Below, piece by piece: positions 1-64,000 of a DNA stretch of 64,000 bases. The DNA is from Chamaelirium japonicum (taxonomy: Eukaryota; Streptophyta; Magnoliopsida; Liliales; Melanthiaceae), in NCBI GenBank assembly GCA_947650365.1, contig OX393554.1:33340704-33404703 (forward strand), read 5' to 3'. The position numbers were made by a program, and so were the translations under genes. How positions within the stretch are numbered: position 1 is the first letter of the stretch; the number at the start of each line of letters is the position of its first letter. A model generated the notes under the pieces. That model was not told the origin of the DNA, searched no databases, and saw only the letters and a program-made list of their open reading frames with translations.

Positions 1-1477
1 TTGGGAGGTTAATTTCTCTATTCCTTCATCCGACGTCGCCGAAAATCCCACTACTTGCACACTTTTTTGCAGCGGAACCCATGTCATTGGTCTTTGGGAG
101 GTCGCCGAGAGTTCTCTTTCCCCATTGTTTCCTGTCGAAGGGCACTCAAGTTTGAAATGCAACTTAACGTAAGGAGTTGCATTGATGACTATTGATTTCA
201 CGAAAGTAGTGATTTCCTATATTAAAGGCATTTTTGCCCAAAAATGTTTTGTGGTCATAGAAGTAATTGTTTTGAGCTCTCCATCTAGCTTGACCAATAT
301 GACAAAGTTGGTGATTAATCTGGAAAAAACATCAAGAAAAATAGCAAAGATCTGCTCAATCTGGTAAACGATTTTCTTGGAATTTGGCTATAGTGGACCT
401 AGAGAATGAAGGAGATGAAGGGATGGAGGAGGAAAAGGAGAGTGAGGAAACACCATATTGATTCCTTTTAGATTTTATTTTCTTTAATTAACCATTCAAT
501 GCTTTCCCACATCACATGAGTAGGTAAGTAATTTCGTTCCTCTAACTATTCCCTTGAATCTACCAAAAAAAAAAAAAAACTATTTTCTTGCAGGGAAAAT
601 GCTATTTGAACATACTAGGGACATGCTTGTGGATATAATGAGGACATTTGTGGACATAATGGGCACTTGGGGACCATTGTCCAGTGCTCGGCGTGGCACG
701 ATGGCCGATGAGCTAAGCACGCCAATTACCCCCATGCCTGTAGTATGTCCACAACTATGGCCCATAAGTGTTCAAATGAGAAATGTTATTCAGCCCGAAG
801 GTTTTCCAGATCCGCTCAGCTCGATTGACGTGGCCATGTATGAGTGATGGTGTTAGAGAACAGAATGTTACTATTGCCTTTTTAAATGTCACTGTGAGAT
901 TCAACCACCACTTGCACGTACACTGCCTCATCAATCAGGCTAAGCGGAATCGAGAAACCTTCGGGATGAATAGCATTTCTCATGTTCAAATAGTAGGAAG
1001 TATCGCGGCTATCACTCATGCTTGACATATAATTGAGAGACATAATTAAAATGAAATAAAAGGAACAATTACAAACAACCTATATAATTCAACTAAAGTC
1101 AAAACCATTCAATAAGCAATAAGACAACATATACATTCAGCCAAATCTCAAATCCAACCACAAAATGAAAACACGACGTATTAAGTTCCAAAATATATAT
1201 GATAATACGGAAATCAGATGAAGCACAACTGCACGCATAAAATCAAACCCTAATATAAAGATTGAACATAACTAATGGAGGGAAGAGAGTATGTGATCCG
1301 ATTCAGATATGAACAATCCTTCTAGTTGTGTTGTGTCTTAGTAAGCCTCGCAGGTTGTCTCCTTCGGATTTCAAGGCGTCGAGGAGCTCATTGTTATCGA
1401 AAAGTGGAGGCATTAGTGAACAAAAAATTGTGACACCAAATAGAAACATAATGGTGGTGGAAGGTCAGGGTCATGCC

Positions 1478-1479
<2 letters not shown>
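1..1479. other. intergenic, no gene recognised
   Basis: AT-rich DNA with only short chance open frames. No protein family, RNA gene or complete mobile element is recognisable, apart from the inverted repeat listed at 768-990. Confidence 0.5.
768..990. repeat. small inverted repeat (foldback)
   Basis: The segment at about 768-815 (GTTCAAATGAGAAATG, then CCCGAAGG) returns in reverse complement at about 941-990 (CCTTCGGG, then CATTTCTCATGTTCAAAT). The arms are about 50 bp with some mismatches and the loop is about 125 bp. A third partial copy of the outer end (GCTATTTGAACAT) lies near 601. This is consistent with a small foldback MITE, but no target duplication was identified. Confidence 0.5.

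Positions 1480-1532
<53 letters not shown>
1480..1532. repeat. (GA)n microsatellite
   Basis: About 26 uninterrupted GA units. Confidence 0.98.
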
Positions 1533-1538
<6 letters not shown>

Positions 1539-1789
1539 TCTAGGCCTTCTACCCAGTTCACCCATAAGATACCTACAAGTATACATTCGTCTCCAGGGAG
1601 AGTATATTTTCGCCTTAAGAAACAATATATATTCATTTCAGAAAGTGTATATATTCGACTTTAGAAAGAATATATATTCGTCGGGAGGGACTTGAGATAT
1701 ATTTCAAAATTAATGTGTCATGCAACTAAAAGTCATCTCTTAAGAAGGACTTGTGTCAAACTTTTTCATATTTAAAACATGTTATGTGC

Positions 1790-1965
1790 ACTGTGCATCC
1801 GGTTCAAGCTGGTTCGAGTAAACTGAACCGACCTTGAATTTAACCGGGTCTGCATTTTAGAGAACCGGAACCGACCCAAGTTGTCTAAAAATCCAATCCA
1901 ACCCAAACCATTAATTGGTGCCCGTTCAGTTCGGTTTGACCAGAATCAAGTTGCACCCCTAAATA
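1790..1965. mobile_element. degenerate CCGGTTC-rich MITE relic
   Basis: The segment is rich in GGTTCGG/CCGAACC variants. It ends in GTTGCACCCCTAA, which resembles the reverse complement of the TAGGGGTGGCAA-type ends of the nearby hAT-type elements. The left end and the target duplication are not visible. Confidence 0.35.
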
Positions 1966-2249
1966 GAGTTCACGTAAAATAAAGGTCACTATCATCCAAA
2001 ATTTTGTCTTTCGCGATTGATCTTCGATTTCTTAGATGATTCTATTCGATTTCAAGTCTTGAAGTACGTATCGGCTTCTTTAAAATTTTATTCGTCCCTT
2101 CTTATGAGAATGAGATTGTTGTTGGGTTACCATTGAGTTGTTTGTAGGAGAATTAAGAGAGACATAGGCTCTGTTTCGAAAGGCGTTTTAGGGGCTGGTA
2201 GTGCAAAGTGAGACTAATAAGCTCCAAAGTCCTATAACCCACTCATATG

Positions 2250-2714
2250 TAGGGCTGGCAATTTCGGACCCGACACGACCCGACACGAAGTTAGCGGGTC
2301 TGGGTCAGGGCTAAACGGGTTCGGGTCGTAAACGGGTCGACACGATAGACCCGTTTAATAAACGGGTCGGGTCCGGGTTTAGGGTCTGGGCACGGTAGAC
2401 CCGGGAAGACCCGTTTAGTATTCAACGGGTCGTGTCGAGTCGGGTCGGGTCGGGTCTACCCGCAATCCGATATTATAATATATAATACCAGCGGGTCTTT
2501 CGGGTCAGGTCGGGTCGAGTCGGATCGGGTCAACTGAATAGTCCGGGTGATAAACGGGTCTTATCGGGTCTACCCGTTTATTGGCGGGTCGGGTATGGGT
2601 TTAGGATCTAGACACGATTAGTTAATCGGGTCAGGTCCGGGTCTGGGGTTTTTAGACACGAACACGACTAGACACGACACGAACACGACACGACCCGACC
2701 CATTGCCACCCCTA
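2250..2714 (+). mobile_element. hAT-type MITE with CGGGTC-repeat interior (copy 1)
   Basis: Begins TAGGGCTGGCAA and ends in the inverted counterpart TTGCCACCCCTA. It is flanked by a perfect 8-bp direct repeat CTCATATG (2242-2249 and 2715-2722). Short TIRs beginning TAGGG plus an 8-bp target duplication fit the hAT superfamily. Nearly the whole interior is degenerate CGGGTC/GACCCG hexamers with no coding capacity, so it must be non-autonomous. Confidence 0.88.
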
Positions 2715-2966
2715 CTCATATGCCACATGTGCGTGTGCGATATGGCGCATCATATGCACAGCAAAACCTTCTGCTTGTCCCTCCATACAAGTGACTTAGA
2801 AGAGCTTCTATATATATATCCATCTCACTTCTTTCCCCAGAACAATGTGATACTGAAGTACTCATCATTAAAAGAGAGTTCTATTTCTGGGTCTGGAGCA
2901 CCATAAATATATAGAACCCCCTTGGTTAAATGTAAAAAAAAAAAAGTTTTTTTTTTTTGTTGGTTT

Positions 2967-2988
2967 GGGGGGGGGGGGGGGGGGGGGG
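2967..2988. repeat. poly-G tract (about 22 nt)
   Basis: An uninterrupted G run. The equivalent place in the duplicate copy (around 3814) has only about 7 G. The length may be an assembly or sequencing artefact. Confidence 0.9.
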
Positions 2989-2999
2989 ATGATGAAAAC

Positions 3000-3445
3000 T
3001 AGGGGTGGCAACGGTCGTGTAGTGTCGGGTTCGTGTCGTGTCTAGTTTCGGGTCGTGTCCAAAAGCCCTAGACCCGGATCCGACCCGTTTAACTATTCGT
3101 GTCTAGATCCTAAACCAGTACCCGACCCGTTTATAAACGGGTAGACCCGATAAGACCCGTTTACCACACGGGTCTATTCAGTTGACCCGACTCGACCCGA
3201 CCTGACCCGATAGACCCGCTGGTACTACATATTACAGTATCGGATTACAGGTAGACCCGACCGGATCCGTTGAATTTTAAACGGGTCTTTCCGGGTCTAC
3301 CGTGTCCAGACCCTAAACCCGGACCCGACCCGTTTATTAAACGGGTCTATCGTGTTGACCTGTTTACGATCCAAACCCATTTAGCCCTGACCCAGACCCG
3401 CTAACTTTGTGTCGGGTCATGTCGGGTCCGAAATTGCTAGCCCTA
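3000..3445 (-). mobile_element. hAT-type MITE with CGGGTC-repeat interior (copy 2)
   Basis: Runs from TAGGGGTGGCAA to TTGCTAGCCCTA with the 8-bp target duplication ATGAAAAC at 2992-2999 and 3446-3453. It is inverted relative to the copy at 2250 (CCGACCCG and CGGGTC blocks in the opposite order). It has no coding capacity. Confidence 0.87.
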
Positions 3446-3834
3446 ATGAAAACACAGCCAAACACGTGAAGCTTTGAAAATAAAGTTTTAAATAAAAATT
3501 TTAAAACATATACAGAACAAACTTGGTAAAGGTATAACTTACAATTTTGCCTCCTACCAAAATTATAACACATCCGCTTATCCCTCCATGCAACTGAAGC
3601 AGAAGAGCTTCCATATATATACTCATCTCGCTTCTTTTTTCATAATAATGTTTTTTTTTTTTTTTTTGAGAACCCCTCCTAAGTGGAGGGAGGGTTTGGC
3701 GGACCCCAACCAGAAATCTCATCAACAAAAGAGAGTTCTATTTTTGGGTCTGGGGCACCATAAATATAAAGAACCCCCTTGGTTAAATGAAAAAAAAAAA
3801 AAAATTCCGGAGGTGGGGGGGAGATGATGAAAAC

Positions 3835-4279
3835 TAGGGGTGGCAACGGTCGTGTAGTGTCGGGTTCGTGTCGTGTCTAGTTTCGGATCGTGTCCAAAAC
3901 CGCTAGATCCGGACCCGACCCGTTTAACTAATCGTGTCTAGATCCTAAACCTGTACCCAACCCGTTTATAAACGGGTAGACCCGATAAGCCCCGTTTACC
4001 ACAAAGGGTCTATTCAGTGGACCCAATCTGACCCAGTCCGACTCGACCTGATCTGACCCGATAGATCCGCTGGTACTACATATTACAGTATCGGATTACG
4101 GGTAGACCGACCCGACACGACCCATTGAATTTTAAACGGGTCTTTCCGGGTCTACCGTGTCCAGACCCTAAACCCAGACCCGACCTGTTTATTAAACGGG
4201 TCTATCGTGTTGACCCGAACCCATTTAGCCCTGACCCAGACCCGCTAACTTCTTGTCGGGTCCAAAATTGCCTGCCCTA
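3835..4279 (-). mobile_element. hAT-type MITE with CGGGTC-repeat interior (copy 3)
   Basis: The duplicate of copy 2, with the same ATGAAAAC flanks at 3827-3834 and 4280-4287 and ends TAGGGGTGGCAA / TTGCCTGCCCTA. Point changes and short deletions separate it from copy 2. It arose by segmental duplication rather than by its own transposition. Confidence 0.87.
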
Positions 4280-4480
4280 ATGAAAACACAGCCACAGACG
4301 TGAAGCTTTGAAAACAAAGTTTTAAATAAAATTTTTGAAACATATACAGAACAAACTTGGTAAAGGTATAACTTACAATTTGTCTCCTACCAAAGATAAA
4401 ACCACCCATATTTTACAAAATCCACAGCATCACTTATATTTAACAAAATCCAAATAGATTATGTATGCATTTAACCAAAT

Positions 4481-5649
4481 TTACCTTCGTGCACCCACAA
4501 ATTCTCTCCGTATAATCTCCAACATAATCTCATTCCACACATCAACCGGCCCTGGCATACACCAGTGCAGGCAGTCCTCCGGCGCCTTTCCGTTCGTCCC
4601 CCCTCTAATCACCTTGCTCCGGTCAGGGTCCCGATACGGCCCAGGGTGCCCGTCATGCCGGTACCCGAACGCCTCAGTGATGTCCATCATCTTCAACCTC
4701 GAACCATTCCTCGCCTTCTTCGCTGCCTTCTTAAATCCTGCTACTTGCTTCTCATGCATCGCATCGGTATACCCGTTCCTCGCCACCTTGCTCGCCGGCC
4801 GCTCGTTCCCGCCGCACGACCCCCCCTTGTTCCACGCCCCGCCCTCGTAGTGGTCCGGTGTGTACGAGCGGAGTATCGTCAGGCCCGTGTAGTTCGCGTG
4901 GGTAACAATTGAGGTGAGGACCGTCTCGACCGATATACCGAAGGCTTTCGCATTGCTAATTCTGATCCTGTTTCGTTTCTTCAGCTTGGCGAGGCGTCCA
5001 CCGGCGTTCATGCCGTTGAGAACGTAGGCGCTTTGCTTGGAGAACCAGTGACCGGAGGAGAGGACGATGATGTCGAAGCTAGGGAGGAGTTCCATGAAGG
5101 CCTCGTCGGGGGTGTCTAAGTGAATCTTGGTGATCTTTTCCGGCGCGCGGCGATGGATGGGCTCAGAGGTCTTGTGGACGAGCCACGCCGACCATATACG
5201 GACAATGGTGGTGGAGGTGGACGCGAAATACCATCGTTGCATTCGACGATTCCCGCGATTTCGGGGAACTTCCACCTGTCAATGAGCATTATAAATTTGA
5301 GTAAAATATCCGAGTAAATTAAAGGGCTGGAGTACTTGTATCAGATTGGCTTTTACTCCAATTTGAGTAAGGACTGGAATACTTAGGATCAGATTGGGTT
5401 TTTACTCAAATTTTTTACTTAGATTTATGTAAAAATTTGAGTAAGCACTAGAGATGTTCTTACTGTTCCATGCTCTTTTGTGACGGTGCCATCATGGTCA
5501 CCTGATATATTAAAGATCTCCGGAAATCAGACCACATCATGTGGTGCTTTGTTCGATGCGTTGCGAATTCGAAAACTTCCCCATCTCCGCAACAAGGATC
5601 CAAAGGGCTGACTTTACTGTGATACCATATCACCAATAACCCTAGGAGG

Positions 5650-5695
<46 letters not shown>

Positions 5696-8014
5696 GGAGA
5701 CTAGGGTTTTAGGAGAGAATGAATCGTTTCTCATAAGGATATGAGCCCAATGTATATATACAAGAGGATAGGGTATCAATCTCATACACGGTAGCAGGAT
5801 GTATAACCTAATGCATACAAATATCTCTAACAAAGGATATACACAAAGGACTAAGGAGAAGAGGATCCTCATACTTCGTAGCAGTCTCGTAGGTTCTAAG
5901 GTTCAGCTTAAAACAACTACGGTTGTATCCCAGTGGTCAACCCCATTGTTTTCCCTCTTGGGCGGCTGTAGGATCGAATCTTAGGGTTGTCGTACGACAT
6001 GTGGCGTATAAATAAAGTGGTGTAGAGAACACTTGCCTGCCATAGGATGCAGAGCAGGGCCTCCATCTGATTCCGAGCGATTGAATCCCCGACGAAAGCG
6101 ACCATCCTATTCCTCATAAGCTCCAAGAATTTCCCGGCGGAAAACCGGGGAAGGTCGCACCCATGGGGTTTCCATCTCCAGTTCTCGTAGCCCCTATCAG
6201 GTCTCCCATTGCCCTGGCAATTCTGGGACTGTGTTAGGACGGGGCATGTGCTGTTTGTGTAAAGAGGCCCAGCAGGATCATACATCCATTTCCCTTGGAA
6301 CAGATCACAGCTTCCTGGATAATGAACTCAAAAGTGAGGCATTAATGTTTAAAATTCACAGATAATGAGACTTTATTGGTTAATAACACATCGGCAATTG
6401 TCGTAAAATGGAAATATGTCAACAAGAATTATACATAAATTCAAAAGGAATCGTCGGGCATTCACTCCAACATTTTTTTATGCATGGGATGTTGGGGGGA
6501 CACTACATCTGGTGTTTCTTTATTTGTTAAGTTGGGGGTGCTACTAATTTGATGTTTGACTCCTCTCCAATGATGATCGTCTACTCTGTCGGTTGCTGAC
6601 GATTTGGGGAGCGACATGTGGTTATCCGAAAACGAACGGCCACGATCTATAGCCATGGGATGAACCCAAGGGGGGATGCCACTACCCATCACTTGCCGCA
6701 GTCGGTCGGCCACCGTCCCCAACGCCGCCGGCCATCACTGTCGCGCCGGTGACCACCCCTGCTGACGGTGGTGGGTGGCTGATGGTCGATAGGGGTGGTC
6801 ACCAAAGGTAGTGGTGGCTGGCGGTAGGTAGGGGCGGTCGGCGGTACGTGGTCGATGACGGCGATCGATGGGGAAGGTGGCTAGTGGACTGCTGCCAAGC
6901 GTGATGGCATCCTCTCTTGGATTCATCCCATGGCCATAGATCGTGGCCATTGGTTTTCGGATCGCCGTATATCGCTCCTCAAATCGTCAGCGACCGGTAA
7001 TAAAGACGATCATCAGTGGAGCGGAGTAGAACTTGGTAACTTGTGGGGTGTAAATAGCAGTATCCTTTTATAGTCTCCATGGAATACATGGCCCATTGAC
7101 TCCTTTAACCCTCGTACAAACCTTATACGAATGGATTTACATGGTGCACAATTTAAGTCTAGAAACAACTTTGAAAATTAATTTTCTTTAATAATAATAG
7201 TTATCAATAGTAAATAAAGTCCTATGATTTCAAATAAGTGGATGCCCTCGCCCCAAAACATATCTCTTTGATACGTCCCGACACAAATATACCCATGCTT
7301 AAATTATTTTTCAACCAACTTAGAATAATTCTTTGGATAACTTCATCCAACATGGATCATCCACTTCTAATCGATGTGGGACTATCCACTCAACATCCGT
7401 CCGCATGAAGAGCGTGTTTCAACGAAGACTTACCCACAAGAAGGGAGAGACATCAGCGAGGAGAAAGAGGATGCAACGGGGCTACGCGAGGGGATCGAGA
7501 CGGAGTGGGACTTGCTCCAATGCCAAGCCAACTAATTCCGTACCAACTCAAAACCGGTTGTGAGGAGAAGGGTGCAATGGATATACGAAGATACGAATCT
7601 CCCACCCCTAATCGATGTGGGACTATCCGCTCAATAGTTGCGAGCAAGCAAGGAGCGTAAAGAGACAACGGAGAAAGACCACTTACTTGAATCGGCGAAA
7701 GGTGGAGGTGCACTTGTCAATGTGAGGTTCGGAGAGATCTCCCGAGAATCATTAACGAAACCAGAGCGAGAAGATCCATCAATTCCTATGTCTTGTGTCC
7801 CGGACTTAGATTTTCCGGTAAATCCATCTTGGTTGGCCTTTAATGGAGTCTCATGCCACCAAATTCCACTGAGAGACACCAAGTCCCCATGACATGTTGA
7901 ACCAAAGAGATGAGAGACAATGAGGAACAAAGATAGGCATCCCGCCAAGGCGGTGATGAAGGTAGGAGTCCATGGAACTGATAGAACAGCGCGGACGCTC
8001 CTCCGCGAAGCCAT
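4481..8014 (-). CDS. trichome birefringence-like (TBL) protein, putative polysaccharide O-acetyltransferase
   Basis: Three minus-strand exons: 8014-7687, 6314-6037 and 5275-4481, giving 466 residues. Splice phases agree (phase 1, then phase 0). The start at 8014 (MASRRS) gives a short basic tail followed by a hydrophobic segment at about residues 15-35, as expected for a Golgi type II anchor; the in-frame ATG at 8095 would add 27 residues. A variable linker follows. The TBL domain starts near residue 112 (CDLFQGKW), with the GDS motif at 185-187 in FVGDSIARNQ and the DCLHWC motif at 436-441, whose Asp436 and His439 complete the presumed Ser-His-Asp esterase-like site. TBL proteins acetylate wall polysaccharides such as xylan, mannan and pectin. 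The closest remembered resemblance is the Arabidopsis TBL16-18 group, unverified. All key motifs are present and the reading frame is intact. Function and substrate are inferred from family only. Confidence 0.9.
5276..6036 (-). other. TBL intron 2, probable GC-AG intron
   Basis: On the minus strand the exon ends ATGGCAG and the intron begins GCAAGT, matching the strict GC-donor consensus AG|GCAAGT. It ends TTGACAG at 5276. This junction joins LLCILWQ to VEVPRNRGNRRM with no frame change, the order expected in TBL proteins. The nearest GT (two bases further, in GCAAGT) would shift phase and destroy the VEVP sequence. The 761-bp intron holds a GA microsatellite. Confidence 0.8.
5652..5692. repeat. 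(GA)n microsatellite in TBL intron 2
   Basis: About 20 GA units on the plus strand, read as TC in the transcript. Confidence 0.95.
6315..7686 (-). other. TBL intron 1
   Basis: The donor is CAA|GTAAGT at 7686 and the acceptor ATTATCCAG at 6315. The split codon (A + GA) restores the frame. The 1372-bp intron contains the inverted-repeat element at 6480-7070. Near the exon 1 side are two imperfect direct repeats (around 7360-7400 and 7605-7640) sharing CTAATCGATGTGGGACTATCC. Confidence 0.85.
6480..7070. mobile_element. foldback / Mutator-like MITE inside TBL intron 1
   Basis: Arms at about 6565-6685 and 6900-7030 are inverted copies. The shared blocks are ATGATCGTCT, GCTGACGATTTG, GGCCACGATCTAT and CCATGGGATGAA. 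The centre is GC-rich (GGTGGTGGCTGG-like). Long arms with a GC-rich core suggest a Mutator-like non-autonomous element. No target duplication was confirmed. A related core and arm occur at about 8480-8800. Confidence 0.6.
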
Positions 8015-8309
8015 CGTTGCGATTCCCTTGATGGGTAGAAGTTGTAGAGAGAGAAACAGTATCTGTGATCCAAGATACACCTCAAGCTCCAACAATGGAG
8101 CACCTAGAGAGAGGCTGGGGTTGATGAATTTCGGCTGTTAATGGCGAGCCCCCCTCTCTTCTGGGAAAACAAAAAGGGGAAGGATCGACGCCGTATGCTT
8201 TTCGAACTGGTTTGTTAGTTAACGAACTGATAAGGGACCATTCGCAAACGATTAATCTACCTCTGTACCAATCCCAAATTATTTTGGGCAATCATGGGGG
8301 TTTTCTAGT

Positions 8310-8850
8310 CAATTTGCGAGGCCGCGAATCAGAGAATCCAGCCGCACGTCGTGGACTCATGGGCGACGGAAATCTGATTTTTCTTCTTTGTTGTTTGTAT
8401 TGACTAGTAAAATAAATTATTACATCTGGACGGTTGTTTGGATTGATCGATAAAGTAAATAAAAAATTAAATCTATCGCCTCTCATCATCACCGTCCACC
8501 ACCCCCCGCCTGGTCACCAACAACCCGTCAGCCGCCGTCCATAACCCCCCGCAGGCTACAGACAACCCGTCGCTACCCCGTCGGCCGCTGTCCATCACCC
8601 CGGTGGCAAACGGCAGTGGGTGGTGGCAGATAAGGCGGTGGCGGGTTGCCTGTGGTCGACAGGGGTGGTGGCCAACGGTCGACAGGGCAACGGGACGGCT
8701 GCGGCCGGTGGTGGCGGAATCCCCCTAGCCCATAGATCGTGGCCGTTGAAATTGGGATCGTCATGTGTCGCCGTTGAATCCATCACGTGATGCTCTCTTG
8801 ATCGTGTCGTTTCTGACGTGGCGTGGGTTCAACGGAGTCTTTTACTTGTA
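8310..8850. mobile_element. relic related to the 6.5-7.0 kb foldback element
   Basis: It shares CCCATAGATCGTGGCC and GGTGGTGGCCAACGGTCG-type sequence with the element in TBL intron 1. It lies 300-850 bp upstream of the TBL start and so could contribute to that gene's promoter region. Its ends are not resolved. Confidence 0.4.
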
Positions 8851-9603
8851 AATCAAAAGTTTTACTTGGCCTTTTTAGAGTAAAACTTTTTGGCAAGTAA
8901 ACCTTTACTAGTTACTTTACTACGATTTTTTGGATCCAAATAGCAGCAAAGTAAAACTTTTATCTTATTTACTTTACTAGTTATCCTGTTGACCAAATAC
9001 GATGTCTATATGTGATTACTGTTTTGGATATGTTCTTTGTTGTTATTTGTGCATGAACATACTTAGTGACAACTAGACTTGATTCATCTTGTTCATCATA
9101 GAGTATGTGGTAATTAAATTGTTTTGAATATAGTTTGGTTGCTTATTTAAAGTTGTTATTAGTTAACAAAATCTATGTATCTTACACTTAGTAGTGTGTA
9201 TGTTTATAAGCTTACACATCTGACTACACATTTGTATTTTATCTATAGATGACCTCTCATTTTTTACCAAACCTATCTTGTATAGAGATAGTTTTGCTTT
9301 GAGCTTCACTATAGTATTGTCATAGCTAGGTGGTTCATCCTTATTGTGGACATAAATAAAAATAAGAGAGTATAGGTCATCTTGAAGATGGATATGAGGG
9401 CCTTTGTGGCTGGTACCGTATCCAATTGGTTTGGTGTTACCGTCGACTTTTCACTACATGGGATTGACTTTATATAAAGAGAACGAAAAAGAACTTAAGG
9501 TGATGAACTTGAGCAGAGATTCGTAGGGTAGTCTCGATACGCGATACCTTGTCCTTGGATGGGAGTTGTTGATCTTCTGCTTGCTACATGGGCAAGTCAC
9601 CTT
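8851..9603. other. intergenic AT-rich stretch, no gene seen
   Basis: It has short TTTACTAGTTACTTTAC-like repetitions near 8870-8990. No coding region or complete element is recognised. Confidence 0.5.
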
Positions 9604-9859
9604 GAGTACATTAGGGCCAGTTCGAAGATTTTTTGGGCCTAGGACGAAGATAAAAAATAGGGTCATTTTATATATTCTAATATGCATAAAACTAACATAG
9701 AAGTAAAAAAATCAATAGAAGCAAAGTATTACTTTATATACATTGTTGAATTAAAATTTTCAGACAACAAACTTATAAAACAGAAATTAAAGCTAAAATA
9801 ACTTTGGACTGGAGTGAATACAAATCAATGATCAAAGTCAGATTTGAGACGACCATGTA

Positions 9860-10140
9860 ACAAATAGACACACGGAGAGAGAGAGAGAGAGAAGCCCGTT
9901 GTTGCAGAACCGTTGGCCAAAAGCGGTCACAGATCACAAATACACACAAAGAGCGAGTGAGAGCACCAAGGTGCACACGCACATGAGAGAGAGAGAGAGA
10001 GAGCATGGGGGTTAGCCGCTGCTGCAGAGCCGCCGATCATGAGCGGTTGCTAGTTGCTGATCACAAACACACACACACTGAGAGACTAGGGCATGTGACT
10101 GTGGGGCAACCGTCAATCCAGTGTCCTTGGGCGGTCACAC
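9860..10140. repeat. tandem duplication of about 125 bp with GA tracts
   Basis: Two copies, about 9870-10000 and 9985-10130. Each holds a GA run, then a G..GTTGCAGA(A/G)CCG block, then GATCACAAA.ACACACA. Together they make up the left remnant of the hAT element. Confidence 0.65.
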
Positions 10141-10171
10141 TACATGACGGCGAGAGCGAGAGGGAGAGCAC

Positions 10172-10783
10172 TGTGGGTGCAAAAATTGTACCGGACCGGA
10201 TCAGAGCGGCATGGGCCCGCGCAACGGCCCAAGTGAGTAAGCCCACCCGGGTTCATGGGCCCACTCTACGGGGCTCGCAGATCAAGCCCTCCCCCTTATT
10301 GGGCCCGAACAACGGCCCAATAAGGGCCCATCAAGGAGGCCCAGAACCAGTGCCACGTCATCAGCGCCACATCATCACTGCCATATCGGGCACGTGCCTA
10401 CGCTATAAAAGGACCCCCAAGGCATCCAGGAGAGGGGTTGATCATTCGATCAGAGGAAGAGGGATTCCAGCTCCAGAGCAAGTGCAAGAGCTTACTTCTC
10501 TCCTCCTAGTTTCTTTTCTTGTTGCTCCGTGCAACCCCCATTGTAAAAAGCTTCTCTCGGCCTGTCGAGAGAACGCTCAACCCTTTATATTCATATTATA
10601 GTGAAGATCAGGTGGCACCTCTCGCCCGGAGACGTAGGTCGTAAGACCGAACTTCGACAACAACTCCATGTGTCATCTCTCTCCTTCTCAACTTTCTAAT
10701 CTCTAACTCTACAAGCAATCCAATTCAATCAAGGCTGTGGGGTGGGATTCTCGATCAAGGCGGCTCGGAAATTTCCCCCCACA
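10172..10783 (+). repeat. 5' LTR
   Basis: Starts TGTGGGTGCAAAA and ends CCCCCCACA. A TATA box (TATAAAA, 10404-10410) lies within it; the likely transcript start is about 30 bp further on. Confidence 0.95.
10404..10410 (+). promoter_or_regulatory. TATA box of the 5' LTR
   Basis: TATAAAA in CTACGCTATAAAAGGAC, conserved in the 3' LTR (17697-17703) and in the older relative (about 21536). Confidence 0.75.
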
Positions 10784-10788
10784 ATCTT

Positions 10789-10805
10789 TGGCGCCGTCTG
10801 TGGGA
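10789..10805 (+). promoter_or_regulatory. tRNA primer-binding site
   Basis: TGGCGCCGTCTGTGGGA begins 5 bp after the LTR end. It starts with TGG, complementary to a tRNA CCA end. The minus-strand relative has TGGCGCCATCTGTGGGA at the same place. The tRNA isoacceptor was not assigned. Confidence 0.8.
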
Positions 10806-10923
10806 TATCGATAGAGGTCTTACCCACACCTCTACCGACTCCTATTCAACTTATGGTGACGAGCCACAAGTCCTCCTCCAAATCAACCTCAACGCCTTCA
10901 TCACGCCGACATCAACACGCTCA

Positions 10924-12576
10924 ATGGTGAAGGCCAGCACCAACCCTCCAAAGGCGGGTGCTGAACGAACAAACGATATGCTGATCGAAGAAGAACAAGA
11001 AGTCTCAGTTGCAACCAACCGAAGAAATGTTCGGGAACGACTGGGGCCGCAAGGCAGCCTTCCAGAAGGGCACAGCGATCGGCGAGACCCATCATCCCCG
11101 AGGCGTCGGTCCGGCAAAGAACCTGCTATTCAAGGGAACGAGCCTCAGGCTACATATGAGATCTCGGCTGCTGACTTCCAGCTGCTAAATCTCATCAAGA
11201 AGAATGCGGCCCTCGAACAAGAGAGAGACTCCTTGAAGAAAGCAGCTGAGAGGGCGGGGGTTATGATCCTCAACTCTCCCGCTGCGACTGAAGGCCCACT
11301 GAAGACTCACCCAGCTGCGAGTCATCACCTCGAAGAACCAAGGAGGGCTCATGATGAAAAGCGTCAGGCATCCACGCAAGCACCTAAACAAACGGTGTGG
11401 GATCGTCTCAACATCGATGGCGCTCCAAGCCACCGTCGAGAGAAGTCGCCTGAATCAACGGGGTCCACTGGACGCCCCGTTCACTCGCATGCAAGAATGT
11501 CAGATGCACGTGAGCTACTCAACCGACGAAGGCAAACCGCCGATGTGGGACGCCGCCATCAAGATCACAGGCTACTAATCGCCTCAGTGGGGCCTCTTCA
11601 TCCCGAGGTGCTCGCAACCCCTTTCCCTGTGGGTTGGCGAACACCAAGTCTGCCCAAGTTCGACTGCATCAAGGGAGACCCAGCCCTCCACATCCTAGCC
11701 TACAAGCAGGCCCTGACACCATACGAGTATGAGAACCATGTTCTTTGCCGTATGTTTGCGGGAAGCCTCGAAGGGCCTTCCCTCGATTGGTACCACACAT
11801 TGCCCACTGGAGCGGTGGCTACTTTCGAAGAACTGGCAGAACTCTTCATGGATCACTATCGGCTTAACCTGAAGCCAAAAAAGAAGCTGGATACTCTTTA
11901 CCGGCTAAAGATGGGCTCCGATGAATCCTTGAGGAGCTTCACAACCAGGTTTCGCAATGAGCATTCTGAGCTCACTGGCCGTTACCAAAATGAGGAGGCC
12001 ATTATGTTGGCATTCCAGAATGCCATCCGACCGGAACTCCACGTCTATACTGATTTTATCCGACATCCTCCGAGCTCCTTGGAGGCGATGTTCAAACACG
12101 TGCAGCGGGAGATAGAGGTGGAGGACAATCAGCGGGCCAGAAGATTACGCGAGCCCCGCGAGTCTCGTGACTCCCGACATAAGAAAGATGATGAAGCTCC
12201 GAATGAAGCACACTACAAGAAGTCTGCCCATGCTGCGTCCGACCAAAAGGCCCAGGCCAAAAGGTACAATGAAGATCCGAAAGCCCCTCCAGCAAAAAAG
12301 AGGCGAACTCCAAGAGAGCAAAGGGTATTCACTGAGCTGAACACCTCCATTGAAGACATCTTCGCCTACTTGCAGAACGAGCCCTTTTGCAAGTGGCCAC
12401 AGCCTCTCCCTCCAAATTCCGACCAGGCGGGAGATACGATAGCCTACTGTGAGTTTCATCGCAGCTATGGCCACCCAACCTCTACATGTCGGAAGCTAAA
12501 GCATCACATCGAAGACCTGATCCAAGAAGGGCGGCTCGATGGCTACCTCGCTAATAAGGAACCAAGTCGAGAGTAG
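10924..12576 (+). CDS. Gag polyprotein (retrotransposon gag domain, zinc knuckle)
   Basis: 550 residues, uninterrupted. The N-terminal 200 residues are charged and low-complexity, with a possible coiled coil near residues 85-115. The retrotransposon gag domain follows at about residues 240-400; key blocks are LPKFDCIKGDPALH, SLDWYHTLP and SLRSFTTRFRNEH. A basic region comes next, then a CX2HX4HX4C knuckle at about 509-522 (CEFH...GH...C) followed by LKHHIEDLIQEG. The knuckle and tail are typical of plant Ty3/gypsy Gag of the TAT-like lineages, from memory. Gag packages the element RNA into cytoplasmic particles. The frame stops before any protease, and no pol is found downstream. The start at 10924 is the first in-frame Met and lies about 120 bp after the primer-binding site. 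An intact frame in an element without pol suggests Gag itself is retained by selection or that the element is very young. Confidence 0.93.
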   Translation: MVKASTNPPKAGAERTNDMLIEEEQEVSVATNRRNVRERLGPQGSLPEGHSDRRDPSSPRRRSGKEPAIQGNEPQATYEISAADFQLLNLIKKNAALEQERDSLKKAAERAGVMILNSPAATEGPLKTHPAASHHLEEPRRAHDEKRQASTQAPKQTVWDRLNIDGAPSHRREKSPESTGSTGRPVHSHARMSDARELLNRRRQTADVGRRHQDHRLLIASVGPLHPEVLATPFPVGWRTPSLPKFDCIKGDPALHILAYKQALTPYEYENHVLCRMFAGSLEGPSLDWYHTLPTGAVATFEELAELFMDHYRLNLKPKKKLDTLYRLKMGSDESLRSFTTRFRNEHSELTGRYQNEEAIMLAFQNAIRPELHVYTDFIRHPPSSLEAMFKHVQREIEVEDNQRARRLREPRESRDSRHKKDDEAPNEAHYKKSAHAASDQKAQAKRYNEDPKAPPAKKRRTPREQRVFTELNTSIEDIFAYLQNEPFCKWPQPLPPNSDQAGDTIAYCEFHRSYGHPTSTCRKLKHHIEDLIQEGRLDGYLANKEPSRE

Positions 12577-12765
12577 GAGAGGCAGCAGCAGTGGAGAAAA
12601 AAAAAGTCAATGTAATACGTGGATGCATAATCGTAACGTCCGCGGGGCAACCTCTGAAAAAGTGTAACTGCAACTTTGTTATATCAATAAAGTGTCTTTT
12701 TTTTCTCAAAATCAAATCTTTCGAAGTTCGATTCCACCATATTAAGGCATAAAAAAAAAGGCTCC
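12577..12765 (+). other. gag to array spacer
   Basis: Short AT-rich spacer with AATAAAG-like signals near 12686. No coding capacity. Confidence 0.4.
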
Positions 12766-13420
12766 TGGCAAACCAGGTCAACCAAAGACCTTTGATTCCG
12801 CCCGTTCAAGTCGGAAGCTCAAAGGCAATTCGGCTACGCCCTCTCGAGGCTAAAGTCCGACAAAAAGGCTCCTGGCAACCCAGGTCAACCAAAGACCTTC
12901 GATTCCGCCCATTCAAGTTGGAAGCTCGAAGGCAATTCGGCTACGCCCTCTCGAGGCTAAAGTCCGATAAAAAGGCTCCTGGCAACCCAGGTCAACCAAA
13001 GACCTTCGATTCCGCCCGTTCAAGTCGGAAGCTCGAAGGCAATTCGGCTACGCCCTCTCGAGGCTAAAGTCCGATAAAAAGGCTCCTGGCAACCCAGGTC
13101 AATCAAAGACCTTCGATTCCGCCCATTCAAGTCGGAAGCTCGAAGTCAATTCGGCTACGCCCTCTCAAGGCTAAAGTCCGATAAAAGGCTCCTGGCAACC
13201 CAGGTCAACCAAAGACCTTCGATTCCGCCCGTTCAAGTCGGAAGCTCGAAGGCAATTCGGCTACGCCCTCTCGAGGCTAAAGTCCGATAAAAAGCTCCTG
13301 GTAACCCAGGTCAACCAAAGACCTTCGATTCCACCCATTCAAGTCGGAAGCTCGAAGACAATTTGGCTACGCCCTTTCAAGGCGAAAATCAGATAAAAAT
13401 GCTCCTGACAATCCAGGTCA
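12766..13420 (+). repeat. tandem array 1 of the LTR element (about 105-bp unit, 6 copies)
   Basis: The motif AAAGGCTCCTGGCAACCCAG recurs near 12766, 12863, 12970, 13078, 13184 and 13288. Each unit continues TTCGATTCCGCCCGTTCAAG and CGGCTACGCCCTCTC. The same unit family, more diverged, forms the array at 23960-25005. Confidence 0.92.
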
Positions 13421-13489
13421 AGCAAAACTATCAACTATACTTATCCAAGGCGATGAGAATAAGTCCAAGGCAGACGTCGTCGCTTTAAC

Positions 13490-13880
13490 ATGCACCAAGT
13501 TCAAGGAGACATCCTTGGCACTCGAAGACAAAGTCCGAGGCGACCAACGCCTTGGCACTCGACAAGCACAAGGCCCAGCCCTTGGCACGCGAAGACAAAG
13601 TCCGAGGTGACCAATGCCTCGGCACTCTACAAGCCCAAGGCCCAGCCCTTGGCACTTGAAGACAAAGTCCGAAGCGACCAGTGCCTCGGCACTCTACAAG
13701 CCCAAGGCCCAGCCCTTGGCACTCGAAGACAAAGTCCGAGGCGACCAGCGCCTCGGCACTCTACAAGCCCAAGGCCCAGCCCTTGGCACTTGAAGACAAA
13801 GTTCGAGGCGACCAACGCCTTGGCACTCTACAAGCCCAAGGCCCAGCCCTTGGCATTCGAAGACAAAGTCCGAGACGTCG
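13490..13880 (+). repeat. tandem array 2 of the LTR element (67-bp unit, about 6 copies)
   Basis: GAAGACAAAGTCCGAGGCGA recurs at 13524, 13591, 13658, 13725, 13792 and 13859, a constant 67-bp period. The repeat keeps several frames open, so the long apparent ORFs here are repeat artefacts. Confidence 0.95.
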
Positions 13881-14374
13881 TCGTCGACGTATTGGCATTC
13901 GATCAAAAGTCCAAGCTTAGTCTTGTCACTCAGGTCCAAGCATCAGATTGTCACTGGCCATCACCTTTTTTCGACGACTAACGGTTCCAAACCGGTCAGG
14001 GGGTGGTTGGTCTGACTCTGTCAGTGCGTGTCTCCACACTGGTGCAGTCGACGGTGGGTAACACGGGATAAAATGGTGCTTCCTTGATCCTGGCCAAGTC
14101 AACACCCTCACGTGACCGTAGTACCTGGTGAATACAGTAACCAGGTGCGGTAATACATTGGGTGAAGATCGGCTGGCCATCATACGGCGTCATCCTAGAT
14201 TATCTCTAAGAAACCCCCTCGAATATAGCATTGTCCCTCGCCGATATCCCCGCGCACCAGCGTTTTACCGAAAAAGTGTCGGTTTCAAATGGGGCTGAAA
14301 TTCGAAAAACACACTATTTTCAATACCGACACTTTTTGACCTCTTCTAGCAGCCCCAATAATGGGGTGTCGGCA

Positions 14375-14790
14375 TCCACAAGCAGCCCCCCCCCCCTCGG
14401 TTTCGCACAAAAACCGAGTGGGGAAGGGGTGACGGCACCCCGTCAGCAGCACACCCCTCGGTTTCGTCAGAAAACCGAGAGGGGGTGTGTGTCGGCATCA
14501 ACAAGCAACCCTCCTCGGTTTCGCACAAAAATCGAGTAGGAAGGGGGTGACGCACACCATCAGCAGTACATCTCTCGGTTTCGTCAGAAAACCGAGAGGG
14601 GTTTTTGTCAGCAGCACACCCCTCGGTTTCGTCAGAAAACCGAGAGGGGGTGTGTGTTGGCATCAACAAGCAGCCCCCCCCCTCGGTTTCACACAAAAAC
14701 CGAGTGGGGAGGGAGCAATGGCACACCATCAGCAGCACACCCCTCGGTTTCGTCAGAAAACCGAGAGGAGGGGTGCTCGGCGTCATCCAA
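14375..14790 (+). repeat. tandem array 3: hairpin-forming CTCGGTTT units
   Basis: Seven or more units contain CTCGGTTTCG...AAAACCGAG, an inverted repeat with a 6-8 nt loop, separated by G/C runs and CAGCA-rich spacers at about 50-60 bp spacing. Each unit could fold as a short hairpin in RNA. Confidence 0.85.
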
Positions 14791-15059
14791 ACCTATTAGT
14801 CAACCCGATTCAGGTGTCATCCACACACAAGGATCAGCCAAAGACGAAGAGTTATCTTCCATTGGGTTGGTTGAATAGCATCTCCACCAAACCTATTGAG
14901 TTGGCTGTACAAACTTCACAAGCAAAATTCCTCCTTCTTATCTGGGGGTGGACTCGTGGTAACCGCCGCATCATCGCTAGGGCCCGACTGCAGTCCCTAG
15001 TGAATACAGTAACTAGGTGCAGTTGGGTGTCGAACAGAGACGGATGAGTTACCGCGTAT

Positions 15060-15640
15060 CGATGCCTCTTCAAGGCGCGCGTAGGACACTCGGCCAATGC
15101 GTTCTTTAGAGTCATCTCTTCATGAAGGTGATTATCGGAAAAGTTACTCGTCAAGGTGTACGATGTTTCACGTCCACTTTGACCGGTTTTTCGGCGCCTA
15201 CACAATGACACCTTATACACATTCAGCCGACGTGCGTATGAAAAGTTACGGCTGCCGGAAGTTTTCAAGATTCATCTATCTATAAAGGTGAATACCGGAA
15301 AAGTTACTCGTCAAGGCGAACAATGTTTTACGTCCACTTTGACCGGTTTTTCGGCACCTACACAACGACACCTTATACGCATTCATCCGACACGTGTATG
15401 AAAAGTTATGACTGTTAAAAGGTTTCAAGGTCTTTTTCTGCGAAGACATGCATTGGAAATGTTACACGCAAAGGTGCCCGACGCTTTACGTCCACTTTAA
15501 CCAGTTTTTCAGCGCCAACGCAACGGCATATTATACGCATTGATCCGGCTCACGTATGAAAAACTATGACGGTCGAAAGTTTTCGAGTTCATTTTGTTCG
15601 AAGACTAGCATCAGAATAATTACACGGTAACGACGGTTAC
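15060..15640 (+). repeat. tandem array 4 (about 160-bp unit, 3-4 copies)
   Basis: ACGTCCACTTTGACCGGTTT recurs near 15168, 15331 and, altered, 15488. It is accompanied by TATGAAAAGTTA and GAAAAGTTACTCGTCAAGG blocks. Confidence 0.85.
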
Positions 15641-15659
15641 GCTCACGCCCTCAATTTGG

Positions 15660-16130
15660 TGTGTTACGCGCCCAACTCCTAGTAGGCCGAGCGCCGGGTA
15701 TGAAAGAAGAACTCGCACCTCTCCCGGCCCGTGCGTAGGTGCTCTTGGCGACAACCGACCAGAATGGGAATAGGGGGCCGAGTGAACCAAACACCCTCCC
15801 GCACATTCTCCTCATGTAATTCGTCACACGGCGACGATGACGAACCTAACTCGTCCTCCCCTGCCGCGCACTCCGTCTCGCAGCGGACCGAGGCGACCCC
15901 TCCGTGCGTGCTGTCTCACAGCGACCCGAGGCAACCCCGCATGTCCTCTTCGCAGCAGCCCAAGCCAACCCCGAGAGGGTCAGCGAACCACACCCGGGTG
16001 TCCCTCCTCGCATGACAACGGCTTCCATGCGCATCCTCCAGCCACTGCCGTCCGCACCCAGCATCGACCGCCGCTGTTGCTACAGCCGTCCGACCCGTAG
16101 CACAGCACAAGAGAGATGGAAAGAGGAAGG
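15660..16130 (+). other. GC-rich unassigned internal segment
   Basis: It contains overlapping chance frames in several phases and no recognisable domain. It could be captured host sequence, but I see no evidence of exons. Confidence 0.4.
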
Positions 16131-16335
16131 ACCTCGCGCACGGATCTCTCTCGCACCCGCTCTCTCTCGCATGGGTCCTTTCTCTCACCGAGGGCTCTCT
16201 CTCGCACCCACTCTCTCTCGCGAGGACCTTCTCTCTCACCGAAGGCTCTCTCTCGCACCCGCTCTCTCTCGCGAGGACCTTCTCTCTCGCCGAAGGCTCT
16301 CTCTCGCACCCGCTCTCTCTCGCACGGATCGCCAC
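16130..16335 (+). repeat. tandem array 5 (51-bp unit, about 4 copies)
   Basis: CGAAGGCTCTCTCTCGCACC recurs at about 16189 (variant), 16240 and 16291. Each is followed by CGCTCTCTCTCGCGAGGACC. Confidence 0.88.
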
Positions 16336-17034
16336 AGAGAAGGAAAGAGAGAAATAATGGGAAGAGAGAGAGAGAAAGGAAAAAAGAGAGAGAAGTCTGC
16401 TCTCTCACCGAAGACCAGGGAAAAAGAAGAAGAGAAGGGGGGAACACCCACGCCCTTCTCCGACCCGGCCGGGGCCTGTGCCCGAAGCCGTCGACGGCCG
16501 ACCCCTGCCGCCGTGCCCCGCGCCCGGAGTCGCACGTCGACCACCGCTTCCGCACCGCCTCCGTCCGTCGCCGACAGCCGGACCCCGCCAGCGGCTGCGC
16601 TGCGCCAGCCGGCCACCACCGCCGAGCCTGCGCCAGCCCGCCGCTCCGCGCGCCAATCGGCCACCGCCTACGCCCAGCCACCGCTGCAGCACCCACATCG
16701 GTGTCCGATCGCTGCCGCTGTAGCCCGAGCCCACGTGACCCGTGGAGAAGAAGAAGCAGAAAAAGAGAGAGAGAGAGAAAGGAAAGACAGAGAGAGAGAG
16801 GGACGTCCGCTCTCCCATTTGAGTCAAAGCCAAAGAATGGAAAGAGAGAGAGCGGGGTGCAGCCTCACGTGAACAAAAGCAAAAGAAAGAAAGAGACAAA
16901 GAGAGAGAAAGGAAAGAGAGAGTGTGTGACGCCTGCTCTCTCATGCGAGTCAAAGAGGAAAACCAAAGAGGAAAGCTAAAGAAAGGAAAGAGGGAAGCAA
17001 AGAAAGGAAAGAGAGAAAGAGAGAAAAGTTGTTC
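16336..17034 (+). other. GA-rich and GC-rich internal segment
   Basis: GA-rich stretches (16340-16440, 16740-17035) flank a C/G-rich stretch (16450-16735). Long frames exist on both strands because of base composition. No domain is recognised. Confidence 0.4.
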
Positions 17035-17330
17035 TTTCACCAAAAGGGTCTCGGTACCTTCTCGGTATGCTCTCGGTACCCTCTCGGTATGCTCTCGGTA
17101 CCCTCTCGGTATCCACTCGGTCGGAAAACACACTGCTTTTTCGGAAACACACCCTTGCAAAACCGAGACTTTTTGGCTTACACCAAAAGGGTCTCGGTAC
17201 CCTCTCGGTATCCTCTCGGTACCCTCTCGGTATCCTCTCGGTATCCACTCGGTCGGAAAACACACTGCTTTTTCGGAAACGCCCCCTTGCAAAACCGAGA
17301 CTTTTGGCCCGCGCCAAAAGGGTCTCGGCA
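17035..17330 (+). repeat. tandem array 6: nested 12-bp and about 140-bp repeats
   Basis: Short CTCTCGGTAYSC units of about 12 bp are themselves part of two larger copies, about 17040-17180 and 17183-17325. Each larger copy ends CTTGCAAAACCGAGAC and then TTTTGGC. Confidence 0.88.
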
Positions 17331-17451
17331 TCGGCAGAAGGAGATTCTGCTAATGCGAACCGCGGCACCGACAGCCCTTGCCAACCACGCCAGGATCCTA
17401 AGGCGTTTGCACCTCGGAATCCCAGCCGACCCAGGGGGTCCTGACCCGACT

Positions 17452-17460
17452 GGGAGGGGG
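17452..17460 (+). promoter_or_regulatory. polypurine tract
   Basis: GGGAGGGGG, four bases before the 3' LTR. It primes plus-strand DNA synthesis. The same GGGTAAC junction precedes the LTR at 52745. Confidence 0.8.
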
Positions 17461-17464
17461 TAAC

Positions 17465-18076
17465 TGTGGGTGCAAAAATTGTACCGGACCGGATCAGAGC
17501 GGCATGGGCCCGCGCAACGGCCCAAGTGAGTAAGCCCACCCGGGTTCATGGGCCCACTCTACGAGGCTCGCAGATCAAGCCCTCCCCCTTATTGGGCCCG
17601 AACAACGGCCCAATAAGGGCCCAGCAAGGAGGCCCAGAACCAGTGCCACGTCATCAGCGCCACATCATCACTGCCATATCGGGCACGTGCCTACGCTATA
17701 AAAGGACCCCCAAGGCATCCAGGAGAGGGGTTGGTCATTCGATCAGAGGAAGAGGGATTCCAGCTCCAGAGCAAGTGCAAGAGCTTACTTCTCTCCTCCT
17801 AGTTTCTTTTCTTGTTGCTCCGTGCAACCCCCACTGTAAAAAGCTTCTCTCGGCCTGTCGAGAGAACGCTCAACCCTTTATATTCATATTATAGTGAAGA
17901 TCAGGTGGCACCTCTCGCCTGGAGACGTAGGTCGTAAGACCGAACTTCGACAACAACTCCATGTGTCATCTCTCTCCTTCTCAACTTTCTAATCTCTAAC
18001 TCTACAAGCAATCCAATTCAATCAAGGCTGTGGGGTGGGATTCTCGATCAAGGCGGCTCGAAAATTTCCCCCCACA
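17465..18076 (+). repeat. 3' LTR
   Basis: 612 bp, same ends as the 5' LTR. About six substitutions seen by eye (for example ACGGGGC versus ACGAGGC, and TTGATC versus TTGGTC). Confidence 0.95.
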
Positions 18077-18150
18077 AGCACCAATGAGAGGACCTAGAGG
18101 AGTTGAGGACGATAAGTCTTGAAAGGCCGAATAACAGATCACAATCACCG

Positions 18151-18152
18151 AG

Positions 18153-18188
<36 letters not shown>
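18151..18188. repeat. (GA)n microsatellite
   Basis: About 18 GA units followed by a T run, in the right part of the hAT-type element. Confidence 0.95.
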
Positions 18189-18193
<5 letters not shown>

Positions 18194-18532
18194 TTTTTTG
18201 GTAACCATGCAGATTTTCGACGCTGATGATTCATTGTTTTGAGAATAAGCAGTTTTAATGGTTAACGACCATAATTTTTTGCACGCTAGGTGCCATGTAG
18301 AGCCTACAATTGTTTGATTGAGTTTTGAGCCCAAATACAAGGCAAAAGCCCAGAGATTGGTTGCCTTTTTCCCTAGTGGGGCGGACTTGCTTTGAACCCT
18401 TTTTCAGTCCCTGGCGCTAGATGCCCAATTTTTTCTAAAATATACATTAAAATTTTTTTTGGGCCCCCCTTACTGCGGGGCCTAGGGCGGTCGCCCATCA
18501 CGCCCATGCTCAGGGCCGGCCCTGGAGTACAT

Positions 18533-19490
18533 ACGATTGATGCACTTTAAAAGAATACGAAAAAATCAATGGATTAAGTGCAATTTTTATCAACAATCAT
18601 TGGTCTTCTACTTTAGTAAGGTATAAATATGATTTAAACCGTATTGTTTATTGTTTTAACTTGCATCGTGCTTGTCTAGAAATATGTTCTGAATGATATC
18701 ATTGAAAGACCCATCTTTACAAAGATTATATGCTGAACTCTGTTACATGCTAGACAATGTGTTTAAGAACCATGGGCTGAAAAACTGTGCAACTTTATAT
18801 TGTGTATCGGATATTATTCTTGTGCTCTGAATAATCATATGTTCTTTATTGACTTGCATGTTTGTGGTCTAAATTTGAATCTAGATTGGGTATTATGCGT
18901 GGACTTTTATTCTTAGCTTATCATTGTCTTCCCTAGACATGAGCTGAATGATATATCTCTCGCGTGGTTGAACCATGCATTTGCATTGCATCATGTCTTA
19001 CACTTCATGCATAATTACTCCATATCTTACAATTCTTATCACTTTGTCTAATTTTATCCAAATTGAGGCAGAGAAGTGTAAGTGTAATACATCATCCTAT
19101 GTCACTCAATTGGTTTCTTTGACATAGGGGGAGTATGTAATTGAGAGGGAGTCTGTCGTATCATGTTCATATTAATCCTCCTGTCTCACTGCACATGCAT
19201 TAATATATATGTTTCCTCCAGTACTTAAGTTATGTTTTGTTCTTTATTTGACTGACAACTTGCAGGGAATGAGAGGTATTTGATTTATTTGCTTAAGTGT
19301 CTAAAAATAAGTCACTCCAAACTAAAATTTCAATGATATATTTGGTACTCTATTGAGTTTAGGTCTATGGAGTGACTTATATAGGACTGATACATGTAGA
19401 GTGATTGTGTTTATTAGAAGAAAGTCATGTATATGGTATCAACTACATGATTGTTCAATGTTATAATTTTTGGCACAAAATATATGATAA
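18533..19490 (+). other. AT-rich stretch, possibly the decayed 3' interior of a copia-type element
   Basis: No frame is recognisable. Two purine-rich GGGGGAG strings (near 19128 and at 19491) resemble plant copia polypurine tracts. No domain was identified. Confidence 0.3.
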
Positions 19491-21236
19491 AGGGGGAGAT
19501 TGTTAGTGCAAAAAACATAAACACCCTTGTTGTCATAATTTGTGTGCTCAAAACATTCTCGATCAATGAATGGTCCAACTGTAGTGATCCGTGTCAGAGC
19601 AATATCATTCATGATCACTTCCAGCTCGACAAATCTTAGTTGAAGATTCAAAAACCAACACACACCCCAACCCAACGTAAATATTGTTTTACTTACATTT
19701 GGGGGTTGTAGAACAATCTGCTCAGATTGAGGTTTAGGTTAAATCTGTATTGTGTATTTTTATTTGTAGATAGATATTTTTCTGATTCACGGACTTTTCT
19801 GAAATTGTGTTTCAAAGAATTTTCAAGTTCGTGAATGTACATGTCTTTATTTGTTTTCTAACTTGATTATTTGTTTTTGGATCATTTGGATTTACGCCTT
19901 CTGAAATTATTCCTTAAGTATTCTCGAGTTCGCGACGTTTTATGTTTTCAACATATTCGAATTTGACTATCGGTTTCGGTTTCATCGGATTTACCATGTG
20001 CACTCTTGTACAACCTCGAGTCACAAGTGAGCCTTATTACATGTACCTTCATTTACACGTTGCTTTTGGTGGCGCCATGATGTTCCATACTTAGAATTGG
20101 CTAAGCGTTGGAGAGACTCGATCTGCACACATTCGAACCCCTGTTCGAACTATATAGCTTGGCCACCCGAACGGTGGTTCGGACAGTGAAGGCTAGATCC
20201 GAACGATGCTATTCTATTCGGACCATGGTGGTCTTCTAGCAATAGACCGTCTGTTCCATCGCTCAGACGCCTAAGGCTGGGCTCAGATTCATTGAATATA
20301 TCCATACGAACCACTGTTCGTACTGTAAGCAAGTCGTTCGAACAAGCGTTCAGCCAACTTATGCCTAGGTCGAGCTGACCGCGGACTGCTTGCATATTGG
20401 GGCTGTTTTCATCCCTTAAATGGTCATCCCTTTAATGGCCATCTTATATCCCTCACTTGGACATTTTGGGGAGAGTTTAGAAGGGGATTTGAGGATTCTC
20501 TTGAAGATACCCAAATTGGGTAAATATAGTTCATGTTCTTTGCGGCTCGATTCAGTAACGATTCCTCCCTCGATTGAAGCTCGAATTCTTCCTATTATGA
20601 TTTGGAGATTCAATCAAAAGAGGTAAATAAGCTAGCATTTTATTTTGCAAAGGTCTTTCTTCTTTTAGTTTTTTAAGTTTTCTTCTATTATGAGATAACT
20701 CTCTTTGGTGAGTCATATTCAAAGAGAGCCTCAATGATGAGTCATATATGTTGAGGGCAATCAGGGTTGTTGCTCCATATTGCAAACCCCCTCTTGGTTG
20801 ATGCCTTGACGTCGTGCGGTGAATCATATCTGTGCGGAGTGTGATCCACTAGGGATCGGTCGTGGGAGCATCGACCGTGGAAAAGCAGGGGGGAAGGAGT
20901 GCAGTGATCGTGTGTGCATCGGTCACGAACTTAGGATTGTGATCCTGAACTGTTGTGACTTCATAATCATAGTGGATTTGCATAGGGGTCTAAGTTAGCT
21001 CGGTGAGGTTTTTCTGGTTGGGTTTTCCTCATAATGATATGATGTATGATTTCTTAGATTGTTATACTAGGATAGAGCCTTGTATGCATGTTTCAACCCT
21101 TTTGGCCTATTGTATGTAATCCTAAGAGCTTGAGAGAATTAAGCGACAGAAGTTGGGGAGCACTACATGCTTGCTATTGCTTAATCTATCAGAGTAGCTT
21201 CCGCGCTTTGTGTAGTGAGAGAATTCATCCAGATCA
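19491..21236 (+). mobile_element. possible copia-type polypurine tract and LTR remnant
   Basis: AGGGGGAGATTGTTAGTG is the arrangement usual at the polypurine tract / 3' LTR junction of plant Ty1/copia elements, with an LTR starting TGTTAG at 19501. A TG...CA end could fall at about 21236, just before the next LTR begins. The matching 5' LTR is not in the window, so the right boundary is a guess. Confidence 0.35.
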
Positions 21237-21240
21237 CCAT

Positions 21241-21311
21241 GTGGGTGTAAAATTTGTTTGAGACTGCAGCATGGCCATTTGTACTGGCGCAACGGCACAA
21301 ATGATGAGTCC
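21241..21311 (+). repeat. truncated LTR start (gag-only family)
   Basis: TGTGGGTGTAAAATTTG followed by about 55 bp resembling the start of the next LTR, which begins afresh at 21312 with TATGGGTGCAAAATTTG. It looks like a short duplicated or truncated LTR end. Confidence 0.6.
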
Positions 21312-21916
21312 TATGGGTGCAAAATTTGTCCGAGATTGTTAACTGGCCATTTGGATCCGCTCAACAGCCCAAATGTTGTCTCCAGGCCCAACAAGCATCA
21401 CTGAGGTCCCACAGATCAAGCGGGTTTTATTTGGAGCCTGACAGGGGCCCAAATAAGGGCCCAACGAGGAGGCCCATGACCAGCGCCACCTCAGCACTAC
21501 CACATCATCACTGTCATATCAACACATACTTCAGCTATAAAAGGACTCCTATGGCTTACAGGAAAATGGGTTGTTGGTTGGTGGATTGATCACGAGAGAA
21601 GTGGATTCCAGAGTTATAGCTCTCTTTTGTTTCTTTTCTAGGTGCTCCATGCAACCTCATTGTAAGAAGCATCTATCGACCTGTCGAGAGAACACTCACC
21701 CTCTTCTTTCTCATACATTATAGTGCAAACCAGGTGGCATCTCTTGTCTGGAGACATAGGTTGTAAGACCGAACTTCGATAACAACTCCTGTGTCATCTC
21801 TCTTTCTCTCTTTCTATTCTCTAATCTTTATCTCTACAACATACAAACAATCCTCATTCAATCAAGAACTGTGGAGTGAGGTTCCCGATCAAGACGATAC
21901 AAAAAAAATTCCCACA
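21312..21916 (+). repeat. 5' LTR of the older gag-only element
   Basis: About 605 bp, TATGGGTGCAAAA to ATTCCCACA. It has a TATAAAAG box near 21536 and the GACCTGTCGAGAGAAC block shared with the LTR at 10172. Confidence 0.85.
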
Positions 21917-22055
21917 ATCTTGGTATCGTCCGTGGAAAATCGTTAGAGGTGTTACCCATACTTCTATTGACTCATACTCAACTTGTGGTGATGACCCATA
22001 AGTCCTCATTCAAGTCTATGTCAATATCTTCATCAAGCCAACATCAACACGATCG

Positions 22056-23730
22056 ATGGTAAAGGCCAGCACCAACCCTCCGAAGGCGGGTGTTGACCTG
22101 ATAAATAACGTGCTGATCGAAGATGAGCAAAAAGTCTCTGTAGCAAGCAATCGAAGACATATCCAGGAGTGGCTGGGGCCGCAAGGCAGTCATCCAGAAG
22201 GACGCAACAATCGACAGGACCCGCCATCCCCGAGGCGTCGATCTGGCAAAGAACATATTACCCAAGGGGATAAGGGTCGAGCTACGTTCTAAAATGTGGC
22301 TGCTAACTTTCAGCTGCTGAATCTCCTCAAGAAGAACACGACCCTCTAGCAAGAGAGAGACTCCCTGAATAAGGTGGTTGAGAGAGCGGGGGTTGTGGTC
22401 CATAAAACTCCCACCGCTAATGAAGAACCGCTAAAGACTCGCCCAGCCTCGAGTCATCATCTAGAAGAACAATGTGGGCTTCTCACCGAGAGACGTCAGG
22501 TATCACACACAAGCACTAAGGCAAACGGTATAGGATCGCCTCGACGTGGATGGTGTGCCGAGCCATTGTCGAGAAAGGTCGCTTAAGTAAACTGGGTCCA
22601 CTGGATGCCCCATCCACTCACGCACGAAAGCAATAGATACCCGTGAGTTACTCAACCGACTAAGGCAGATCACCGACGTGGGACGATGCCATCAAGACCA
22701 CAGGCTGCTAATCACCTTAGCGGGGCCTCTGTGTCCCGAGGTGCTCACAACCCCATTTTCTAAGGCTTGGCGAATACCAAACTTGTCAAAGTTCAACTGC
22801 ATCAAGGGAGACTCCGCTCTCTATATTCTAGCTTTTAAGCAGGCCATGCGCCGTACAAGTATGAGAACCATGTCCTCTGTCGTATGTTTGCAGAAAGATT
22901 TGAGGGATCTGCCCTCGACTGATACCATGTACACATTGCCTACCGGTGCGGTGGCCACCTTAGAAGAGTTGGCAGAGCTCTTTATGGACCACTACTGGCT
23001 GAACCTGAAGCTAAAGAAGAAACTAGACACTCTCTACCGGCTAAAGATGGGCTTTGACAAGTCCATAAGGAGCTTCACGATGAGGTTCCGTAATGAGCAT
23101 TTCGAGCTTACTGGATGATCCCATAACGAAAAGGCCATCATGCTGGTATTCCAGAATGCTATCCAGCCAGAGCTCCACGTTTACACCTACTTTATCCAAA
23201 GTTCTCTCAACACCTTAGAGGCAAATGTTCAACCGGGTACAACGAGAGATAAAGGTGGAGGATAATCAACGGTCCAAAAGGCTACGCGAGCAAGCGAGTC
23301 TCATGATTCCCAACACAAGAAAGCTGACGAAGCCCAAAAGGAACCTCATTATAAGAAGTATGCCAATGCCACGTCCGACCAGAAGGTACCAACCAAAAGA
23401 CAAACTGAAGAACTAAAAGCCCCTCCAGCAGAGAAAAGGAGAGCTCCAAGGGAGCAAAGGGTGTTCACTGAGTTGAACACCTTAATCGAAGATATATTCA
23501 CCTACTTACAGAATGAGTCATTCTGTAATTGACCGTAACCTCTTCCTCTAAATTCGGAGCAAACGAAGGACACGACGGACTACTGCGGATTCTTTCGAAG
23601 TCATGGACACCACACCTCAACCTGTCGGCGACTGAAGCATCAAATCAAAGACCTAGTCCAAGAAGGGTGACTTAATGGCTACCTCGTCAACAAGGAACTA
23701 GGCCGAGAGAAAGAAAGACAACATCAGTAG
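22056..23730 (+). pseudogene. decayed gag
   Basis: The same protein as the intact Gag at 10924 can be followed in pieces: KASTNPPKAG at 22059, FNCIKGDSALYILAFKQA around 22790, TLEELAELFMDHYWLN around 22960, and VFTELNT near 23460. It is broken by several stop codons and frame changes (for example TAA at 22290 and TGA near 23116). No functional product is expected. Confidence 0.88.
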
Positions 23731-23959
23731 AGGAAGGGAGTCAACAAGATATATAGATACAGAATCCTAAAGGCAAACGGTGTTCACAGATACCTACACC
23801 AGTTAGCACCCTCTGGCAAAGAGGTTGAGCTCCTGGAAAGACCAGTTCACAACGTCCAACGGGCAGCCTCCAAAAAAATTTATAACTATGGATTTGGTTT
23901 TATCAATAAAATGCCTCCTTTTCTCAAAGTTGAAATCTCTCAAAATTCAATTTTGTCCG

Positions 23960-25005
23960 TTCAAGGCACCTAGCAACCTAGGTCAACCTAATACTTTGAT
24001 TCTGGCATTCAAGACAGAAGCTCGAAGCAAAATCGGCTATGCTCTTTCAAGGCTAAAGTCCGATAAAAAGGCTCCTGCCAACCCAGGTCAACCTAAGACT
24101 TCGATTCCTCTGATTCAAGGCGGAAGATCGAAGCAAAATCGGTTACGCCCTTTAAAGGATAAAGTCCGATAAAAAGGCTCCTGGCAACCCAAGTCAACCT
24201 AAGACTTTGACTCCGCCCGTTCAATTCGAAAGCTCGAAGCAAAATTGGTTATGCCCTTTCAAGGCTAAAATTCGATAAAAGGGCTCCTGAAAACCCAATT
24301 CAACCTATGACTTCGATTCCACCCATTCAAGTCGGAAGCTCGAAGCAAAATTGGCTATGCTCTTTCAAGGCTAAAGTCTGATAAAAAAGCTTCTGGAAAC
24401 CCAGGTCAACCTAAGACTTTGATTCTGCTCGTTCAAGTCAGAAGCACGAAGAAAAATCAGCTACGCCCTTTCAAGGCTAAAGTCCTATAAAAAGGATCCT
24501 AGCAACCCAAGTCAACCTAAGACTTCGATTCCGCCCGTTCAAATTGGAAGCTTGATGCAAAATCGGCTACATCCTTTCAAGGCTAAAGTCCAATAAAAAG
24601 GCTCCTAACAATCCAAGTCAACCTAAGACTTCAATTTTGTCCATTCAAGTCAGAAGCTCGAAGCAAAATCGGCTACGCCCTTTTAAGACTAAACTACGAT
24701 AAAAAGGCTCCTGGCAACCTAGGTCAACCTAAGACTTCGATTTTGCCTGTTCAAGTTGGAAAATCGAAGCAAAATTGGCTACACCCTTTCAAGGCTAAAG
24801 CCCGATAAAAATGCTCCTTACAACCTAAGTCAACCTAAGACTTCGATTTCACTCATTTAAGTCAGAAGTTCGAAGCAAAACCAGTTACACTCTTTCATGG
24901 CTAAAGTCCGATAAAAAATCTCCTAGCAACCTAGGTCAACCTAAGACTTTGATTCCACCCATTTAAGTTGGAAGCTTGAAGCAAAATCGGCTATACCATT
25001 TCAAG
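23960..25005 (+). repeat. array of about 105-bp units (about 10 copies)
   Basis: AAAAAGGCTCCTGGCAACCC, AAGACTTCGATTCCGCCC and AAGCAAAATCGGCTACGCCC recur about every 103-106 bp. The units belong to the same family as array 1 at 12766, with higher divergence. The array resumes at 28825-29040 after the inserted LTR element. Confidence 0.9.
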
Positions 25006-25010
25006 GCTAA

Positions 25011-26392
25011 TGATGCAGGCTTGATCAGCATCATCAGATCATCGCTGCATCTTCAGTTCGTCGCCAGAGAGTTTTATTTCAGTCGTTTTTTATTTTATGC
25101 TTGGAGGACATTATCCATATGGAACTTGTACCTGTTTATTTCAGTTTTGGCCCATTCTCTATGATTTTTGCTTAATTTCTGCACTTAGTACTATTTATAT
25201 TCTTGCCCAATTCATAAGGGATGTCCATGATCTCATCCGAGGGCTTTTCGGATTGAATCCGGGTCTTCTCGGGTGAGTTTTCTACATGTTATTAATAAAA
25301 TCTGGGTGTGTGTGTGTTTGCGGGGTACCGACGGACGAGATTATGTCTTGAAACCGACGGTTAGATAGCGAAATAACTCAATTTAGATGACGTGGCAACT
25401 TATGGGCTTTAATTAGGAGTTAAATGGGCTTATCTTAAGCCCAATAGAGCTTCCCTTTGTGATGCCGCCCCCTCTCTCTCCCTTTTCCCGTGAATAAGCC
25501 GCCCGACCCCCCTTGTCCGCGCGGAAAGGCCACCCGGCCTTGTTCCGTCCCTTCTCTTCTCTCTCTTCTTCTCTTTGTTTCTCTCTCTTTTCCTTGCCTT
25601 TCTTAGCCCATTGCATCCACACCATCCACCCTTATTTCCCTTGATCTTAGCCATCCAAAGAAGAACCCTAATGCTACAAAAAGATGAGAAAAGAATGAGA
25701 GTTCAGTTTTGATCATTGCTGAAATTCGTGCCTCTTTGTGAGAGCTTCCGGGAGAGACTCGTGTCCCTGATCCTCGCCGCATCCGCGACTTTGTCTCGTG
25801 AAGGCCTCGGTGTTGTTTTTCCGAAGGTTCCGGCTTCTCCAAACGTCCGGCCTTGCTCCGTGTGCGGGATCATCGGCGCATCCTCGCAATCGACCCACGA
25901 CGGGAAATCCCAGGCAGTATCTATCATTTATGTTATTTTCTCCTCGCATCCGCATCGTTTTTTCTTTGTTTCCATTGCCTCTGCTCCACATCGCAGCCGT
26001 AATCGCCCCGTTTCATCGCTAGTTGAAGCCCTAATATATGCCTACTCATTAGATTTGCTATCTATAGTCTGTCGGTTACCCTTGCAAGCATATTTAGTCT
26101 ATTTTTAGTGAAAAATCTGATGCAAACCTATTGCTAAATCTCAATATCTATTGCTGCGATTGAATCTCTTATTTGCTGAAATTAGTTTTCATGATAATAT
26201 TGCGTCTTTATTGTTAAATCTAAAACCTGCTTTATGTTGATTGCATAGCCTTTTAGTACTGCGTGAGATAATTTATGTTTGCTGTCCTTTTGAGTTATAC
26301 GACGCTATATTGACAACTAAATCTTAGTTATTGACCAAAGAGAAACCTTAAAGGGTTTAAGATTGTAGTGCACCTTATCGGCGCCTGCATCA
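25011..26392 (+). repeat. 5' LTR of the nested element
   Basis: 1382 bp, TG...CA, same length as the 3' LTR. It contains GCCGCCCCCTCTCTCTCCC and a poly-pyrimidine stretch near 25555-25600. Confidence 0.93.
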
Positions 26393-26394
26393 AG

Positions 26395-26406
26395 TTGGTA
26401 TCAGAA
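26395..26406 (+). promoter_or_regulatory. primer-binding site (initiator Met tRNA type)
   Basis: TTGGTATCAGAAC follows the 5' LTR by two bases, close to the common plant TGGTATCAGAGC. Confidence 0.8.
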
Positions 26407-26418
26407 CAATCTGACGCC

Positions 26419-27351
26419 ATGTCCTATCATAGCATCCGATCCCATTATTTGCTTGATCCACTAGATACCCACACCTATAAAGAATTTGTTAAGCTATATA
26501 AATCTTTTGAGCCATGTCCTACCCTTTTCCCGAGATCTCCGATGGAACATAGATACTCCTCTTTGATTCGAGATCGAGCCCATGACCTAGATCTATCTTC
26601 CAAGCCTTTTGTTCAATGGATTTTACGGAGTTCTTCAGTGCCATCGTTGAAAGCCAGCTATATTGAAATCCAGCTCTTACTTGACGATATTGAGGATGAG
26701 TTGGCATGGAGAGAGAAGTAGCACCAGAGGCTTGCCAGATACAGCAGGCCACCACCTCCAGCAGAGCCTCCACCTCCTGTGGAGCACCCGGTTCCACCAG
26801 TGGCAACACTTGAGGAGCATCCACCTCCTGTAGAGCTTCCTCGTCCAATGCCTACGGAGGAGCCACCTCTTCCGTCAGCGACTTCAGAGGAGTTCCTTCC
26901 ACCTTCTCCAGTGCCTACAGAGGTGCCACCTCCTCCTTCAGTGAATCCAGAGGAGTTCCTTCTACCTTCAGCAGTGCCTACAGAGGAGTCCCTTCCTCCG
27001 GTAGTGACTATAGAGAGGCTTCTCCTGTCTTTCACAGAGCTTACTGATGAGACACCTCCTCCTGCAGTTCTTCCTACAACAGAGACACCCGTGGAGCCTT
27101 CGTCTTCCGCGGAGCTTCCATCACAGCTGCAGTCAGAGCTAGTTGGGGAGTTTCAGCCAGTTAAGCCACTTACACACTTTGACTTTGTCGGGACTGACCG
27201 ACCACCTACCGCTCGTGTGCTTCTGTTTATGTACTTCAGTAGCTTCTGGCTCTTGCTCGACGCCAGCACTCTCTTCGCGAGGGGCCCAGAGGTTATTGAC
27301 TGCCCGAGACATCACTTGTTGGGAATTCATCATCAGATCCAAGCACAGTGA
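26419..27351 (+). pseudogene. short Gag-like / proline-rich frame with one in-frame TAG
   Basis: From ATG 26419 the frame gives 100 residues (MSYHSIRSHYLL...). It meets TAG at 26719-26721, then stays open in the same phase to TGA at 27349-27351. The second part is a Pro/Glu repeat domain (PPPVEHPVPP, PTEEPPLPS, PTEVPPPPS) followed by an unrelated tail. I recognise no catalytic domain or zinc knuckle. It probably represents a degraded Gag-like protein of the non-autonomous element; readthrough of the single amber codon is possible but unsupported. Confidence 0.6.
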
Positions 27352-27437
27352 CATTCCCATGGTGGTGGTCTCCCTCCTGCTACCGGCGATGTCTTTTGGC
27401 GTAAACTCGAGGACGAGGTTTTCGCAGTGGAAGCGAT

Positions 27438-28819
27438 TGATGCAGGCTTGATCAGTATCATCAGATCATCGCTGCATCTTTAGTTCGTCGCCAGAGAGTT
27501 TTATTTCAGTCGTTTTTTATTTTATGCTTGGAGGACATTATCTATATGGAACTTGTAGTTGTTTATTTCAGTTTTGGCCCATTCTCTATGTTTTTGGCCT
27601 AATTTCTGCACTTAGTACTATTTATGTTCTTGCCCAATTCATAGGGGATGTCCATGATCTCATCCGGGGGCTTTTCGAATTGAATCCGGGTCTTCTCGGG
27701 TGAGTTTTCTACATGTTATTAATAAAATCTGGGTGTGTGTGTTTGCGGGGTACCGACGGACGAGATTATGTTTCGAAACCGACGGTTAGATAGCGAAATA
27801 ACTCAATTTAGATGACGTGGCAACTTATGGGCTTCAATTAGGAGTTAAATGGGCTTATCTTAAGCCCAATAGAGCTTCCCTTTATGATGCCGCCCCCTCT
27901 CTCTCCCTTTTCCCGTGAACAAGCTGCCCAACCCCCCTTGTCCGCGCGAAAAGGCCACCCGGCCTTGTTCCGTCCCCTCTCTTCTCTCTCTCTTCTTCTC
28001 CTTGTTTCTCTCTCTTTTCCTTGCCTTTCTTAGCCCATTGCATCCACACCATCCACCCTTATTTCCCTTGATCTTAGCCATCCAAAGAAAAACCCTAATG
28101 CTACAAAAAGATGAGAAAAGGATAAGAGTTCAGTTTTGATCATTGCTGAAATTTGTGCCTCTTTGTAAGAGCTTCCAGGAGAGACTCATGTCCCCGATCC
28201 TCGCCGCATCCGCGACTTTGCCTTGTGAAGGCCTCGGTGTTGTTTTTCCAAAGGTTCCGGCTTCTCCCGACGTCCGGTCTTGCTCCGTGTGCGAGATCAT
28301 CGGCGCATCCTCGCAATCGACCCACGGCGGAAAACCCCAGGCAGTATCTATCCTTTATGTTATTTTCTCCTCGCATCCGCATCATTTTTCCTTTATTTCC
28401 ATTGCCTCCGCTCCGCATCGCAGCCGTAATCGCCCCGTTTCATCGCTAGTTGAAGCCCTAACATATGCTTACTCATTAGATTTGCTATCTATAGTCTGTC
28501 GGTTACCCTTGCAAGCATATTTAGCCTATTTTTAGTGAAAAATCTGATGTAAACCTATTGTTAAATCTCAATATCTATTGCTGCGATTGAATCTCTTATT
28601 TGCTGAAATTAGTTTTCGTGATAATATTGCGTCTTTATTGTTAAATCTGAAACCTGCTTTATATTGATTGCATAGCTTTTTAGTACTGCGTGAGATAATT
28701 TATGTTTGCTGTTCTTTTGAGTTATACGACTCTATATTGACAACTAAATCTTAGTTATTGACCAAAGAGAAACCCTAAAGGGTTTAAGATTGTAGTGCAC
28801 CTTATCGGCGCCTGCATCA
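27438..28819 (+). repeat. 3' LTR of the nested element
   Basis: 1382 bp, the same ends as the LTR at 25011, preceded by CTCGAGGACGAGG, a string often seen near the 3' end of plant gypsy elements. Confidence 0.93.
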
Positions 28820-29160
28820 GTTAAAGTCTGATAAAAAGGCTCATGGAAACCCTGGTCAATCTAAGACTTCGATTCCACCCATTCAAGTTGAAAGCTCGAA
28901 GCAAAATCGACTACATCCTTTCAAGGCTAAAGTCTGATAAGAAGGCTCCTGGCAACCCAGGTCAACCTAAGCCTTTGATTTCGTCCGTTCAAAACAGAAG
29001 ATTAAAGAAAAATCGGCTATACCCATTCAAAGCTAAAGTCTGAGGAAAGGGAAAACCCTCTAAAAAGACTCTTAGCAATCCAAGTAAATATAATCTCTTG
29101 ACTACGCTCGTTTGAGGCAGAAACTCAAAGCAGTCTTAACTATGTTGTGACAACTAAGAT

Positions 29161-29350
29161 CCAATAGTCAATAGTCAATAGCCAAGAGCCAAGACTCCTG
29201 AGGCTGGGATGCCAAGATGGATGAGGTGAGATGTACAAGGCCACGAGTTAGCCCCACATCGCCTGGAGAGAAGGAGATCCTGAGCTACTTATATACTTTT
29301 CCCTCCCAAACATAGAAGACGCATTTTAACACCGTGCACCGCTACGGATT
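29161..29350 (+). other. possible TRIM-like LTR fragment
   Basis: AGCCCCACATCGCCTGG, then GAGATCCTGAGCTACTTATATAC, resembles LTR sequence of small plant TRIM elements from memory. No paired LTR or target duplication was found. Confidence 0.3.
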
Positions 29351-29365
29351 TTGTAAGAACTCCAT

Positions 29366-29688
29366 AGTTTTAGGGTTTAGGTTTTAGGGTTTAGGTTTTA
29401 GGGTTTAAGTTTTAGGGTTTAGGTTTTAGGGTTTAGGTTTTAGGGTTAGCTTTAAGGGTTTAGGTTTTAGGGTTTAGGGGTTAGGGTTAGGGTCAGGGCT
29501 AGGGTTTAGGGTTTTAGGGTTTAGGATTTACGGGTTAGGTTTTAGGGTTTAGGGTTAGGGTATAGGTTTTATGGTTTAGGGTTTAGGCTTTAGGGTTAGG
29601 GTTAGGGTTTAGGGGGGTTAGGGGTAGGGTTTAGGGTTTAGGTTTTAGGGTTAGGGTTACGATTTAGGTTTCAGGGTTTAGGGGTTAG
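29366..29688 (+). repeat. interstitial telomere-like repeat
   Basis: About 320 bp of TTTAGGG and close variants (TTTTAGGGTTTAGG, GGGTTAGGG, TTTAGGGTTTAGG). TTTAGGG is the usual plant telomere unit. The array is degenerate, with many one-base insertions, and all units are G-rich on the plus strand. Confidence 0.93.
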
Positions 29689-29814
29689 CACCCCACCCCA
29701 CCCACTGCCAACACCCCTACAAGCCCACAGTGCTCCCACAGAGAGGGCCACCAGAGAGAGAAGGGAGAGAAGAGGAGAGAGAGTTTTATGCCAAATCAAC
29801 CAAATGACGTATTT

Positions 29815-29965
29815 CGCCTATAAACATTCATCTGGTTTTACGTCATCTCAAATGGCGTAAAGTAGGGGTATTTTGGGTATGTTAATATATGACCCCCTTA
29901 TTTACGCCATCTGTATTGGCGTAAACCCTTTACGCCATCTCAAATGGCGTAAAGTTCATTTTCTT
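29815..29965. repeat. palindromic TTTACGCCAT repeats
   Basis: TTTACGCCATCTCAAATGGCGTAAA-like hairpins occur at about 29858-29883 and 29928-29953, with related halves TTTACGTCATC and TTTACGCCATC nearby. Probably the remains of a small foldback element. Confidence 0.6.
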
Positions 29966-30084
29966 CCAATTACTAATGTTTTGATCCGTTTATTAAAATA
30001 ATAATATTTTCTGTTCTGTTTTTCAAAAATTTTTGTTTTTTAAAATATCCTCATTTGTTTCATCGCTCCTTATTTGTTAAGGGC

Positions 30085-30470
30085 AACCATGACCATGTGC
30101 ATGCAGCTGCACGCCTTTGCCACTAGCAACTTCTTCCTCTTCCTCCTCCACGCACCTCCTTATTTCTCCCCTTCTTCCTCCTTCACCCCTCTTTCCCTCC
30201 TTCTGGAAATTGTAAGGCTCGGCCGTTCCAGGATGAGTGCATTTTTTGTCTATTCGACCATGGCCACGAATGCCCAACACATCGACAATACATTCAACAT
30301 GTGGACTCCATGCCCGAATGCACATAAGGTGCACCAGGCCTAGAATGGCCGAGTGTCGCTATTTCAAGTAGAGGAGGAAGAGGGGAAAGCGGAAGAAGAA
30401 GGAAAAAAGGAGTAGAAGAAAGAAGGGAAAGAGGAGGAGGAAGGATGAAGGAGAAAGATGAGGAAGGAGG
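30085..30470. mobile_element. foldback element with pyrimidine/purine arms (copy 1)
   Basis: The left arm is CT-rich (TTCTTCCTCTTCCTCCTCC) and the right arm GA-rich (AGAGGAGGAAGAGGGG, about 30372-30470). The centre includes GCTCGGCCGTTCCAGGATGAGTGCATT and its approximate inverse near 30325-30350. The same organisation occurs at 61990-62370. Confidence 0.5.
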
Positions 30471-30629
30471 TGACGACAATGGGTTAGATGGGAACAACAA
30501 AGGTAAAGAAGAAGGTGTTCTTTAGACGGGAGTTGCCTATGGAAAAAAGTCGTGTTACCTTCGGAATAGAGCTGCCTAGCATAAAACGTGGGCTGTCTAT
30601 AGGATTTATCCATAAAAGTAAATCACGGG

Positions 30630-30850
30630 GTTTGACGAGCCCTAGCAGCCGCGTTATACGCTCCCGAAACTCCTCGGCTGCCGATCTCCCGAGTTGCCCT
30701 AATCTAATCGCCGTGTGCTTCTTTTCCTCGCGCCCGCTCCGCCGTCATTCTTGGTTACGCAATCCTTTCCCTCCCCTCCTCGCCGCTTCGGCGGCGGCGG
30801 CAGCGGCAGCGGCAGCGGCGGCTGCTGCTGCCCTCCAACCAGGTACACCT
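30630..30850 (+). other. GC-rich segment with GCGGCA repeat, possible first exon
   Basis: It contains (GCGGCA)n/(GCT)n from about 30768 to 30831, followed by AACCAG|GTACAC, which could be a splice donor. One frame reads through a 16-residue alanine run. No downstream exon was recognised, so a gene is not claimed. Confidence 0.25.
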
Positions 30851-32500
30851 CCTCTCCCTTCAACCTTTAAGATCCCACCACTCCTAGAGATTCCATTTCT
30901 CTGCAAGCTTGAAACTTTCTCTACAGGGTAAAGATTTTCAAGGGGAAATTACAGAAATCGGGTGATGTAAACGATTAGATGCCCTCATTCCATAGGGCTC
31001 GATGTATTGCCCAATAACTTGAGGAACCCATGAATTAACAAGAATGAGAACAAGAATGTGGTGTAGCAATTGGAAGTATGAGAACAAGAACAAATCTTTT
31101 TCTAAGAATGTTTGGTATACTAGTTAAACCTTGAAAATGAAGTAACCCTTGAAAAAGAGGGATTGCTTTATACTATATGTGATATAGGTTTCAAATGCCC
31201 ACTTTCAAATTCACTAACATTTTACTTTAACCTACCTATGCTTATTTCTTTGCATAAATTGTGTGTGGGTAGATCAAACATGCCCCGATAGGAACTCAGC
31301 ACGTGGCACTCTCGTACATCGACTACAGAGGGCGGAGCTCCGAAGTTGGATTCCCCCGTTAGTGTTGTGATCTTGACAAGGTCCGTATAGGGCAAGACTA
31401 TGGAAGTCAGATTGCCGACATCCCGAACAGGTAATTAAGGCGTTAAATAATCTTATATTATCGGGATTGAGGACGGTACCGGTCCCGGACAAAACTGGTA
31501 CGTACCGGTCGTTGTATCGATTGGTTTTTGGAACCATGCTTGTGACTGTGGTACGAGTAGTTGGTTGGCCATGGTAGACTAGAGAATTAACTATGAGAAC
31601 ATCCCTGCAGTTCTTTGTCCGGATGTACGTTACCCGAGTAAATCGGTAACTCTCTCGTCCATGTTATTGGATAACCCGGAGGAAGGGAGTAGCTATGGGT
31701 ATAATAGATCCTCCGAGCGGTGGAAACACCCATGTATGATACTGAGTAGGGATCCCAGCGTAGAAGAGATAAAACACATTTTGGAGATAAGGTAGCAATT
31801 CTCTCTCATCTAGGTGTACCAACCCCATGCATGTACATACCGGGGATCGTAGACGACATATTTGGCTCAACAGATCTGTAGCGACCAAACATGTACTTAC
31901 CCCGTTTATCAAAGGAGATCTCGGGCATAATATGCAATGTAGTGGGAGCGTAACGACCCATTACCACAAATCCATAGGGCTCTAACACCTCTATGATCGA
32001 GTATGCAATTCAAGAACCCGAGAGCCACCTTGTCTACTTATGTACCTGGAGAACACACATAGAAGTGGCTATCAAAATTCCTCGGAATGGAGCTCACCAA
32101 GAACTATACTGGAGCCATAGCATTCCACCGCCGCCCATGGGAGATAAGTTACGCATCGAACCAGATATAGTTTGGCTGACTATGGACTAATCAATCAGCC
32201 AAACTATAAGGGTTTTATGCATAGATTATTCATCGGGCAATTAAAGGTATTATTGTCATCTACCGCAATGTAACACTAATAAGTCAACTAATACATAATT
32301 AGTTGTATGAATTAGTGGTACGAGGTGACGCTTGCAACAATTTTCGAACGGGAACTTTAAACTTTGATGACCCTAATTGTGCATGCACGTGCATTCCGAT
32401 ATTTTAATTTATTGTATGTGTGTACAATAGAATGAATTCTAAGCTATTCCAATTCAGATGAATTTCTAAGTTTTGTAACTGCAGATCAATTTCTATGTTT
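30851..32500. other. intergenic, no gene recognised
   Basis: Small unrelated open frames on both strands. A region at 31660-32000 has several short minus-strand frames with no family I recognise. Perhaps a decayed transposon. Confidence 0.4.
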
Positions 32501-32674
32501 TTGTACCTAGTGATGAGAACCGATGAAATCTGACGAGATTTGGCGAATCCGATGGTGAGATTTGGCAAGATCCGATAAAATTGGACACGATCCTGCAAAT
32601 CCAATGATATCCTGCGAAATTCGACAAATCCAGGGGATTAGATCCGGCAAAATCCGGTGAGATCCGGTTAATCT

Positions 32675-33935
32675 AGGTGTTTATGATATTGAATAAAAAG
32701 AAAAGTTTATTGCTGTTGTGACCAAGGTTTAAAATTACGGTATCGGTCGGCCCTGAACCGGTATGTACCGGCCGGTACGTATCGGTACCGACCGATACAG
32801 ACCGATGTCGGCTGAAAAAAAAAACCTATCGGTACCGGTCTATACTCTATACCGGCCTAAATCGGCCGATACGGACCGATACGTATCGGTACCGATCGGT
32901 ACGGGCCAGGTATCGGGATCAGATGCTGTACCGGTCTCAAACCAGCCAAAACCGGTATGTACCGGTATCGACCGAGATTTCAAACCCTGACTGTGACTTG
33001 CTCTTTGTTCGTATGAAACGATCGATCGACGGTGTGCATGGTTTGAAATTTCGATTGAAATATCAAAATTTTATTGAAATATTACAGTTTCGGTTGCGGG
33101 CGAAAAAAACGATTTTAGTAAAGTTTCAGGATTTCAGGGGCATTTCAATCATTTCGTCGAATCCGACAAATCCGACGACGAAATCCGACGAATCTGAGGG
33201 CAATATCCGGTGAGATCCGACAAATCCGAAGGCAGGATTTAGTGAAATCCAGATAGTTTGGTAGTGAGATCCGGCAACTTCAGGCGATATCAGGCGAATA
33301 TCAGTGAAGTTTGTCATAATCCAGAGAAATTAGGAGTTTTCGAGCATAGGAAGACTTCAGTCGAAATGGGGATGTATTGATCGAAATCAACCAATATTTA
33401 AAGGCCTTCGCCTTACTAAAACCAGTCCACAGGTTTCACGAAATTTGTGGGATGGTTTCGGTTGAAATTACCGAAATGATCACGAAACGATGAAACTTCG
33501 GCGAACCGGGCAACTAAATCGGTGGACACTACGTTGCTTCAGTGCCACTCCTACTGTTTCGGTCGTAATTTCGATGAAATAGACGAAACGACCACTATAT
33601 ACCGAAACTTCGGCGAATTAGACAACAAAATTGGGGGGGACAACACGTGGTTTCGGTGGGTCCTCTATTTTTGTCTAAATCTCGACGAAATGATTGAAAT
33701 GCCTCTGAAATTCAGAAACTTCACCGAAATTGTAAGGGGTCTAGGTTTTTTGCCCTCCTTGCGTTTCGCCTGCAACCGAAACCATAATATTTCGATAAAA
33801 TTTTGATATTTTAGTCGAAATTTCAAACCATGCACATCGTCGATCGATCGTTTCATGTGAACAAAAAGCAAATCACAGCAGCAATAAACTTTTTTTTTAT
33901 TCAATATCATAAGCACCATCAAACCCTAATACATA
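32675..33935. mobile_element. large foldback element with CGAAAT-rich centre
   Basis: The left arm (about 32675-33165, with the MITE below removed) and the right arm (about 33680-33935) are inverted copies. Shared blocks: TATGATATTGAATAAAA, GTTTATTGCTG, GAAACGATCGATCGACG, CATGGTTTGAAATTTCG and GGCATTTCAATCATTTCGTCG. Arm length is about 250 bp at high identity. The centre is CGAAAT/TTTCGG-rich with no coding capacity. Confidence 0.8.
32723..32989. mobile_element. hAT-type MITE with CGGTAC-repeat interior, nested in the foldback arm
   Basis: The ends are CAAGGTTTAAAAT and, inverted, CAGGGTTTGAAAT. The flanking octamers GTTGTGAC (32715-32722) and ACTGTGAC (32990-32997) differ by two transitions. 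The interior is CCGGTAC/GTACCGG-like hexamers. The matching right arm of the host foldback element lacks this block, giving an empty-site comparison in the same locus. Confidence 0.82.
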
Positions 33936-36900
33936 AAGTATTTGAATAGAGAGATAAAGGGATAGAGATATAAGAGAGAGGAAGATACGATGTCCATGAT
34001 GCCGCGGAGTGTTTCCTCGGGTCGTGTGACGGCCAAAAGAGAGTGATCTCTTGCTTTTTACCTCATTTGCCCTTTCTACAAGTTGATCTTAAACTGGGCT
34101 TGGGTCTGACTTAGGCTCAAGCCATACATGTACCTGTCGGGTCCATAACATGAAAATAAATGCTAAAACTGAAATACATTTTCGAATAAATAAAACAAGG
34201 ACACTTCTTAAAATAATTCAGCTGCTTTTCATCTTCTAGAAATGTCAAATCTCATATCCGACGCCATTTTCTAGGATATGTCTCCATCCAGTGCTCCTTG
34301 GATCTCTAATCCACATCACTTTCTCTCTTCGTTGAATGTCAAATCAGTCTCAGTCAACCCCCCACTTATTTTGTATGAAAAAACTAATTTAATCACCTGA
34401 GGCAAATGTCAACCTCGTCTCTTTCAAATTTCACATAGTTTTGTCGACCTCTCATCTTTTTCAAAATTCAAAATTTGAAATCAAAACCTCTTTGGTTACT
34501 CCCTTTTCTTTTATAAAAACCAAGAGAAACGCAAAATAGGTGTGATTGGAGAAGAAAAGAAAAGAGATAATTCCATGTGCAAAGATCCTATTTCCCTTTT
34601 GTTGTCAAACTCCATTCACTCTCCTTCCTCATTTTCTTCATGTCCATCACATTCTAACTAACTTTAAATCTTGCCACAGTGGACTTCATTAGTGGCCTAC
34701 AAAGCATTTGTGTTTACAAATATAGAAGAGTCTCTTATGATCTGTAATACCCTTAAATTCCTCTCGATGAGCTCTATTCTTCCTTCTAGTGCCTTATACC
34801 TTCGACCACTCTTCTTGTCCTACCATTGTTCCTCATACACCGAAAAGATTATATAGTTGTATTTATCTTAGCAAATTTGTTGTGTTAATTTTTGTAATTT
34901 TTTATGTAATTAGTTCTTGGTTTGTGCTATGGGTTTATTTTTGTGAGAATGCTTCGCAGAATCCCAGTTAACATTGTATGCATGTTCTTACCTAGTGATT
35001 GGTCCCCTTTGGGTATTTTTACCGGTTGTGGGTTTTTGCAGTTAAACTCGAAATTTGAATCCGATCAAACCAATTACTCTCCAAAAAAATACATTTGGAA
35101 TTCAGATAGAATTTAGAAGTTAGGATATGCCAAAGGTACTCAAGCTAGTCCTCTTGGGGCTGCATAGTACCTCTTTACTTTTCTTTTTTTATACTTCTTT
35201 TGGATTCCTATGGGTTCACTTGCTTGATCATGCCTTGCTCCTCACTGGAAAACAAATTTGATCACACATGCATCAAATGGATTTTGAACCACAATTAGTG
35301 GATTTCTCTTGGGTGATCAATGAATCTCGCCAACTTTATGAGAGGATCTTAAGTTGTTTTTGTAGTAATTGGAGGACCCACATAGAGAACCACTTGTGGC
35401 CCTTGTGGGTGACAAAACAAATCACCCCATTCATCCGTCCACATGGCCTAGACAGGTAGCCACAGGTGGTGCCATCGCTCTCTCGATCTAGCTCAGAGCC
35501 TCAGATAACCAAAGTTCCAAAGGCTCAAGGAAAGAACGTCAACCCTACCTCTAAGCGTGGTTCAAGTTACCACTTAAAACAAATGGCCGATTTGGAGACA
35601 GACAACGCCCACATGAGATCAGGGCTTTCCAATCCCAATTCCAGCCCAAAATAGATGGCTGACTTGGGAGACGATTGTCCTCCAGGCGAAGTTTGGGTTG
35701 AGTATCCCGACATCTGCCCCATCCCTAGTCGGTACGTCAACATCCTCAAGCGTGACTCCCATGTCTCTTGAAGCAACACAGACGGTTCAGGCCAACGCGT
35801 CATAGCTGACTATCCCAAAGATCATGGGGTAAGCGTGTCACAGTTGGCAACCCTAGAGACTGGGATAGGCCTCGATCATAGGCTATAGGAGGGCATAATG
35901 GTCGGTAGTGTATGAAAACACTGTACTGGCCATGCCTTGCCATTATGTTGCTTGTTGTTACATGTGGTAATGCTCAATGATGGACATGCCATATACGACA
36001 GTCATGGATTCTCACCTAATCAGAGGTTAGGTCATGGCGACTAGAGCAGTTATGGAGTATAGGGGTGACATGCAAGAGGAGTGACATGCAAGGGGAGTGG
36101 CTCGACCTTTGTGAGCATGCTTTGGCCTGGGAATCACCATCCTCCCCCATATACTATAAAAACAGCCCTAAGGGCACAATGTATGGATTCGAACTCAACT
36201 TTTTCACATTTACCCATTATTTGAGCCGATACTAACTTGAGCATTGAAGGTCCTTCGGTATCCCTAGGGGTCATATGGATTTTGCCGGTCGAAGGTGTGC
36301 TGACGATCCAGCTTCCTTCCATGACGTTTGGCAGTAACGCATCGATGAACTGACTTTCATCTTTGACTTCCGTTTCAGTAGTTAGAATCTTAGGAGAGGT
36401 GAAGGAGCCCAAAATTCCACGCACCACTGAGGAGAAATTAGGTAGATGAAGATTTGTCGAAGATAGATTCATCCAAAATTTTCATATTGTAAATCAGTAG
36501 ACATAAATTTGGGAAATGGAGATCCTTCGAAGATAGATAGTTTCGTACTCAATACATTATGTTTAAGCAAGTTTGTTTGATTTCATAGTAGAATTGTGGT
36601 TTTTGGATCAAAGCATATTGTCTGTTAATTTCAACCATACACGGGTTTTTAGCCCAAAGAAATTAAAAGTAATATCATCTTGGTATGCCCATTTGCTATG
36701 TATTAGGTAGTGCTTTTTCTATCTTCACTTTAGTATGTTTTTTTTTAATAATTTAGCCTGGGCAGTTTTTTTGCCTTTTGCCGTTTGATAACCACATCCT
36801 CATGATATGATTTACAAAATCGGTGGAGATATATCCCTTAACAGAAATAATGGTAAAGAAAGATTCATAAAGCCGACTCTAAATAGCTGGAACATGGCTT

Positions 36901-37800
36901 GAGGGTTATGGTTATGGTATGGTGTCGAGGTCCATGAGTCCACGGTCTATTTGGCGTAGTCTTGACCCTTCTATGGTTGCAGTATGGAGGTAGAGTTGTC
37001 TTCACATTGCCCCCCCAAGTCATCTCCATCAACTCAGTCATTATGGTCTCATCATGCTTATCAATTGAAGTCTTCCCATGTATATTATTTCGTTTCAAGT
37101 TTCTTTTTTTTTTTTTGAGCAAATATTTCGTTTCAAATTTCATGAGTAAAACAAGGGCATGTCCTCCATTAAACTCATGAGCATGGGTAAAGTGTTACCT
37201 GTGTTGTGCTTTGCCACCATTAGTGAAAAAGCCACACAACTAACAAACTAAGAGTCTTTTCTGTTGGACTCGTACAGTGACCATACTTCCAACTTGGATC
37301 CTTAGATCAATAGGATCTATGAGTAAAAGAGGCCGCAAAATATATGGAGATTGTGGTGTGAACAATTATAAATGCAAAGATAAATAAACGGTAAAAGAAT
37401 ACTAGTTTAAGCATACTTGTTCCTTAGCGAAGGTCTATGTAGTTGTGTAGCTCGGTGAATTTCACGGCACACGACACTTATTTGACATCTTCATCTTGGT
37501 ATCCAGAATGACTTTTATAGATTCAAAATATTTTACCAGACTTTGGGTTTTTAAGTTGATCTTATACTTCTAGATTTCTGAAATTTTTTCCGGTCCAAAA
37601 TACTTTGAGGTTTTTTTTCCACCGAATTTTCTTTTTTAGCAAAAAGTTATAAAGTCTGATTTTGTATAGGAACTGAAAAATTACATTTTGATTCCTTTAT
37701 ATTTTGATTTTTATCATATTTTTATTAAATCCAAGTAGGGGGTATTTACTTATTTATGTAAAATAACTTAAAGTAAATGGAGAACATAAAGATCATTTAC
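33936..37800. other. intergenic, no gene recognised
   Basis: AT-rich with short chance frames. The best frames (for example 35268-35654 plus and 36134-36472 minus) match no family I can name. No RNA gene seen. Confidence 0.4.
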
Positions 37801-37964
37801 CGAAATGTTTTTTTGTATAAATATGGCTGTCATGCTGAAATACCTTATCCTGAACCCAAGCCTAGTTTTGCTGAGTGCTGAGTTCCAAAACCCGAAACTG
37901 GAGGGTTTCGGGACCGGTTCCGACCGAAACCGATCCGAAATGATCGAAACGGATCGGTTTCGGC

Positions 37965-39132
37965 CAATGTTATCAGACCCGGACCGGAAGTTGACCCGGT
38001 CTAGAGCCCGGGTCACGGGTCTCTGGTTCAACCGTCGGGTCAACCGGTTGAACCGGTAATATGTTTAAATTAATAAATAAATAATATACATATTAAAAAT
38101 AATAGCAAATTTAACTTACCCGCAAAAGTTATATGCTAATTAGTAAGTCACTCCCCTTTTAAAAGGGTTATTTTGACTTTGCCCCCCAAATTTAGCCTTG
38201 AATTAGACTTTACCCCCCATGTTTTCATTCATTAGACTTTACCCTCCAAAACTAACTGATCCGTCAGCTCACCCTTCAGCTGACGGAAAAGAAAAAAAGT
38301 TTTGGGGGGTGAGCTGACAGAACAGTTATTTTTGGGGGGTAAAATGTAATTAATGAAATATGGGGGGTAAAGCCTAATTCAAGGCAAAATTTGGGGGCCA
38401 AAGTCAAAATAACCCAAAAAAAACGTCAACCTCACATATCTCACCAGTCACCGTTCACATTTCTCTCTCCCCCCCTGCTTCTCGATCCCTCTTTTATTTT
38501 TTTTGCCGGCCACCTTCTCAATCCCTCGATGGAAACCCTCCCTTAACCTCCGACGATCCTCCTCCTCCTCTGCCCTCCTCCGCCACCTCCCCCCCTCCCC
38601 CCCCTCCAAAAAAAAAAAAAAAAAAAATCAAACCCTCAACCACTCAATCCCTTCTATGGATCCGTGGTCAGGTGGCACTCAACCCCTCGGCCGTCGTTGA
38701 TCCGATCCACGATCTCGTCCGTGCCCGCGTCCTGCCGGCGGGGCTCCTCCCCCAAGTGATGGAGTCTACTCTATGGATGAGGCCACCGGTACTCGGTACC
38801 CGATGTTGTCGGCAGTCGGCTCTCGGCGTCGAACGGTGAATGGTGAACAGTGTCTAGGGCTTTCCACTCGAATACCCGACGTCGTCGACAGTCGGTACCC
38901 GACGTCGCTCTAGCTCCCAAATCCTTCCCCCCTTTCGGTTTTTCTTTTTTAAATCCAGGCGAGAATCGTCGGTTTTTAAACGGGCTGGGTCAGGCGGGTC
39001 AGCAAAGACCCGACCGGGTCAAGAGGATTTCACCGGGTCATAGGTATTTCCGATCAGATTGACCAACTGAACCGGCCGAGGGTCCGGGTTACCGGTCCGA
39101 CCGGACGGTCCGGTCCGGTTCTGATAACATTG
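37965..39132. mobile_element. hAT-type element with ACCGGG-rich ends, 1.17 kb
   Basis: TIRs CAATGTTATCAGACCCGGAC and, at the right end inverted, CAATGTTATCAGAACCGGAC. A perfect 8-bp target duplication GTTTCGGC lies at 37957-37964 and 39133-39140. Non-coding. It contains the palindromic MITE at 38165-38415. Confidence 0.9.
38165..38415. mobile_element. near-palindromic MITE
   Basis: It runs GGGTTATTTTGACTTTG to its inverse CAAAGTCAAAATAACCC with arms of about 110-120 bp (CCCCCCAAATTT, TTGAATTAG, TTTACCCCCCAT and their inverses). The centre is near TCAGCTGACGG. The flanks are A-rich, so the target duplication is ambiguous. The transcript could fold into one long hairpin. Confidence 0.85.
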
Positions 39133-39445
39133 GTTTCGGCCGAATCTCCAAACCCTACTTTACACATGCTAGTATAAAATAGATTGTCTTTTGTTTAATA
39201 AAATCTGATTTGGGTATATGCATACTTTCTGAATTTTCATCATAAAATTGCACAAAATCTTCCGTTCTAACTTGGAATCTACGAGTCTTAACTAGTTTTC
39301 ATTGTTCGGCATCCGAGTGTTTTCCGGTTTACATTATTTGGAATCAGAGTTCTTTCTGGTTTGCCTCAAGAAGACATTACTTGGACGTGCGAAGTCGATT
39401 GATTTCGACTTATTCATGATGAAAACAATGTAAATATATTTAAAT

Positions 39446-39705
39446 ATATAATGATTATCATTTTTTTTTAGTTTATTGGTATTCCACCTTGGTTATCATT
39501 GTTCATGCAAGCTTACTATGTGTTTGGTGTGTGTTTTATAAAAATAATTAATGTAAATGTGTATGTACAACTATATGTGATGATTATCAATTTTTTTTCT
39601 TCAATTTACTTGTATTCCATCTTAGTTATCATTGCCCATGCAAGCTTATTATGTGTTTGGTGTGTGTTTTATAAAAATAATTCATTTAAATATGTATGCC
39701 GAACT
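39446..39705. repeat. tandem duplication, about 130-bp unit
   Basis: Copies at about 39446-39576 and 39577-39705 share ATGATTATCA, GTATTCCA, CTTAGTTATCATTG, CATGCAAGCTTA and GTGTTTGGTGTGTGTTTTAT. Confidence 0.9.
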
Positions 39706-40045
39706 ATAAAAGACTTAAATCTAAAAAAAATAACATCAAAAATATCATTTTTTACCATTTCGAGAGTTTTACATCATTTCGGTCGAAATTTTGGTTTCAG
39801 CCTGAATCGAAATCTGACAAGAAATCAAAATTTAAAGTCATGGTAAAGATGTTGCACCTTACACCTTCTTCAAGCTGTCGTACCAAGAAGAACCTCAGTG
39901 TCACATCATGCACATCATGGAGGGACCAAGGCGTCACACCATGGTTTAAGAAAAAGACTCACTTTCGCTTCTAGAAACATATTCATAAATTTGTTGTAAT
40001 TAGTAATCCTCCTTACATGTATATGTATCAGTATACTATCAAACC

Positions 40046-40544
40046 CATTGTTGTCAAGGCGCACGCACGCACGCACCCAAAGATAACTAGGCCCCAGTGC
40101 GCCTAGGCGAACAACACTAAGCGACGGCCTAGGCGCACACTTAGTTTTAGGCATTTATTTTTGTTTTTTTTTTAAAGTAAAACCCAACCCGCCCCCATCT
40201 TCTTTGTTCATTTTGTTGTTGTATACTTGTTTATACTATGTGTTCAGTGTTCATTGTGTTACATGCATTTGATTATAATATGCTCAATTTTATGTTAGCA
40301 AGTGTTCGTATTCTATTTGTTCCTTTTGTTGATTACTTGTGTCATTGTGTTGCATGCATTTGACTAATATGCTCAATTTCATCATTTTCGTGTTAATAAG
40401 GTGTTACATTGCTGCCTATTACATATATACCTGCAAGTATAGACTATACATATATACCCGTGCCTGGAGGATGCCTATGCACATAAGGCCACACCTAGGC
40501 TCCTAGGCTCCCTTCGGGCGCCTAGCCTCACCTTGACAACTATG
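40046..40544. mobile_element. hAT-type MITE with GGCGCCTAGG-rich ends
   Basis: The ends are CATTGTTGTCAAGGCG and, inverted, CATAGTTGTCAAGGTG. The flanking octamers ATCAAACC and TTCAAACT match at 6 of 8. The inner ends are rich in GCGCCTAGGC. The centre is AT-rich and non-coding. Confidence 0.7.
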
Positions 40545-41540
40545 TTCAAACTTACCCAAAATCCAATCATAATCAACATTGAACTTCCCTAATCCAAAAT
40601 ACTACTGAACTTGGACCCCTTCAAACACTCCTACAAAAATTCGACTTCTAATGCGACTAAACAATGACCAGAAAACTGTTTTGGAATTACAAATAAGAAA
40701 CCAAAAACAACTCAAACTAGGGTTTCCATTTTCGCTCATATTGGGTTTCCTCTTTAAGGGATTAGGATTGTTAAATTCCAATCACGTAAGCACTAAACTT
40801 TTTGTTGACTTACAAATATGCCCTGAGGGACTAAAAATAAGAATGAAGTTGAACATTAATGATGCAACTCATCCTATTAGATGCATGCTTGTAAATAACT
40901 TCATTAACTTTGTCTAAGTGACTCCGTCTTTCATCACCCAACCTTAATATGTTTATTGTACATATAGAATAATGTTGCCCATAGTGTTACGTCATAGTAG
41001 AACTCTCTTCAGCCTTTTAGCATGCAAAAATTGCAAGAAACTCCAAAAACACTGCTCACTAATTGTACATGTTGTATATCATGTTATCTCTTCATTTAAT
41101 ATATATTGATATCTTTTAATGTAGTCTCTTTGTGGCATCTCTTCCGGCTTGAGTATAGTGTCATTTTCATTTCACTTGCATTCCTTATACTTCAATTATC
41201 TTTTTCTCTGTATTTGTTATATGTAATTGTTGCTGTATAATCATTATTTGGATCTTTGTGTTCATTTTGGAACTCTCAACATTCAAAGATTCCTTCTATT
41301 TATTTCTTAGTGTAACTTCTAATAATATTTATGTTGTGAAGGTCACAGTTTCTTTGTTCTTTCTCTATGGCTTAGAATGTCTCGTTCGAATGTTTACTTC
41401 TGTAATTTTACATCGCTTGGTATGCCAACTTCTATGATGAACATCTCACTGAACCCTCATTGTGTTGTTTCCTCCATTTACTGAATATGCAAAGTTCCTA
41501 TTTTTGTTAGGTAGCTGAGATGCTGAACCTAGTATCTATT
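40545..41540. other. upstream region of the BED/DUF659 gene
   Basis: AT-rich. A splice-acceptor-like TATCTATTGCAG ends at 41544, four bases before the start codon, so a 5' UTR intron is likely. No clear TATA box was assigned. Confidence 0.4.
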
Positions 41541-41548
41541 GCAGGATA

Positions 41549-43716
41549 ATGGTCAGAGGAAGAGATGCTTGTTGGGAGCACTGTGTCTTGGTTGATGCTA
41601 CAAGGCAGAAAGTTAGGTGCAACTATTGCCAGCGTGAGTTTAGTGGAGGGGTCTATAGGATGAAGTTTCATTTGGCTCAAATCAAGAACAAAGACATAGT
41701 CCCATGTACCGAAGTCCCAGATGATGTAAGAGATCTTATTCATAGCTTATTAAATACACCCAGAAAACAGAAAACTACTAAGAAGCCAAAGATAGACCGG
41801 GCACAAAATGATCCACAAAATAGTTCCTCCGCCAGTGGTGGTTTTCATGCCAATAATGTGGGATCTAGCGGACAAAATGGCAGCACGTGCCCATCCTTGT
41901 TAGTGCCGCGCCCTTCACCAAGTGCCCAGCCAGCGATGGATGATGCTCAAAGGCAAAAGCATGACGAGGCCGATAAAAAAATTGCCCTCTTTTTCTTTCA
42001 TAACTCTATCCCCTCCAGTGCCTCTAGATCTACCTATTATCAGGCAATGATTGATGCGGTAGCAGAATGTGGGTCTGGCTATAAAGCTCCGACATATGAG
42101 GCTTTAAGATCAACTCTGTTGGAAAAGGTGAAGGGGGAAATACATGACGGTTACAAGAAACAAAGACATGAATGGAAAGAAACAGGTTGCACAATATTGT
42201 CAGACAGTTGGTCAGATGGCCGATCAAGATCGATTCTAGTCTTTTCAGTTGTTTCACCAAAGGGTGCACTATTCCTAAAATCAGTCGATGTATCAGCTCA
42301 TGTAGATGATGCGTATTACCTGTTTGAGTTGCTTGATTCGGTTATCAAGGAGGTTGGTGTAGAAAATGTCGTGCAGGTTATAACTGATAGTGCAACCAGT
42401 TATGCTTGTGCAGGAGGGCTTCTCCTAAAGAAGTATCCTTCATTATTTTGGTCTCCATGTGCTTCATATTGTGTTGAGAAGATGTTGGAGGATATCAGTA
42501 AGCAGGAATGGGTGAGTACGGTCTTGGAGGAGGCAACGACCATTGCACGATTTATATATGGTAACGAGTGGATATTGAATATGATGAGAAAATTTACCGG
42601 GGGATGCGAATTGATTCGGCCGAAACTCACTAGATTTGTTACCCATTTTCTTTCCCTGAGGTCGATTGTGATTCAAGAAGATAATTTGAAGCACATGTTT
42701 GCACATGCTGATTGGATGTCATCCGTATACAGCCGAAGGCCTGATGCGCAAGCGATTAAGTCATTGCTATATTTAGAAAGATTTTGGAAATCAGCAAATG
42801 AGGCCGTCAACGTGTCGGACCCGCTCGTCAAACTACTAAGGGTGGTTGATGGCGACATGCCTGCAATGGGATACATATACGAGGGTATAGAAAGGGCAAA
42901 ACTGGCGATCAAGGTATTTTATAAAGGGTGTGAAGAGAAGTATATGCCGATTTTGGAAATAATCGAGAGGAGATGGAGTACGCAACTTATTTCTCACCTA
43001 CATGCGGCTGCGGCTTTCCTTAATCCTTCAATCTTCTACAACCCGAATTTCAAGTTTGATGCCAATATGAGAAATGGCTTTCATGCAGCCATGTGGAAAA
43101 TGTTTCCAGAAGAGAAAGATAAGATCGAACTTACCAAGGAGCAGCCGTTATATTTAAATTCGCAAGGCGCTCTAGGAAGTGAGTTTGCTATCATGGGGAG
43201 GGCATTGAATTCTCCCGGTATGTGCAAAAAAGATTATTTGGTTGAAACTATCTAGACTCTGAACTCACCTATCTAATGAGTTTCTATGAGTTAGATTTTG
43301 TGGAATCCTATATCCAATCTAACCTTTCGTTCTCTCGCATGTTACCAGGTGACTGGTGGGCGGCATATGGTTATGAAGTTCCTGTGCTGCAGAGGGTTGC
43401 GTTGCGGATACTAAGCCAACCGTGCAGTTCGTACTGGTACAAGTGGAATTGGAGCACTTTCGAGAGCGTGCACGCCAAGAAACGCAACAAGATGGAAATG
43501 AAAAAGCTGAGTGATTTGGTTTTCGTGCACTGTAATCTCCGATTACGAGCCATTTGTCAAAATAGGGACGGAAAATGTAAACCCATTGTATATGATGAGA
43601 TAGATGTGAGTTCCGAGTGGCCTACGGAGTCCGAATCTTCGTCCCTTCTGTTGGACGACTCGTGGTTAGATAGTCTGCCCTTTGAATGCAGGGGTAGCCC
43701 TTCAACTTATGAATGA
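41549..43716 (+). CDS. BED zinc finger / DUF659 / hAT-dimerisation domain protein
   Basis: Two exons, 41549-43217 and 43349-43716, joined in phase 1 (CCCG|GTATGT, then CCAG|GTGACTGG), giving 678 residues. Domains: a BED-type finger at about 24-53 (Cys24, Cys27, His41, Cys53), a low-complexity linker, DUF659 at about 150-300 (TGCTILSDSWSD, VVQVITDSATSY), the rest of an RNase-H-like transposase fold, and a hAT C-terminal dimerisation block across the splice junction (GDWWAAYGYEVPVLQRVA, SSYWYKWNWSTFE, FVHCNLRL). The frame is intact. No TIR or 8-bp duplication was seen beside it. Intact single-gene proteins of this architecture are common in plants and usually considered domesticated hAT transposases acting as nuclear DNA-binding proteins. 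Whether the catalytic acidic triad is complete cannot be judged here. The role in the plant is unknown. Confidence 0.92.
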
Positions 43717-45925
43717 AATGAGAATATTAACAACTTTCATGTTCCTAATTCATCTTTCTCTATGTATTTGAAGTGTTTTATCGTACGCATTATGCATTCG
43801 AGACTCATTTGATTGTTTAATCAATCGATATCATAGTTGTTGTGAGGTGGCGTATCGTTTATTATCGTTATATTGTTGGAGATTTAATAAATTAGTTTTA
43901 ATTGTTGCGTCCATGCGGTACAGTGTTACTGCGTTAGCGGTGTTTGTAGTTAAACTTGAGTTGGACTGGACCATGAATCCCACGTTTGGGTCACGAGGCG
44001 ACATGGTAGTGACAGTGTATTTGTGCAGGCAACATGGCAGTCCCAGGACCCTGCCCCTTCTTTCCCTCGTTACGATTGCCGTGCCTTGTGCTCGGTGGCC
44101 AAGTAACCACCAGTCCTGGCCAACGGCCGTCATGCCGAGACATCGACCCTTTTTCCTTTTGTTATGTTGTCATCAGTCTCGGCCGATGTCGAGACACAAC
44201 CAGCCCTGGATGAAACCCAACCCCGATCAACGCTTAGTCGCAATGATGCCGACGGCTTTGCAGGAGCTAGAGGCACCTATCACAAATCCACCGACGCGGC
44301 TCTTGTCCGCCAAAGGTTTCCCTTCCCTTCACTTTCTCTGGTTTGACATAGATGAACTTGACCTAACCTAGACCCTCACTTAATCCATAGTTTTAATGCA
44401 CGTTCATTTTGCGTGCTTGACAGTTCGGGACTGTGACGATCCAGTGGAGTCGCATCGAATGCTAGACAAGTAGGAATTCATGCCCGTCAATTAGGTTACA
44501 CACACATCGTGGCTTCTAATATCTTGACTTGTCCTTAGTTAAATTAAGCATTGGTGTTAATGTGGGTCTTGTCAAACTCGTCGCATGTGGAGTCGTGAGT
44601 TCGGCGATGTATGCACTAAATTTAATAATTAACAATAAAATTACATGAACACCTGTATGTTATTTTTCTTAATTTTAAAACATCAATAAAAAAACTAATC
44701 AATACTAGAATGGTCTTCACCCTTTTAGTAGGAGCGACGAAATCATACCATAATGGGCTTTGGGGTGTGTTTAATGTTAGTTATAAAACTTGCTAATGTG
44801 GGTTGCAAGTGTAGTGCAGATCCAGTGTTAAGCTGATGAAATTGTTAAGCACTGTGTAGGCCTATTTCTTATCCATGCTATGTACAGAAATGATAATTGT
44901 TAGTCTACCTAGTTAGAAGATAGGGACTCCAAGCACACAAGAGACGTGAACCTCCGTGCATACACAATCGAATATCAATAAGTTACAGGTCACGGGCACA
45001 AGTTATGGTAAAGCCAATATGTGTTGTCATCGGAAAAGGATTGTCCTAGCAACCCCGTCCTGGGGTAGTCATAGTCCATGAAGTAAAGCAAGATAGGCGT
45101 TCGAGGTCACTGTGAGAGACGGAAAAATCCTTACGGCCATCTAGGTACGTATGGTGGATGCACGGCGATAAAGGTGACCATCTACATCGAAATAAAAGGT
45201 CCAATAGTAATTCTTGATCAGGGGACAAGATGAACAAAATAATCCAAGATTCAAATTAGGATGAAATCTATTTAATTATTATTTAAACACAATTTTATTA
45301 TTGTTAGACATGGAACTGTAAGCATGAAAAAGTAATGACATTAGTACTTGACATGAGAACATTGATATTGCCATGAATATCTAGTATGTCAAATTAAGCT
45401 AACAAATAAACTATTTTAAAACATGTTCATCTCTAGTTATTAGAACTGTCGACCTATCACAATCTATTAATTTGACTAATCTCCTAGTGATTCATGGGGG
45501 ATACTCATTCCAAACATGAATAGATGTACTCCCGTTAGTAGATTAGCTTGGAGTACTGGTAGCAGTTCGAGTAGAGTCAGAAGCAATAATCTTCTTAGTC
45601 AGTAGCAATTTGTTGGACTTTCTTTCTTATGAAGACTATGTATTTTCTTGGTTTATTGGATTAAGATAATTATAGTTTAGTTTAGTAGTCTTGTGTTTAG
45701 TGTAGAATTAGTTTGCAATGATGCAACTGTAAAAAAAGTATCACTTTTGGGTAGTCCTCTTCTCAATTCCCCAAGCTTAGGGATAGTTCATCATAAATAT
45801 AATAATATAAATAATCTAAATGATCAAACTTGTAGATAGGATCACAAATTCCAGCTTAGTGTCTGATGAGGTTGCTTGGATCGCCGTCGGAGGCTTGGGT
45901 GTCGTGCTCCCTTAGAGGGAATCCT
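43717..45925. other. intergenic, no gene recognised
   Basis: It includes a weak open frame at 43847-44371 with no family resemblance, then AT-rich sequence. No repeat structure stands out. Confidence 0.4.
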
Positions 45926-46129
45926 TTCAAGGTGTAGTGACACAGATGCCCACACATACTGAGAGGGGTTGAAATGCCTCTTCAAGATGCTCTCTCTGTG
46001 ACAACATAAGTTTTCTTTCTTTACTTTTAATCCATAGTCCCACTATCTCCTTAAAGGATTCAGATAATTTACCCAATGGGGTGAGATAGATGACACGTCT
46101 CCGAAACATCCGCCGCACTGTCTGCGAGT

Positions 46130-47435
46130 GCCAGGTGGTGTGAATCACCTCGGACTTTATCGGTGAGTGTCGATGCGGTGCGAAGCAACTCTCACTGTTT
46201 GCGAGCGCCGAGGTGGTGCGAATCAGCTCGGACTTTATCGATGAGCGCCGATGCGGTGCGAAGCACCTCGCAGTGTCTGCGAGCGCCGAGGTGGTGCGAA
46301 GCACCTCAAACTTTTTTGGCAAGCACCGAGGCTGTGCGAAGCACCTCGCACTCTGCCAGCAAGCGCCAAGGCGGTGCGAAGCACCTCGCACTCTGTCTGC
46401 GAGCGCAGAGGCGGTGCGGAGCGCCTCAGACTTTGTTGGTGAGCATCGAGGCGGTGCGAAGCACCTCGGACTCTTCCGGCGAGTGCCGAAACGGTGCGAA
46501 ACACCTCAAACTGTCTACGAGTGCCGAGGTGGTGCAAATCACCTCGGACTTTGTCAGCGAGCGCCGAGGTGGTGCGAATCACCTTGGACTTTGTCAGCGA
46601 GCGCCAAGGTGATGCGAATCACCTTGGACTTTGTTGGCGAGTGTCGATGCGGTGCGAAGCACCTCGCACTGTCTGCGAGCGCCGAGGTGGTGTGAATCAC
46701 CTTAGAGTTTGTCGACGAGCGTCGATGTGGTGTGAAGCACCTCACACTGTCTGCGAGTGCCGAGGTTATATGAAGCACCTCGGACTTTTAAGACGAGCGC
46801 CGATGTGGTGCGAAGCACCTCGCACTGTCTGCAAGCGCCGAGGTGGTGCGAATCACCTCGGACTTTTTTGGCAAGCACCGATGCGGTGCGAAGCACCTCA
46901 CACTATCTGCGAGCACTGAGGTGGTGCGAATCACCTTGGACTTTATCGGCGAGCACCGATGCGGTACGAAGCACCTTGAACTGTCTACGAGTGCCAAGGT
47001 GGTACGAATCACCTCGGACTTTGTCGGCAAGAGTCAATGCGGTGTGAAGCACCTCGCACTGTTTGCAAGCACCGAGGTGGTGCGAATTACCTCGGAATTT
47101 GTCGGTGAGCACCAATGCGGTACAACGCACCTCGCACTATCTGCGAGCACCGAGGTGGTGCCAATCACCTCAGACTTTGTCGACGAGCACTGATGTGGTG
47201 CAAAGCACCTCACATTGTCTGCGAACGCTAAGGTGGTGCGAAGCACCTCGGACTATTTCGGCGAGCATCGATGTAGTGCGACGCACCTCGTACTGTCTGC
47301 AAGCGGCGAGGTGGTGTGAATCACCTCAGACTTTGTCGGCGAGTGCCGATACGGTGCGAAGCACTTTGCACTGTCTGTGAGCACCGAGGTGCTGCGAATC
47401 ACCTCAGACTTTGTCGACAAGTGCCGAAGCAATGA
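46130..47435. repeat. tandem array, about 39-40-bp unit, over 30 copies
   Basis: The unit is GCGCCGAGGTGGTGCGAAGC plus ACCTCGGACTTTGTCGGCGA with variants. Two alternating sub-types (GAATCACCTCGGACTTTGTC and GAAGCACCTCGCACTGTCTG) give a roughly 79-bp higher-order period. Each unit contains CGAGGTG...CACCTCG, an inverted repeat able to form a hairpin. The long open frames across it on both strands are a by-product of the periodicity. Confidence 0.93.
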
Positions 47436-47870
47436 ACGCTTCGGACTTCGTCTTCGAGTGCCGAAGCGGTGAGCGCTTCGGGCTTGTCTTTGAATTCCAA
47501 GGATGTCTACTTGGGCCGAGATAGTGTCGACGTCTCAGGCTTGATCGAGTTCCGAGGCGGTGAAGCCTGCCTCGTACTTTGCCTTCAAATGCCAAGGTTG
47601 TCTCTTGGACTGAGACAGTGTCTATGTCTCAGGATTTATCGAGTGTCGAGGCGGTAGAGCTTGCCTCGGGCGTTGTTTTCAAATACCAAGGCTGTCTCCT
47701 TGGGCCGAGACAGTGTCGTCGTCTCAGACTTTGTCAGGTGCCAAGGCGGCAGAGCCTGCCTCGGGCTTTGCTTTCAAATGCCAAGCCTTGGGCCGAGACG
47801 AAGTTGTCGTCTCGGGCTTTGTCTTTGAATGCCAAGGGTAGGGCCTTGGGTTTGTTGATCGATGGGAGTT
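47435..47870. repeat. tandem array, about 98-bp unit, about 4 copies
   Basis: TGGGCCGAGACAGTGTC..GTCTCAG, CGAGGCGGTAGAGCCTGCCTC and TTTCAAATGCCAAGG recur at about 47490, 47590, 47690 and 47790. Confidence 0.85.
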
Positions 47871-48925
47871 AGAATTTGGAGTACTTAGTATGGCGCCTTT
47901 GTATCGATTGGACTTAGGCAAAGTGTCGTTTCAGTCGAACCTACGTCGGGGCGCGCAGCTTTGTACTGTTGTAGGTTAGTCAGTCATGTCACAACGGAAA
48001 CCAAACTAACTGTGGCGAGGTACTAGTGCATGTGTCCTTACGTGACAACAGAAGCATGTGTGACGCTAATGATTTGGAGTACTCATCATAGTGCCTTTGT
48101 ATCGGTTGGACTTAGGCAAAGCGCCGTTTCAGTCGAACCTACGTTGGGATCACGTAACTTTGTACCGTTGCAGATTAGTCAGCCGTGTCGCAATACGAAC
48201 CGAACTAACTGTGGCGAGACACTAGTACATGTGTGCTTAAGTGACAACGGGAGTATGTTCACCGCCAAAGATTCGGAGTACTCAGTATAATGCATTTGTA
48301 TTGTTCGGACTTAGGTGAAGCATCGTTTCAGTCGGACCTATGTCTCAAGCACGTAGCTTTGTACCGTTGCAGGTTAGTTGGCCGTGTCGCAACACGAACT
48401 GAACTAACTGTGGTGAGGTACTAGTGCATGTATCCTTACGTGACAATGAGAGCATGTGTGCCGCCAAAGATTCAGAGTATTTGTCGGTCGTGTCGCAATA
48501 CGAACTGTACTAACTATGGCGAGGCACTAGTGCATGTGTCCTTATGTGACAATAGGAGCATGTGTGATGCCAATGATTCAGAGTACTCAATATGGTGCCT
48601 TTGTATCGGTTGGACTTAGGTGAAGCACCATTTTAGTTGAACCTACGTCAGGGTCACGTAGCTTTGTACCATTACAGGTTAGTCGTTTGTGTCGTAACGC
48701 GAACCAACCTAACTATAGTGAGACGTACACTATTGCATGTGCCCTTACGTGACAACGGGAGAATTTACGATGCCAATGATTTAGAATACTCAGCGTAATG
48801 CCTTTATATCGGTTGGATTTATGCAAAGTGTCATTTCAGTCGAACCTACGTCGGGGTCACATAGCTTTGTACCGTTGCAGGTTAGTCGGCTGTGTCGCAA
48901 CGTGAACCAAACTAACTTAAACGAG
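47870..48925. repeat. tandem array, about 199-bp unit, about 5 copies
   Basis: GGAGTACT(T/C)AGTAT..TGCC recurs at about 47878, 48077, 48276, (48475, truncated), 48578 and 48787. Each unit carries CACGTAGCTTTGTACCGTTG and GTGTCGCAA..CGAACC. The fourth unit has an internal deletion of about 100 bp. Confidence 0.9.
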
Positions 48926-49912
48926 GATGTGTAGCGTCGGGTTTCCTATTAAGTAACTAAACTTGGGGAGAGCGGGGGTTCTTCAGTTTTGAGAAAACTG
49001 GGCTCGAAGAATCTGCTGATGAAGTGGCTCTTCGAAGGCGTGATTGTTCTGATGATCACCTTGTTGGTCGGAGAGGCATCTCAAAGGAAGAGGAAGCAGA
49101 GGGGGTGTCAGAATCTCTCTCGTCATTCGATGACCGACCAAGGCTTGGTCTTTGTTGGAATGCTACTGGATCCTTAGGCGGGGTCCATCCTTACGAACAT
49201 CCCTCACGATGCAGGGATCAGAGGATGATCAGAGCCGAGAGACTCGTGATGGTGAGTTGACTCATTAAGACGATCCCAGACAGTCGGCCTGGGAGGAATA
49301 GACGAGGGTCCTCTTAAGAGGGATTCAAGAAACCGTCGAGGGATGTCGACGACGGATTGTTTGGAAGTAGCAAGAGATCGACCGACCGACCGACGAACGT
49401 CTGCTCAGTCGTTGATGCCGGTGGCTGATCATGGAAGGTTGACTCCTACATTGAAGGTGACTCTTTGGAGGGAATCACTCTTAACCATGAGAGTAATATT
49501 CTGCTTCATGAGAGTGAGGAGTTGGAAGTCCTTTGTCATAATCTGGTATGCTTCCTGAGGGTTGGTGATGGGTGGGACGTGCATTTTCCCCAAGCGTTGA
49601 GGAGTTGTGTTGGCAAGCTGAGGAGACTACAGAGGTTGAACTTGAGCGGCGCAATCAACCAACGGGTGACTCCTTGAATCAACAGCAAGTTGCTGCTTAG
49701 GGTGTTGGCTCATTACAAACCGACGACTCATTTAGAGAGTCGTTGGATATTAAGAGTCCAGATGCATGTTACTTCGCTCCAGCTGGTTCACGGGTCATGT
49801 CTTTGCCATTCTGTTATGGCGATGAAGACAAATGGATTGTTCGGGCAATCGGTGGTTGTTGCTTGACCAAAGGAGCTTGGAAGCACGAAGGTTGCTAGTT
49901 GATAAGATAAGA
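48926..49912. other. internal segment without recognisable gene
   Basis: This position corresponds to gag in the intact relative, read on the minus strand. I found no frame over 60 residues on that strand and no match to the Gag blocks. The gene is decayed or replaced. Confidence 0.35.
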
Positions 49913-49929
49913 TCCCACAGATGGCGCCA
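49913..49929 (-). promoter_or_regulatory. primer-binding site of the minus-strand element
   Basis: On the minus strand TGGCGCCATCTGTGGGA, one base different from the site at 10789. Confidence 0.75.
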
Positions 49930-49932
49930 AAC

Positions 49933-50559
49933 TATGGGGGAGGATTACGACCGTCGTACAGTCCCTCTCCAACAGTCGATTGAAGGTTTTACCCTTTCGG
50001 ATATGGCGTGCTATGAAGCACTGAGTTGTCACTTACTGAGCTGTCATACAAGTACTGTAGAGTAGAGAGAGAGAGAAACAGATAGAGACAGTTGACACAG
50101 GATATGGTGATAAAGTTTGACCGTAGCCTAAGTCTTCGTGCGGTAAGACGCAATCTTTGAATCCATTAACTCTAAAAGGAGTAGAGCTACCCTCGACAAG
50201 CCAAGGAGTGCTTCTTACAAGTAGACAGAGGGTGGAGTAGTCACAGATGGAGTCGGAAAACCAGAAAGCTCAAGGAGCTCTGGAAAATAGAAAGTGAGAA
50301 TCTGGTCTGGAATTATGGATCTTGGACTATTTACAGGGTCTGTTATTTATAGAGATTCGGAAATACCGGGGATTCTGGTAAATACCCAAGGGGATTTACT
50401 AAACTCTGAATAGTATCTGTGGGCCCCAAACAAGGATGTGGGGCCTATCGCTATCTCTATGGGCCTTAGGTAGGGCTATGGGTCCCACTATCGTCCCCGT
50501 GGCCCCCAAGCAGGGTTGTGGGTCCTATTGTAGGGCGTTAGCCAGATTTTGCACCCACA
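49933..50559 (-). repeat. 5' LTR of the minus-strand element
   Basis: About 627 bp. On the minus strand it starts TGTGGGTGCAAAATCTGG and ends CCTCCCCCATA (expected CA mutated). A TATAAATA box lies at about 50351-50344. Confidence 0.78.
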
Positions 50560-50580
50560 CTCTGCATTTGTCATCTCCAA

Positions 50581-51010
50581 CTAGTTAAGGTTGAAGTTTG
50601 TGACAAAGCCTTCAAAGGCACCAGACAAGGACGCAAGGAAGATATCAGTCATCACCTTGCTATCCAGCACAATGGTCATGGTAGCCAATTTGTTTTGGAA
50701 TCCAAGCATTTTCAGCATATGATCTCGAGCAGGCGTTCCCCCGGACATCTTAGTGTTAACGAGCTTCTTGACTTTGAGGCATCGCATTACACGACTATGC
50801 CCCTCAAACATTTCTTTGAGGTATAACATCATATCAGAAGTGTCAGGCATTTCTTCGATTTGCTTCTGAAGAGTTATCTGGAAGGAGGCTATGATATAGA
50901 ACTTGCACATCTTGTTAGAATCTCGCCATTCGGAGAAAACCTTGGTCTCTACCTTAGAGGTATTCAGACTTGGTAAGTTTAGTTCTGGAATATTAAGGCT
51001 ATGGTATGTT
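50581..51010 (-). pseudogene. Ty1/copia gag (UBN2-type) fragment
   Basis: The minus-strand frame 50910-50581 reads TSDMMLYLKEMFEGHSR...VMRCLKVKKLVNTKMSGGTP...HMLKMLGFQNKLATMTIVLDSKVMTDIFLASLSGAFEGFVTNFN. This matches the pattern of the copia Gag domain (LKEMF...R, KM..G.....H..KM, LP..F..F..N.N). It lacks the N-terminal part, zinc knuckle and pol. The LTR at 49933-50559 begins 22 bp from its C-terminal end and probably inserted into it. Non-functional. Confidence 0.75.
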
Positions 51011-52330
51011 TACCGATCCTCAGCATAAGCATAAGGTTGCGTTTTTAGTTCTCATAGTTAGGACCCGCAAGTTTGTTATTGTTTAGGATAATGGGCAAGG
51101 GTTCTAGTTTGGTCAACTGAAAAACAAATAGTTGAATATTAGATTGCTATAAAACTTATTTTCTGATATTTTTAAGATAAGTTAAATTATATCCAAATAT
51201 CAACACTATCCTCAAAACGAATAAATATCTATGGATCAATTTTACCATGTACGCGAAATCTTGGATTCGAATACACCCGCCCGAGGGGGCAGCGTGCAAC
51301 ATCCTACATTCACACCAGGTCTCTCGGACCCAATCCATATCTACCACAATCAAGCTATGATAGACCATGATTTTCTTTTGGCCAGACCCTCATGATCTCC
51401 ATGCAACGCAACGAGTAGCATCACGGTGTTTCAGATGCTTACCCATGAGCCTAAGCAATCATGACACGGGAGTTCATGCGGCCCCCACGAGGCCAGAAAA
51501 ATCCCTTGTCTCCTTGTATCGTAACTGTCATATCTCAAAGTAGACTACTAAGCCTTCGGCATGACATAACATAACTCTCACTCGAGGGGAATATTGAGTT
51601 ATACCATATCACCCGAAAATTCAGCAGTTGGCCTTGGAGGCCAGGGGCACTCACATTGAGTCCTCTTACATATCCTTTAATTATGGTAAGGGTTATTTTA
51701 ATGCAAGTATTTTTGATCCTAGGTTGCGATAACCTAGACCTAGACCTTGGTCATACCGCGCTCCCACTAGGATTAAGACCTCTTATGAAGTATAAATAGA
51801 TTTGAAGAGGACTATAATCCCTATCCCGTGGATACTTAATTGTCACTTTTCTCCCAAGAGTCACATTACGTGCTCTCCAAGCCTTCGAAACTAAATAAGG
51901 TGGTTATTACCCTTCGTGCTCTAGAGCCTAGCCTAAGGTCTAGACATACAAGGAAAGGTTTTTTATTACCATGACACCCCGTTTGCAACTTGAAGTCTGA
52001 TGTCATAAAAAATCACCACATCACTATTGGTTTCAATGTTGACCAATTAGGGACATCTAACAACCTTGTCGAACCTCAACCTAATGGCTGCATAACCGAG
52101 TGTTATGGGTTCTAGCTACCATCAGACATCAATTAACCTACGGGTGTCATTAAATAGAAACATGTCCTAACTGGTCACTGGGACCAAGTGGAAAATGGGC
52201 ATCCCACAACCTAACACCTAAGTATTAGATTAATCATTTCACCAGGTTTAATTAAGAACTAGAGATCACATCCAACCAAGATAGAAACATCCATTATTAT
52301 CAAATTCAGGGTCCGACCCTAAAGCTGATT
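51011..52330. other. intergenic or decayed element, no gene recognised
   Basis: No frame with a known domain. It could be further interior of the copia remnant or of the element ending at 53253. Confidence 0.35.
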
Positions 52331-52439
52331 AGCATTGCTTTGACGTTCTCGTCCACAGCACCTTCTGGACTTATCTCTCCCTTTGAGCCACCACTGTGGT
52401 TCTCCAGTGATGAAACTTCCATCTGGCTTCGTTCTCAAA

Positions 52440-52615
52440 GACAACTAATCGGTCACAGTCACCCGATCAATCGCCAGCACCCAATCGGTCGACATCAACC
52501 GATCGATAGCATATGCTCGATCGGTCGACAACACCCGATCGGTCGATAGCACTCGATCGGGAGACATCAACTGATCGGTCGCATACACCCGATCGGTGGA
52601 TAGCACTTGACGAGT
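52440..52615. repeat. tandem ACCCGATCGGTCGACA repeats (about 21-22-bp unit)
   Basis: CGATCGGTCG variants recur about 8 times at 21-22-bp spacing (CACCCGATC..., AACCGATCG..., CACTCGATCGG...). Placed just before an LTR with its polypurine tract, as arrays are in the related element. Confidence 0.85.
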
Positions 52616-52732
52616 AACTGATAACGTCAACCCTTGACAGGGGGTTGGATGGCTATCACAAGATGAAGGAAAACCCTCCTCTAATTTTTGCACCAAGAAT
52701 CTAAGTCAGTCAGATTAACATCTAACAAACTT

Positions 52733-53253
52733 GGAGAGGGTAACTATGGGTGCAAAATTTGGCCAACACCCGGTGGAGGGACCCACTAGCCCTGCCTAGG
52801 GGTCCACAAAGACAACAGTGGGACCCACTAGCCCTGTCGGCCGGGGGTCCACAAAAACAACAGTGGGACCCACTAGCTCTGCCTAGGGGTCCACAAAGAT
52901 GACAGTGGGACCCACTAGCCCTGCCAAGGGCAGACCAGATGAATATTCTAGATCAATCTTTTGATTTCCAGATAAAACTTTCAAAAACCAGAGCTCTGAC
53001 ATCCCTTTCTTTCTCCTTCTAAGACAGACAAGTAACACTCGGCCTATCGAGGTCACTATATTTCAGTGTTAGTAAATTATGGTTACACCTTATAGCACAG
53101 AGACGTAGGCGTCGGCAGAACTTCGATACCACACCCTTGTCTACTCTTCTATACTCACTCTCGTTTACTTAAAAGTTCAAGTCAAAGAACCAACACTATA
53201 TTCGATTGACTTTTGGGCGGAGTCTACGGACGGTGTGAGGATCATCCCCCACA
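52733..53253 (+). mobile_element. 3' LTR and polypurine tract of another gag-only family copy
   Basis: GGAGAGGGTAAC then TATGGGTGCAAAATTTGG at 52745, ending CATCCCCCACA at 53253 (509 bp). The purine tract plus TAAC junction equals that at 17452-17464, so this is the 3' end of an element rather than a solo LTR. Within the LTR a 40-45-bp unit (GTGGGACCCACTAGCCCTGC) is repeated three to four times (52782-52925). The 5' portion is not recognised. Confidence 0.7.
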
Positions 53254-53315
53254 ACACGTGGCAACCTCAAAAGGGTTCTACTCTATAGAACCACTCACAC
53301 TCTATCGCTAACCTA

Positions 53316-53480
53316 TGGATGGCAACGGGTCGGGATTGGGATGGGTCGGCCCATCCTGACCCCGTCCCGCTAAGGAAAATCTTATCCCAAACCCGTGTCA
53401 GATTTGAATGATCAATCTCAAACCTGTCCCACTCACACTAGTAAAAATCCAAACTCACCCCGTCCCAATTTTGTTTATAC
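53316..53480. mobile_element. degenerate GGGTCGG-rich MITE relic
   Basis: GGATGGCAACGGGTCGGGAT, followed by CCCGTCCCGC and ACCCCGTCCC, resembles one end of the TAGGGGTGGCAA / CGGGTC family. No right end or duplication was found. Confidence 0.4.
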
Positions 53481-53861
53481 ATGACAAGTCCAAACTAGTT
53501 GATTATATTTTAAACTAAACTTATTTTCGTTTAGAAAAATAATGAACATATTGAGATCTAAATACATTATAACAAAAAACAATAGTTTCTTTTTTTTCCA
53601 AATGAAACAATAGTTTCTATGTTTTTGTTAAATATATATAAATTGAATGAAATAAACAGATGCACTAAATGAAAATGTAAAACTTACTACAAGTCTACAA
53701 CTAGTTAAACACCATTAACATCTGAGTAATGCTATATAGCTAACTCGTTTGCCTACTCCATGTGATGTGGAGTGCTGGTAGGTTGTCAATTATGGTAACA
53801 TCATTGTGGGGGCCATGAGATGAGACCTAGGCGAATGCAAATACAGGTGGCAAATTAAGAG

Positions 53862-54046
53862 TACGATTTTGTTCCAACCTCCTTAAAGAGGTTCGAGCAT
53901 CCCACTCTCTCTCATTGGTCCATTCCAAGGGTATGTTTATCATTTCATACTATTTATCATGGTGAAATGACCCAAAGCCCTCGAGATGGACCAATGAGAG
54001 AGAGCGGGATGCTCCAACCTCTTTAAGTAGGTTGGAACAAAATCGT
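53862..54046. mobile_element. foldback MITE upstream of the P450
   Basis: The left arm 53862-53923 (ACGATTTTGTTCCAACCT...CTCTCTCATTGGTCCAT) and right arm 53982-54046 are inverted copies about 60 bp long with few mismatches. The loop is about 58 bp. It sits about 740-925 bp before the P450 start codon. Confidence 0.85.
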
Positions 54047-54084
54047 TCTCACAAACTAGTTGGATACCTTGCATTTCACTGAAC

Positions 54085-54388
54085 ACTAGTAAGAAACCCG
54101 GGCAATGCCCGAATGTGTTTGATGCACGCCATTTGGCAAAGACGACATCACAGCTGTTCAAAAATTTGTAAAATTTGAAATGAGTGTGATTCACTTGTTA
54201 GAGAGAGAGATTAACATCAAATGATCATTAAATATCATTGAATGAAAATTTATCATCTTTATGGTTGGTTTTTAAATGGATTTAAAAAGGAGCCGCGTTC
54301 ACACACGAAAAAAGAATTCTAACTCTTTAAGAGACGTCCACGTGTCACAACACGGGAGAGAGGCTTCCATTTCAGTATATAGTATAGA
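54085..54388 (-). mobile_element. small non-autonomous Helitron
   Basis: Read on the minus strand it begins A|TCTATACTATATACTG and ends with a GC hairpin CGGGCATTGCCCG, then about 8 nt, then CTAGT. A TC start, CTRRT end and 3' hairpin are the Helitron hallmarks. The base after CTAGT is G rather than the expected T. No Rep/helicase, 304 bp. It lies 400-700 bp upstream of the P450. Confidence 0.75.
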
Positions 54389-54527
54389 TATTGATAAATA
54401 AATTAGATTTGTTAGAAATTTTATAAACAAAAGGTATGAGTTGAATTATTTTATGAAATATAGTGTTTGTACAACATAATATGATATTTAATTACATCCG
54501 AGTAAATCAGCAAATGGCAAAAAGTAA

Positions 54528-54786
54528 GGGTGTAAAAATGCCATCGACCCGAACCCGGTCCGGCCCGGTCAACGGGCCCCGGACCCGGCTGTGATGTTTT
54601 CGGACGGTAGGGCTTCCCCATCAAGTGCAATTAGCCTGCCATCGGCCGGCTGTGATGTCACGGGACGGTAGAATCCATCAGGACAAGGTACAGCATCTGT
54701 ATCCCGCTCCCTGCCCAGATTCTAAACCCTTCGCTTTCTCACCGTTTAAATACCCGTCCAAACGGACCCCTGGTTCACCGGACCCA
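54528..54786 (+). other. proximal upstream region of the P450
   Basis: A CCCGGTCCGGCCCGGTC-rich MITE-like remnant (54540-54595) and two GGCTGTGATGT...CGGGACGGTAG copies (about 54588 and 54648). TTTAAATAC near 54747 is too close to the start codon to be a convincing TATA box. Confidence 0.4.
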
Positions 54787-57700
54787 ATGGAATCCACCGC
54801 CGACTCATCCTCGCGCTTCCCCACCTACTCCGCCGCCGCGCTGCTAACGGTGATCTGGTACGCCGCCTTATTCTTGCGGTGGCGCCGCCGTGACAAGTAC
54901 CCTCCTCTGCCCGGCCCCACCGGCCTCCCCCTCGTCGGCAACCTCCCCTTCCTCGACCCGGATCTCCACACCTACCTCGCCGGCCTCGCCCGCACCTACG
55001 GCCCCATCTTCCGCCTCAAGCTCGGCGCCAAGCTGGGCGTCGTGGTGACGTCGCCCGCCCTCGCCCGCGAGGTGCTCCGCGACCACGACCCCACCTTCGC
55101 CAACCGGGACGTCCCCGCCGTCGCGCGGGTCATCACGTACGGGGGCGGCGACATAGTGTGGAGCCCCAACGGCCCCACGTGGCGGATGCTGCGGCGGGTG
55201 TGCGTGCGGGAGATGCTGAGCACCGCCAGCCTGAACGCCGTGTACGGGCTCCGGAGGCGGGAGATGAGGGCCGCGGTCCGGCGCCTGCGGGACGCTGGGG
55301 GGGAGGCGGTGGACGTGGGGGAGGAGATGTTCCTGGCCGCGCTGAACGTCATCACGGGGATGCTGTGGGGCGGGACGGTGGTGGCGGAGGCGGAGCGGGG
55401 GGCGGTGGGGAGAGAGTTCCGGGAGCTGGTAGGGGGCATAACGGAGATGCTGGGCAAGCCCAACGTGTCGGACTTCTTCCCGGCGCTGGCCCGGTTCGAC
55501 CTGCAGGGGGTGCAGCGGAGGATGGGGGTGCTGCTCGGCCGGTTCGACCGGATGTTCGGGTCCATCATCGACCAGCGGGTGAGGATGGGCGACGGCGGGG
55601 ACAAGGATTTTCTGCAGTACATGCTGAGGATGGAGGCGGGAGGGGGCGACCCCAACACTCCCTTCACCAGGGACCACGTCAAGGCTCTTCTCATGGTATA
55701 TATATACACTCAACATTATTATTTGCACGTACTCCCTCGTTTTCTCTTTTTCTAGTTCTCCGTTCAAATTCAAGAAGCACGGGGTGAGATTATCCAGGTG
55801 GTCCGGTCGAACCATACTGACCTGGTCCGGGTTCGATTGCGGACCCCTCTGCAAACTAACCTCGTATGAATCTAAACACAAAACCCAAGATAAAATCAAG
55901 TCTTTTTTTATAGGCACAAACGGACTCCCAGGGGAGCCACGTGCCGGCGCAACAAGGGGACACTGCCCCACCACACCGCCACTCCGGCGAATCCAACAAC
56001 CACCACCACATCGCCACCACCGACAGATCAAAATCTACAATGGAAAAAGAAAATAAAAAACATTAAAAAAAAAAATCACACACAAAATGGATCCAAAAAA
56101 AACAAATCGAAAGCAGAGGTCGCCGGCGCCGAAAAACATGCCCAAAACAAACCGGCACCACTGCCACCATCTCCGAAAACTCAGCCAAAATGAAGGAACC
56201 CGCTACCGTTGACTACTATCTCCACCGTATCACCGGAACCCATGCCACCGGCCAGAGAAGACCAGATCTGGAAGAACTACCGCTGCCAACTAGAGCCGGG
56301 ACCAATCTGCACCCCCGACTAAAGCCGACAAGGAACCACGTCTCCGACGCCGATAGAGGACCACCAATCAAGGAAAGAGGGCGCCACACGTCTCTGTCGC
56401 TACGAATACACAAAAACCGCCATCGAAGAAGCCCATATGCATAAAGGGGGAAGAGGGGCCCAGATCCTCCCCAAGAACGAGCCGCAACCAAGAACCCCGC
56501 CTCTCCGAAGCTGTCGCTGTTGCAAAATCACCTACCTATCCAAATTAGAGGATTTCCTCTTTTCCAAAGGCACTTGGCTGCAAAAAATCTTGTATAATCC
56601 TTACCCTAACGAGTACAAGCCCATATATATAGGGTATAGTCATCTCCTATTGGTGGTTATTGGATCTGGATACCAATGGCTAATGTTGCGTTTGACATTG
56701 GTTTTAAAGTTTTAGGTTTTGATTTTGGAATACCAAGAACTACTTTTGTGTAAAACCAATTTTAGCTTATCAAGAATCAATTCTAGAATTATCAACATTT
56801 GAGCATTTAGCAATAAAATCAGTTTTAAGCCTAAAACAAGTTTTGTAGTTACTTTCTCTATTTTTAAATACTATATTTGTAAAACATTATCTATATAACA
56901 TACTCTGTCTATCACATTATTTTTCTATATATATCATTTTCCCTCTCTATAATATTCTTTTTATATCATTTTCTCTCTCTAATAATTTTTTATTCTAAAA
57001 TATTATTTGTGTAACTCTCTTTGTCAATATTCTCTCTATATAATATTTCTCTTTAAAGCACTCTCTCTATATAATATTTTCTATCTACAATATTCTCTTT
57101 ATGATATTTTCTTCTTGCCTCTCAATGTCAATTCTTTTTACAACATTTTATTTCTTTAAAATACTTTCTCTCCAATATTTTCTCTCTGCGATATTTTCTC
57201 TTTCTACAATATATTCTCCCTAATATTATTTCTATCATATTTTCTCTCTATAATATTTTTTATCATCTTTCCACGTTATTTTCTCTCTCTATAATATTTT
57301 CTCTAATATTTTCTCTCTATAATATTATTTCTCTTCTCTCTACTCTATTTTCTCTCTCTTTGATATTTTTCTCTATAATATTTTCTCTATTTCAGTTTCT
57401 CTCTTAAACATTTGCTCTTTCTAAAATATTTTTTCTTTACAATATTTTCTCTCTCTAAAATATTCTCTTTGTACATTATTTTTTTCTCTCTTTATAACAT
57501 TTTTTCTCTCTAAAATATTCTCTTTCTATAATATTTTCTCTCTGCAATATTTTCTTTTTCTACAATATTTTTTCTATCTACAACATCTTCGGTCTATTTC
57601 TATAATATTTTTTCTTGATAACATTATCTCTATGATATTTTCTCTCTATAATATGTTTTCCTCTCTACGTCATTTTCTCTCACTAAAATATTTTCTCTTT

Positions 57701-60700
57701 ATAAAATATTCTCTCTTTACAATATTTTCTCTTACTAAAATATTCTTTTTCTATAATATTTTCTTTCTCTAAAATATTCTATTTTTACAATGTTTCCTCT
57801 CTATAACATTTCTCTCTTTAAAATATTCTCTTTTTATAATATTTTCTCTCAGAAATATTCTTTCTATAATATTTTCTCTCTTGAACATTTTTTCTTTCTA
57901 TGATATTTTCTCTCAATAATTAATATTTTTCTCCTCTCTATGTTATTTTCTCTCTCTATAATATTTTTTATCTAAACTATACTCTATAATACTCTCCAAA
58001 AATATTCTTTTTCTATAATATTTTCTCCCTAAAATATTCTTTTTCTATAACATTTTTTTCTCTCTATAGTCATTTCTCTCTCTACAATATTTTCTTTTAG
58101 TAAAATATTCTCTATCTAAAATATTCACTTTCTATAATATTTTCTCTCTAAAATATCATATTTCTACAATGTCTCCCTGCTACAACATTTCTCTCTAAAA
58201 TATTATCTATTTATAATATTTTCTCTCTCTAAAATATTATATTTCTATAATATTTTCTCTCTCTATAATTAATATTTTTTTCTGCTCTATACGTTTTTCT
58301 CTCTCTACAGCATTTTTTGTCTAAACTATACTCTCTATAATATATTCTCTCTCTAAAATATTCTCTTTTTATAATATATTTTCTCTCTAAAATATTTTTT
58401 CTATAATATTTTCTCTCTCCATAATATTTTCTTTTTTTACAATATTCTTTCTCTGTAATATTTTGCCTTTCTACAATATTTTCTCTTTATATTATTTTCT
58501 CTATAATGTTTTCTCTATAATATTTTCTATCTTCAATATTTTCTCACTACATCTTTATTTATTTAATACTCTCGTCACCTATATTCTTCTCTTTATAATT
58601 TTTTTATAATATTTTTATATGTATAATATATTTTCTCTATAATAATTTTCTCTCTCTACAATATGATCTGTATATATTCTTTCAGTTTTAAATTTTCTCT
58701 CTTGATAATAGTTTTTCTCTACAACATATACGTTATTCACAATAATTTCTCTTAATTAGCATTTTGCCTCCTTGTCTCAAGAACCCAAAAGTAAAAAATT
58801 TCTGCTTTTGGGTTTTGGTGATTTTCTAGTTTTTGTTTTGAAAAACCAACTTTCTAAACATATCCCAAACGCACTAAAATCCTATACCAAAGCCAGTTTG
58901 GCAAGCAGAACTAGTTTTGGCCCAAACTAGGCCTTCAAAACCAATGCCAAACACACCCTCAGACAAACCCAACTAAAGGAGAAAAGCTGGGCACTGGGCT
59001 CACAATCGTGACAGGTCTGAACAGCTTTTCGGACTACAACCACAGGTGGTCAGAACAACTATTTGGATATTGAATGCATGTAGTCTGCTGCCCAACCTTA
59101 ACTATCCCAATAGTTGTCCAGACCCATGTAGAAAATCAGCCAAACATGTCCAAACAAAAAATAGGAGTTCGAACCATACATGGCCTTAACGACCTGAATA
59201 GCTGTCAGAATGGCTAAACGACCAGTCTGAACAGCTGAACGTACCGTCCTAGTTACACAAGAACACTTAGAAATTTTCTAAGTGTCGGGCCACTGTGGAT
59301 TCCAAATCGGATAAAGCCGACTAAGCCTGATAAATTTTTAATAACCAGTTAGATATTAAATAATAATAATTATTATGTTTTTTTATATAAAATCATTTGT
59401 AATATAAATCGAACTCTAAATATATGAAACAATTAATATCATGAAATAGCACGTAATTCCGAATGGATTCAAAAAATCTTGTTTTTTATATCGATCTTGT
59501 CCATGTCATCAAACCAAACACGTTGTATACCTGTGGAAATGGTCGAGCCTGATCTTTTGGTCTTCAAGAAATATTGTACCACACTTAAACATCTTTAATG
59601 ATTGTGGAGCACTGTTAAAATCTAGACCCACAAGATATTATTGTTGGGAACCGAAGGCTCCGACGATCTAGATCCGACCACCGGGTCTTTCGCGGAAGCG
59701 ATGCCGCAAGGGTTCAAGGTCGAGATTCCAGAGATCACACATCGGAGAAGGTGATACGTCCAAGCACAACAAAGAAATATACAGGTAATCAAAGATTAGG
59801 ATTTCACTATCAAGAGATTACAATTACCGGCATGTAATCGTCTTCGTCGTGTGATTGTAGAAAAAAAGAGCATCTCCCGCATGTAATATATCGTCTTCGT
59901 CGTGTGATTTTAACAAAAAAAGAGTATCAATTTGCTACAGTGCCTCAATGAAGCCAAATAAAAAAAAGAGATTTCTCAAAAACGAAAAAAAAATGCTACA
60001 ATAATTTTACTGTAGCAAAGAATAACAATTCGATAATAAAGAGTAACAATTGCTACAATGATTTCATTGTAGTAAAATTTTAATATTCTAAAAAATTCTC
60101 GTTTAAAAAAAAAATACTATAGTAAAATCACTATAGCGTAAAGTAACAATCTGCTAAGTACTAACTAAATAGTAGCAATTGCAAATTGTTACTCTTTGAT
60201 GTAGTGAAGAGCAACATTTGTGATTTTACTATGAGGGGTAGTTTTATCATTCAAAGGGGAGAAAAATCGATGGAGGGGCTTGGTCTAAATACATCTTTCT
60301 CAGTAGGACCTGGTGCAAAGCCACCTTACAGTCTGTCCTTTTTACTAAACAGATCTCTTATCAGGGACCTAACACTACATAACATTGCCAACAGGACATG
60401 GTCGTGGGGGGGACGGACACCACATCAAACACAGTGGAGTGGGCGATGGCTGAAATGATGAAGCAGCCCGAGATCATGAAGAGAGCACAAGAAGAGCTCG
60501 ATGAAGTGGTGGGGAGGGGCAGCGTCGTCGAGGAGTCCGACATCCCCAAGCTGCACTACCTCGCGCTGGTGATCAAGGAGGTGCTCCGCCTGCACCCGGT
60601 CCTCCCCCTCCTGGTCCCCCACTGCCCGACCTCGCCGTGCGTCGTCGGCGGCCACGCCGTCCCGCAGGGCAGCAGGGTCTTCATCAACGTGTGGGCGATC

Positions 60701-61021
60701 CACAGGGACCCTTCGGTGTGGGAGGACCCATCGGAGTTCAAGCCGGAGAGGTTCTCGAGCGCCGGTAGCAGGTACGACTACAGTGGGAATGACTTCAGCT
60801 ACTTGCCGTTTGGGTCTGGGAGGAGGATATGTGCAGGGGTCCCCATGGCGGAGAGGATGGTCACCTACTCCCTGGCTTCTCTGCTGCACTCCTTTGATTG
60901 GAAGCTAGAGGAGGGGACGGAGGTCGATCTCACGGAGAAGTTTGGGATTGTTCTGAAGAAGGCTAAGCCACTGGTTGCTGTACCCATACCAAGGCTGGCT
61001 AAGCCTGAGCTCTATTCCTAG
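54787..61021 (+). CDS. cytochrome P450, CYP706-type
   Basis: Two exons, 54787-55695 and 60395-61021, phase 0 (CTCATG|GTATAT, then CAACAG|GACATG), giving 511 residues, normal for plant A-type P450s. An N-terminal membrane anchor (about residues 13-30) and basic stretch precede the PPLPGP hinge near 38. The I-helix oxygen-binding motif is GGTDTT at 308-313. ExxR is at 365-368, PERF at 420-423, and the haem loop FGSGRRICAG at 442-451 with ligand Cys449. The blocks GGGDIVWSPNGPTWRMLRRV, HVKALLMDMVVGGTDTTSN and YDYSGNDFSYLPFGSGRRIC are those I remember from CYP706. ER-bound monooxygenase using NADPH reductase; CYP706 members act on flavonoids, terpenoids or other specialised metabolites, so the substrate is undetermined. 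An upstream in-frame ATG at 54625 would add 54 unlikely residues. Exon 1 is far more GC-rich than the intron. No defect is seen. Confidence 0.95.
55902..56530 (-). mobile_element. minus-strand retroposon-like segment (LINE/SINE-type)
   Basis: A poly-T (55902-55909) is followed by GACTCCCAGGGGAGCCACGTGCCGG and a GC-rich CCACC/CGCCACC stretch. A related block (poly-T, then GATCTCCCAGAGGTGCCACATGTCGGG) is at 63520-63775. Shared sequence next to a poly-T suggests the 3' end of a minus-strand poly-A retroposon. No reverse transcriptase frame is seen. Confidence 0.45.
56684..58958. mobile_element. TIR DNA transposon with minisatellite interior, 2.3 kb
   Basis: The left end TGTTGCGTTTGACATTGGTTTT and the right end, inverted, GGGTGTGTTTGGCATTGGTTTT form imperfect TIRs. 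The flanks are TAA and TCA, a possible degraded 3-bp duplication. A GGG..TGTTTGG end with 3-bp target duplication would fit PIF/Harbinger. No transposase; the interior is the repeat below. Confidence 0.6.
56870..58740 (+). repeat. TTTTCTCTCTATAATA degenerate minisatellite, about 1.9 kb
   Basis: Roughly a hundred imperfect units of TATTTTCTCTCTATAA / AAAATATTCTCTTTCTAT. Strongly strand-asymmetric: pyrimidine-rich on the sense strand of the P450 transcript. Confidence 0.93.
58980..60180. other. remaining intron sequence
   Basis: 58980-59290 has repeated GTCTGAACAGCT / GTCCGAAC-like words resembling those at 20120-20360. A TGTTGGGAACCGAAGG block at 59643 resembles an LTR start, without a partner. 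The rest is AT-rich. Confidence 0.35.
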
Positions 61022-61045
61022 GTACCCACTGCTTTAGGTTTTATT

Positions 61046-61345
61046 GTCAATCGAACCCAAATCTTCTGCTCCATTTCTCTACCCTATCTCGTCTACCTCC
61101 CAAGTCACAGTCGTCCGTTGCACCCATACCCAATCGGTGCATTGCACTCACCCCAACTGGTAGGCAAAGGGACGGCAGTGATCTGGTACAAGCTGGTGTG
61201 CCTATGTCGCCGGACCAATGAGATCCGTTTTTTTGCGTGCCAATTGGGGCTGAGTGCGATGCACCAGTCGGGTATGAGTGCATCGGACGACTGTGACTTG
61301 GCGAGCAGACGATGGGATAGAGGATTTGGGTTCGTGTCAATCATG
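61046..61345. repeat. inverted repeat in the P450 3' region
   Basis: Arms at about 61050-61165 and 61225-61340 (CGAACCCAAATC, CCAAGTCACAGTCGTCCG, GGTGCAT.GCACTCA, CCCCAA.TGG and their inverses) begin about 25 bp after the stop codon. The arms are about 115 bp with moderate mismatch. If in the 3' UTR the transcript would form a long stem. Confidence 0.82.
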
Positions 61346-61415
61346 AACAAGATGCATGGGTTGTATTTCGCATGTCTGGTTTGAAGTGTTGGCCTTATAA
61401 TGTTGAAATATATTT

Positions 61416-61755
61416 CTCTAACCGCAGCACCCGGGTCAAGGGTTGAGGTCCCAGCACATTTTTAATAAGGATCTCGCATGTTCCTAATCGGTTAATATGG
61501 GAATATTCTCTCAACACTCCCTATCACTTGCAGGCTTGATTTTTTTTTTTTTTTCTTCGATCCTTGTCACATGGGTGTAGTGTGGGCCCCCACTCAACAT
61601 GTGGATGTGACAGCTCGACTATGATACGATGTAAAAATTCCTCCTACGACAGCACTCGGGTCAAGGGTTGAGGCCTCCCATCAATTTTTATAAGAATATA
61701 TATATCTCACCACCCTCCTAATGAGTTGATGTGGAACTATTCTCTCAACATAAAA
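61416..61755. repeat. direct duplication of about 110 bp
   Basis: Copies at about 61416-61522 and 61645-61755 share CACTCGGGTCAAGGGTTGAGG, CATTTTTA and ATTCTCTCAACA. On the minus strand each begins TGTTGAGAGAAT, which resembles the start of a small plant LTR; possibly TRIM LTRs. No internal signals confirmed. Confidence 0.6.
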
Positions 61756-61989
61756 AAGCAAACAAAATATATTATTCTACAAAATCTTTCAGCTTCAACA
61801 AATAGACTTTGAAATCAGTAAAAACTTTGGGTAAGACTTTTTTTTTTGGATGGGTCTATGAAAATGCCCACGAAATAGCATATGCAACTCTACTTAAATT
61901 TGAAAAGATAACCAGCATGCCCCCATTTCATCTCTCCTCTTTTCCTATCGGTAACCCCCCACCAACTTTGGTCGTCATCTACCATGGGC

Positions 61990-62370
61990 AGGCCGCCATC
62001 GGGAACCCACCACCGTCGCTTCCTCGTATTCCTCCTCCACCTCTTTCTTCCTTCCTCCTCTTCTCCCCTGCCCCCCAAACCTCCTCCTTTTTCATCTCAT
62101 TCTTCCTCCTCCTCCTCCCTTTTCCTTACCTTCTTCTTCCTCCTCTTTCCCTCGTCCTCATCATGAAAATCGCAACTCATCCTTACCAGGCTGAACTCAC
62201 CTTCTATGCATTCTACCGGGGTGGACGAATGCATAGAAGGTGCATTCAGTTTAGTAAGGCTGAGTGTTTCGATTTCCAGGATGGGGAGGCAAGAAAGAGG
62301 AGGAAGTAGAAAGGGGGGGAAAGAAGGAGGAGGATGGGGGAGGGAGGATCCGAGGAAGAGACAGACCAAC
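61990..62370. mobile_element. foldback element with pyrimidine/purine arms (copy 2)
   Basis: A CT-rich left arm (TTCTTCCTCCTCCTCCTCCC) and GA-rich right arm (AAGAAAGAGGAGGAAG) surround a near-perfect palindrome around 62204-62243 (CTTCTATGCATTC...GAATGCATAGAAG). Same layout as 30085-30470. Confidence 0.6.
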
Positions 62371-63490
62371 GGTTGTGGGTTACTAGCGACAGCTTGCACA
62401 TGGACAACAGAGGCAAAAGAGGGGGTGTCCTTTAGACAATGATGCCTAAGGCATTTTGTGGGCTATATCTATCTCCACCCTTTTTTACAGAACTTAGGGA
62501 AAGGCATTAAAACTATGGTATATGTAATAGTGTGAATCCCAGGGTGGTGCACGATTCACCACAACTGCTCGATGTCCTAGTTGGTGCAACCAACATGGAT
62601 GGCCACTGCCAACCCCATCACTATCGTCGGTGCCGTCTGCCACCGCAACCACGACTACCATTGCCTTCGTCGTCCATGGCGACATCATCGGCCGATGTGT
62701 GAGGGTTAGTTAATTTAGGGAACGTTATGGGGCTTTGGTGATGTTATATTTATCTCTCGCTCTTATGGTATTCTCACAAGTAGGTGATCACACCCTTTAT
62801 AGGTTTTATATAATATTAGTCATATAAGACGATTGAGCATTCCACTTGTGGGTTTCTTCCATGATTTGTCATTTAGGCTGCTTTTGGTAGCAAGAAAGTT
62901 TTAACTAAGAAAAATGAAAGTGAATGCTGAGCCAAGGAACGTGATTCATCTCAGTGAAGACAGGGAATGCGATGCATGTACATGTCACTTTTCCACCATT
63001 TTGCTTGTTTTTTGTATAATATTGGATTTACTTTTCCCTTCCTTATCTAAACTGTTTGGGTAACCAAAAGCACATACTAGGGTTCATGTGAGGGAATCTG
63101 ATTACTTTTCCCTTCTTTTAGTTCTTTAGTGAAACTGTTTGTCTACCAAACATAGCCTTCTCTCTATGTATTAGAGCTAGGTTGCTTGGTCTAGGGTTTC
63201 AAAATTCTTATCTGTGGCTTCAGCCTCGACCTTCGTCACTTGACATCCTCGAAGAGGTCAGGGCATTATAAAATTAATTTCTTCCACCCTTCATCCTCTC
63301 TTCCATGAATTTCATGTTGTTAGCTAGAGATATACATGTACATCACATACATCCTTACCATGGGCTGAGCCACATGAGAGCTGACCATTTGTTTTCCTCC
63401 AAACACTCCATGACCCACCCGATTCCCACCATTTCCTCTGCCCAGCATGCCCCCTCCCCTCCACCTCATAGCTAGCCCTCTGATGAGCAA
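62371..63490. other. intergenic, no gene recognised
   Basis: Short chance frames only. No RNA gene or complete element seen. Confidence 0.4.
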
Positions 63491-63509
63491 TCCAATTATA
63501 GTTTGTTTT

Positions 63510-63775
63510 TTGTTTTTTGTTTTGAGGGGTATTGTTTTTTGTTTTTTTGGTAGCTCATGAAAGGGGGGGGTGGCGACGATCGGATCTCCCAGAGGTGCCA
63601 CATGTCGGGACAGAACCAGATGAGGCCCGCTGCCACCATCAACGGGGATACAACCCCCCAGACCACCATCCGGTCGGACGACCGCCATCCGGCAAAAAAC
63701 TTTAGCCATTATTCCGGCGGCTAGAGGGACACCAGCGCCGCCACCACGCAAAGATCAGAACCAGACGCCAAACCA
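63510..63775 (-). mobile_element. minus-strand retroposon-like segment (copy 2)
   Basis: Poly-T rich TTTTGTTTTTTGTTTTG... then GATCTCCCAGAGGTGCCACATGTCGGG and GCTGCCACC/CCGCCACCACG sequence, related to the segment in the P450 intron at 55902. Confidence 0.42.
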
Positions 63776-63989
63776 GATGGAGTTTGTTGATTGAGTCTCC
63801 TGACAGCTCATGTGGCCTTGACCATAGAAGACAGTTTATATTCTTTGTGAGAGCTCATGAATGAGTCATTGTCTTCAGCTCAAATGTAAAGAATGGAAAC
63901 CTCTTTTTACAATTTTCAAATAGCAGTGCTCATTGGTTAAATATAAGTAAAATGTTATTTGAGCAAACAAAGGGATACAAGGAAAATAC

Positions 63990-64000
63990 TGTGGGTGTAA
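63990..64000 (+). repeat. possible LTR start cut by the window end
   Basis: The last eleven bases, TGTGGGTGTAA, equal the LTR start of the gag-only family (compare 21241). Confidence 0.4.

Follow-up and report, generated by a model that had tools for sequence, protein, structure and literature searches.

A young Gag-only, Retand-related LTR retrotransposon with six tandem arrays in Chamaelirium japonicum

The 64-kb window, i.e. the whole stretch of 64,000 nucleotides of Chamaelirium japonicum DNA that was analysed, contains an LTR retrotransposon that we call element A. A perfect AGCAC duplication is present on both of its flanks, and its two LTRs of 612 bp each differ at 6 positions (5 transitions and 1 transversion), as had been described with about six differences in a first-pass annotation made from the sequence. 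The Gag frame reported there is indeed intact, and its product contains a Retrotrans_gag domain (Pfam, E=3.7e-8). About 4.9 kb of array-rich DNA lie 3' of gag. While the number of six arrays is confirmed, the unit sizes had to be corrected to 107, 67, about 60, 160, 51 and 11/22-in-132 bp; array 3 is built of alternating hairpins, and TRF resolves it into two stretches with units of about 60 bp. In agreement with the annotation, which calls the arrays unrelated, self-comparison at E<=1e-5 found no array of the element that matches another one over more than 60 bases.

Table 1. Features of element A (10172-18076); positions refer to the 64-kb window.
Feature	Position	Strand	Description
5' LTR	10172..10783	+	612 bp; TGTGGGTG...CCCCACA; 97-99% matches elsewhere in own genome
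Primer-binding site	10787..10806	+	19/20 bases common to pol-bearing Retand element R
gag	10924..12576	+	550 codons, intact in element A; PF03732 E=3.7e-8; 46% identity to Retand Gag
gag core mosaic block, type I in element A	10924..12123	+	right edge near codon 400; 9-36% diverged from four other copies in most 75-nt steps
Array 1	12755..13426	+	107-bp unit x6.3; present too in relative B of the window
Array 2	13513..13874	+	67-bp unit x5.4; hairpin CCGAGGCG/CGCCTCGG; akin to arrays of relative C
Array 3	14393..14773	+	seven hairpins of two types; z of RNA folding about -9
Array 4	15108..15626	+	~160-bp unit x3; most other copies shorter
Array 5	16145..16325	+	51-bp pyrimidine-rich unit x3.5; not found in 5/10 copies
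Array 6	17034..17328	+	132-bp unit x2 containing 11-bp TCTCGGTACCC units (11/22-bp units)
Polypurine tract	17452..17464	+	GGGAGGGGG then TAAC; GGAGGGGGTAAC common to Retand element R
3' LTR	17465..18076	+	612 bp
Target-site duplication AGCAC	18077..18081	+	partner copy at 10167-10171

No pol follows gag, as the annotation had stated: neither Pfam comparison of frames of at least 60 aa nor a search with Retand proteins detected a reverse transcriptase (RT) or integrase frame between 12577 and 17451. All 47 stop-free frames of at least 60 aa in 12577-17462 gave no retroelement family in Pfam at E<=1, and nine unrelated Pfam families appear among the same frames at E 0.037-0.25. When the proteins of one Retand element from the same genome (protease, RT, RNase H/integrase and the TRP28 frame) were used as queries, the 64-kb window gave no match at E<=0.01. 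Scanning the window for Rfam families and for tRNAs also gave no matches.

The family of element A is young and present in high copy number: in its own genome of 1.5 Gb, a search with the LTR yielded 3749 first-look candidates, the best 40 of which were scored. Nine two-LTR copies at different places, element A included, display an identical order of parts. Their LTR divergence K ranges from 0.0099 to 0.0268, and an exact 5-bp target-site duplication (TSD) is found in five of them; the open 550-codon gag is kept in 4 of 12 copies. None of the nine copies examined lacks the arrays altogether, the observation which the first-pass annotation had named as speaking against it. With a query extending from the LTR to array 1, 31 of the best 40 genome places (element A included) continue into array 1. 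At the remaining 9 of 40 the LTR and gag match and similarity is lost just after gag, at query base 2419-2420 in eight (14-15 bases past the gag stop) and at 2459 in one. Past movement without an own Pol is indicated, on sequence grounds, by the dispersed copies of the same layout, their TSDs and near-identical LTRs. The K values, the shared layout and the absence of pol thus bear out the earlier description of a young, mobile gag-only element needing pol in trans.

The same genome harbours a pol-bearing Retand element, R. Its stop-free frames cover gag-protease, RT and RNase H plus integrase, and its antisense TRP28 frame is 690 aa long. An alignment of the Gag proteins of A and R over 522 positions shows 45.6% identity, the primer sites agree in 19 of 20 bases, and an identical GGAGGGGGTAAC precedes the 3' LTR in both. 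The LTRs have a common start, TGTGGGTGCAAA, and a common end, CCCCCACA, which stand out because the remaining LTR sequence gives no match at E<=0.01. The annotation had envisaged a partner with the same LTR and primer site plus pol; R carries pol and agrees with A in the polypurine tract, in the LTR ends and, nearly, in the primer site, but its LTR is otherwise dissimilar. Before the 3' LTR of element A no antisense TRP28 (PF04195) frame was found with Pfam on the frames or with the Retand protein search, and we therefore name the element Retand-related rather than a member of Retand. Of 15 excised TRP28 loci, 14 have a tandem array (about 118 bp) next to the TRP28 frame. Element A shares with Retand the Gag and cis signals, as compared with one Retand element, and an array-rich stretch before the 3' LTR. 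It also has the features of a TR-GAG element, namely two LTRs with a TSD, an intact frame for Gag, past movement, and none of the enzymes protease, RT, RNase H and integrase. LARDs, on the other hand, have a large internal region without coding capacity. As element A encodes an intact 550-aa Gag, it is not a LARD in the strict sense, and of the proposed TR-GAG/LARD type only the first half holds.

The arrays vary considerably within the family. Unit numbers differ widely among copies: array 4 has a single recognisable unit in 8 of 10 copies, although alignments to it span 166-359 bp. For array 5, 5 of 10 copies gave no match; one of these, L022, is truncated before its 3' end, and another, L028, retains a 37-bp piece. 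The array 3 hairpins were found in all 10 copies counted. For array 1 the nearest unit lies in another copy in 65 of 74 cases (9 ties), and for array 2 in 61 of 86 (20 ties, 5 nearest in the same copy). Since array units are mostly nearest to those of other copies, the arrays are older than the copies.

In RNA folding of the sense strand, array 2 (z -4.8) and array 3 (z -9.3, far better than shuffled sequence) fold strongly, compared with z -0.9 to -1.2 in three gag stretches. The antisense strand nearly equals the sense strand, two spacers and the LTR also beat their shuffles (z -2.7 to -4.0), and arrays 4 and 5 do not fold unusually. Hairpins of the array 2 type recur in a distant relative, C, with arms that are changed yet complementary. 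Among 45 unique arm pairs there are 22 double-changed cells compared to 6.3 after shuffling, a value reached by 1 of 2000 shuffles. When 12 more C-type loci were added, an excess was seen in the 24 unique pairs with an A-starting loop (11 versus 4.4, reached by 3 of 1000), whereas double changes in all 222 unique arm pairs amount to 35 versus 36.2 expected. Within the family, array 2 shows 6 versus 5.2, counted in 86 of 115 units (32 unique arm pairs) after 29 with a mismatched right flank had been dropped; a first search with 644 hits (301 unique), set aside because its mismatch limit was too loose, likewise showed no signal, with 112 versus 107.7. Array 2 arms are moreover more variable (0.136-0.144) than their flanks (0.064-0.093). 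In array 3, arm pairing is slightly above shuffles (601 versus 595.5, reached by 27 of 1000) and double changes are in weak excess (7 versus 4.0, reached by 83 of 1000). We therefore rejected the arrays as conserved RNA structure, the early signal of the 45 pairs being absent in the larger set overall and within the family and left in the 24-pair subset. Strand-specific G-U wobbles were likewise discarded as a sign of RNA selection because the C-to-T excess extends to unpaired bases.

The gag core is a mosaic. The type I core of element A diverges by 9-36% from four other copies in most 75-nt steps, with a right edge near codon 400 and a left edge that varies among copies, and silent-site divergence in the core is near 1 inside backbones that are otherwise 94-99% alike. 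The substitution rates at codons 201-400 between A and three type II copies (dN 0.062-0.076, dS 0.91-1.02) indicate long purifying selection. Because dN/dS ratios are high among recent copies (dN 0.024 and dS 0.016 for A versus L009; 0.035 and 0.096 for L019 versus L028), this selection may have been exerted in pol-bearing donors and not in the gag-only elements. The mosaic thereby documents, in natural copies, the portion of Gag that is exchanged during shared replication.

Taken together, element A is a young member of a non-autonomous, Retand-related LTR family with many copies, probably a TR-GAG-type element that moved in trans and whose arrays are passive. It retains the cis signals at its LTR ends, primer site and polypurine tract and encodes its own Gag, but has neither the pol enzymes (protease, RT, RNase H, integrase) nor the antisense TRP28 gene. 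Its RNA would be packaged with Gag and then reverse transcribed and integrated by Pol from a Retand-type element, R being a candidate helper. The arrays would represent the repeat-prone stretch that Retand elements bear before the 3' LTR, inherited as blocks with drifting unit number and without demonstrated function. Loss of pol from an autonomous element by deletion after insertion, giving one single copy, would explain the absence of pol and nothing further; it is refuted, with a negligible chance of being correct, because the layout is common to many copies, the order gag-then-array-1 being found in the nine two-LTR copies and in most of the best genome places. An even chance can be given to a pair resembling maize Zeon and Cinful, in which a sister subfamily that shares LTR and gag with element A bears pol and supplies the enzymes, and gag-only copies acquire its gag core through recombination. 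The nine places that lose similarity after gag are candidate partners, and all of them are among the best 40 for the type I gag core, but they may also be gag-only elements with another 3' half; when compared by eye with 137 listed TRP28 places, none of these was nearby.

The annotation had also proposed that the arrays act in RNA packaging, dimerisation or length maintenance. This is unsupported, given the variable unit numbers, the inconstant and ordinarily folding arrays 4 and 5, and array 2 arms that within the family neither are more conserved than their flanks nor covary; the arrays look inherited rather than functional. It is unlikely that arrays 2 and 3 act through their hairpins as RNA elements which aid Gag in packaging or dimerising the RNA and are selected as the element competes for borrowed Pol. 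Their folding relative to gag, the changed yet complementary arms in relative C and the constancy and pairing of array 3 are consistent with such a role, but the full set of arm pairs, the variable array 2 arms, the weak double-change excess in array 3, an excess of G-U over A-C that comes with C-to-T changes in unpaired bases, the nearly equal folding of the antisense strand, and the better-than-shuffled folding of two spacers and the LTR argue against it. For array 3 alone, strong folding and hairpins in every copy may leave room for a function. Slightly more doubtful still is a combined scheme in which the gag-only family repeatedly acquires the capsid core of a pol-bearing same-LTR partner by template switching and keeps its own array-bearing 3' half, so that capsid compatibility would be renewed and the hairpin arrays would serve as its own RNA packaging or dimerisation handle.

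In maize, Zeon is Gag-coding and Cinful Pol-coding, according to PMC8547701 and PMC2774510, and Cinful is one of the Retand query elements in PMC11963269. As described in these sources, the pair resembles our case as a high-copy, young Gag-only LTR family beside pol-bearing Retand-lineage relatives; the same-LTR pol partner of element A is, however, only a candidate. On the preferred reading, element A would be another instance, outside maize, in which Retand elements donate pol to an element that encodes only Gag. Arabidopsis AT5TE33540, in PMC8704663 a TR-GAG with a 562-aa GAG whose transposition was seen in ddm1, has in common with element A two LTRs, one Gag frame, a similar Gag length and movement without own Pol (for element A deduced from sequence). 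In contrast to AT5TE33540, which is an ATCOPIA63 element in that source, element A is of Ty3/gypsy type by its Gag, is Retand-related and carries its long array-rich DNA after gag.

For the Retand lineage, PMC11963269 describes tandem arrays located between pol and the 3' LTR. Element A matches this lineage in the array-rich region before the 3' LTR and, compared with R, in its homologous Gag, near-same primer site, polypurine tract and LTR ends, and differs by lacking RT and TRP28. Retand arrays number at most 3 per cluster with units of 8-100 bp (PMC11963269), whereas element A has six with units of 11-160 bp. That survey was RT-seeded, placing pol-less elements outside its reach; surveys of this kind overlook pol-less families, although the family of element A has thousands of first-look LTR candidates. 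Soybean Gmr9/GmOgre has five interleaved minisatellites (PMC3305785) and, like element A, carries several unrelated minisatellites of polymorphic number from the coding region to the 3' LTR (PMC3305785). Gmr9/GmOgre is an Ogre-type gag-pol element of more than 21 kb with interleaved arrays, while those of element A form separate blocks.

Element A, the LTR element under study, is bounded by two LTRs of 612 bp that differ at six positions, with AGCAC on either side. Its LTR divergence K of 0.0099 corresponds to an insertion age of about 0.4 million years at the substitution rate used for dating, 1.3e-8 per site per year. Gag has an intact frame of 550 codons with a Retrotrans_gag match, and the six tandem arrays between gag and the 3' LTR (arrays 1-6, numbered in this order) were verified with Tandem Repeats Finder. 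Downstream of gag, up to the 3' LTR, 47 stop-free frames reach 60 aa or more, and none of them matches a retroelement family. In addition, the protease, RT, RNase H/integrase and TRP28-frame proteins of R, a pol-bearing Retand element of the same genome, find no match anywhere in the window at E<=0.01; R's Gag does find one there. The first-pass annotation, which described LTRs with about six differences and an AGCAC duplication, an intact 550-residue Gag, six arrays and no pol after gag, is thus confirmed in its anatomy.

Features of the window (positions in nucleotides)
Feature	Position	Strand	Description
Element A	10172-18076		7905 bp
Gag core, recombination mosaic	10924-12123		A and copies L009-L028; two main classes, dS near 1
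Relative B	21240-29051		LTR start at 21240; older; broken gag, parts in different frames
106-bp array of B	23963-25010 and 28822-29051		shared with A; interrupted by nested LTR element
Nested small LTR element	25011-28819		inside B's array; LTRs 1382 bp, 95.5% alike
Telomere-type array	29369-29688		degenerate TTTAGGG, ~320 bp, chromosome-internal, adjoins end of B
Relative C	50559 to ~46114	minus	LTR ~628 bp, primer site, gag remnants, three arrays
42-bp tandem repeat	52747-52931		holds fragments resembling start of C's LTR
PMR5N/PC-esterase gene pieces	4484-6285	minus	trichome-birefringence-like
hAT-type transposase frames	41519-43713		two adjoining pieces; BED zinc finger, DUF659, hAT dimerisation
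Cytochrome P450 gene	54595-61018		two pieces ~4.6 kb apart
AT-rich CTCTCTATAATATTTT-type array	57026-58655		1.6 kb, between the two cytochrome P450 pieces

The relatives B and C have gag followed by arrays too, and this layout is therefore old. LTR and gag of A and B are about 76% alike at the DNA level; no 3' LTR of B was found in the window. The element nested in B's array is flanked by GCTAA and GTTAA, and its proline-rich 209-aa frame has no Pfam match. Relative C has a primer site similar to that of A, and its remaining gag pieces share 34-50% identity with the Gag of A. Two of its three arrays (~199, 94 and 78 bp) share a hairpin motif with array 2 of A. A genome search with the 78-bp type gave 247 first-look candidates; those listed, apart from C itself, are 67-86% identical. 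The 42-bp tandem repeat seems to be LTR sequence that has itself turned into an array. The TTTAGGG repeats, together with the Retand-type elements of the genome, point to a plant host.

An LTR search of the genome yielded 3749 first-look candidates, the best 40 of which were scored; of their 42 match rows, one is a fragment and the other 41, at 97-100% identity, are near full length. Twenty stretches, around the first 15 match rows (A's own excluded) plus one from the remaining rows, contain 11 further elements with internal sequence, or 12 including A. Nine of the 12 have two LTRs and keep their parts in the same order; in several of these, arrays 4 and 5 are reduced or missing. Copies without any arrays, named in the first-pass annotation as evidence against its reading, did not turn up among the nine two-LTR copies, all of which keep the layout. 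LTR divergence across these nine is 0.0099-0.0268, and the TSD is exact in five, has one mismatch in one and is absent in three, two of which adjoin another copy. The 550-codon gag is open in 4 of the 12 elements. Comparison with R's proteins reveals no pol in the recognised parts of the copies; L014, whose 3' LTR falls outside the examined stretch, has one integrase-like match (26% identity) on the opposite strand, ~3.9 kb past its last recognised part.

Across ten copies, one of them the 3'-truncated L022, array 1 comprises 6-11 units, array 2 3-15 units and array 3 3-14 hairpins. Array 4 has one recognisable unit in eight of the ten (alignments to it span 166-359 bp), array 5 was not found in five, one being L022, and the nine copies that reach a 3' end have 2-3 units of the array 6 core. 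In 11 copies 65 of 74 array 1 units and 61 of 86 array 2 units are nearest to units of other copies, which argues that the arrays are passed on as blocks. In the array 2 units of 11 copies, unpaired sense-strand C-to-T changes outnumber G-to-A changes (59 versus 22); base composition may explain part of this excess.

RNA folding was scored as z versus dinucleotide shuffles. Arrays 3 and 2 fold strongly (z of -9.3 and -4.8), and arrays 4 and 5 do so no more than usual (-1.3 and -0.7); arrays 1 and 6 score -2.8 and -2.5, two spacers and the LTR -2.7 to -4.0, and three gag stretches near -1. The antisense strand of the arrays gives similar values. Perfect inverted repeats lie above every one of the 60 shuffles for array 3 as well as for the 94- and 78-bp arrays of C, are borderline in array 2, gag and LTR (reached by 2 of 60 shuffles), and are not found in arrays 1, 4 and 5. 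Covariation, seemingly present in the set of A's array 2 and C, is absent overall after adding 12 C-type loci (35 versus 36.2 expected), with a subset of 24 arm pairs retaining it in the enlarged set (11 versus 4.4 expected). Within A's family it is likewise absent, and the hairpin arms are more variable than their flanks. The proposed action of the arrays in RNA packaging is therefore not supported; array 3 may have a role.

In a binned comparison, A and ten of the other genome copies (all but L009) are 94-99% alike in LTR, leader and gag end, yet only 68-85% alike in gag at element bases 953-1952; L020, cut off inside gag, was left out of bins beyond that point. L009 is 96-99% alike to A over the full comparison. 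Four copies, compared with A in 75-nt steps, drop to 64-91% between ~900 and 1950 and are back to 92-100% at 1951. For A versus L010, L019 and L028, dS is 0.91-1.02 and dN 0.062-0.076 in codons 201-400, while dS is 0.06-0.11 in codons 401-550. Descent cannot make noncoding flanks that much more conserved, and these comparisons thus indicate exchange of the gag core by recombination. L017, L014, L020 and L022 have different left breakpoints (L017 and L014 also in 75-nt steps). In Arabidopsis, recombination within the Onsen family during bursts has been described (PMC5668417).

The type I core, the gag-core class of A, occurs at 96% or more at no fewer than 40 genome places. With A from LTR to array 1 as query, matches at the best 40 genome places extend into array 1 at 31, A included, and stop just past gag at nine, eight at query base 2419-2420 and one at 2459. 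Each of the nine is also among the listed places of the type I core. For a sister element that has A's LTR and bears pol, they are the leading candidates.

TRP28, the antisense frame before the 3' LTR, is described as a mark of Retand elements (PMC11963269). A TRP28 search of the genome, with 150 candidates scored, found 137 matches, and a ~118-bp tandem array lies beside the frame in 14 of the 15 loci cut out. R, one of these TRP28-bearing elements, has 812-bp LTRs that are 99.1% alike and frames that encode gag-protease, RT, and RNase H with integrase, together with the antisense 690-aa frame. The literature searched, mostly judged from listings, yielded no account of a gag-only element related to Retand that carries several arrays. 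R's LTR has no match to that of A at E<=0.01, and the two Gags are 45.6% identical over 522 aligned positions. LTR ends, primer site and polypurine tract are the sites acted on by RT, RNase H and integrase. Because A and R agree at these sites, namely in LTR start, LTR end, polypurine tract and 19 of 20 primer-site bases, the Pol of the Retand lineage could serve A.
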